Origin: Hysterium pulicare CBS 123377 | Taxonomy: Eukaryota > Ascomycota > Dothideomycetes > Hysteriales > Hysteriaceae | DNA: 46,235 nt | Direction of reading: 5' to 3' | Assembly (NCBI GenBank): GCA_000467715.1 | Contig: AJFK01000285.1 | Coordinates: 1-46,235 of the forward strand | Shown here: one piece after another, positions 1-46,235 of the stretch | Numbering within the stretch: the first letter of the stretch is position 1 | How the letters are laid out: each line of letters begins with the position of its first letter | Program-made: the position numbers and the translations under genes | The notes under the pieces: model-generated | What the model was told of the DNA's origin: nothing | The model's input: only the letters and a program-made list of their open reading frames with translations | The model's database searches: none

Positions 1-132
1 CCCCGAGCAAAGTGACCAATTGATTATAGTCTACCACGGTGCTACTGCACAACGTCTTGTTTAGTGTTCGAATCTTGCAGGCGCCGACGCGAAGGGCAGA
101 GGGTCCGAGAATTGTTCGATTTTGAGGATTGA
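1..132 (+). CDS. 3' terminal exon of an LPxELR-family gene (partial, cut by window edge)
   Basis: A 3' splice acceptor (TATAG) ends at 29 and an open exon runs from 30 to a TGA at 130-132. In the frame set by the three downstream relatives it encodes a tail starting LPRCYCTTSC and ending FDFED. The tail exons of the copies at 2246, 3994 and 7133 have the same phase, the same CxC..C core and the same FxFxD end. Bases 1-29 would be the end of the preceding intron. The rest of the gene lies left of the window, so its state is unknown. The identification rests on homology to the neighbours and the shared splice position. Confidence 0.75.
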
Positions 133-841
133 TTCGTGCGGATCGTTAGGTCCAGATGAGACGTGGAGTAGCGTATTTGGTACATATATGGCATCAGGGT
201 GAAAGTACTGGGAGTGACGGAACCCGGTACACATATTGCATTGGGGTAAAAGTACTTGATTGCCTAACCAAACAACAACTAACAAGCAAGCTTCTACCTG
301 GCTATAAGTGACGTAGAAAACTCTGCGGATTGTGACTTTGGATTTCTTCATCCTTTCACTATTTGTGTGAAGATTGTGGGGCTTGCTAACTTATTATCGC
401 TTTTGACTGGCTAAGTTATCCGCTCAAGAAAATCGATTATCAAAAAACGCTTAAGGTGTGAATAAATCTTTTTTACTGTATTTCCTGATACGAAACCACT
501 GTCTTCTTCTTCAGTGAATGTGGTATAGATGCTCACAAACTTTATAGTCTGTCGGCATGACCGTCCTGGTATATACACTATTTTGCATTCATACCGGAGC
601 TCCGTCATTCCGGAACTATTCACGCCCCGAGCCCCGCGACTTTGGAGAAGGCGTTGCTAAATCACGATTATAATTTAGCTATATAGTTGCGTTTCCCCAC
701 CGTTGCTGTCTTTTACTTTCGGCAACTTTTCAACGTCCACAACCTCATCCACTACCTTATCTAGCACTTGTCTATACGCTATTTCAAGAGCTGTCTAAAG
801 TATCATATAACCGTCAACATTACTCGCCCTCGCTCGCCGGG
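133..841. other. intergenic, with a short direct repeat
   Basis: No gene is seen on either strand. It holds two imperfect 31-bp direct copies at 179-209 and 226-256, beginning GGTACA and ending AAGTACT, with about six mismatches. An AT-rich TATA-like stretch lies near 665-690, about 150 bp before the next start codon, and is a plausible promoter for the gene at 842. Confidence 0.5.
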
Positions 842-2354
842 ATGTCTGATTTAGAATCCATTTGGGGGCTCGACGCGCCCGACAAGTTGGAAGAAGAGCT
901 GGCTGGAGACCTGAGCCGGGAGTTCTATGGCATGTTGTGGATTCCTGATAAACCGTGGATCTCTGGTTGGTGTAGACGTCCACTGCGGGACCCCGTTATC
1001 CAAATCATTACTCAGATACTTCGTGATCTCGAAAAAGAGTTCTTTCACTGGTATGTCGCCAAAATGGCAGTGAAACCCACAACTCAGTCTAGGCCTCTCA
1101 CGTCTTCCACCGCCAACGATTCCCAGACCAAGCTCTACACATTTACCTCCTATCAGCCCTACGTTCACCGAACGCTTCCGATCCGCCTACGTCCAGGATA
1201 CGATCGTAAACACCTACACCCGGAGGATATTTTTGCTCGATTCGAGGGAAAGTGGATCCCACTGGGAAACTGGCTTCGAAATCTACCGGTGCCAGCTTCT
1301 GGCTCAAACCATTTGGAAGAAGTAGACATGCTGGCAGATCCGTGGCACAGGGACGAGAAGGTGTTAGCCGCTCGCTTAAGACGGAACGAAGCAGAAATGC
1401 AGAGAGATTGGTGGTCTATAAACGGGAAGGTGTTCAGGCTTATGGAATTACCACCTGAACTACGGATGTGCATATTCGAACATGTACTTGGTCCTATTAT
1501 TTACCCACGTTGCAAGAAAAATAAATCCGGGAAGGCCAATGACTCCAAGTATCTACTGACCCTTGGCAGTGGCTATCGTCAGGGAGATGGACGGTCACCA
1601 ATCATTCCACGTCCGAATACGAATATCCTTCTCGTTTCCAGGCAGATCTACCAAGAGGCAATAAAGGCGGCATGGGAAGGATCAGACAAATGTTTCACTT
1701 GGAGCTTCGACTTAAATTTGGCAATCCAATACTGGTCGACCGTATCGTTCAATTGCCTGAATCGTATTCAGTTCGACATGGAGAATAATCGATATTTCGA
1801 GCTTCTGAACATCAAGGTATATCCAGTTCTGCGGTACCAACCGGAGTTGCAGGTCGCCGAAGGTATCAAGCAAATCCCCATGCTGAGAATACTTGAGATC
1901 TACTTTAGAGATCCGTTTGATGGATATCTTCAAGATCCTTGGGGCTGCGAATTCTTCAGAGGCATGATCGCGAGGACTTGCTCCTGCTCGAGGGTTATTA
2001 CTGACTGGATACTGCTTCTCCTGAAGAGACATATTCAGCACGTCCCATCAATCAAACTGACAGGTTTCATCAAGCATAGTGTAAGGGCCAAATGGAATCG
2101 TATCTTCCAAAACGAGCGGAACGGTCTTCCTTATGATGAATCAAAGGAAATCGAGGCTATTTTCAGCACGCCGGAATGGAATCTGTAAGTCGATCTTTTT
2201 CCCTCCCTTCGACTCTTGAGATTCGCTGACCATGCTCTGCAATAGCCCCCCGCGGTGCTACTGCAGTACGTCATGCGAGATCAAGAGGGATTCATGGTGG
2301 CCTGGAGAAATAGAACCGCCAGGCTATGTTTCGCCCTTCAGTTTCGATGACTGA
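842..2354 (+). CDS. LPxELR-motif (F-box/2EXR-like) protein, intact copy
   Basis: Two exons, join(842..2184, 2246..2354), give 483 residues. The variable N-terminus is followed by a conserved core: a GKWIPLGNWL segment, a WW..NGKVFRL segment leading into LPPELRMCIFEHVLG (an F-box/2EXR-like LPxELR helix), PNTNILLVSRQ, FRDPFDGY, HVPSIKLTGFIKHS and a STPEWNL end. After a phase-2 intron a 35-residue tail carries CYCSTSC and ends FSFDD. Such LPxELR proteins are common, expanded and mostly uncharacterised in filamentous ascomycetes; some are thought to be substrate adaptors, but nothing here proves that. It is the only one of the four tandem copies that reads through without damage. Confidence 0.85.
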
Positions 2355-2978
2355 GAGGATCCAAATGATCGCGTGCTTCCGTCTGTAAAGCGAGCGAGAT
2401 GTATACCACAGATTGAGAAGATCCTTGTGAAGGACTAAGTGAAGGCGGATACTCAACAATTATTACCGAAACTGCCGGAAACTCCATCGAATCAACCATT
2501 GACCCTATTGAGTTTTCAATTTAACTGTATGTGCAGTCTCATGACTTTTACAAACGTTCAGCTCAAGTTTGCATGCCATGGAAAACGAGCCTACAATCGA
2601 GCATACGTTGTAATCCTTCTCAGCTGTGCAACAAGCGCACGTCACGTCATAAGGGCTCTAGTAGCCCCATATAAGAGTTTGGAGTCAATGGTAGGTGAAT
2701 AGCAGTTCCCACGATGCACTATGGCTTTCCGGTGGCCTCAAATTCCATGTGGCCATGAAATTGGAGAACAATTCACCTTGAACATGCAGTATACATACAA
2801 TTTATAAATGACATTCACCACGTCCTTTAGGTATAAAATCTTCCTGGTCCGCCTCTTATGTTATTTCATAAAAACTCAACCAACCGCATTCCTACGCTAC
2901 AACTCGCTTACTCTCAACTCAATCCACTCCACGGTGTCCTCTGAGCCTAGTATCCTCCCACGTCCTCTGCAGGGCGCA
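2355..2978. other. intergenic / promoter and leader of the next copy
   Basis: No credible gene. A TATA-like TTTATAAAT lies at about 2800-2808. The open frame that starts at 2808 is read as an untranslated leader, because the family alignment puts the start codon at 2979, about 170 bp after that box. Confidence 0.45.
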
Positions 2979-4111
2979 ATGTCCTACCGGGATGCACTTC
3001 TTCTTCCGGTCACTAGCTCCATAGACGGAACACAATCTGAGTCAAGCACTACTCCTTCTGTCGAAGAGCAGGACTTTAGCCAGCAATTTGCTACCATGCT
3101 ACATCGCCGCTGGCGGTTTGCGCCTACCCAGCCAAATCGCGTGATCCGGACGAATATTCAACTCATCCGACAAATACAAGGTGGCTCTTTAGTCCGAGGT
3201 GGTATCAACATGCGTGTTGAGACTACGACTGATTGTCCCCCTTTGTCAAAAGCTTCATCCACTCCCGCAGGCATCAGGTTCCCTACGTTCAGAAACGCTT
3301 CCGGAGACAAGGGTCGAACGATTCCGGTGTGCATCGATCCAAAGCACCAACTTGAGAAATTGCATGCTGATCATCTCTACGTTCGATCTTCTGGACAGTG
3401 GATTCGCCTGAAAGATTGGCTTCTAAGCCTTCCCGTACCTGCTGTCAAGCTGGTTGGTTTAAGAGATTACAAGGCGCAGAGACGCTGGTGGGATGGGAAC
3501 GGCAAACCATTCCGACTAATGGACCTGCCTCCAGAGCTTCGAGCTTGTATCTTCAGGCACGCGCTTGGTGATGGGTATAACACTTACCCGAGAGTGCAAG
3601 CGGTACTCAAATATGGTGTTGAACTTGGAATGGGTCCTGACGTGATTAAATTCGGGAGAGGCTACATCCAAAACTCCGACCGGTGGTGCAATGATCCGAT
3701 ACAGAGTTATCCCGAAGTTCCTCGACCGAACACCAACATCTTGCTTGTCAAGCAAAGTGGTTCATCCAGCATATACCAAAGATCATCATCTCTGGCTATA
3801 TAAAAAGCAGCGTGAAGGCTAAATGGGACAATACTTTCGAGAATGAACACAGAGGAGTCCACTATGATGAGTCAGCAGACATTGAAGCTATATATGCGAC
3901 CCCGGACTGGAATCTGTAAGTCTTTTTCAGCACGCTTTTCTCCCTTTGCTCCAGTATTGTATTCGTAGTACTCTAGACTTATCCCTGATCTAGTCCACCC
4001 CTCTGCTCTTGCACCAACTCCTGCGAAGTCCACGACAGATATAGGTATTCAATCGAAGATAGGAGGCTACCCGGCTCTGATCATGTTTCCACTTTCGATT
4101 TCGAGGACTGA
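2979..4111 (+). pseudogene. LPxELR-family paralog with internal deletion
   Basis: Starts at ATG 2979 (MSYRDALLLP), matching the starts of its relatives. The N-terminal two thirds are well conserved, including DLPPELRACIFRHALG and PNTNILLV. Right after that, near 3750-3760, the sequence jumps to the part that in the other copies lies about 390-410 bp further on (HIPK.., KAKWDNTFENE, YDESADIEAI, ATPDWNL). The jump changes frame, so the first frame stops at 3801-3803. The conserved last intron (3916-3993) and tail exon (3994-4111, CSCTNSCEV, ends FDFED) are still present. It could make a 274-residue truncated protein keeping the LPxELR part, but it looks like a deleted copy. Confidence 0.8.
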
Positions 4112-5596
4112 AATCGGAGTTAGGATGCGGTAGAATAGAATAAGGACGCCAATGGAAATCAGGGATCAAGTATTATGCAGTAGGAAACCCCGTCAGAAAC
4201 AATGTATGAGCAGCAGATATGTAGCTCCGAAGCAAAGGGAACATTTATTTGAAGACGCTGAATGCATCGATAACCTTCAATGCTTTGAAGCGAACATCCG
4301 TGTGATACACGTATCGAAAATAAATTACCAACATTGAAGCGAAATTTACCACAATGACCTCACCTATCTGGGTATTTTACGCACCTGTGGCACCCATATC
4401 TGCACCTCTCCAACTCAGCGATATCGACAGTATTCTTTCTTATTCAGTATCCCTCCTGAAATTTGACTATCTCTAGGAAATCGGCTTCTTTCGACAACCT
4501 ACAGAGCACGATTGCTATGATGGCCACTTTGCGCGATGAGATGTACTTCATCATAACGAGCGCGTTAAACAATACAAAGCCTTGAATGAATTAGTCTTTG
4601 GTAATGGCACAGGTTTTGAAGTCAGAAGAACAAGAAAGCGACCGTCCATGAATGAGGTCGCTTTCAACAACTTTTACTACATTGCCTATAAGCGGAATAG
4701 AGAATTGCAGGATTCTTCAGTTCGCATGCGCTGCAACCTAATACTTATTTCGTTCTCCTAACACAGAGTATGTTACTCTTTATGACTCTTTTTATTTCTG
4801 TTTATTTATTTTCAGATTTGTACGTTTCTAAACTTGTTGTTAACACTTGCATTCTAATTTAAGTCTCTCAGGCTCGTCGGCCTTCATATCATGCGACCTG
4901 TTCGTGGTATCCATTGACTGAGAACCTGAAATACCCGAATGGAAAGTCTTGCGTTCGAAGAACAAACTCCCAATCGGTTTGCGTAGTTACGCTGGCCTAT
5001 TCGTCAAAACCCGGTGAAAACTGAGGTGTTTGCTCGATCACCGACAACGTATACTCCAGCTATCGCTTCCTCGCTCCCAACTCCATCCACGCAACAACGC
5101 CAATCACCTCAGATACAAAATGAGGAAGCATCCGTACTAGAAGGACAGCGGCTTATATAAGTTCCCATTTCAATAGACCATCGGCTTTTCTTTCCGTGAA
5201 GGACGCTTTACTTAAGTAATCACTCTCAACAAGTGCAAATAGGCCTGCGTATCTAGGTCATCTGTTTGCTGAAGTTTACCAATTAAGTATTTTATAGCAA
5301 TATACCTCTTCGTTTTCACTTCTTCTTTAATGGAGCTCAAAACACTTTCACTACCCAAGTATGGTGATCATGCGGCAATCAGAGTGATCAAGGCTTTTGG
5401 TTGGGTTATTTATTCACGTAAGGTACTTACTAGAACTTCCATTCACTACATTTCTACTACAACTTGTCGTGTTTTGACCCGCCCTTCGAAGATTTCTCTT
5501 ATAACAGCTCTACAGTCAACTCTGTACCTAAAATCAACAACTTCGAGTTTCCTCCATTTCCGAGACTCTGTCAACCCTTATCAGATCCCCAACAGG
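4112..5596. other. intergenic, nothing recognised
   Basis: A 1.5-kb gap with no convincing coding exon. A TATA-like TTTTATAGC at about 5290 probably belongs to the next paralog. An in-frame ATG at 5330 extends the next gene by 89 codons, but that extension has no counterpart in the other copies and reads like leader sequence. Confidence 0.4.
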
Positions 5597-7241
5597 ATGT
5601 CTTCCAGTACTAGTCCTCAAGCCGGTCCACCTCCGAAAGTCGATGTTCTTCCGGACAGCAGTGTTCCACAAGCTACAAAGTTCCCCGACGAGATCAATGT
5701 CCCCCAGATTGCAGTATCAGAATCCACGTCAATATGCTCAGCTAACGAGACGGAATTTCCTCGCCAATTTGCATACATGCTGGAGCAAGACTTTCAAGTT
5801 AAGCAAAAGGACCACGTTATACGAGTCATCATTCAGCTCCTCCAAGAGTTGCGGAAGGAGTCTATACTACAAAGTGCCATTAATATACATGTATACTCCA
5901 CCACGAAATCGCCCCCCTTGTTGGAATCATCAAGTCCAACAAAGGCTGTCAAGTTTTATACTTTCATAGACCCACGGAGTGATGTTTGGGTAGTTCCACT
6001 GCGCATCGATCCGCAATCTACACCAAAGAACCTTCGAAATCTACATGCAAATAACATTCTTGTTCGAATAGATGGCCAATGGGTACAATTAAGGGACTGG
6101 CTTCTAACTCTGCCACTTCCTGTGGTCAACCTTACCGGCTGGGATGGTTACAGGGCGCAGCGGACCTGGTGGCGCGCCAATGGAAAGTCTTTCCGACTTT
6201 TCGATCTTCCTGCAGAGTTGCGATCCTGCATATATCTGCATGCTCTTGGAAACGGAGAGGATATCTACCCAGTGGCCGCATATCTGCCGAGCGAGAGTGA
6301 ACCAGGCCGCATGGACTATACAAAGCAAGTGATGGTATTTGGAAAAGGGTATAACCAATTGACGAGGGAGCGAATGCGCTATGACCTGGCGAGATTCTAC
6401 ACCGGGTCCTATGCCCCGATCGAAGATTATCCACAAGTTGACCCTCCCAATAAGAATCTCCTCCTAGTTTCGAAGCAGGTTCGTGAAGAAGTACTCAAAG
6501 CAGGATGGCAATATACGCGCAAGTGCTTCGAACATCTGCCCGCATTCAAACGCATCACTCCAGCTCTTATCCAGTCGATTCCCTCCAGCTCTCTTAGTCG
6601 GATCCAGCTGAATATGTCAAATTTCGACTACTTTCGACTATTCGGCCTATATACCGAGTCATACCTACCTTGGATGGACCGTTCCTCGAGAAACGATGCG
6701 GCCGAAACTCTCAAGACACTGCCCAATTTGAAGTGTCTAGAGATCCGCTTTCGGGACCCGTTTGATGGCTATTGGGGAGATCCATGGGGTCGTGTCTACT
6801 TTGTCAGCGATTCTCAAGCTTATGACAGGCCATGGTAATGCAATAAGGTGACGACGAACTGGATCTTGGTTAGGGCTAAGAAATACATTCAACACGTTCC
6901 AAATATCAAGATCACCGGCTTTATAAAACACAGCGTAAAAGCTAGATGGAACAAGATATTTGAGAACGAGCGGAATGGTCTGCATTACGACGAATCGGAG
7001 GAAGTTGCCGCTATCTTCGCGACACCAGAGTGGAATCTGTAAGTCTTAATAATGAGTGTAGTAACCTAAGTCCATTATTCTCCTTTCTCTGTCATCGTTT
7101 CATAAGGAATCCTTGACTAATTTCCGATATAGCCCGCCCTTGTGCTCTTGCACTACCTCATGCGAAGTACAAGTCAGCCGCGAGCACGGATCGAAATTAC
7201 CTGGACCGGATCACATATCAGAGTTCGACTTTGACGATTGA
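5597..7241 (+). pseudogene. LPxELR-family paralog with one in-frame stop
   Basis: Chosen start 5597 (MSSSTSPQAG) aligns with the other copies. Residues follow the family order: GQWVQLRDWLLTLPLP, WWRANGKSFRL, DLPAELRSCIYLHALG, NKNLLLVSKQ, FRDPFDGYWGDPWG. A TAA at 6836-6838 then interrupts the frame. In the same frame after it the conserved C-terminal part continues (TTNWILVRAKKYIQHVPNIK to ATPEWNL), followed by the conserved intron 7039-7132 and tail exon 7133-7241 (CSCTTSCEV, ends FDFDD). The area around the stop differs from the intact copy by small length changes. A 54-nt in-phase segment 6794-6847 begins GT and ends AG and contains the stop, so a weak unrecognised intron cannot be excluded, though its donor (GTCTAC) is poor. 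Otherwise the product is 413 residues. Confidence 0.75.
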
Positions 7242-7868
7242 GGCTGGATCTGGGGCAAACACGGATCCAAAAATGTCTCGCACTTAGACGTGGTGCAAAG
7301 GTATCAACAATTCGGTGTAGGATGATATCAAGTATATATGGAGAAAGAATGGAATGAGCATAATACTGTAACCTAGAATTTGGACACGTCGACTTGGCCT
7401 ACACTCGATCTACGGCTTTCTATTCATGCCGATCTATGCGCGAGCATCTGTTTTCCCGCTACCTCGCTACACTACTAGACACATTTAACAATGTTTTGTA
7501 CAGTGTCTTAATTTTTTCTACCTACTTTCAAGGCTGTGTTGACCACAACAGGTGTTATGATTCGTCGATTGCCATTCTACCTTATTTTCTCTAGCAGAAG
7601 GAGAACAATGTTGCTTAGTCCTATGCCACAATCTCGCTATTGTGTCTCAATTTTGCTGCATCATGATTTCTAAAGCGCGAGCGGAAGTTGTTGTCAAGTC
7701 CGAGAACGCCAAGTAAGAAACTCCACTCTGCCCCCATTGGCCCTGATGATCACCTAGCATATATAAATATCGACTACTAGAACGCAGAATCAAAATATGC
7801 AAGTAGGGAGAAATCAACATCAACACAACTACAGAACCCCTAATCCTAAAACTAAATCAACATCCACA
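7242..7868. other. intergenic; promoter of the NmrA-type gene
   Basis: No gene seen. A TATA-like ATATATAAATA lies at about 7759-7770, some 100 bp before the start codon at 7869, and the leader is A/C-rich as is usual for fungal promoters. Confidence 0.45.
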
Positions 7869-8782
7869 ATGACTTCACTTCACCAAATCCTCCTCCTCGG
7901 CGCCGGCGAACTAGTTCCGCCCTCTTAACCCCTCTGCAAGCCCTCCCAAACACACACATCACACTCGCCGTCCGCGATCCTTCCAAATACACCACTTTAA
8001 CCAATCCGAAGACCACCCTACTCGCCTTCGACAACGTGCAATCCTCCGTCGCAGATCTAGCGCAAACATTCAAAAAGTACTCAACCATCATAAGCTGTAC
8101 CGGGTTCGCCCAACCCCTCGGCACCCAAACCAAGCTCGTGAACGCTGTTCTCCTAGCCGGGAAACTGAAGAAAGAAGCAGGCGAGAAAGTGGGCAAAGGG
8201 AAATTGTGGTATTTCCCTTGGCAATGGGGTGTTGATTATGATATCACACGTGATGCGGATGGCACGATGCCATTGTTTGGGGAACAACTTGAAGTGATGA
8301 ATTTGTTGCGTGCGAAGGCTATGGAGTCGAACGTGGCTTGGACGATTGTTTCGACGGGGATTTTTATGAGTTTCTTGTTTGAGAGGTTTTGGGGTGTTGT
8401 GGATGTTGGGGAAGGAGGGGAGAAGGAGGTGGTAAGGAGGGCGTTGGGTTGGTGGGAGAACAAGGTTACGGTAACGACGGTGGGGGATATTGGGAGGATA
8501 GCTGTGGCGGTTGTGGAGGCGAGAGGTGGAGAGGTGGAGGTTGAGGATCGAGTTTTGTATGCGGCTGGTGAAACGATAAATTATGCGAGGTTGGCGGAGC
8601 TTGTGGAAAAGGTGACAGGGAAGGAAAATAAACGAGAAGCATGGAGTGTGGAGCTTCTCAAGGATGAGCTGGCAAAGGACCCAGAGAATATGCTCAAGAA
8701 GTATCAGGTCGTCTTCGCTGGAGGCAAAGGAGTGTGGTGGAAAGAGGGAGAGACTGTTAATCGCCGACTGGGATGCAAGTAA
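7869..8782 (+). pseudogene. NmrA-like NAD(P)-binding reductase with a frameshift in the glycine motif
   Basis: ATG 7869 begins MTSLHQILLLGAGEL, the start of a Rossmann NAD(P)-binding fold of the NmrA/isoflavone-reductase-like (aromatic alcohol reductase) group. At about 7914 one base is missing: CTAGTTCC stands where CTAGGTTCC would give GELGSALL. The first frame stops at 7927. From the SSALLTPLQALPNTHITLAV segment on, the protein continues in another frame to a stop at 8780-8782, with WYFPWQWGVDYD, WTIVSTGIFMSFLFE and TVGDIGRIAVAV segments typical of the family. Without the shift it would be about 304 residues, a normal length, with no intron. Either a recent loss-of-function change or a sequencing/assembly error. 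Confidence 0.8.
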
Positions 8783-8963
8783 CGAATGTGGAAACTTGGG
8801 CTCGAAAGAACTTGAAATTTTAGATTTATTTTCTGTGTCTGATACGCCAGAGTTGCGGGATATATGCAGTAATGAGTTTTACCTACCCAATCCCAATGAT
8901 TCAAACCCTGAACACCTGAAACTCCTTTTGAAAAGTGCTTGCCTTATCATCAAGCTCCGACTC

Positions 8964-9895
8964 CTAATGTCCATGGGCCCCTGGTGGTGGCCCCATACCC
9001 GGCGGGGGAAAGTTCCCAGGAGGTCCCATATTCGGTCCCCCAGATCCTCCCATATGCGGCGGGAATGGAAAGTTTGCAGGAGGCATTCCAGGCATCGGGG
9101 GCATGCCGCCAGGAGGTGGGAACGGCATACCATGCGGAGGAGAACCTGCGTTGTTGGGAGGAAAAGGAGGCGGGAAAGGCATATTTCCTGGTCCACCCAT
9201 GTTCGGCGGAGGGAAAGGCATATTCGGTGGCATATTGGGCGGCATGTTACGGTTCGGTGCTAGAACCTTGTTTAGCTAAAATAGTGGACGTAGGTGGGGA
9301 GAACGAGAGGACTTCTAAAGGAAATATGGGACTCACGTCCTCCAGGGCCTTGATTCATGAAGTGTGGTGGAGGCATCCCGCCCATGCCTGGTGGCGGCAT
9401 TCCTTTCCGAAATGTTAGCAGACTATCCCCAAGCCATGATCAAAATGCGCTAAGTATAGATATACCTCCAGGTACTCCAAAAGGCGGCGGCGGAAATCCT
9501 CCAGGCTGACCCATTGGATTGCCCTGGGTCATGGGATTCTGTTGACCTTCGGCAGCATATGATGAAGTGATAGAGTCAATAACGTTCTGTGCTTTATCAT
9601 AGCCAATCTCTAAAACCAATATTAGGTTCCTCTATCACATTCATTGCAAATGTAAGGGAACGTACGCTGATAGTAGGATTCCACGTTTCGGAGATGATTC
9701 CTTCCACTGTTGTGCGCCTTTCGCACACTCATAGAATCGTGGGTGAGGTAAACATCGCAGTAGTCGCCTTGGGGGGGCCGTTAGCTATAATCTTGGAGGC
9801 TCGAAGCTCAGAAGGTGGTCAAAAACCTACAAAAGAGTAAAGACAAGTTAGCTAAAATCAAGGATTTCGTATGGGAAATACTTATATTTTGGCAT
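8964..9895 (-). CDS. YHC1: U1 snRNP protein C (U1-C), first exon apparently damaged
   Basis: Coding exons 8964..9259, 9337..9402, 9466..9609 and 9666..9767 read in frame on the minus strand; a first exon starting MPKY lies at 9882..9895. U1-C binds the U1 snRNP and helps recognise 5' splice sites. Visible are the zinc-finger region ([20 protein letters not shown], then [13 protein letters not shown]), the helix [16 protein letters not shown] and a Pro/Met/Gly-rich tail, about 205 residues in all. The second zinc cysteine and both histidines are present. The first zinc cysteine should be split across intron 1, T|GC. The GC half is there, but the first exon reads ATG CCA AAA TAT AA and has no GT donor in the right phase. 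About six bases appear to be missing. Introns 2-4 are normal. Divergent from the RACK1 gene. Confidence 0.85.
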
Positions 9896-10557
9896 TTTGA
9901 TTAGGGTAGACTAGGTACGGGCACTGGATACGTCAAGATGTAGTCGATGTCGCGCTGGGGGGATGTAGGGGAGAACGCAATAGCAATTTCTATGAAGCGC
10001 TCTAGGCCGCAATTCTCCCGACAGTTCATGACTAAGCTGCACCACGCTAAACCTAAAACTCTACCATAGATAAATTCATAGATAAATTCATTTCATCGCG
10101 TTGGCTTTAAGGGCACCATTAGATATGAACTATGTTAAAAACACTGGATAAATGACAGTACGCGTGAGTATAATTAATAGTTATCATTCTCATGGCTATC
10201 GTGTGGTGAAGTCAAGGTTGCTGGTCCAAATTTGGAGATTGGATATTCGACCCTTCGTGCTATACATGCCTGGTAGAGTATTCGTCATGTACATCTGGGT
10301 CAGTTTAGCTGAAGTCAAACAATCTGTGAGATTTCTAGAATTAAACGGCGTCATGAGTTCATGGTTGAGTGAGAGAGACTGATGCTCGCGATACCTCGCT
10401 TAGCCTGCCGAAGGAGGATTAGTGCCCACAATCGGCGAAAGTTCAACGCTCCAAGGTGCATCTCAAGCTCTTTCAGTGAACAACGCCTATCCGTCAAATA
10501 CCACACACGAGTGCCTACTTCCTCCTCCGAAACAGCTTCAGGCACCTTTGTTCCATC
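9896..10557. promoter_or_regulatory. shared divergent region between U1-C and RACK1/CpcB
   Basis: 660 bp between two start codons that point away from each other. It must hold both promoters. A short tandem duplication (GATAAATTCAT repeated) lies at about 10070-10092. An out-of-frame ATG at 10382 opens a frame overlapping the RACK1 start; whether it is in the mRNA depends on the unknown transcription start. Confidence 0.5.
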
Positions 10558-11855
10558 ATGGCCGAACAGTTGGTTCTCCGAGGCACCCTTGAGGGCCACA
10601 CCGGCTGGGTTACCTCCCTGGCTACCTCACTCGAAAAGTAGGTGGCATGGAGGAAAAGTCACTGCGCGTCGGCATTGGACTAATTGACAACAGCCCGAAC
10701 ATGCTTCTGTCAGGTTCTCGAGATAAGACCCTCATCATCTGGAATTTGACCCGCGACGAGACCTCATACGGCTACCCAAAGCGAAGCCTCCACGGCCACT
10801 CGCATATCGTCTCTGACTGCGTATGTCATATACTTTCTGAAGCAATTGCAGCTCTTGGGTCATGAACAGAGAATTAGATGCTGATGTCAAGGTTCTGCAC
10901 AGGTTATTTCCTCCGACGGTGCCTACGCTCTCTCATCTTCCTGGGACAAGACACTCCGTCTCTGGGAGCTCTCCACGGGTGTCACAACGAGGAGATTCGT
11001 GGGCCACACCAACGACGTTCTCTCCGTTTCCTTCTCTGCCGATAACCGTCAAATCGTCTCTGGATCTCGCGACCGAACGATCAAGCTATGGAACACACTC
11101 GGAGACTGCAAGTTCACCATCACCGACAAGGGCCATACCGAGTGGGTGTCATGCGTGAGGTTCAGCCCCAACCCCCAGAACCCCGTCATCGTCAGCGCTG
11201 GTTGGGACAAGATGGTCAAGGTACGTGTCAACACTACACTTCAATCCCGGTTGAAGGCCAATTCCGCATACACTTGACATGATGCTATGCATATTTTTAA
11301 AGTATTTGCTACTTCAGAGCCTTCGAGCTATGAGACAAACCATTCACCGACGCACTGATTCACGAATTTCTCGAGTCATTATTCAAAAGACAATTCGCGT
11401 CAATAGAGAAGCTAACATTAGTTGGATAGGTCTGGGAACTCGCCTCCTGCCGTATCCAAACCGATCACATCGGCCACACTGGCTACATTAACACCGTGAC
11501 TATCTCCCCCGATGGCTCCCTCTGCGCATCCGGTGGAAAGGATGGAACCACTATGCTCTGGGATCTTAACGAGTCCAAGCACCTTTACTCCCTCACTGCC
11601 GGTGACGAGATTCACGCTCTCGTCTTCTCCCCCAACCGCTACTGGCTGTGCGCTGCCACTGCCTCCAGCATCATCATTTTCGATCTCGAGAAGAAGAGCA
11701 AGGTTGACGAGCTCAAGCCTGAATACATGGAGGTGGGCAAGAAGAGCCGGGAGCCAGAGTGCGTGTCGTTGGCTTGGAGCGCTGATGGTCAGACTCTGTT
11801 CGCTGGTTACACCGATAACCGCATTCGCTGCTGGGGTGTGATGGCGAGGGCGTAG
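10558..11855 (+). CDS. cpcB: RACK1/CpcB, Gbeta-like WD-repeat protein of the 40S ribosome
   Basis: Four exons, join(10558..10637, 10694..10820, 10903..11220, 11430..11855), give exactly 316 residues, the usual RACK1 length. The protein starts [19 protein letters not shown] and contains seven WD repeats, e.g. [67 protein letters not shown], and a final [13 protein letters not shown]. The family sits on the 40S subunit near the mRNA exit and acts in translation control and signalling; in fungi it is the cross-pathway control protein CPC-2/CpcB. Third-codon positions are C-rich, which fits a highly expressed gene. Intron 3 (11221-11429, 209 nt) is unusually long and holds a snoRNA. Confidence 0.97.
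11276..11362 (+). ncRNA. SNORD24: U24-like box C/D snoRNA in RACK1 intron 3
   Basis: Inside the 209-nt third intron of RACK1 there is a box C (ATGATGC, 11279-11285) and a box D (CTGA, 11355-11358), about 80 nt apart. Between them lies TATTTGCTACTTCAGA (11303-11318) and then TATGAGACA (from 11329), which match my memory of yeast U24. In yeast U24 sits in the intron of ASC1, the RACK1 orthologue, so host gene and snoRNA agree. TATTTGCTAC is complementary to the conserved GUAGCAAAUA of large-subunit rRNA, the known methylation target. The second guide, before box D, looks diverged from the yeast one. Ends are approximate. Confidence 0.8.
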
Positions 11856-12110
11856 GTCAGGCGTATGACGGGGAACGATGCTGGGTTTTTGAAGGCTGCA
11901 TATGGGGGTTTCTGAATCTGTAGCATGCTATGAAAGAAATGAATGCGTGGGCGACCGGATGGGGCTGGATGTTACTTTTATGGTATTAGCACTTCGGCGG
12001 CGCTCAGAGCAAATGAAAAATTCATTCAATTCATAAAATTCCCTTTGCCTTGACATTATACACTGTGCTACTATATCCTCGTACCATCTCCAGCAGTACC
12101 CTCCCCTTCC

Positions 12111-13353
12111 TCACAACTTCTCAAACGTCGGTTTCCTCTTCTGCAGCCCACTCAACATAGCATCCTTGACATCCCTCGTCTGTATCATGGCCGCATTCCA
12201 AACAGCCGTATACTTCAACCCATCCTCAACAGTCCGATCCCTAGAAAAATTCACCAACTCCTTCGTCCCCAGCGTCGCCACAGGACTCTTACTCGCAATC
12301 ACACCCGCCAACTTCAACGCCTCCCCAACCGCCTCCTCCTTCCCCCCAAACACCCCACTAACCAACCCCACCCTCAACGCCTCCTCAGACCCAAACACCC
12401 TCGCCGTCAGCGCTACATCTTTCACCCAGCTCAAGTTCCCGACGGATTTGGGCAGCCGCGATAGGGTCCCGATGTCGGCTGCGAGACCGATATCGACTTC
12501 CTTGACGCTGAATCTGGTGCTGGTGGTTGAGAGGCGGATGTCGCATGCGAGCGAGAGGTCGAGGGCTAGACCGAAGGAGATGCCGTGCAGGATGGCGATG
12601 GTGGGTTTTTCGCACTTCTCGACGTCTGTGATGCTGGATTGGAAGTCGAGGATGTGGCGGCGGAGAGAGTTGGCGGCGCGGGCTGGGTCTGTGGACGTGG
12701 GGTTGAGGGTTGTGCCTTCGGAGGCGGCCTTTTCGGGGAGGGAGGTGGTTAGTGGGTGCTAAAGGGATGGAGAGAGGGGTGGAGGAAGGGAGGGCGGGTA
12801 CCTTGACGTCTAGACCTGCTGTGAAGGCGCGGTCGCCGGCTCCGGAGAGGATTATGGCGCGGATGTTTGGGTCGTGGGAGAGGAGGCGGAAGATTTGAGA
12901 GATGTTGAGCCACATTCTGGGAGAGTGGTTAGACTTTGTTACTTGAAAGATATGAAGTTGAAGATGATACATTCAAGATACACGATTGTGGAATAGAGGA
13001 GCACTCGTATGCTGACACGAATGAGACAAGTATACGAATGATAATATAGAAGATTACTTGAAAATTGGTAGAAGCGTGCAACGGTATTTGGAGTATATAG
13101 TATCGCTGCAGTCCAGGGAGACTCAATGACATGAATGCAGCTTTAGCTAATGTTGACCAGGTTGAGTACTTTATGGGAAATGAAAGATACGGAACGTCGA
13201 GTGGTAAAGAATTCAAAGAAATCATAATAGAGCTGTAGCATACTTCTCAACAAAAGCATTCAACTTCTCCGGTCGATTTATTTCAACATGCGCAACATAC
13301 TCTTGCGGAAACGTGACATTGAAGAACTCGAAATCCGAGTACTGCTCTGCCAT
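12111..13353 (-). CDS. delta3,5-delta2,4-dienoyl-CoA isomerase (ECH1-like crotonase)
   Basis: Three exons on the minus strand, 13244..13353, 12802..12916 and 12111..12728, give 280 residues. The protein starts MAEQYSDFEFFNVTFPQEYV and shows the crotonase fold: NRPEKLNAF, the oxyanion-hole segment GAGDRAFTAGLDVK (residues 62-75), and HGISFGLALDLSLACDIR. Asp132, Glu152 and Asp160 have the same spacing (20 and 8) as the catalytic Asp176/Glu196/Asp204 of rat dienoyl-CoA isomerase, which supports this over a plain enoyl-CoA hydratase. The role would be in beta-oxidation of unsaturated fatty acids, in peroxisome or mitochondrion. The C-terminus, FEKL, is only a weak PTS1-like signal. Intron 1 is long (327 nt). 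The donor of intron 2 is GTACCC, unusual but needed for the frame. Confidence 0.88.
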
Positions 13354-13872
13354 GGCGAACGTAACTAGCTATTTCTACGAAAGCAGGGTCGTGGTATCTT
13401 CAGAATAAGGTAAAAACGCAGAAGTGCATAAAAGAAAGCGTGAGATTTATGAAGTTGAAGAGCTGGAGGTTTGCTGATGGTTCCTTCGGCTTGGTTCACA
13501 GTAAAAGTTGACTCGCAGTTCCATGCTCACATGTGCCTCGGTAACGCTAAATGATGAAGGCTGATTGGGCTATTCATATTTCTGTACCACCTATTTACTC
13601 CATATATACACCCAGTCCCAGTCAGAAAGGACAAATGCTCAAGTGCTCTCGTAACATTCGTAGAAAGATGTCGCTGAAGAAAATACGCTCAGATGATGAT
13701 CTCGATTAATGATGGCCTCAGTTAATGATGGTTTCGAATAAATCCAAAATGACGCCAGATGCCCACATCCCCAAGTATCGCCTGCATATGTTGAGTTGTG
13801 CAAGATGTCTAGGTTCCAAGACCCAAGAGAGAGGTAGTTAAGCAAATGAAAGTGGTAGAAAACGACAATGAG
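13354..13872. other. intergenic, nothing recognised
   Basis: About 520 bp between the start of the isomerase gene and the stop of the next minus-strand gene. It should hold the isomerase promoter and the 3' end of the fusion gene. No gene or RNA is seen. Confidence 0.4.
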
Positions 13873-16800
13873 CTATGCGATCTTCGGCAGCTTGCTTCTC
13901 AGCCGCCCAACTGACTTCCTTTTCTTCCACAGCATCTGATAGTACGCTGTCAAGGCTGGGAATTTTTCTTGTGTCCATCCGTCCCATTCCGAGATGATCT
14001 CGTCCAATATAGGCCAAGTATAGCAATCCCCGATAGAGAATCTCGTTCCAGCTATGTAAGGGCCGGGGGTGAGAGCCTGTTTCTCTTCAATGGTGCAAAG
14101 CATGCTTATGAAGTCGTCCCGGAAGCTGGGGACCTTGCGATTGACCCAGTATTTTCGAAGCGCGGTCAAGTTTAAGAGTAGGTCGTATGACCCCGCGGTT
14201 GCTTCCTTGCCACGGTCGTCGCGATCCAGAGTATGATACCTGTCGAGGTACAGCAGGACAGGAACAGTAGAGACGACCTCGGTATGTTCGGCATTCGTGT
14301 CGCGGTAGACGACCTGTCGATCAAGCTCGTAGTCCTTTTCACGTGTCGGTACTTCACTGACAAGGTGCTTCAAGCCAAGCTCCGCAAGACAAATAGCAAT
14401 TTGTTGATTTTCCACCGTATTGTTGGAAGTAAACAATATTGGGACATCCTCAGGGGGTGCTCGGAAGTGCAGAACGTCGAATCCAGCGCCGTATACTTCG
14501 TTCCAATCAAACTCTGTGCTGTGGTTCTCTTTGCTGAATGCGCGAACTATCTTCTCCGTCTCATCTTCTTCGTCATTGATGACATCTTGCGCATTGGAAC
14601 GGTCCTTGGAGGTTGCACCTTGTCCCCAAATCAGACGGCTGTCGCTATCGAGGAATGTGCCAATATGGCGGAAGGTGAGAGATATGCGCATGCCGTTGTA
14701 TGCTCTCTCGGCCTCTGAACGCTCAGAATCGATTCGCTTGTCGGCTCCGATGCCATGAAGCCAGCGCATGTTAGACTTTTCTCCTAGAACAAACATAGAA
14801 TTATGGGGCATTGCTACACGTTCGGTATTTCGACTTGACCCAGCATTTTCGTCACAGGGGGCGTCGGTCTTCGCAGACTTTTTTGTTCGTAATCGCATGG
14901 TTCTCTGAGCGCCGAAACTGACATTAACAATACTGGAACCACGAACAATGTCCAGCGTCTTATCTGAATGCTCGGAAATGAAATCTTGACCTGATCGATA
15001 CAGTTGGATTAGTACGTGGTTCAATTGATGTCCGACGAGCTTTTCAGCTTGTCGACGGATTAATTGAACCTTTGGAGTAAAATGCAGCAGCGGGAGCGCT
15101 TGATCTGTTGGATGTCGGTAGACTGGCATCGATCCATCTGGGCCGAACTCTCCTTGGACGCATACAAGCCGTGGCACTTCTCCCTGAACATGAAACATCT
15201 TTTGCCATCGTACTTCATTGTACAATTGCTGGAAAATGACATCTCTCAACTCATGTTTCGGATCTGTTGGATGACGATAATCTGGTCGGAAAAGGTCGTA
15301 GATGATACTCGAATCTCCTTCCGCAATCTTGTCGTTTGGACCCAACACCGGGAACGTCGCAAGCGACTGCGGTTTTTTACTCATCGTCGAGGGAGCAGGC
15401 GGATTGGTAGTGGGAGTTCTCGGTGGCGTGTATTTCGAAGTACTGGAATAATCCGATTTCGTGGGTCGACCTAAAGCAAGTCGAGTCTTCGTTCCCTTTT
15501 CTTTTTCCTTCTCCTTAGGCTCCGACACCAAATTACGTGACGACAACGAAGGCTGGGAGATAGAAGATTTTAGTCTTTGTTCTTGTCTTGATGGGCTCTC
15601 CCGAAGTTTATCACTGCTTTCAGCTTTCGTGATTGCGTTGGCGCGTGGCGGTGACTCAACAGTCTCCACAGCCTTCTTCGGACTTTTGACTGGACTAGCG
15701 AGCGGAGCTTCTACTGGTGCCTTAGAACTCGTCGCAGTCTTGATAGAACTCGCGGTACTGGGTTTGATGTCATTTTCCTTTTTGTCGTCTTTCTTCTTCT
15801 TATCACTTCTGGATCTCATTCGAATCTTTGATTTCACCATGTTCGGCTTGGCCGCAGGCGGCTGCTGCGATGGTCTGGTTGGCCTTGCGCCGAGGCTAAG
15901 CTTCTCTGCAAATTGCTCGTCGCTGAGCATTGTGTCTGCTGAGCTTTTGGTAGCCATACTTTCTGCCGCTGAGGTATCCGAGAATGTCCTCTGCCTTCCA
16001 TTTACAGTGTTAGAGGGTGGTTCCGTTCTTTTGGAATTGTATATACTCTGATCATTCGCTGTGGCCCGATCATCTATTCTTAGACTGTCCAACAAGTTAT
16101 TGAGTTTGTCGTCCGGGTTGGATGTTTCTTCATGGCTGATCTCGTTGGTCCCAGGAGCCGTAGTAAAGCTTTGCATGAGCTCCTTACTCGTGACGATTTG
16201 CGCCTCTATATAGTCAACCATCTTTTTCAGAGCCTCGTCATGCCGTGCCTGTTTCCGATAACCTAAGCAATCACCGAGGACGTTGATTTTTATTCCATGC
16301 CGCGCAGCATCAAGTACTGTTGCGAACACAGAGACGTTGGTGATGCATCCACAAATGTAGACTTCTGTCACCAGTTTCGCTCTTAAAACTAACAAAAGCG
16401 ATGTTCCATTGAAAGCCGAGTAATGTGACGTTCTCACTATCGTATCGGATGCTGACTCAATGGTTGATTTGACACTCTCTGCAAACTCAGAGCCCGGGGT
16501 ATCTGGCAAGCAGCATGGGCCTTTCTTAGAGGCTCTTGATAGAAATAGTTCGTCTTCTTCGGCTGGCGAGAGTGATGCAGAACGGGCTGGGGCACGTTTC
16601 ATTGCCGACACTCTCTTGAGAAGGTCCAGAGCGCGTTGCTTGTGACGATGCGACCTTGATGCCGGCACCGGCGTCATGAGGTCCTTCGGGAGCTCGTCTC
16701 CTTCATCGTCCGAGGCGCTATCTAGCCCATCCAGTGGTTCCAGGATAATCGTGTCGCCCTCATTCGAAGGGTCATTTACTACACGTTCATTTTCGAACAA

Positions 16801-17004
16801 AGTCTGAACCCATATGATGTTTCTAGAGTTTTGACGGAATCTCGGGACTAAAGTTTTGATACGCTCGACGTATCCGGACCGCGAGTCAACCGGAAGCTTG
16901 CCGTCTGGGCGGACGAAATCATTTTGCAATCCAATCACTAGCAACGCCTGATGGGTCTGAAAATGCGGTTGATTTTGAGAAATAAGATCCAAAAGCGACA
17001 TCAT
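13873..17004 (-). CDS. isochorismatase-fold / AlkB dioxygenase / GST-like fusion protein
   Basis: One exon, 1043 residues. Residues about 18-275 are an isochorismatase fold (ALLVIGLQNDF, YSAFNGTSL, YICGCITNVSV). Residues 276-540 are Ser/Lys/Pro-rich and probably disordered. Residues about 545-800 are an AlkB-type 2-oxoglutarate/Fe(II) dioxygenase with His679-Ser-Asp681, His750 and the Arg773/Arg779 pair expected to bind iron and 2-oxoglutarate; the LNHVLIQLYRSGQDFISEHS stretch resembles the ALKBH2/3 group that repairs alkylated bases. Residues about 840-1040 look like a glutathione S-transferase (VPILFTSNN, TVPVLLYL, PYIAGTRFSIGDCYTWP). In the first domain the Asp-Lys-Cys triad of cysteine hydrolases reads Asp29, Thr and Ser225, so it may not be a normal hydrolase. 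All AlkB ligands are kept. Confidence 0.9.
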   Translation of the reverse strand: MMSLLDLISQNQPHFQTHQALLVIGLQNDFVRPDGKLPVDSRSGYVERIKTLVPRFRQNSRNIIWVQTLFENERVVNDPSNEGDTIILEPLDGLDSASDDEGDELPKDLMTPVPASRSHRHKQRALDLLKRVSAMKRAPARSASLSPAEEDELFLSRASKKGPCCLPDTPGSEFAESVKSTIESASDTIVRTSHYSAFNGTSLLLVLRAKLVTEVYICGCITNVSVFATVLDAARHGIKINVLGDCLGYRKQARHDEALKKMVDYIEAQIVTSKELMQSFTTAPGTNEISHEETSNPDDKLNNLLDSLRIDDRATANDQSIYNSKRTEPPSNTVNGRQRTFSDTSAAESMATKSSADTMLSDEQFAEKLSLGARPTRPSQQPPAAKPNMVKSKIRMRSRSDKKKKDDKKENDIKPSTASSIKTATSSKAPVEAPLASPVKSPKKAVETVESPPRANAITKAESSDKLRESPSRQEQRLKSSISQPSLSSRNLVSEPKEKEKEKGTKTRLALGRPTKSDYSSTSKYTPPRTPTTNPPAPSTMSKKPQSLATFPVLGPNDKIAEGDSSIIYDLFRPDYRHPTDPKHELRDVIFQQLYNEVRWQKMFHVQGEVPRLVCVQGEFGPDGSMPVYRHPTDQALPLLHFTPKVQLIRRQAEKLVGHQLNHVLIQLYRSGQDFISEHSDKTLDIVRGSSIVNVSFGAQRTMRLRTKKSAKTDAPCDENAGSSRNTERVAMPHNSMFVLGEKSNMRWLHGIGADKRIDSERSEAERAYNGMRISLTFRHIGTFLDSDSRLIWGQGATSKDRSNAQDVINDEEDETEKIVRAFSKENHSTEFDWNEVYGAGFDVLHFRAPPEDVPILFTSNNTVENQQIAICLAELGLKHLVSEVPTREKDYELDRQVVYRDTNAEHTEVVSTVPVLLYLDRYHTLDRDDRGKEATAGSYDLLLNLTALRKYWVNRKVPSFRDDFISMLCTIEEKQALTPGPYIAGTRFSIGDCYTWPILDEIISEWDGWTQEKFPALTAYYQMLWKKRKSVGRLRSKLPKIA

Positions 17005-18077
17005 CTTGTGTAGAAATTAAAGAACAACTGGAGAAAAACTGTTAGACATGCGTGCGCACACTGGTGATAGGCGAATTTTGAGGATCTTTCTCCTCAGTGG
17101 CCAAGTCACACTGATCTGACAGCCACGGATCCGGGGGAGCAAAACCGGCCAACGAGACAGAGGGAAAATGATGAGGCGTAAAGCCGGTGTAGGGAACGGT
17201 GATGATGCATGGCCAAGCGGAAAATAGGTAGCAGTGGCACTTACAGGACAGAAGATTGCAGCAGGTGAGCGGGAGAAGCCAAACGCCAAAAACAATCACA
17301 GTGTCTCAATACAGGCATGGTAGCGCAGCGGAGATGGCTGCAGGGCTGGCTTCGTCCATATGCACAGCAGGTCGGTTTTCGCAGGCCGGCAAATGCAAGG
17401 CGATGTTGGTAGCCGTCATGCACGAGAGGGAAATAAAGAAGCAGAGCAGAAGCTCGGCTGCAACGGCGGGCAGCGTTGATGAGTGCTGAGCGACTCAAAC
17501 GCCCGGGGATGCACAGGTCGCCAGACGCCTCTGGGCCCGTATAAACGTCCCGTCGCCAACCATCACACATCCTGAAGCTTCAAGGCATGAGGCGAGGCAA
17601 TCTGTAGAACAAACGGGTCATCGCCCCAGTGTTGCGCCTCTATCGACATCGTTGGGCGACTGTCAGCACGGAAAGGCCCTCTGCATTGCTGGCCGAGCCG
17701 CCTATTTCGCAGCAATATCGCAGCCGACAGGCAATATTATAAACATTCGTGCCATTTCATTGGGACGCATATCGTCCAGTAAACAATGCGCATTCGACGG
17801 AGCAAGTGCCAAACGTTCATCACCCGCATTGACAACATGTCACCCGTCGCTTCATCACAAATCACATCGCAAGATTTGTCCCCAAGAACCATCACCACAC
17901 ACTCTCAAGCAGATTGGGCTGCATCCTTAACCATCAACTCCCAGGCCCGCTCACCGCTGTATTCCTGCAAGAAATCGTCGAAAGCCCTGGGACAAGACGC
18001 GCGGACTCACCTAACCTAGGCACATGATGTCTTCGGCCATCGCCTGCTCCATTCCAGATATGTGGTCGATATTCTCC
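17005..18077. other. intergenic region upstream of the fusion gene
   Basis: Holds the promoter of the minus-strand fusion gene; TTTATACGG read on the minus strand at about 17540 is a possible TATA box, and a GTAAGT-like donor near 17243 suggests a leader intron. On the plus strand a TATAAA at about 17735 is followed by a 77-codon ATG frame (17786-18019) rich in Ser/Thr, with no recognisable domain. I do not call it a gene. Confidence 0.4.
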
Positions 18078-19522
18078 TCATTTAGTGAAAAACGCTGTGA
18101 TTTTCTGGCTGCCGTCGGGCGCCTTACCAGGACTCCCTTTCGCTGCTGCACTGCCGTTACTTGTGGCGCTTCTGGTCTTCTTCGTTGCCTTTGCAGGTGA
18201 CTTTCTCGGAGATTGGCTTGCTTGACCAGGTGCTGCAGGCATTCTCCGCTTCTGTTGGGGAGCACTGTCTGCTGTGCCACCACCATCATCGTCGGCCTCA
18301 CTTCTTTCCCGTTTAATGCCTTTCTGTTCCTCGGCTGAGGAAGGAGCAGGCAATGGAGCATTATCTTCGGTACCCTCCATGTGGTCCGTAGTATCACGAG
18401 TCTCATTGACGTCGTGTTCGACCTTCGATCCTTGAGCTCTCAAATCGTTTTCCGTTTTACCGACGACTTTCTCCTCTTCTTTGCTCTTGGCGGCTTTTCG
18501 TTGGTTCCCGAAAAAGTTCGCAATATTGTTTTTGTTTTCGGCGCTATTGATAGGCACAAGGAATGATGGAGAATTGTTTCCGACCTTGCCCACGTCTTTG
18601 CTGACAGGATAGCATTCCAGCTCACCATCATAAGGTTTCAGTAGAGACTGGAGGTCTTTACTCCATTCGGTACGGTTCGGATCCAACCAAGTCTTTATTG
18701 CATCTGAGCCGTTCTCGAGTATGACAGGCATGCGATCATGCAGAAACTTTAGCTGTTTGTTTGAGTCGGTAGTGATTATAGAGTACGTGTAGAGCTTCTC
18801 GTCCGAATCTATACGGGCGTAAGTAAGTGCAGCCAGGGTGAGCAGCGCAAATCTCACCTTCATACTTTACACAGTCCCATAGCCCGGCGAAACACATGAG
18901 TTGACCATCCTTCCTTTTGGTGAAGTGTGGGAGCTTCTCCTTGCCATTGTTCTTCTTGAGCCATTCGTAGAAACCCTGTGCTACCACAATACATCGCTTT
19001 TTCTTCTTCATGCTTGTCCACATGCCGCGATCCTCAATAAGAGAGTCGTCGCGACAATTGATCGTTTTCATCATAGACCCATAATCGGGATTGCGCTTTG
19101 TCCAGAAAGGTATGAGGCCTAAGTGGAAAGCATTGAGTATTGCGACGACCAAACGCCCGCTACAAGGGTACTGTACCCCATTTCATGGCTTGCAGCTTAT
19201 ATCTTGTCTCGTGCGCCTCCTGAGTGACAGCAGGCGGGTCGGACCCCTCTGCCTTGACGCCCTCGGTTTGCTCCTCTTCCCTATCGTTGCTAATCTGATT
19301 TTCCCCGGGCGCAAGCGCATCGGCTCGATAAACCAATCCGTGATAGCCCGGGGCGAAATTGTAACTCTGTCGAACGTCTTCGTCCTCCGGGGCTTCGTCC
19401 GATGGCATATGAGACTGCTCGAGTTGCTGGCGGACCTCAGAAGGCCTCTAAATCGCAAGTTAGCTTTGAATAGAAACAACATTGACATGGCTTACCAAAG
19501 CAAGGGCGTACCGCCCGCACAT
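18078..19522 (-). CDS. SRAP-domain abasic-site DNA-protein crosslink protein (HMCES/YedK type)
   Basis: Four exons on the minus strand, 19496..19522, 19177..19447, 18858..19118 and 18078..18808, give 429 residues. The start is MCGRYALALRPSEV: Cys2, exposed after Met removal, is the residue that crosslinks to abasic sites in this family. Also present are YNFAPG, MKWGLIPFWTK, NCRDDS, GFYEW (catalytic Glu) and LHDRMPVIL (catalytic His). SRAP proteins shield abasic sites in single-stranded DNA at replication forks. Residues from about 270 on are a charged, low-complexity tail ending in QKITAFF (421-427), a PCNA-interacting (PIP) box; a second FF-containing motif, NIANFF, lies just after the SRAP domain. 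Divergent from the TPR gene with only 214 bp between start codons. Confidence 0.93.
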
Positions 19523-19736
19523 TATAGCTTCAGCGTTCAAGTCATTCTACAGTGATGGAGTTGAAGGTGGAAGCTCCAAGCAAGGGACCAATCGTAAACA
19601 ACGTCATGCAGAGGCGAGACCTTCAGCCCTACGCGATTAGCGACGGATTCTCAACTCCATCACGATTCAATAATGTGAACTCCAACTGCGCGTCAATTGT
19701 TGACAGTTCGTTCTTCTAAATTTGATCCTCAGAACC
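19523..19736. promoter_or_regulatory. 214-bp divergent promoter, SRAP gene and TPR gene
   Basis: The start codons of two opposite genes, 19522 on the minus strand and 19737 on the plus strand, are only 214 bp apart, so this short stretch must serve both. No clear TATA box is seen. Confidence 0.6.
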
Positions 19737-21211
19737 ATGTTCTCGCGAGCATTCCCTCGCTCCGCTTCGGGAGCATGTTCACGGTTTGCGCACTTCGAAA
19801 TGAATCCTAATGTCCAGACATTCGCCAAACTTCCCTCCAGAGCCCGCATACCAATTCAACATGGCACAAGGATACGAAAGCAGTCTACTTTTATCGGCGG
19901 AGTGAAAAAACTTCAAAAGGAAAGTCCAGTGCTATTTCCTCTAGCTTCATTATGGTAAATTTACTCAGACACCCTCAGGAGAGCAGAAACTGATTCAGGC
20001 AGTATACTCGCGGGCATGGGGTTCCTTCTATGGCTCCCCGTCTACTATCAGAAATTCATAATCGCACCATATCACAATTTTCCCGAGCCGGTTGCAAAGA
20101 AGTTACGCAAAGCAATATTTTACAGTTCGGGTAGTTATATGGACATACGAGAGGCGAACAAATACTACCGGCAGGGTTTACAAGTTGCGGAAGAGATGGG
20201 GATGGATCCATTCAGTGACGAGATACTTGGTGTCAAAATAGCCATTTCAGCTATGTTCGAGCATGCGAACCAATACCACCTGGCCACTGAAGTTCTAGAA
20301 ATCATGCGCCACGACTGTTTGAAATGGCTGGAATTATTTGGGGACAAGCATTGGACGGATGGGACGAGGACCAGAATCCTTTCGAGAGTGGTGGAATTCG
20401 ATGTCAAGCTAGGAGAGCTTTACATGTGCAAATATGTTGCAGAACCTGACAACGCAGAGAAACGATTGGTAGAGGCCGTTGAGATCATATTGAAGGAGAA
20501 GAAGAGACGGGAAGATGATGGCGTGCAGCCAGGAGAAGGCGATTGGATGTCAAATGAGCAGATTGGAGGCACACTGGAGTGTACGTTGTCTTGTCTCATG
20601 TTATGCATCACCTTCTCACCGTCTATCTTGTACAACCTACTCCGCGATGTGCAACAACTAACTGGAGTTTCAGCCCTTGGACATCATTACGAAGAAAATA
20701 GTTACCACTACCTTGCTACTCCGCTCTTTCTACAAGCACTGTCACTATGCCCTCCACAATCCTGCCATGGTGTTGTACTGAGTAAGTCATCACTCTGTCT
20801 CCTTGGACCATGAGAGCTTCGAGCATGGCTAACGCCAATATAATAGTGAATAACCTTTCCATATGTCTCGCCCAACAAAATCCACCTCCACCGCCTTCGA
20901 CTTCTCCGGCATCTTCAATCCCGAACCCTCCTCGAGCCATTTTGCTGGACCAAGCACGCCAATGGGCGGATAAGGCCCTTGCAAAAGCTGCCGCCATAGC
21001 ACCACCAGACCGGGACGAAGAGTGCGATATCGGATGCGCAACTGCAACGCATAATATTGGCGAATTCTTTGAGATGGAAGGCAAATTGCCGGAGGCACGG
21101 CAGAAATACGAAGAGGCAGCATCATTAGCCAAGGCGGTTGGCTTTTCGGAAGGAGAGGTCAACGCAAAGAGAGGGCTTAAGAGATTGAAGGTTCTCGAAA
21201 GAGCAAGATAA
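19737..21211 (+). CDS. mitochondrial TPR protein, MGR3-like
   Basis: Four exons, join(19737..19954, 20003..20580, 20674..20781, 20847..21211), give 422 residues. The N-terminus (MFSRAFPRSASGACSR) is basic and rich in Ser and Arg like a mitochondrial presequence. A single membrane span (ILAGMGFLLWLPVYY) follows at about residue 74. The rest is helical TPR repeats, e.g. EANKYYRQGLQVAEEMG, HYLATPLFLQALSL, NNLSICLAQQ and EARQKYEEAASLAKAVGF. This layout is that of fungal Mgr3 and its relatives, adaptors of the mitochondrial i-AAA protease. The family name is from memory of the layout, not a search; TTC19-like is the alternative. Confidence 0.8.
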
Positions 21212-22140
21212 TCGATATAAGTAGGTGAGCTCTGTAATATAATGTAACTGCCGATAGTAGGATATGTACAAATACTTGAGATGAAACCATAGAATACAGC
21301 TAAGCTAAGGCTGAGCCTATTATACGTATTTTTAACCTCTGTCTGCCATCGTTTTCTTTCTAGTCAATTATTGTGCCTCGTCAAATGAAGAAGTCATTTT
21401 TCTCCTATCCAGAACTGGACTCATCCCGAGACTAATCGGGTAATCAATCAATCAAGGGCATGCTTCTTTCACTAACAATCTTGAAGGATGCTTAAGAAAT
21501 GACTCCACCCTCTGAGCAAGACTTGTTCCGGAATAGTGCCAGAAGAATCAAATAAAATCTAACGTGCCATCCCCACTTCCAAGATCTTCGCTACCCTGCG
21601 GACATTCTTTCCACAACGACTCTTATTCTTTTTCTCTTGCTCTTTTCCTCTTGCTCTTGGTGTCCAGCAGTCATTCAATACTCACGATGGGCAAAAAATG
21701 GCTCATGTGTAGCACATGATGCGCTAGCTATAGTCCGCCCATTCCTAGTACTCAGGAGCTCATTACGCACACAAATTCTCTCGTCTTCACTATTGCTGTG
21801 TACTAGCTCTTTTCACCATCACAAAAGCTCGCAAGCGTATTCAATGGCTCACCTCCATCACAACACTCCTCTACTACCCCAAACCTTGACTCTATCCACA
21901 TCAGATGAGCGCCTAAGGATATATGAACACCCAGGAGCTCCTTCAGTACCCTTTTTTGGACACCCACGCCAACATATGGCGCCTCGAGCATGACTTATAG
22001 TCATCCGGAGCAGACATGGTAACGGGTCTATCTCCATTTTGTTCCACTCCAACTCCCATTAGTCTCAGTGGATTCCGCAATTATGCTCTGGAAGAGTCCA
22101 TTGAGCGTTTGAATGAGGTATGTTGATTGATCAACGTCTG
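21212..22140. other. gene-free left flank of the promoter-module array
   Basis: 3' flank of the TPR gene, then sequence without a recognisable gene. Leftward from the module at 22181 there are only short frames (38-60 codons). Confidence 0.35.
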
Positions 22141-22142
22141 AG

Positions 22143-22190
22143 TGTGTGAGGAGGAAGGAAATGAAATAGGGAGTTGGATGCTTTTATACA
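22143..22190 (-). promoter_or_regulatory. array module A: minus-strand TATA promoter-like element
   Basis: Read on the minus strand: TGTATAAAAG followed by a pyrimidine tract and CCTCACACACTC, the pattern shared by the array. TTACTAATCAG lies about 45 bp to the right, a degenerate form of the shared TGASTAA word. No second TATA box is seen. Confidence 0.45.
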
Positions 22191-22799
22191 CAAAAGGTCT
22201 GTGTCTTCTCACCTAGCAAGTAAGAAGTTACTAATCAGTACGTCGGTACCATTACGGCTTCTTGAACAAAATGTTTAATATCAGTTTCCTCAACTTTGTA
22301 AGGAGCACTTCAATGTGAGCCTATAGCAGCATGCGTTTCACCTTAATGATCATCATTAGGACCTTTCTCGGAAGCTCTACTCTTGCAGCAGCAAGAGCAT
22401 CCCACCAGAGCCTCTTTCATATCACCAGAGCTACTCAGCTGCTTCACCATGACTGGACTCTGTCATGAACATCGTCGCCACAGTGTGCATACAAAAACTC
22501 CAGACTATCGCCTAAATGATAGCGCGCTGTGATCCCCAGAAGCCCTCTCCCAGCCCATGCTGTGAAGCCATCGATTTGGTTTGGAGATAACCATCGCCCA
22601 CCAAGTACGCTTGTTTTGGACCCATACAGGGGAACAGCCATCACGCGGCTCTCGTCGCAAATATAGAGGTCCGGCTCCACAGTCCAACATAATCAGTTGC
22701 GCTTCTCTTTTCTCGTTCATAGGCAGTATGACAAGCAGAGCGAACCATTATGCGATTCCGAATCGTAATGTGGATTGCGGAGACCGTGGAGAGCGTGTG

Positions 22800-22960
22800 A
22801 GGAAAAAGAAGGGAAGGAGCCGGAAGAGCAGAAGATTTTATATTGTAGTGAGAGGGGAGAACTGCTCGTGTAACGTGAGTGGTCCCCAGACTCCTTCTAC
22901 CTAGGAACTGACTCACCCTCAACGGCCCTTCCTCCTCGTTGATATAAATACATCCTCTCC
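22800..22960. promoter_or_regulatory. array module B: divergent TATA pair
   Basis: Minus-strand TATAAAA at about 22837-22843 followed by a long pyrimidine tract and CCTCACACGC; plus-strand TATAAATA at 22943-22950. The boxes are about 105 bp apart and point outward. ACTGACTCACC (AP-1-like TGACTCA) lies between them. Confidence 0.55.
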
Positions 22961-23559
22961 CATCGTCTACGACCACCACACTCCTGGATATGATTGAAGC
23001 TCCAAACCCTTTTCTCGAACCTCCTGATGTCCACAACGATAAGCTCAGACATTCATGTGCTGGCTTCGCTTCAGCATCTCATATCCCAGCTTGAGATGCG
23101 CGTAGTTGCTTTGTGCGGTTCAGAACGTGTCGGAAACTTGGTCAATGTAACCAAACTCGCGGTGTAGCCGCACGCCATGGGTCGTGTGCGTTTGGAGTTT
23201 CAACAAATATGGAAGGCCAATCAGATGTCGCTGGAACAGATTGGCATGGTCAAGGCCAATAATGGGGTTTGGTGGTCGAGATTTCAGGAGGTAGCGAAGG
23301 CCGATCAATGGCGGCCGGACTATACTGGGCAATCATTTGGCGTGGTGTGTTGGGTGCTCTACTCCATCCTCATGTGTATAGTTTTTTTGACAGCAATTCG
23401 ATGGTGGATTTCACTACTTATCCTGCCATCGTAGGCCATCTCTAACGCTCGATGCCGGATTTCTTCACTCTCTGAAGCCCGGTGTGGCTTTGGAGCTTCA
23501 ATAATAGAGCCGGATCGTGACCGTTGCTGTTGCCTCTACTCAGTGCTCACGTGTGAGAA

Positions 23560-23640
23560 CTTCTGAGTAACTTTCGCCGACACTGCTTACTCATACGGTC
23601 TCTCCTTTCCTCCTGCTCACCTATAAATACAAGCCAATTC
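23560..23640 (+). promoter_or_regulatory. array module C: plus-strand TATA element
   Basis: TATAAATA at 23622-23629 preceded by a CT-rich stretch and, about 50 bp upstream, CTGAGTAACTT, again the TGASTAA word. The minus-strand box is not recognisable. Downstream, 23679-24008 is an open, Cys-rich frame without an ATG (CSLCGSPI, CICPDNGKKHC). Confidence 0.45.
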
Positions 23641-24324
23641 TCCCTCATACGAACACCACCGCGACTCAGCTTCCTTAATTGGAAGTTTGGGTTCCTTGCT
23701 TCCATGTCTTAAGCAGCATCTGCGGATCACAATGGAGAGACAAGGGACTCGATGGTTTCTGCTCTCTTTGTGGATCTCCGATCACCCATGAGGGCCAAAA
23801 GACTCGATGGCCTGGGCTGTTTTGGCTGGGAACCACGAGATGGTGTGGATCCCAAGTTCAAAGGTGCCTAGAAAAGGGATGCATATGTCCAGACAACGGC
23901 AAAAAGCATTGCTATGAAGAGTGTAGTGCTTGGCTTCCTCCCTTTGCATTTTTGCCTCGGATTGAAAACGTGGTACCGCTCTTCTTCATTCGTGAAAGCC
24001 CCCATTGATGCTTTTCTGCCAAAAGGTGTTCATCCTCCGGCCCAAATATCTAGCATGTTTGACTAGACTCAGGAGACTTTCTCTTTCACGATGCAGAGCT
24101 GTTCAATGGGTTTCAAGACGTTTTGAAACGATAATGATGATCACTGGCTCCAATGCGTGACAGTCAGTCATCAGTGTAGACTCTCCGTCGCTAACCTCGT
24201 TGAAGTTCCCCCCCCCCAATATCCACATTGGCAACAAGGGATTTTGAGTTCAAACACTCAGCCCAAATGAATCCCTACCAAATCACTACCAGAGTCCAAT
24301 CCACACCCATGATCCGGAGGTGAG

Positions 24325-24507
24325 CTAATAGTTTGGAGTCCGATGACCCCAGGATGTACCAGATAGGATATTCGGAGAAACACCAAGCATACATTGGTTA
24401 GGTAGTAAGGGGGGTCCAAACCCAGAGCAGCCATTAAGCTGAAATGAGATCCACTTTTGGTCACTCCGCCATATCGCAGCTTCATACTTGCGGTGCGATT
24501 GTAGCAT
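24325..24507 (-). CDS. candidate small ORF downstream of module D (minus side)
   Basis: 60 codons from ATG 24507, about 50 nt downstream of the minus-strand TATA box of module D and its CTTCTTTTCTTCCACAC tract. Starts MLQSHRKYEA. No domain is recognised. Kept only because its start sits where the array pattern predicts; a chance ORF is possible. Confidence 0.22.
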   Translation of the reverse strand: MLQSHRKYEAAIWRSDQKWISFQLNGCSGFGPPLLPNQCMLGVSPNILSGTSWGHRTPNY

Positions 24508-24519
24508 GAGCTGGCTTGT

Positions 24520-24650
24520 GTGGAAGAAAAGAAGTGAAAGTTGAAGAGAATAGTGGTTTATATAGACATAGGTAGGTCTCATTACGCACTGCCTCCCCGA
24601 AGCTGAGTAATCGAGTCCGAATTTCTCTCTCCTTGCATATATAAACCTCT
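24520..24650. promoter_or_regulatory. array module D: divergent TATA pair
   Basis: Minus-strand TATATAAA at about 24557-24564 followed by pyrimidines and CTTCCACAC; plus-strand TATATAAA at 24638-24645, about 80 bp away and pointing outward. GCTGAGTAATC (TGAGTAAT) lies between them. The same ten-base word GCTGAGTAAT occurs in module L. Confidence 0.6.
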
Positions 24651-25484
24651 TCAGATTCGCCTCTACACTCACTACGCACAGAACGCCATGATAGTGAGTG
24701 CAACAGGGTGATCATACCAGCTGGCAAACCCAGCACATGGGTTGGACTTTGTCCAAAATCTCAACCACTTTACTTACCATGTCTGCGCTCTCTGGTCCAG
24801 TCTTGGTCTACCTTCTTTTCATGGGGAAGTATGCAGCGAGCTGACGACCAAGTTTGAGATTGAATCCCCAGAACGCGTTATTAAAACGCTCCGCCGTTCG
24901 GCATTATGGGGCCAAAAATACGTCCACAGACTCCTCGATGGGACAGGGGATTTGGTTTGGGGGGTTTTGTGGGACATTGTCACTACATATTCTCTGGGAC
25001 GGTGATGGAACTTGGCCGTCCGTATGCATTGGGTCATATGGGTCGCTTGCCGTGCTATGAAGGTCCGAAGGAGCACGATAGGCTCCTTTAGTGACGAGAT
25101 TCCATGCAGAGGGGTTTCAAGAGGTACTGAAAGTCATCACCAACTTACTGATAGAATTGAATCTGAGCTGCTATCTTGCACCTCTCTATCTAGCCACAAC
25201 AGCCAACTCACATTGAGTTTCTGGAAATCCGTTTTTTGGACGCAGACCAAACATGAGCTGGTGCTGTGGCTAAGTCTTTTTCAGCTAATTCATCACGATG
25301 ACCAACTCACATAGAGGCTGTTGCTGTCAAGCTTGTTGTTGATCGACCCGAGTCACAAGCTGCCCATGCATTATGCCGCCTACACTTCTGGTTCAAACAC
25401 ATAGTGGTTCTTCCCTTCACTGTCTGACTTCCCAAGTAATGGAGCCAATTTGACGGTTGATCTAGAAAGTGCCAGATTTTGTCG

Positions 25485-25610
25485 TGGAAAAGGAGGAGTT
25501 GCAGAGTAGAAGGTGAGGATTTTATATCCGTGGTTCAGGTATGGCGGCATGTGCTAACTCATGACTAATCTGACTGAAATTCCTACGCCGTGCAAGCATA
25601 AGAGCCTCTC
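25485..25610. promoter_or_regulatory. array module E: minus TATA with decayed plus side
   Basis: Minus-strand ATATAAAATCC at about 25518-25527 followed by CTCCTCCTTTTCCACGAC. Between the two sides is CATGACTAATCTGACTG, which contains TGACTAAT. On the plus side only CATAAGAG at about 25600 stands at the expected TATA place. Confidence 0.5.
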
Positions 25611-25637
25611 TGCATTCTACTTCTAATCTGCACATAC

Positions 25638-25868
25638 ATGTTTAACCGCAGCGGAGGCTCAATATTCAAGTTTCAATCTCAGCATGGAGTTCTTGTTATG
25701 ATCATAGCAGCCGGGAATCTTAGCAATAAAAATACCAATTTGCGGCACTCGAATGGCTCTGCTGTGGGGAACTTCGGCTCGCCGCCGACATCAACTTATG
25801 GTGCCGGATTTGGGAGCCGTTTTGGGCTCATTACACGATATCCCACAAGCGAAAGGGATTGTCGGTAA
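25638..25868 (+). CDS. candidate small ORF downstream of module E (plus side)
   Basis: 76 codons from ATG 25638, about 35 nt after the expected plus-strand TATA position. Starts MFNRSGGSIFKFQSQHG; Asn/Gly/Ser-rich. No domain or signal peptide is recognised. A chance ORF is possible. Confidence 0.22.
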   Translation: MFNRSGGSIFKFQSQHGVLVMIIAAGNLSNKNTNLRHSNGSAVGNFGSPPTSTYGAGFGSRFGLITRYPTSERDCR

Positions 25869-26414
25869 TGGTGGTTGGAAGATTTTGGTAATTTGAATAA
25901 TTATGCAGAAGGACCACTCGATGACAATGGCTGGTAAGAGGAAGTACTGCTTCTCCTGAATGGATCACTGTTGCTTTTCTTACGGAGTGGGTTCAGCGGT
26001 TGAACGCGCTCCTATTCAGCATATTGGATTGCCAACGAACTACTCCATCACATAGCCGAAATTACCGCATCCTGTGTTCCAAACGATCGCCAACGACAAT
26101 ATGTGGCTGCTACACTATGTTCCACTCCCAAAACTTCCGCTCCAGACCGACATTTTGTTTGCTGGTTTTCCGGCGTTGAAAAGGCCACCAGGCTCCCAAC
26201 TGCTCCAGACATGGGCAGTAGTTGCATCTAGACGTGAGAGTTGTCTGCAAACTTGCTCCGAGCAGCAAACATTTAAATGTACGGGTTCGTAGATTGAACT
26301 CTGCGCTCGCGCCCTAGACTAGACCGGACATTGATCACAGTCGGATAGGTTTATGATCTCCGCTCCGCTCCATTCCGGACGTGTCGCCAATGCGTTGATC
26401 CAAATGTGTTGGCC

Positions 26415-26500
26415 CTTGTGAGGAAGAAGAAGAAATAGAAGGTGTTTAATACTTTGAGAAGTGGTCAGGGGCACGTGACTCGGCCGGCTTCGTAAGTCAC
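26415..26500 (-). promoter_or_regulatory. array module F: weak minus-strand element
   Basis: Read on the minus strand: AGTATTAAACACC then a pyrimidine tract (CTTCTATTTCTTC) and TTCCTCACAAGG. The tract and start-like motif fit the array consensus, but the TATA box is poor. CGTAAGTCACTGAC lies to the right. Confidence 0.3.
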
Positions 26501-27214
26501 TGACAGGTTCTGACTAAGCCTTGAGGTATTTTGTTTTAAGAGCATGACTACTTTTTTTAATTTTCTCTCAGAGTCATTATGGAACAGGCTGCTGCTGTGA
26601 TCTACTCCAAAAACATGCCAACATATGCTACGGAGCAGTGGTCGCTGAAAGTTCAGCATTGCGGATACTGGACACGGATGAAAAGTGGGGATCCTGGAAT
26701 TTTGATTCCCTCGTAGCTCTTCATTCAAGGATTCAGCGAACATGAAGTGCTGAACGTCTTCATTAGCTTGCCTTCTGGCACAATAATGGCGAAGCCAACG
26801 GATGGCCGTCTTCCAAACGAACATCTCACGTAGAGCTTCAGTATCAAGCATCCTTGATACTCTTCAGCCTCTGAGGCCCGTTTTACATTCAGGATTGCAC
26901 ATATAGTTCCCAAAGCCCTATCTCCGCGACCCATTATAGATTCTGTTCAGGGATTTTCGGATCAAGTGCAGGAGGTTTCAAAGTCATGAAATGCCATAAA
27001 CTCCTCAAGTGATCCAGAACGAGCGGATCCACCATTATCGAAATTTGATGCACATATGTGATCTGACACATTCCTGCGATCAAACATCCACTGTTCGAGG
27101 CACAAAGGGCTGTAATGGAGCTAATGTCCACCCCTCTCTATCTCCCATAGACTGTGAGGACGCACTATTGTGATGCAACCAGACCCTGAAATTGTGGTGT
27201 AGTGCTCAACAAGG

Positions 27215-27320
27215 GCTTGAGGGCTATTATATAGCTTGCAGAAGGACTCAGAGGAGCGCGTACCCGCTGCTCCCTAACGATTAGTCATTCCCCAATCTCT
27301 CGTCTATAAAGGCCTCGAGG
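27215..27320. promoter_or_regulatory. array module G: divergent TATA pair
   Basis: Minus-strand GCTATATAATAGCC at about 27233-27245 and plus-strand TATAAA at 27305-27310, about 65-75 bp apart and pointing outward. CGATTAGTCATTCC lies between them; its reverse reading contains TGACTAAT. The pyrimidine tract on the minus side is weaker than in other modules. Confidence 0.5.
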
Positions 27321-27389
27321 ATTCAACTCCAGAACCTCACACCATTGGATTTCTCTGGCTGGACTAAGCTGCAAGTACAGACCAGTTGA

Positions 27390-27800
27390 ATGTCCGCCTG
27401 GCTTTGTTTTTGCCGTAAGCACCATTCCTTCGCGACCTATGCTGGACTTGGAGTCTTCTTTCAAACTTCTTGTCACATTCTCGTTATGGCTGTTTGCTGG
27501 CTCCTTCCTCAATTGCTACGAAATGCAAACATGGAATTTGGAGTTATCGAAACTGAAGATCAGCGTGTTGCCATGGCTAAGTTTCAAAACACAAACCAGA
27601 CTCTCGACATGGCTGTGCTCCAAATTGCCAAAAACAGACTCCTTGATGCGGGGGTTCAAAAGGAGAATCTTAGCCTCCGGATGGGAGTTGGGATTTCTTC
27701 AAAAATGATCCATCCGCACCTCATGGGAGTTGGGAGTTCTCCAGAACAAGCTGAATCCCTTCAACTATGGCCTGGGTGTGGACTTGGTGTCCGAGAGTGA
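27390..27800 (+). CDS. candidate small gene downstream of module G (136 aa)
   Basis: The longest ATG frame clearly tied to an array promoter: 136 codons starting 80 nt after the plus-strand TATA box. It starts MSAWLCFCRKHHSFATYAGL. A hydrophobic stretch (HILVMAVCWLLPQLL) at about residues 29-43 could be a membrane span or an internal signal. A short internal duplication (RMGVGISS / LMGVGSSP) lies near the end. No known family is recognised. Length and position argue for a real gene; the lack of any homology in memory argues for caution. Confidence 0.35.
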   Translation: MSAWLCFCRKHHSFATYAGLGVFFQTSCHILVMAVCWLLPQLLRNANMEFGVIETEDQRVAMAKFQNTNQTLDMAVLQIAKNRLLDAGVQKENLSLRMGVGISSKMIHPHLMGVGSSPEQAESLQLWPGCGLGVRE

Positions 27801-28194
27801 GTGACTCGTTGTGGCGAGATTGTGATTAGAATGTGGTATGAATAACAATGCTGTTGTTCAGTAGCCCGACTTTCTTTCTGCGTGCGAGCGGTGCATCCTA
27901 GAAAGAGCAGGAGGAATCGCTAGTCCCTCAATCATGCTCATCATCTGCGTGACCGCTCTTCGTTCCTTGTACTACAATCCCTGACCTCGTCCGCTCATCG
28001 ACTTCCGCCTCCAACCCCCTTTGCCTCACGCTGCTGATTTGCAACGGACAAGTCTGCCCCGCTCATTGTAATCTTTTGTTGTTGTTGGTGAACACAGTTC
28101 ACATGGCACAGCGTGTGTCATTCACTTTAGTCTATGCTCTCGGGCTTGCGGCAGACGCCACACCCTCCGCATGTCATGGATCGACTCGTCCATT

Positions 28195-28308
28195 CTAGTG
28201 CTCAAACTCCCAAACCATGATTTGGCGGAGGCGCATATTTAGGAGCTGACTTCCACTTTCAGAAACCACATGTGCCAGGAGGTCGTTGGCTTGTTGCTCC
28301 CAAAGCAT
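28195..28308 (-). CDS. candidate micro-ORF downstream of module H (minus side)
   Basis: 37 codons from ATG 28308, about 50 nt after the minus-strand TATA box of module H and just behind TTTTCCTCACTCACAGC. Starts MLWEQQANDLLAHVV. Too short to judge by content; listed because of its position. Confidence 0.18.
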   Translation of the reverse strand: MLWEQQANDLLAHVVSESGSQLLNMRLRQIMVWEFEH

Positions 28309-28314
28309 TGGATG

Positions 28315-28445
28315 CTGTGAGTGAGGAAAAGAGAGTGGATGGGGTAACAGCAGTGGATTTTATACCCGGCTCCTGACCTTACTTGCTAGGCTCGGTCACG
28401 GAGATCGTCCATTCCGAGTCTCATTTCGTCTATATAAACACTTTG
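28315..28445. promoter_or_regulatory. array module H: divergent TATA pair
   Basis: Minus-strand GTATAAAATCC at about 28357-28365 followed by pyrimidines and CTCTTTTCCTCACTCAC; plus-strand TATATAAA at 28431-28438, about 70 bp apart. This is the cleanest pair of boxes, but the central TGASTAA word is not clear (CTGACCTTACTT only). Confidence 0.58.
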
Positions 28446-29183
28446 AGGAGCAGCACTGAAGAGACACACCACCTTCCTTGGTTCAATCTCCGGGAAGCGA
28501 CTACGGCTTCAGCAAGCAAGCAATTCACCGATAGTTGCTTGTGGATATGGTAGCCTTTCCAACATTGAATGCCGAAGAAGCTACATGCGATACAAATTAG
28601 CAAGCTTCCACGTCCATGTGTTGCGGGAACTTCCAATCTGGCGTCTAATGAGCACATATGTGGACGTGGATTTATTCAAATTGACTACTTTCCCTTTGCA
28701 TGGGAAATCTAGAACATTGAGTCTATTTTGTTCCTGATTCGAGGCACCAACTTGTCAGCATGTCTACAGTCATGTGCTGTCGAGTGTTTGGGTGGAGGAA
28801 ATGGCGGAGTTTCACAACAGGCCGTGGTCGCCCCCGATAAGAGCACTGGCAGATGGGGCCATATTCTGGTCATTCAATCACAATAGAGGAGGATGATAAA
28901 CTCCTTTACCGACAAGTAGTGGCTTTGAGCGGTGTTCACATAGATACTGATGGTAACTACGGCTTAAAGCGCTGGAGCTTGAGCTTGTGTAACTAAGCCA
29001 CGTCACTGAAGCGTCTTAACCCCACGCACCGCGACTCCGCACATTATGGAAGGTGGTGCTACGTTTCGGTCCCACCATGGCGGATGGAGTTGTGGTAGTT
29101 GAGTGGCCGCCGAAAACCTTGCTAATCAACCAGTCCATTCCACCAGCAGGACTAGCCGGCCAGCCATTCCCATCTCCCCCCAC

Positions 29184-29453
29184 TCAAACTAAGCTTCTAG
29201 CAGACAGAGAAGAGACAGCATAGAAGATCTCTGCTATCCTTGCTGAAGCTCCACCCAGCCATTGACTATTTCGATCGAAGGGGATGGTAGGCATATGCAT
29301 AGTCGGCGTCAGGTCTTTAACACTTGCCACGCCACCAACCATGAGCTCAGGGCTCTCAACGTTTTGGCCACTGGCCCGCCACGAGAGACACAGCCATGCA
29401 GCAGCGAGCCTTTTGATCCATGAATGTAGCAAACAAACATTCTTAGACTGCAT
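29184..29453 (-). CDS. candidate small ORF downstream of module I (minus side, 89 aa)
   Basis: 89 codons from ATG 29453, about 120 nt downstream of the minus-strand TATA box at 29572. Starts MQSKNVCLLHSWIKRLAAAW; no domain recognised. The first 25 residues are basic and hydrophobic and could form a weak targeting helix. A chance ORF is possible. Confidence 0.25.
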   Translation of the reverse strand: MQSKNVCLLHSWIKRLAAAWLCLSWRASGQNVESPELMVGGVASVKDLTPTMHMPTIPFDRNSQWLGGASARIAEIFYAVSSLSARSLV

Positions 29454-29524
29454 CAGATTTGTTTAGTGCTGAGTCCAATAGTTGGTTGATAGTGAGTTTG
29501 TGCTGTGACACTCCTGAAGGAAGA

Positions 29525-29585
29525 GGCTCTGTGTGTGTGTGTGGAAAAGAAGAATCGGGAGAGGGAGCGAGTTATATAGCTTCTA
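29525..29585 (-). promoter_or_regulatory. array module I: minus-strand TATA element
   Basis: Minus-strand GCTATATAACTCGC at about 29570-29580 followed by a pyrimidine tract, CTTCTTTTCCACACACAC and a short GT/CA run. No plus-strand box or clear TGASTAA word on its right side. Confidence 0.45.
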
Positions 29586-30244
29586 GGGGGCTGGGCGTTC
29601 GGTGGAATGAATATTCCGGGCTTTCCTATTGAAGATTTTAAGAATAGAGCCAGGGTCAGTGGACTTCTTCCCACTACTAAACGCATTGTGGTTTGAACAG
29701 TGGCGGCGAAGCGGCTGCGGCGGAGGACACTCCAAACAGTGATGACTCCGCAAACCCATGGGAGGAAGCCAGGAGAGTCTAACACTTTCAGATTGAGTCA
29801 TCGTTGTTTATTCATGCTCGTTGAATGCGAATCATCTTTACCGGTAGCATGTGCATTTGCCAACCTGCAAGAAGAAGCTGTAGTAGTGGTATTCACAATA
29901 AGCAAAACCACGCAGACCGACATTCTCGCCCAAGTCTAGCCTACTCCGCAGGTGCCAGGCCACATGACCAAGGAGAATGCGAAAGACACATTAATGACCA
30001 TCATCAAAAGCAGTTGGTCGAGCCTATGTTCAACCAAAAGCTTTTTAGAAGCAGCAGCAGACACCATCAGAAGAACGAGGCGTCTCTGAATACATGCTCG
30101 TGGTCCTTCGTCCGATTTGGTTCACCATTCGAACTGCTCTGTGTAAATTGTGGTTTCCACAGCGTCCCAACAACATGATGACGAACGACACCTATCAGCG
30201 ATCCATTACACATTTTGGTGCATCTAGTTGGCGCTCTGAACGAA

Positions 30245-30375
30245 CATCAAAGTATGAGTGTAGAAGAGAAGAGCAAAATAGCGTGAGGTCGAGAGATTTA
30301 TATGCATGTAGAGAGAATGAAGTTTAGAGCTGACTAAGACCCCAGGTCCTTGGCCCCAACGAATATAAATACATC
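30245..30375. promoter_or_regulatory. array module J: divergent TATA pair
   Basis: Minus-strand CATATAAATCTC at about 30296-30304 followed by CTCTTCTCTTCTACACTC; plus-strand TATAAATA at 30364-30371, about 67 bp away. GCTGACTAAGACC (TGACTAA) lies between them. The plus box context ATATAAATACATCCTC is the same as in module B. Confidence 0.58.
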
Positions 30376-30464
30376 CTCGTCGGCAGCCAAACTCCACTTC
30401 TTTTCCTCACAGAACTTCCTCGAGGGAGGGCCGGGGACACAACAAGGGTCCTCGTTCTGCCTCT

Positions 30465-30731
30465 ATGGTGGTTGGCTCATTTTACAGTTGCGGCAAAGTA
30501 ATGTGTCCATCTACAGAGGACACCAGCACCTATGTGGATCTGGATCTTCTTGTCGAAACAACCCCAAACACAAGACATCATGTCTGCCGGATGCGTCTCA
30601 GACACCCTGGTTATGTGTGGTGGGGTGCGGTTGGAGCTTTGGTGACTAGAACACATCAAGCATTTCCATCAATGGCTTGGGGTGCGGTGGGGCGTTGTGA
30701 TTGGATCTTTATAATCAGACTTCATCACTGA
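30465..30731 (+). CDS. candidate small ORF downstream of module J (plus side, 88 aa)
   Basis: 88 codons from ATG 30465, about 95 nt after the plus-strand TATA box of module J. Starts MVVGSFYSCGKVMC. Its 3' half lies inside a local direct repeat (30623-30803). No known domain; a chance ORF is possible. Confidence 0.25.
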   Translation: MVVGSFYSCGKVMCPSTEDTSTYVDLDLLVETTPNTRHHVCRMRLRHPGYVWWGAVGALVTRTHQAFPSMAWGAVGRCDWIFIIRLHH

Positions 30732-30803
30732 TTTCGGTGGTGCGGTTGGGTCTTCCGTGACTAGAAATCATCAAGGCTTCCCATCAATGGAGTTGGGTTT
30801 GCG
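30623..30803. repeat. two direct copies of a ~65-bp unit
   Basis: Copy 1 at about 30623-30686 and copy 2 at about 30738-30803. Both start GGTGCGGTTGG, continue through GTGACTAGAA and CATCAAG, then CCATCAATGG, and end in a GTGCGG or TTGCGG word. Spacing is about 115 bp. A local tandem duplication now diverged by roughly a fifth. Confidence 0.7.
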
Positions 30804-31464
30804 GAAGTTGAGTTCGCGGACGTTGGGTGCATATGGGCTGCTTTGGACGCTTCAACGACTCCAGAACGAGATGATGGTGCTGCTCGGTAGCCAGAGCCGG
30901 CATCGTAGATTCTTGAAGGTTTGTGGTGGTGTTTATTAGATCCCTTTAAGTCTCCAGCAATGTTAGGGTAAGGCGCGAGCTCTTTCAGCCGTAATTGCAG
31001 TGATGATGAACAACAGCGTACGCTCACTGTGTCCCCCTGCACCCACACTACCCCATGGAAACAGACAGATGAACGTGGTATTGCATCCACAGCTAAGTTC
31101 GAGTCCGAGCCAGTTACTTTAACTGAGCAGTGAGCACAAAACCCTCCACAGGACCATGCGCTGAGGTAGTATGCATTTGAAACCACACATGGCGCCGTGC
31201 GAAGACGATTCTTGAACACTCCAGGCATGCTGTAGCCTCTTTCCATGAGTTGGCAAACTCCCAGACAAAACCATGAGATGGTGGAGAAAATTCGTATGTT
31301 CCGACCATCATTTCTTTCCACAATGGTAGTTACCAGGGAGACATAGGAATGCAAACAGGGGATTCATGATAAGGTCTCCTCGAATTGTTTTGAAAAGCGA
31401 GTCCAGTCTCCATAACCCGTGTCCATCGTCCTATTTGGCACGCTCGATCCTCGCGAGAGGTCGA

Positions 31465-31630
31465 GTGGATACCGGTGTAAGGAAAGAAAAGGAAAAAGAG
31501 AAGCAACACCGGGCACCACGAAAGAATTTTTATACCCATATACCGGAGGCCGGACCGTCTCCAATCCACTCCTAACTCCCACGTGCTTGAGCCCATAACC
31601 CCCCTTCCTCCTAGCCTATTTAAAACCCCT
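31465..31630. promoter_or_regulatory. array module K: divergent TATA pair
   Basis: Minus-strand GTATAAAAATTC at about 31525-31535 followed by an extended pyrimidine tract and TTCCTTACACC; plus-strand TATTTAAAA at 31617-31625, about 90 bp away. A CACGTG E-box-like word lies between them instead of TGASTAA. Confidence 0.5.
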
Positions 31631-31664
31631 CCCCTCCCCCTTCAAACTCTCACTCACCTCCTTA

Positions 31665-31916
31665 ATGGAATTTCCCCATGGAAAGAAAGAGGAAGCGGAA
31701 TCAAATTTCCGCGATTTCACTCCCGATGCTTCTTTCTCCAAACTAGCCTTTCACTCAGTAGCTATGTGTGGCTGGTGTAGCTGTTCTGGTGATCTTCAGA
31801 ACCAAAATGGAACAGCTCTCTCCATGGCTGGAAGACAGATTCGGGATAAGAGATGGCTTATGAGACGTGTGGGTCTTTTAGGTCGGAAACGTGTACACAA
31901 AGACACCTTTGTCTAG
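31665..31916 (+). CDS. candidate small ORF downstream of module K (plus side, 83 aa)
   Basis: 83 codons from ATG 31665, only 40 nt after the plus-strand TATA-like box and just behind a strong CT-rich leader ending in CTCACCTCCTTA. Starts MEFPHGKKEEAESNFRDF; carries a MCGWCSC motif and a basic C-terminal part. No family recognised. Start context and spacing are good for a fungal gene. Confidence 0.3.
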   Translation: MEFPHGKKEEAESNFRDFTPDASFSKLAFHSVAMCGWCSCSGDLQNQNGTALSMAGRQIRDKRWLMRRVGLLGRKRVHKDTFV

Positions 31917-32214
31917 AGTGAAGATCTTTGGCTTTTGAAGTGATTTTAGGCTGACTGCAAGAATTACGGTCAACCTACTACAACGGAAGGTCTTGAATGA
32001 GAGGAGGATGGACGGGAGAAAGGAAGCATAATGGGCTAAGCCAATGTCTCCACCTGGATCCGTGGACTAGGTGTGTTGAATGATGATCTTCTTCAACAGC
32101 AGTGGCTGCAGTCGATGGGGGTGGAAAGGAAGGCAGTGGTATTGGGACGTAAGTACGGCGAGCGAAGATGATCAGTGCTGGAGTTTTGCCAATGAGTCGC
32201 ATAAGGCTGTTTTT

Positions 32215-32415
32215 TTAGCATACATTGGCGAAGCAATCTTTGTGATGCTCGACCCTCTCGTGGAAGAATGTAGGACAATATTTTGGTCCACATGGGGCTC
32301 TAACACACCACCCCGCCCACACCATAGTTTGATGAGCTTTCCGTTCTGGAATCCAGCTCCCAACCAGCATAGGCATGGCGGTAAAGTGTTTGTGGCGCTC
32401 AAATCCAAGACGCAT
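32215..32415 (-). CDS. candidate small Cys/His-rich ORF downstream of module L (66 aa)
   Basis: 66 codons from ATG 32415, about 95 nt after the minus-strand TATA box of module L. Starts MRLGFERHKHFTAM. Its second half has five Cys and several His (WCVRAPCGPKYC, then HHKDCFANVC), which could bind a metal ion. The Cys-rich frame next to module C has a loosely similar composition. No family recognised. Confidence 0.28.
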   Translation of the reverse strand: MRLGFERHKHFTAMPMLVGSWIPERKAHQTMVWAGWCVRAPCGPKYCPTFFHERVEHHKDCFANVC

Positions 32416-32464
32416 AGCAGCGTAGACTTTGCGAATCTGGGATGCGGGAATTGTATTGCAGAGA

Positions 32465-32610
32465 GTGAGCAAGTGTAGAGGAGAAGTTAGAGCAATGAGA
32501 AAGGAGACTTTTATATCGAGTCTGCTGAGCAAGGTCCTCACGTGTTGGATGGACTCTCCAGGGGCTGAGTAATCCTTTCGAAGTCCTTCCTCGAGAAAGT
32601 ATATGAATCC
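32465..32610. promoter_or_regulatory. array module L: divergent TATA pair
   Basis: Minus-strand GATATAAAAGTC at about 32507-32517 followed by pyrimidines and CTTCTCCTCTACACTTGC; plus-strand TATATGAA at 32600-32607, about 90 bp away. GCTGAGTAATCC between them is the same word as in module D. Confidence 0.55.
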
Positions 32611-33424
32611 CTCATAGTGCTGCACTTTCTGCTCTTTTCCACACATACAAAGAGGCAGCCTAACCTAGGCCTGACATGGACGATCAAAACGTCCCATTGA
32701 TCACAACAATACAAATTTGGCGGGATGAGATACCATGGCCGGTCAAGCGTATTGGTTCTCTAGAAGCATGTTGGAACACATCCACCATTCGTATCTGGCG
32801 ATTCTAAAACACAGCTCCTCCATCCAAGAAATGGACTCGGTGTGTTCAAGCGGGCTAGTTCCTTAGAAGCATGCGAGGCTCGGGGTGGTTGGCTTTAAAA
32901 GCTTAACCAAAATGCTGACAAACAGATGTTGATGTGCTGGAGATCGTTGGAAAGGCTTTGACGATTTCGAATTAGCCCAATCCAACACCGTCATGTCTCT
33001 TGTCTTTCTTTAGGGTGCTGCGGCATTGGCTTGACATTGCTGGGAGCTGTTCCACAGAAGAGAAGGAGTGCCTTCGATGGGGTTTGCCAAATCCGTGTAC
33101 GAGAGTCATGGGCGTTGTGGTGGAGGCGTTTTTCTGCTTTAGGAGGTCGTGATGAAGGCCATGACAATTCTCTCCATCCACTCACTTTGGATTAGACCAG
33201 GCCTAAGAGCTGGCATTGGTGGGTGTTGATCAGGACTTTCTCGCGCTCTCTTAATGTAGACTTAAAGTTGAACAGTGCATCTCATTGACCTACCCACGAA
33301 CACGCAACCACCATGTCCTATAAGTTGAAGTCCTGTTGATACACCAACCGACACGCATCCATGCTTAGGCATACCTCTTTAAAGCTCCTCATCGCTTGGT
33401 GCTCGTGTTATTATGCCATACTCA

Positions 33425-33515
33425 AGGAACTCAATGGAGTGTAGAGGATAGAAAGGACGACAAGAGGTCCATGGAGGTATTTATATTTGGATATGTCATT
33501 ATGGAGTAACCGAGT
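33425..33515 (-). promoter_or_regulatory. array module M: minus-strand TATA element
   Basis: Minus-strand AAATATAAATACC at about 33478-33490 followed by pyrimidines and ATCCTCTACACTCC. GGAGTAACCG to its right resembles the central word. No second TATA box. This is the last module I can recognise. Confidence 0.45.
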
Positions 33516-34097
33516 TGGCCTCGATGAAAGGCGAGCTTTTGTGGGAATGTTGAGGGAATACTATTTCATGTTTCTGTGTCCCAAGCCAAGACCGCCGGCC
33601 TTCTCCTAGTAAAAGCTTGTACGTGATAGATGGCTCGTGCTTTCATCTAAGAATCCTTGAGATTACTCACGCCCATGCATCCTGTAGAGAGACCGCGTCG
33701 TTGCATGGAGATGTCAGTGGAGGACTCGGTCGGTCGATCTTATTGAAAAGGACATAATACGTTGTTGCATAATTCGTGATCACGTATCAAAGCACTTGGA
33801 GTAGAGAGCGCCACGATTCGAGAATATTTTCTCATTCTAGTAATTGGGGACCATACATAATGTTTATTATAACCAAGCTCCATCCCTTCCATACCAACCA
33901 GAACCCATAAACACCAGTGGAGCAAACCGAAGTAACATGAAGGGGCGAGTTGGGTTTAATGAAGGACAGACGGTGTAAGTGTACTTCGATGATAGCTGTT
34001 TTGCCTATCGCAACCATAGTCGAACGTCTACAGTATCTGGGAAGTATCGAAAAACATCTTCAAGCGTCGGATGTCTAAGTTGTTGCAAATGCAACTT
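33516..34097. other. gene-free right flank of the array
   Basis: No gene, TATA pair or repeat is recognised between the last module and the stop codon of the next gene. Confidence 0.35.
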
Positions 34098-35313
34098 CTA
34101 AAGGATTTGGACACCATTGCCTTGTTGAGCTTGAGCAAGGAACTTGCCAATGGCAGGTCCCATGATAGCCCAGAACTCCAAGGCAAGGACGTGCATCATG
34201 ACGAAGAGAACGGTGGTCATGATCAGGAAGATCTTGAGGTAGAGCTTGATGAGTCTACGCCTGGCCTCCCAGTTGAAGGTGCGCCAAGCCTCGACGAAGC
34301 CAACAGCACCGGTACCGCCAAGGACCTTTGGTACGACTTTGCCGCTGAAAGTGCGGTCGAATGGAACGATGGTCTCATCTTCTTCGGGAAGGATGGACGC
34401 CTCGACACGAACAAGGGTCACAGTGGCCGGAAGCACGATGAAGAGAGCGCACCAGAGAGCGAAGACCGTGACAGAGAAGAGGCGGAGACCGAGAGAGCAC
34501 CATTCCTTGCGTGTGTAATGAGCCAAGTCGTCATTAGAGATTGCGTCAAGCTTGATGAGCTGGATGAAGCCCATGCCAAGGTAGGCAGAGACATAGCCCG
34601 CGGAAGCCTTGACAGCAGCGGGGACGTAGAGTTGCTTCCAGCTTGCCATGGCGGGAACGCGCTTGTAAAATCGCTTGTTTGAAGGCATGGAGATGACAGT
34701 ATGTGTCCAAGCTGCATGGAGACGGGAAAGAAGAACGCCTGAGATGGCCGAGATCACGACGAGACGTCCGGGAATACGTGGGATAACGTGATCGAAGAAG
34801 TTTGTAGTGATGCCCATCGAAAAAGTGTACACGATGAACACAGCTAGTCCACGCCATCGGGAGGATCTGCCAGCTTGAGTGGTCAAATGGTGAAGGGTTC
34901 CTCGGATCTTGGAGGTGATGGGCTTCTGATGGACGAGGGTGATGGTTGGGCCAGATTCGAGCAGACCATCCTTCTCGAGAGGGGCATCTGGATCTTCGGA
35001 GTCGGCGGCGGAGACGGTGATAGCGGCAGAAGGTGTCTCAACCATGGCAAGGGTTGCAACGACATCTTTGAGGGTGTACTCGATCTGATCACTCTTAGTC
35101 AGTCTTGATTCAAGCGGGCATGGCGAATAATGCTCGGTCACTTACGGAGCTAAGTACGACGATGAAGGTGATGAAAGTGAACACCATGATGGCAACGCCC
35201 CATGATGGCACCTCTACCTTCTCCGGGCCACTTCCAACTACACGCTTGTAGAGTCCACCAGCAGAAGCATGTTCCAAGCCGCGGCGAACAGCGTGGCCGA
35301 CGTATCCGACCAT
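34098..35313 (-). CDS. conserved multi-pass membrane protein, function unknown
   Basis: Two exons on the minus strand, 35146..35313 and 34098..35084, give 384 residues. The first exon (MVGYVGHAVRRGLEHASAGG) ends in a first membrane span, WGVAIMVFTFITFIVVL. After an acidic loop there are about five more spans: LAVFIVYTFSMGITTNFF, LVVISAISGVLLSRL, a weaker one near VPAAVKASAGYVSAYLG, FSVTVFALWCALFIVLP, and FLIMTTVLFVMMHVLAL. I recognise it only as the kind of conserved single-copy membrane protein seen in ascomycetes and cannot name a family. Codon use and C-rich third positions suggest a well-expressed gene. The alternative start upstream of 35313 lies in a pyrimidine-rich leader and is not used. 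Confidence 0.85.
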
Positions 35314-36379
35314 AGTGAATGGAAGACGGAAGGGTGCTACTGTTCGAAGGAGGGACTGCGAAGTGAAATGTTGATGTTGATGCAAAGTTGATGTCGAAGT
35401 GGTGGTAAGAAAACAGAGGGCAAGAAGAAAGAAGAAAGAAGAAGAGAGGTGGGTAGGGAGGCTGAAGAGGGCAATGCTAAGGAGCTGTGAGGCGCAGACT
35501 TGACGCAACTTGGAACCACGGAAAGCGGTTGCCTGGGCGCTTGGACCCCTGACGCTGTTTCTGGGTTAACGCTGATCCTTTATTTGAACCGCCTCGATTC
35601 CTTCTCCCTTCCACCAATCCCTTTGCCGTTACTCTACAATTAGCTATTCGCTGATGTTGGACTCAACTCGTATCCCTTCGTATGACATTGGTCCTCTTCA
35701 TGCAACTGCTGCCACCGAAGTACGGTTCGTAGCAAATTCCGGTCAAGATCAGGACGACATACCTAAATCGACTCTAAGCAAACGACTGCTTCATTATAAA
35801 TACCCTTCGGTGCTGAGTTTACTCACACTTGTGTTAAGGTGTCCATTGAATCCTTCGACGTTCTGGTGCTCCTTTAGGCGGATCTTTGCCACCAGTGGTT
35901 TCATGATCGGGACAACTTTCCGTCCGCGCCTCCGTCCCAAGGCTGCGTTGTGAGACAAATCATACGGATTTCGTTCCTTAGCAATTGGACAGATCGCACT
36001 CACGTGTCTTGTCTCGCCCGCACAAGATACGGGGGAGGCTTCAAGGAAATTATACGTTGGACATAGGAATGATCCATCTGGGAGGATCTAATAGAATACT
36101 TTCTGTTTTACTGCCCTACTAGCATCTTGACTAAACATATTTAATACATGAGTCGTAGCTCTTCTAGTTCCAAGGTTTTTCTTCTGTTTGCTTGCCATGG
36201 TGCCGCTTTTCTTGATACTCAAAATCACAAACGCCCGGGTCATAGTCGACCCCTGCCAGTCCCGTCGACCCTCAACGGCGGCGATGCATACTCCAAACCA
36301 ATGCCAACGATCGTTCCAAAACAAAGAAAACGCGTGCCTGATGAGGCTGTACCACGGTCATCAAAACGTTCTCCACCTC
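35314..36379. promoter_or_regulatory. promoter/leader of the membrane protein gene; rest empty
   Basis: Read on the minus strand, about 35400-35460 is a TTCTTTCTTC-type pyrimidine run followed by CATCAACATCAACA, a typical leader of a strongly expressed fungal gene. From about 35520 to 36379 no gene is seen; a 99-codon plus-strand frame at 35654 has no recognisable content. Confidence 0.45.
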
Positions 36380-37971
36380 CTACTTCATTTTCCCCTTCTC
36401 TCTCTTTTCCTTCATATACCGTAACGCTCTGCTCGGTCCAGCCGTAAATGCGCTCTTGATACTTTGAACAGTACTTGGCCACTTGACGGTCTGGTTAACA
36501 CACTTCGCCACCATCTCCGGAAGGTCAGTCTCCTGTGCTATCCTCCGATCGAAATCACCTGCGACAGGCTTCCGGACACCACCTTTCGCATCTTCATCTG
36601 CGCTTTTCTCCAGCATTTCTTGGAACTCACGGCCTGGGATACTGAATTTACGCTGGTAGAGGAAATACAATTTCTGACGGAATGACTTTGGTAGACGGCG
36701 CACCATGTTACCACGGCGTTCTGGATCCATGTCTTGTTCCATGCGGAGCTCGAGATTTAGATCATCCATCCAGCCTTGTTGACCTGCGCGTGGATCCGCA
36801 TATTGAATATTCGGCAGACTCATGATCAGGTCGTGGTATAGAAGCCGGAAGTTGCGCAATTGATGAGTTACTATGTTGGAGATTTTATTCGGATTTTCCG
36901 AGCCGTATGACATGCGTGGGTCACCCTGGTAGCTAAGGGAGGTAATAGTATTGTAAAGCTGCTTTTCGGTGAAGGTGGGAGGAAGGAGAAGTAACGAGCA
37001 CCGTACAGCTGCCATGAGATTTCTTTGGTTGGCGACACGGATGTTGGGCTCTTCGAAGAGAATCTTGACAGGCTTGTGAAGACGGCCGGCGAAGTAAAGA
37101 GTGTCCCAGTCAGACAGGTCCCGGTGGAGTGTGTCGAAATTGACAACGCCGTATTTTATGAGCGTTCCGTTTACTGTGATGTAAGGATTGAAGTATGCGC
37201 CGGCTCCATAAGCATCCTGGACATGAGAAACAACAGCAGACCCAAAAGACCCAAGAAAAGAGTAATGATCCCTGTGTCGGTTGAGGTTGAGAGAATGGAA
37301 ATGTTGCGAGAACTTTGTTGCCAGGATAAAGTCAATCATCTTTCCACCTCCCTTTTGCCATTTCAATACTGCCTCAGGTGGATTCGGGTGCGGACTCATG
37401 GACGCGCGGGAAGTAGATGCATCCGATTGTGGAAATACTCCAGACCCATACGCGAACGCATAGGTTATAGACGGGAATTGTCTCAATATTCCTCTCAAGC
37501 TCCTTTTGAACTCCTCGTTTGTTTCTATAAGCTGGTTCTTGCCAAAGTCTTTGTGGGGCAGCTGTGTGAAGTCGTCCAAGCTTGGTAGCTCATCCTCCCA
37601 ATCCGAAGGAAGCGATTGGTTTGGGGTATCGGCGGGCTCGGACTTTGGGGTGAATGTACCGCTTGATTGCGAAGACTCAGATGATGGCGAAGAAGATTTC
37701 GACGATGATTGCGATGAGGAAGATGATTTGCTCTGCCGGTCGTCCGAAGCGGGTTTTTCGGAGCTTGAAGCAGCGGCCTGGGAGGCCAATGGCCGGCGGT
37801 TTTCGAAGAATCGTGATCGCTTATACCATGCTATTTGACCTAGCAAGAGAGTGTGACCTACGAGTACGGAGTGGAACCCTCTCGCGGACTGGACGAGTTA
37901 GGACAGGTATATTCGATAAATTGGGTGCACTTGGGTGAAGCCAGACTTACGGCGAGCGCGGGAAGTCCCAT
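36380..37971 (-). CDS. TAM41: TAM41, mitochondrial CDP-diacylglycerol synthase
   Basis: Two exons on the minus strand, 37951..37971 (MGLPALA) and 36380..37888, give 509 residues. TAM41 makes CDP-diacylglycerol from phosphatidic acid and CTP on the matrix side of the inner membrane, the first step towards cardiolipin. Visible are a presequence-like start (SARGFHSVLVGHTLLLGQ), a Ser-rich linker, then the family core: FPSITYAFAYGSGVF (nucleotidyltransferase GS motif), GGGKMIDFILATKFSQHFH (catalytic Asp), GAGAYFNPYI, IKYGVVNFDTLHRDLSDW and TLYFAGRLHKPV. The minus frame stays open past 37846, but the ATG is in the 7-codon first exon; the donor GTAAGT at 37950 and acceptor CCAG are good. The Ser-rich linker at about 50-85 is longer than in yeast. 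Confidence 0.92.
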
Positions 37972-38852
37972 CTTTGGAGACGCTCAGATATGGAGGCTAA
38001 GTCACCAGTCAAAGGAGATTTGAGGCATTGTCAAGGAGAGGTATTGAACAGTTGAGGCTTCATGGTGCCAGCAATTTCTGAGGCCTTACGTATGCGGTTA
38101 GTCATCCATAGCCGGAAAAGCCATTTTTCCGTCCGAGAGGGCTTTGAAGAGTTCTCTTGCAATTACAGCCTCAACTTATACCTAGGTATAGAGGAAGTCG
38201 TCATAATGCTCTAGCGCAGAAGACCTCAGAGTAATCAGCTCCATTTAATCGGTTTCCCAAGGTTCGAATGAGCCATGCGGGCCGGTGCCATCGATTTGAC
38301 AGTGCTTGGCGCAGCTCTCGGGTAGTTAGAAGAAGCAATGCATGATATCTCAGAATCTAGATTGCCATAGTATTTAGCAGTACCTTACTAAGTTTAGTTT
38401 ACCATTAGTCTTCGTGTCTACCTATAGGAGATTTATACTACCCTTTTTGTTTGCTCAGATCTGGTCTTCGGATTAAAACAATGTTGATAACAACCTTGGA
38501 ACTCAAAGGCGCGAAGTAGCTTTGATGAGCTTCCCAGAGCCCCAATACTCCATGCGCACAGCGATGATTCCTCCAAATGGTGGTTGCATACGCAATCTTC
38601 ATCGTTCGCAGTGGCTGATGAATGCTTTCACGTGGGAGCGCGCTTAGCGTGCCATCACTCTTGGCGCAAGCAAGTGGTCCAAGCGCGTTTTGTTGATGGT
38701 CCTCGTCCTTCCTCTCTTTGCTCTTCCTCACTTACACCCTGCAAGAACAGCCCGCCACAACACTCTGAATTGACTCCACAACCAATTGCATTCAGGTTGT
38801 CCGCCATCAAAACCTTCTCCATCACGAAAAACCCATTGGTCACTTGCTCACG
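37972..38852. other. divergent intergenic region, TAM41 and BIR1
   Basis: 880 bp between the start codons of two outward-pointing genes. Both promoters should lie here. No RNA gene or coding exon is recognised. Confidence 0.4.
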
Positions 38853-40065
38853 ATGATCATTCCCGACGCTCTCAAGACACTTGCGGGTCGTCTCGAAACT
38901 TTCTTGACCGCCCATCAGTTGGTGAAGCGACGACCCTCAGCGACCCGAAAGAAGGCAGCCCCAGCTACTATCTCATGGCCACATGAGACGCCCACAGCAG
39001 AAGAAGTAAGCGCATCTTGCTTCCCTCCTTCCCTCCTTCCCTCCAGTTTTCGGCTTCGGTACTGACACTCATGCAGCTTGCTTTCGCCGGCTTTTACTAC
39101 AAACCGAGCGCCACAAATCCCGATAACGTTGCCTGCTTTGTTTGCAATGCCCAACTCGACGGCTGGGACCCGGCCGATAACCCAGCGTTCGAGCACCTTA
39201 CCCACGCACCAGATTGTGGTTTCGCCATCAATACTTGCATTCGTCTTCGCAACGGCGATCCAAACCGCGTCGAAGACGACCCGATGAGTGAACGCATGGT
39301 CGAAGCTCGCAGGGCTACCTTCCTTGACAGCTGGCCACACGAAGACAAGAAGGGTTGGAAGTGCAAGATACAGAAGGTACACAGAACCCAACCCCTCCTA
39401 CACTGGCTGTGACTAACTTTCGGTAGATGGTTGAAGCTGGCTGGTACTACGATCCAAGCCCAGAATATGACGATGGAGTCACCTGTGCCTATTGCGGCCT
39501 ATCTCTAGACGGCTGGGAACCGAAAGACGACCCATTGAAAGAGCACAAGAAACGCACCTCTGACTGTTACTTTTTTACACTACGCGACACCTATACCATT
39601 GCGAGGGAATTGAAGAGAGTGAGCAAAGCCTCCAGACCATCTACAACCAAGCAGAAGCCAGAAAAGAGAGCCACCCGAACGTCTACTACCCGAACATCTA
39701 CCAACAAACAGAAGCCGGAAAAGAGGCTCGCGCGTGCATCTAAGGTCTCGAAAGCATCACAAGGCACCAAGCGAAGCCGGGATTCCGATGAAGAGAATAT
39801 GCCTCCTGCCACACCACCGCAAAAGAGGATTAAGTGGAGTTCTGTGGATATCGACGCTGTTTTGGGGGCTGACCCCGTCAAGCCCTGGTCTAAATCTCAG
39901 CTCACAGGTCCTGAAAAGGACATGACGGTCCAAGAGCTCATTGTGCATAGCGCGGAGTTGGCTCAGGAAGAGCTACGTAGGAATTGTGAGCGTATGGCAG
40001 CGGTGTTTGAAATGGAGGGAGCTAGAGCACTCCAAGCCCTCGAGGCTATTGAATGCATTGATTAG
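38853..40065 (+). CDS. BIR1: Bir1/survivin-like protein with two BIR domains (short form)
   Basis: Three exons, join(38853..39005, 39077..39376, 39427..40065), give 363 residues. BIR 1 (about 12-110) has CFVCNAQLDGWDPADNPAFE with the following H and C ligands; BIR 2 (about 130-185) has CAYCGLSLDGWEPKDDPLKE with HKKRTSDC. Both keep the Cx2C..H..C zinc set. A basic Lys/Arg/Ser/Thr linker follows, and the C-terminus (TVQELIVHSAELAQEELRRN onward) is a helix like that at the end of fungal Bir1, which joins the chromosomal passenger complex with INCENP and Aurora. Many fungal Bir1 proteins are far longer because of the middle linker, so this is a compact version. Intron 1 contains a CTTCC/CCTT microsatellite at 39020-39045. 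Confidence 0.9.
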
Positions 40066-40332
40066 GCGGCATATTGGGCTTGGGGAACGGCGTTGTAGGA
40101 CTTTTTTGGTGTTTTCTGTTGCTGTTTGGCCTTGGTTAAGGCCCTTATGATCATGATGACTGGGTTTGGCATAGCCAGGAAAAGGCTTAGATATGCTTCT
40201 GGAGTTTTGGGGATGCGGCCTTTTGGCTTTTATCAATAAGGAATTGGATGACTCTTGAGAATCGAAACTTAGCATATGTGACCACGTGCATACCTAGGAA
40301 GCCTCAAACTCCCCAGCTACTGAGTCCACTCT
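40066..40332. other. 3' flank of BIR1
   Basis: Short gene-free stretch before the tandem repeat. Nothing else is seen. Confidence 0.35.
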
Positions 40333-41018
40333 GTGCATAGCTGGTTTGGACTCTGTACCAATCATCAAATCCAGTTCGCCACCCTGTACGTATGTGGAGG
40401 GATGTTTCTTGTCTCTCTATAGATTTGTTGCCACTAGTTTTCTTAGACCCTTGCTTGAAGGCATAATAGGAGGTCATCGCTGTATACACGATAGGTTTGG
40501 TGTCTGTACCGCGCCTCAAATTTAGTTCGCGTCTGTTCGAGTATGCAAGAATATCCTTAATCTTGAAACTTGAATGCTAAGAATATGCTATTAGTTATTC
40601 AGGCTTAAACTACCTCCTAAGCATTCTTTGTCCATGGTTGGTTTGAGCTCGGTACCACTCCTCAAAGCCAGTTCACGTCCGTCCAAGTATGTGGCAATAT
40701 GCTTGGTTCTAGCACTCCTGGATGCAGCTCCTGAGAATTATTACCAGTATTCCTTTATACCTAAGCCTAGACTTTAGCAGCTCTCAATCATGGCCACCTT
40801 CCCGTATAGCTGGATTGAGCTATGTTACCACTTCTCAAAGCCAGTTCACCACTGCGTGAATATATAGACAGATACTCACTTCTGAGTTCCTAGATAAGAG
40901 TACATCATACTATCTTTTATCTTTCCGCCTTTGCTGTTATCCGAAGGTCCTCCAACATAGCTGGATCAAGCTCGGTTCCATAAGATAAAGCCAGTTCACC
41001 ACCGAGTAAGTATGTGGA
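40333..41018. repeat. degenerate tandem repeat, five copies, ~150-bp period
   Basis: Copies lie at about 40333-40399, 40483-40549, 40631-40694, 40804-40869 and 40953-41018 (steps of 150, 148, 173 and 149 bp). The shared core reads roughly ATAGCTGGWTTGAGCTC, then GGTACCACTCCTCAAAGCC, AGTTCACC and AAGTATGTGGA. About 65 bp are conserved per unit and the remaining 85 bp are not. On the minus strand each core can be read as a GTExKPAM-like peptide, so a decayed repeat-protein gene is one possible origin. Confidence 0.8.
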
Positions 41019-41331
41019 ACGAAGCTTAGTTCCCCATAGCTAGCTAGCCGTATATACATTGGCATACTGCCTGAACTCCTGAAAAGGCTCCAATCCAATC
41101 TCTAACGCGTAACAGAAACTTGTGGAAGAGACAATGGCTCTAGTATTCCGCCATCTCTACAGAGAGCTACAAAGAAAGTACTAAATCATACTCGAGACGT
41201 CGTCTACATAAGGACGAGTGCTGAACAGATCTTTCCATCTCAAGGGGTATAGCCTCTCCTCAAACACAGACACTAGTTCCGCTGCTACGAGTGACAAACG
41301 TCAATGTAGCTGTCGTAACCGCGAAGAAAAC

Positions 41332-43235
41332 CTAAGCCGCCATGAGATAATCCTGCTCCTTGCGCTCCGAGACGCGGAAGAACATATTCTCATGCAGGAA
41401 GAACCCAATACAAGTCTCATCAAACGGATGTGCAGGATCCGCGATCTGAAGCTCGAACCTCAGCAGCATTTCCGCGATCGCTTTATCCAGCTCCATCATC
41501 GCAACATTCTTTCCCAGACACCCGAATCTGCCATGGCCGAACACGAGACCCACCACCTCGTTCATCTCTTCTCGCTGCTCCTGGGTTCTGCCGCCGCCTT
41601 CGAGCCATCGCTCTGGCCTAAACACGTTGACATCGTCGCCGAATACCTCGGGTAAGCGCTGGAGGCCGTGGCTGTTCCAGCCTATAGAGGTTCCACCAGG
41701 GACGAAGCGGCCGTCGATGATGTCGCCGTTGGGTGGAACTTCTTTGGCTAGGAGACCGGTGACAGGGGGGTATAGGCGGAGACCTTCTTTGATGCAGGCT
41801 TGGAGGTAAGGTAAGGAGCGCGCTTCGGCGGAGCTGAGAATGGGCCGAGTGAGCTTTTGGTCTTTGAGCGCCGCCAGTAGCTCGCGCATTAGTTTGTCAT
41901 GGATGGTTGAGTTGGATGTGATGAGGAAGAGGGTCATGCGGATGGCGGTTGCTGAGGAGTCGGAGCCTGCGGTGCTGTCGAGGTTGACGTTAATTGACTG
42001 GTGTAAGAACAGATGGTTGGGAAAGGTACATTTGCGTTATGGTTTCTGATTCGAGTTGTTCTTGAGATAGGCCATGGGTGAGGAAAGAGCCGAGCATGTC
42101 CTCTCGGACGACTTTGTTGTCACCAAAGCGCTCGCCGACAACATCTTTGGCAAAGCTGTAGAATTTGTAAGCTAGGTTGGTTTCTGAGTTTCTTTTGAAA
42201 GATGAAAGCAATGCAGGATGCCGCTAAGGCCTTTGCACATGAAGAAGCTCGTCGTGATTGATGTGGTCTGGAAACTTACCCCATAACCTTTCCAAGCCCG
42301 GAGACATCAGTTGCCTTGGGAGCCAACTTTCGCATGAATTTCAGTCGCATTATGCTCTGTACCTCCGGGAAGCAAGCGAAGAACATAATAGCGGGCAAGA
42401 ATTGATGAAGATGCTTCAAGTAACCGAAAGGGTCATGGTCGATGTCGAGGAAACCGAATCGTTTGCCAAACGCAATCGATGAGATGGTATCGAGAGTGAA
42501 GAACGTCGTGATTCGGCCAAGATCTAGAGGTCTATAGTCTTTATCGGTGGAAACGTACGTTTGACGTATGAGGTCAAACATCTGGAGCAGGCGCTCGTCG
42601 ATATCATTCTCGAGACCGGGGTTCTCTTTGCCAGAATACTTGACGCCAATGTTAACCTGATTTGCGAACCTAATAACGCGCAAAGTACAATACGAAACCG
42701 GACGAGAAAAGTCATCGAGATGCTTACACCATGGGACATCTGAGTTCGAAGCCTGTTGTGAATCGCCTCATCTCTAAACGACACGATGTTGTCTCGCGTG
42801 GGATGGAGCCTCAAACCGTTGTACCTGATACAAATGTTAGTTCTGCATGGAATCAAAGGTTTCGCATTGCACACTACCACTCAGCCCTAGTATATGGACT
42901 CCTCACAGCGTTCATCCTACGAACAATCGCGGGATCCCGTGTGATGAGGAAACGCGGGCCAATTCTAGCTGTGTTCCCTGTGCAACCCGTTAAAACCTGG
43001 ACCCAAGACTTCAACCTGCGGGATGCAGCATGTACTAGAACTCACCATGCTTGTCATTGACCTTGGTAAAGTAATGGTTCATTCTTCCAGAGAATGTAGC
43101 GCGTAGGAGCCATAGTCTTGAGAAACCAGATGTAGGCGCACCGCCGAATTGTTTCAGAGCGTTATACTCCTGAATGGAGCGCACTGCATAGACTACAAGA
43201 AGAATGACGACAACGCCGAGGGCGTAGATGTTCAT
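41332..43235 (-). CDS. cytochrome P450 monooxygenase (pisatin demethylase-like group)
   Basis: Six exons on the minus strand, 43046..43235, 42878..42977, 42728..42824, 42280..42638, 42030..42191 and 41332..41974, give 516 residues, a normal length. An N-terminal anchor (YALGVVVILLVVYAV) would hold it in the ER membrane. Then come ARIGPRFLITRDP, YSGKENPGLE, the I-helix AGSDSSATAIR, the ExxR motif (KEGLRL), FRPERW and the haem-binding FGHGRFGCLGK with its Cys. The ARIGP, RSPYTRAEWY and GYSGKE segments recall fungal CYP57-like enzymes. Exons were chained by phase; the donor of intron 2 (GTAGTG) is weak but restores the frame over an apparent stop. It shares a 594-bp divergent region with a methyltransferase gene. 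Confidence 0.9.
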
Positions 43236-43829
43236 CGTCGATACTGGACATGCAAAAGGACGGTTCGAGAGGTTTCAGATTAACTGTCCGGGATAGTGGT
43301 GTTTCTCCGAAAAAGAAGGTACCGAGCGCGCGGTCACGGTGTGGGACAAGTATATGTAGTAAGTGAAGTGAGAGACTAAATCGCAGAGAAGAGTGTATGG
43401 ATGCGCCAGCTGGTGCTTCACCGTTCACCAGATGGAACCTCGCCGAGGTCTTCTGCCGCTGCGACCGGGGTCCCGGAGCGAAGTGAAGCAGCTAGAAATC
43501 GCGTATGCATGTCAATTTTGACCAGAAGGTTACAGCCCACGCCCACGCCTAAGTTTGCCGGATCGGGCGGCGATGCAGCGTTACGATGGCAAACCTATCA
43601 ATGCCATCGAACGAGAGCTTTTCGCAGTGTGCAAAGTCGCGTGTTGTGCTTTGCTGTCATCGTGTGCCAGACGTACACAACCACACTCTGCGGTCATGGG
43701 TATGGCGCCCTGCCGGCTAAACACTGCAATGTTATACAAAGATGACCCTGCACCCCGAAATTCTTGCTCTGTTTATAACCGCTCGAGTGCGCTCAGTTGA
43801 TCGTCTTTGCTCATCCCTGATCACCCATC
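43236..43829. promoter_or_regulatory. divergent promoter region, P450 and methyltransferase
   Basis: 594 bp between two outward-pointing start codons. TTTATAACC at about 43772-43780, some 55 bp before the methyltransferase start, is a possible TATA-like element. GC-rich palindromic words (CGGTCACGG, CCGGATCGGGCGG) occur; none is assigned to a regulator. Confidence 0.45.
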
Positions 43830-45300
43830 ATGGCACAGCCTTTTGCGGGAGCACCGCAGCAAAACTTAGAGATTGATGTATGCAGCCACTCTCTTGAACC
43901 GTTTCGGAACTCTTCAACGAGATTGTACTCAATGAATATGTCTTTGAGACAGTCTACTTGTTGAATTGGCAGAGCAATGATAAATGACTTCTGCATACAG
44001 GAATCAGACCGTGATAGCGCGCTAGCCGACGAAGATGCGTTAGTGCTCCATCATTTATGTGCTATACATTCCTCCTAACTTGGTTTAGTCGGACGACTAC
44101 GACTTCGTTAGCAGAATCCATCTTCGCATATCGCGTGGAACATGGCAGGACATATCATGGTAAGTGGAGGAAATGATGATCGCGGTCGGAGCGGCCGAGA
44201 GAACGTCGTGTTTATCGAATATAGCTTATAACGATGGCAAATACATCTTTCCAAACGATGATCGCGAAAGGGACCGACTTGGTGAGTGCTGTAGGCTGGT
44301 GTTCGATGTTCGCTCAAGGTTGTAGACTTGCAACACCACCTCTTCAATTTGTGCTTCAGTAATAAGCTTTACTTCTCGCCCATCGAAAACCCCAAGCATG
44401 CCCTGGATGTAGGCACTGGAACTGGTATATGGGCAATCGATTTCGGTAAAGAGACCATTGCCTTTGAGGTTGGACTGAGCTGACGAGCCATTCCGCGTTG
44501 CAGCTGATGAGTTCCCGAATTGTCAGGTCGTCGGTACAGATCTGTCACCAATCCAGCCCGCATTGTAAGCTTTCGACATTCCTGCCATTCTAGAGTCGTC
44601 TAAATATTTCAGTGTTCCCCCAAACCTCTCTTTCGTAATTGATGATGCCGAGGATGATTGGATATGGAATCAAAAGTTTGACTTTGTCCACATTCGCCTC
44701 TTGGGGGGATGCTTTAAGGACTGGCGAACGGTTATGCAGTCTGCATATGAGTAAGCGGGCGTAAGCATTTTGAATTGCTAAAGAAAGGCTGACCGTGAAT
44801 AACTAGTTCCCTGGAGAGTGGTGGATACATAGAAATTCAGGACTACGTGCTTCCACCGAAATCGCAGGATGGAAGTGTTGAAGGGACAGAATTGAAGCGA
44901 TGGGGAGAGCTCCTTATCGAGGCCGCAGGCAAAGCAGAAAGGCCTATTGATTGCGCACATCAGTTCAAAGCGTGGCTTGAAGGCATTGGTTTCGTAGATG
45001 TACAAGAGATGAATTTTGCATGGCCTACGAATACGTGGCCAAAGGGCGAAACGGAAAAAGAATTAGGCAGGTGGAACCTGGTGAACATCTCTGATGGAAT
45101 GGACGGATTCAGCCTGGCGCTGTTAACTCGGGTTTTGGGATGGACTAAAGAGGAAGTAGATGTGTTGTGTGCAAAGACGAGATCAGATTTGAAGAATCGG
45201 GCAATCCATGCTTACTTTGACATGTAAGTAAGCCTGCTCTATTTTTGCTCGCTCGCCGTTGAAGTATTGTAGACCTGTCGTATACGGTCGGAAGCCATAA
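43830..45300 (+). CDS. class I SAM-dependent methyltransferase (LaeA-like/TAM-like)
   Basis: Nine exons, join(43830..43877, 44001..44038, 44089..44159, 44225..44281, 44326..44445, 44504..44564, 44613..44750, 44807..45223, 45273..45300), give 325 residues; every junction keeps frame. The order is typical of LaeA-like fungal methyltransferases: SIFAYRVEHGRTYH, YIFPNDDRERDRL, motif I ALDVGTGTGIWAIDF (Gly-rich loop at 99-105), VVGTDLSP with an acidic ribose-binding Asp124, DFVHIRLLGG, SGGYIEIQDY, and the end YFDIPVVYGRKP. Family members methylate small molecules or, as LaeA, control secondary metabolism. Its pairing with a P450 favours a biosynthetic role, but that is inference. Confidence 0.92.
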
Positions 45301-45374
45301 CGAATAGAATGCGCCAACCAGCATACAGAGGGATTCGGAAGTCTATTGGAGAGTGGTAAACTCTAAACACTCAC

Positions 45375-45511
45375 GTGGCGATGGTGAATCCCCGACTATG
45401 AGGGTCATCCAAGCGATTCCGAAGAAGGATGGGTCTGAGGGCGATGGTCTCGCGGCGGATTATTTCGAGCATGTCGACGGTCTTGGGCGTGTCGCAGATG
45501 AATAAGAGAAA
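45375..45511 (-). pseudogene. orphan exon-like stretch, unknown gene remnant
   Basis: On the minus strand an open 45-codon stretch lies between an acceptor-like TAG (45512-45514) and a donor GTGAGT (from 45374). It encodes a protein-like segment with TVDMLEIIRRETIALRP and RLDDPHSRGFTIAT. Neighbouring frames show no partner exon that I can chain, so it may be a remnant or one exon of a gene whose other parts I miss. Confidence 0.3.
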
Positions 45512-45514
45512 CTA

Positions 45515-46235
45515 CTCAGCCTTGTTTTGCTAGGGCATCGTCAATATACCCCAGCCTTTTCAAGGCAGATGCCAACAGGAAGAAGCCACTTTGTGTCGTC
45601 AATTAGTGCGATAGAAGATGTCTAATGAAGCTCGAATATTCCGCAAACTCCTTTTTTGAGATTACCAGTCGGTGGATTGTGAAGGTGATTAAAAAGCCTA
45701 CCATATCTCCCGCATGTATGGGTCTGAGATGTAAACCAATGAACCTTTTCCCTACCTAATACCAAATAAAGCGAGAGACGAAATGAGACGATCATATGGC
45801 AAGGCTTTACGGCAAAGAAGCACTCTGATACGTACAGTAAAGACCAGACAACCAGGCGAAAGGAGACGAATGGGGCATACAGTCGTTAAAAGAGGCTGCG
45901 GAAAGTAGGAATTGGGCCTGAAGCCCATCCTGTGCATTCATCTATACCTACCTACGGAAAACATTGTAAAGCGGGGATGAGGAAGTCCGAGTGCACAGGA
46001 AGGGGGGATTACGGTACTTAGTCATTCATCGCACGTAACGTGACACTAGCGTCTCGGAGCCGATAGGTGCTTCTCGAATCTCTCGCCATCTTCTCTCAAC
46101 ACACCGTTGCACCACTTCATTCACCCCATGGACATCGGTCACTTCGACTGATTTAAATATAGATCCTCTCTTTATCGCTTGATTGATTTCCCTTTGTACT
46201 GGTCCTTATAATACCTGGCGCGCGGCATCTGCCGC
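45515..46235. other. right-end region, nothing recognised
   Basis: No coding exon, RNA gene or repeat is recognised to the window end. Confidence 0.35.

Follow-up and report, generated by a model that had tools for sequence, protein, structure and literature searches.

Between two convergent gene ends of Hysterium pulicare CBS 123377, about 13 promoter modules are strung along 12.9 kb of DNA that carries hardly any coding signal; they share a regulatory grammar, whereas the sequence between them does not visibly repeat. The window analyzed here is contig AJFK01000285.1, 46,235 nt long, in which a first-pass annotation had placed such an array correctly, the domain being slightly wider than proposed (about 21.2 to 34.1 kb; Table 1). 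As to what the array makes, we tentatively favor, from features of its sequence, a co-regulated, bidirectionally transcribed set of short noncoding RNAs whose bodies are unconstrained and whose domain was possibly once methylated.

Table 1. Features of the array, with positions in the 46,235-nt window.
Feature	Position	Strand	Description
Array domain	21212..34090		Gene-poor, CpG-depleted, between the convergent ends of a TPR-like and a membrane-protein gene (ORFs, period-3, CpG)
Module A	22142..22300		Strong minus core, TATA 22183-22188; TTACTAATC word 22228; no clear plus TATA
Module B	22798..22985		Minus TATA 22837; TGACTCA 22909; plus TATA 22943
Module C	23490..23665		CACGTG 23548; TGAGTAA 23564; TTACTCA 23587; plus TATA 23622; no clear minus TATA
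Module D	24520..24690		Minus TATA 24557; TGAGTAATC 24604; plus TATA 24638
Module E	25485..25645		Minus TATA 25521; TGACTAATC 25562; no clear plus TATA
Module F	26418..26580		Weak minus box (TATTAAA) near 26445; CACGTG 26472; TGACTAA 26511; no clear plus TATA
Module G	27190..27345		Minus TATA 27228; TTAGTCA 27281; plus TATA 27305
136-aa first-ATG ORF	27390..27800	+	3′ of module G plus core; no Pfam family
Module H	28322..28475		Minus TATA 28359; plus TATA 28431; no bZIP word
Module I	29540..29690		Minus TATA 29573 only; no bZIP word
Module J	30255..30415		Minus TATA 30297; TGACTAA 30331; plus TATA 30364
Module K	31480..31655		Minus TATA 31529; CACGTG 31580; degenerate plus box TATTTAAA 31617; no bZIP word
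Module L	32475..32650		Minus TATA 32510; CACGTG 32539; TGAGTAATC 32566; degenerate plus box TATATGAA 32600
Module M	33445..33580		Minus TATA 33480; weak GGAGTAAC word; no clear plus TATA

An evenly spaced array of promoter modules

The even spacing claimed at first pass is borne out, in that the 12 distances between module centers, which were set by eye, average 941 bp with a CV of 0.21, a regularity that none of 20,000 uniform placements attained. Defining a pair as a minus-strand TATAWA followed 50 to 130 bp on by a plus-strand TATAWA, and taking 300 dinucleotide shuffles as the null, we found six pairs in five modules of the array (B, D twice, G, H, and J) against 0.06 ± 0.26 in shuffled sequence, so that the finding survives this comparison and the divergent promoter array is confirmed as an observation. 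The same layout occurs twice in the left flank (0.14 expected) and once in the right (0.05 expected). TATAWA taken alone is frequent both in the array (26 versus 6.2 expected) and in the left flank (37 versus 12.4).

A more detailed core rule, written post hoc with the modules already known, combines TATAWA with at least 60% pyrimidine at +10 to +45 and an initiator of the form C[AT]CAC, CTACAC, CCACAC, or TTACAC. Within the array it picks out 13 sites, 10 on the minus and 3 on the plus strand, located in modules A, B, D, and G to M but not C, E, or F, versus none in 33.4 kb of flanking DNA, with a mean of 0.12 and a maximum of 2 in 200 runs of Markov-2 sequence. When the initiator is dropped, the count becomes 12 versus 5 or 15 versus 10 sites for array versus flanks.

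Two outward-facing cores within about 150 bp around a regulatory center are present in strict form in B, D, G, H, and J. Seven plus/minus TATA pairs had been reported at first pass, a number that needs loose boxes because the plus boxes of K (TATTTAAA) and L (TATATGAA) are degenerate; the other five pairs stand. Modules A, C, E, F, I, and M possess one clear core each, so that bidirectionality is not plain for 6 of the 13: modules A, E, F, I, and M have a weak plus box or none, and module C has no minus box.

In most modules the regulatory center holds TGASTAA, which we take to be a Yap1/Pap1-like bZIP site. As a bare word it exceeds shuffled frequency by a modest margin, with nine sites in the array versus 3.2 expected (3 of 300 shuffles), and it is also high in the right flank (7 versus 2.6; 7 of 300 shuffles); TGASTCA is not enriched in the array (2 versus 2.9 expected from shuffles). 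Location within the array is far more selective: eight of the nine TGASTAA sites fall inside the modules, which add up to 1,177 bp (0.37 expected), as do all four CACGTG sites (0.16 expected). The word occurs twice in C and once in each of D, E, F, G, J, and L; the exact bZIP word is absent from H, I, K, and M. The list of modules with TGASTAA or TGACTCA drawn up earlier thus holds for B (TGACTCA), C, D, E, G, J, and L, but had overlooked F.

Position and orientation recur as well. In B, C, D, J, and L, that is, at five of the eight plus cores, the bZIP word lies 33 to 36 bp upstream of the plus TATA, and among the plus cores having a site this phase is kept by five of six (nearest site taken in C; P = 6.5 × 10^−5 for six uniform sites). 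TGASTAA points the same way in 6 of 8 module sites. Common descent and function would explain the shared orientation and the recurring phase equally well. A 13-mer at 28378-28390 in module H is also found in module A.

Diverged bodies with polarity and a CpG deficit

The first-pass description of conserved control elements with diverged bodies is supported on both counts, by the shared grammar of the modules and by the lack of homology between their arms. Self-blastn of the bodies gave matches at the Markov level with the exception of a single 60-nt repeat pair, and neither a repeat search nor MAFFT alignment of 12 minus arms revealed body homology. In Smith-Waterman comparisons of 313 pairs, run with gap costs that were too soft, sense-sense scores exceeded sense-antisense scores on average (94.5 versus 91.2, p = 0.006) with equal maxima (153 and 153), a shift for which G-skew could account. 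Shared k-mers showed a small and inconsistent excess at equal register (8-mers, 25 versus 20.2, 22 versus 17.7, and 27 versus 40.4). The array contains no tandem repeats longer than 32 bp and no excess of hairpins (8 versus 9.0 expected), and two proteins used as queries found no relatives in viral contigs. A transposon or tandem-repeat array was rejected because copies are not alignable along the unit. Three TTTCA..TGAAA palindromes, noticed post hoc, sit in related contexts.

That the array holds no ordinary genes, as stated at first pass, agrees with its coding statistics. Mean period-3 is 1.01 versus 1.02 for random sequence and 2.1 to 2.4 in the flanks, and the pooled codon score of −0.055 over 1,118 codons equals the random level (−0.054); the codon model recognizes 11 of 12 flank genes, each scored held out, with 34101-35100 at −0.117, below random. 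No Pfam family scored above cut-off in 10 array frames. The coding periodicity and codon bias of a gene cluster are thus missing from the arms, apart from local exceptions at an ORF of the G plus arm, an ORF of the K minus arm, and 29.25 to 30.0 kb; of 50 windows 501 nt wide, 3 reach a period-3 of at least 2.5 (0.85 expected), one of them over the 136-aa ORF next to module G. This ORF, with a period-3 of 3.07 (p = 0.006), is the strongest candidate for a genuine small protein; the 161-aa ORF of the K minus arm has 2.51 (p = 0.011). Both p-values refer to unconditioned Markov sequence; that of the G plus ORF is inflated, since any long stop-free frame carries some periodicity.

These exceptions bear on the most serious rival, that the array consists of young, fast-evolving genes for small proteins, orphan or effector-like, under strong promoters that they share, the proteins being too short and too new to leave a codon or period-3 signal. 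First-ATG ORFs are indeed longer than chance (mean 39.9 aa versus 24.0 to 27.6, p = 0.01 to 0.03), and those of 136, 89, 88, and 83 aa (G plus, I minus, J plus, K plus) begin 15 to 87 nt from the predicted start. The arms are also biased toward start-like words in the sense direction (CATGTCT 7:0, ATGGCTG 9:0), and a motif search at width 10 returned a start-codon-like YCCATGNCT, with best scores of 40 to 46 versus 27 to 31 in four shuffles; widths 16 (60 versus 50 to 60) and 24 (82 to 95 versus 70 to 82; four shuffles each) were less distinct. The sense/antisense comparison in this search is invalid, the two sets being reverse complements, and no protein or RNA family could be derived from the arm motifs. 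Against protein genes, moreover, stand the random-level period-3 and codon score, a first-ATG ORF shorter than 10 aa in 6 of 20 strong arms, the absence of ORF-level similarity among arms by self-tblastn and of Pfam families, a single strict intron in 26 arms, and the inflated p-value of the G plus ORF itself. We therefore regard such a cluster as unlikely, while granting it a real chance. Where the first-pass annotation had suggested small genes or RNAs, it is RNAs that would be the likelier product, protein genes being mostly unsupported.

The composition of the arms follows the predicted direction of transcription. At +80 to +380, the sense strand has more G than C in 18 of 20 promoters (7 of 8 plus, 11 of 12 minus; p = 0.0004), TpG exceeds CpA in 15 of the 20 (reverse in 2), and GG exceeds CC in 18 (reverse in 1). 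The polarity spans about +100 to +550 and has the opposite sign at +600 to +850, which belongs to the facing arm; facing promoters are 0.5 to 1.1 kb apart and the polarity stops near mid-interval. The G-over-C sign weakens to 18 of 26 when half-territories and all 26 arms are used instead. RNA structure by folding was not significant, and Rfam gave no match at gathering score in the whole window and none at E up to 1 in the array, so that no known structured RNA was recognized.

CpG is depleted over a block about as wide as the array, with an observed/expected ratio of 0.69 versus 0.91 to 0.93 in the flanks (p = 1.7 × 10^−6; p = 9 × 10^−5 against flank blocks without coding signal) and a CpA/TpG excess of about 1.2; dips also occur in the flanks, where 5 of 23 windows are at 0.83 or less. 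GC content is 0.479 (flanks, 0.459 to 0.498). A RIP-mutated repeat region would need high TpA/ApT and low (CpA+TpG)/(ApC+GpT), and was rejected on values of 0.66 and 1.35 in the array (flanks, 0.64 to 0.78 and 1.16 to 1.28). According to an excerpt of a published account, CpG-directed methylation is on record mainly for Basidiomycota, and ascomycetes use DIM-2/RID (PMC13297926); this counts against the explanation favored here.

A possible noncoding-RNA locus and its nearest likenesses

What has been observed is the promoter grammar, the spacing, the near-absence of coding signal, the strand polarity, and the CpG depletion; that the array is actually transcribed, bound by factors, methylated, under selection, and functional is our inference. 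On the noncoding reading, RNA polymerase II would read about 13 co-regulated and mostly bidirectional modules, from whose centers, mostly holding the bZIP word TGASTAA and in four cases an E-box, short transcripts (about 0.45 to 0.5 kb by the polarity footprint) would fire outward. Transcripts from neighboring modules would run head-on and meet near mid-interval. They would be noncoding, perhaps with one or two exceptions, and free to drift in sequence, with selection maintaining the promoters. The output would in our view be transcription itself or small RNAs from facing pairs, and CpG methylation of the domain in the germ line at some time would have led to the loss of CpG with a gain of TpG/CpA.

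In a bolder form, which we consider distinctly unlikely, the locus would be the fungal equivalent of a gene cluster dedicated to small RNAs, with a set of stress- or stage-tuned two-way mini-genes with a bZIP site ~34 bp from the TATA box, whose facing transcripts would give dual-strand RNA from freely varying sequence and direct CpG methylation onto their own locus, leaving an array-wide CpG scar. Among the known systems closest to the array are, as excerpted, the 21U-RNA (type I piRNA) mini-gene clusters of C. elegans, where many small autonomous Pol II units per domain combine, as the array may also do, a conserved upstream motif with a fast-evolving product (PMC3597512). Those clusters comprise >10,000 units, their core motif being 8 nt and their precursors about 28 nt long, in contrast with the 13 TATA/bZIP modules of this fungus, which are mostly two-way and have arms of about 0.5 kb; the likeness is at most one of working principle, and we do not place the array in that class.

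Among fungal systems, the disiRNA/DLDM loci of Neurospora, as excerpted, combine convergent transcription, small noncoding RNA, and promoter-enriched DNA methylation (PMC3764098), to which the facing promoters and methylation-like sequence scar of the array may correspond. However, disiRNAs originate where the genome is rich in genes, e.g., at the frq locus, and in DLDM most cytosines of methylated clones are methylated, not CpG alone (PMC3764098). Some noncoding Neurospora lncRNAs begin upstream of and opposite to genes, but the divergent ones are each partnered with an annotated gene (355 lie within 1 kb, and 95% of these exceed 500 bp), and the excerpted text of that paper describes no gene-less promoter array (PMC3951366). 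The words bidirectional, divergent, and promoter are absent from a Zymoseptoria lncRNA catalogue, and no gene-less divergent promoter array is described in the titles and abstract openings of the open-license matches listed. Since its DNA bears marks suggestive of long-standing transcription and CpG loss, the array may represent a noncoding-RNA locus of a type not yet described.

If transcribed as suggested, the array would be a fungal locus in which some 13 co-regulated promoters are under selection and their products are not, and would make it testable whether convergent noncoding transcription alone builds and maintains a methylated domain, and whether fungi evolved small-RNA mini-gene clusters like those of nematodes. 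Gene-poor fungal DNA, passed over by gene finders, can be highly organized.

Less likely relic, structural, and foreign origins

An old unit might have been duplicated in tandem, as the first-pass annotation had also suggested, its genes having died and drifted and its promoters being left as relics. The common orientation of TGASTAA in 6 of 8 sites, the E-box preceding the bZIP word in a B-like order, the 60-nt repeat, and the palindromes found post hoc would all fit such a history. Yet promoters far better kept than bodies are the opposite of passive decay, the bodies show neither homology nor register, and a RIP signature is absent, so that we give a decayed gene array only a small chance.

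There is a slim chance that the array serves chromosome structure, as a centromere-like element, boundary, or open domain in which many promoters maintain transcription of the region or hold it free of nucleosomes, with the RNAs as by-products. Its CpG block matches the array in width, and its size, single-copy DNA, and sharp change in composition recall the short regional centromeres of Zymoseptoria tritici, which in excerpts of the source measure 5.57 to 13.55 kb and are mostly non-repetitive (PMC4589918). In the same excerpts these centromeres consist of unique sequence, share no motif, and contain expressed genes (PMC4589918), whereas the array has hardly any coding signal and a repeated promoter grammar that a centromere would not lead one to expect; among the class criteria, size alone is shared.

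Finally, a CpG-poor insert from another organism, or chimeric DNA, is highly improbable, for although the CpG ratio differs sharply from both flanks, the GC content is flank-like and both the polarity and the CpG scar track the promoters inside the array.

Promoter modules

The basic observation of the first-pass annotation, an array of about 13 divergent promoter modules (A to M), stands. Strict divergent TATAWA pairs gave six matches at five modules, compared with 0.06 expected from 300 shuffles, and three in the 33.4 kb of flanks in the same window, which served as internal control. Because TATAWA by itself is in excess not just in the array but also in the left flank (37 versus 12.4 expected), single boxes are not decisive. 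A core rule devised after the modules had been seen (TATAWA, at least 60% pyrimidine, CWCAC-type initiator) bore out the recurring layout, with 13 sites in the array (two each in B, D and J, one each in A, G, H, I, K, L and M), none in the flanks and a mean of 0.12 in 200 Markov sequences; minus the initiator, array versus flanks drops to 12 versus 5 or 15 versus 10. Ten of the 13 sites are on the minus strand, and pyrimidine tracts are purer overall in minus arms, the DNA downstream of minus promoters (0.63-0.89 versus 0.46-0.86 on the plus side). The claimed even spacing also holds, with a mean of 941 bp (CV 0.21 over 12 spacings, or 0.29 if only the 12 minus boxes are counted, C leaving a gap). 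Judging from sequence, we consider the array promoters real.

For the shared bZIP word TGASTAA, placement in modules was upheld, while the word alone is only moderately enriched (9 in the array versus 3.2 expected; 7 in the right flank versus 2.6). Eight of nine array sites, in seven modules, fall inside the module centres, which total 1,177 bp (0.37 expected), as do all four array E-boxes (CACGTG; 0.16 expected), module extent being set to 105-110 bp where one TATA box is missing. The word lies 34, 35, 36, 33 and 34 bp upstream of the plus TATA box in B, C, D, J and L, respectively, and 24 bp before it in G; six uniform sites would fall so tightly with P 6.5e-5. Module C has a second site 58 bp before its plus TATA, and none precedes that of H or K. 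The longer TGASTAATC, absent from the flanks, occurs five times in the array, in four cases inside a module. The factor is presumably Yap1/Pap1-like. An exact 13-mer, CCTAGCAAGTAAG, common to A and H in inverted orientation, is a candidate site for a second factor.

Coding signal in the arms

The array had been described as lacking ordinary genes, which holds for its average signal. Period-3 has a mean of 1.01 (108 windows of 351 nt, none above 4) versus 1.02 in Markov sequence; the two flanks give 2.38 and 2.11. The codon score of the arms (20 arms, 1,118 codons, taking from each arm the best among its first three ATG ORFs) is -0.055 versus -0.054 ± 0.011 at random; for 11 of 12 flank genes it lies between -0.003 and 0.086. 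Ten array frames, one without a start codon, matched no Pfam family above cut-off, and one of 26 arms contains a strict intron. Most arms thus do not look protein-coding, and the suggestion of small protein genes finds little support in period-3 and codon score.

There are exceptions. First-ATG ORFs in arms average 39.9 aa versus 24.0-27.6 (p 0.01-0.03), a start-codon-like motif scores above shuffles, and some start-like words (CATGTCT 7:0, ATGGCTG 9:0) are sense-biased, as is TGGGAG (13:0). Period-3 reaches at least 2.5 in 3 of 50 array windows of 501 nt (27501, 29251, 29501; maximum 3.8; Markov 1.7%). A 136-aa ORF in the plus arm of G scores 3.07 (p 0.006) and a 161-aa ORF in the minus arm of K 2.51 (p 0.011), both against unconditioned Markov sequence, a comparison that flatters any long open frame. 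Given the ORF-length excess, the sense-biased words and the local period-3, one or two arms may encode a small protein, and an array of short-protein genes remains a rival reading. No long ORF matching the period-3 peak around module I was identified.

CpG depletion and strand polarity

The array has a CpG o/e of 0.69, compared with 0.93 for flank DNA in annotated ORFs and 0.91 for the rest of the flanks; its CpA and TpG are 1.21 and 1.20 versus 1.05-1.09. The depleted block is about as wide as the array: o/e is at most 0.83 in 18 consecutive 1.5-kb windows (starts 20251 to 33001) and in five flank windows (7501-9001, 39001, 39751). Set against 21 flank blocks that lack coding signal, the array still has lower CpG (0.70 versus 0.92, p 9e-5) and higher CpA/TpG (1.21 versus 1.12, p 0.003). 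Array bodies combine CpG of 0.72 with CpA/TpG gain (1.29, 1.24); module centres have CpG of 0.61 and no such gain (0.92, 1.03). No RIP signature was found in the array (indices negative, TpA not raised). According to a review, CpG methylation leaves a scar of this kind, although CpG-directed enzymes are tied there mainly to Basidiomycota (PMC13297926). That the array consists of relics, or forms a structural domain, are readings that remain rivals.

At 18 of 20 promoters (7/8 plus, 11/12 minus), the sense strand carries more G than C between +80 and +380 relative to the TATA box (p 0.0004 by randomisation, likewise by sign test). TpG is above CpA at 15 promoters and below at 2, and GG above CC at 18 and below at 1. 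The asymmetry runs from about +100 to +550 and takes the opposite sign at +600 to +850, the position of the facing arm; over half-territories of all 26 arms, pyrimidine-rich start included, G exceeds C in 18. Such asymmetry usually stems from strand-biased deamination or repair during transcription, so the polarity is indirect evidence that the promoters have long been in use, and its footprint suggests transcripts of ∼0.45-0.5 kb.

Proposed array output and flanking genes

As had been proposed, bodies between modules are not conserved: self-blastn of the array stayed at the Markov level except for one 60-nt pair (30624/30739; 80% identity, copies 115 bp apart), the sole array repeat clearly above chance, and k-mers common to arms showed no common register. 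The array may have arisen by duplication, as had also been suggested. Rfam returned no match and folding no significant structure. Palindromes of the form TTTCA-N6..8-TGAAA, a post hoc find (0.33 expected in the array), sit close to the midpoint of three convergent intervals and nowhere else in the window.

We favour noncoding transcription or small RNA as the output; of the earlier readings, RNAs are the best. A common bZIP factor, sometimes joined by one that binds the E-box, would open up the module centres; outward firing would follow from each of them, and arms of neighbouring modules would meet head-on. This preference draws on two precedents: in Neurospora, DNA methylation is triggered by convergent transcription, which is also connected with small RNAs (PMC3764098), and in nematode 21U-RNA genes the motif is conserved and the product free to vary (PMC3597512). 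Among the papers listed, no title or abstract opening describes a comparable array, and viral contigs searched with two proteins yielded no relatives.

Coordinates of features in the array and its flanks
Feature	Position	Strand	Description
Tandem ORFs	842-6838	+	three; WWxxNGKxFRLxxLPxELRxCI in common
Fused ORF	13873-17004	-	single, 1043 aa; isochorismatase and AlkB-type 2OG-Fe(II) oxygenase domains (Pfam)
Left neighbour	20016-20810	+	no Pfam family
Array	21212-34090		modules A-M
13-mer, module A	22212	+	
13-mer, module H	28390	-	
Palindromes	24111, 25115, 26976		TTTCA-N6..8-TGAAA
Strongest array period-3	29251-30001		around module I; 3.8 and 3.6 (501-nt windows)
Duplication	30624-30798		60 nt
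BIR ORF	39427-40062	+	inhibitor-of-apoptosis type (Pfam)

Pfam scans of ten flank proteins found Tam41/Mmp37, SRAP, BIR, cytochrome P450, NmrA, and isochorismatase joined to 2OG-Fe(II) oxygenase. Taken with the gene density, these families point to a fungus, most probably a filamentous ascomycete. A plus-strand gene end on the left and a minus-strand gene end on the right border the array, both neighbours pointing into it; we take the left one to be TPR-like, and the right one, a membrane-like protein, matched no Pfam family. Self-search matches of up to 267 bits in 1-12879 are attributed to the tandem ORFs, which we assume to be 2EXR/F-box-like (two of three scanned with Pfam, no family). The C-terminal part of the fused ORF presumably resembles glutathione transferase. 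Low CpG, here with no gain in CpA/TpG, marks a stretch that overlaps the BIR ORF and extends past it.
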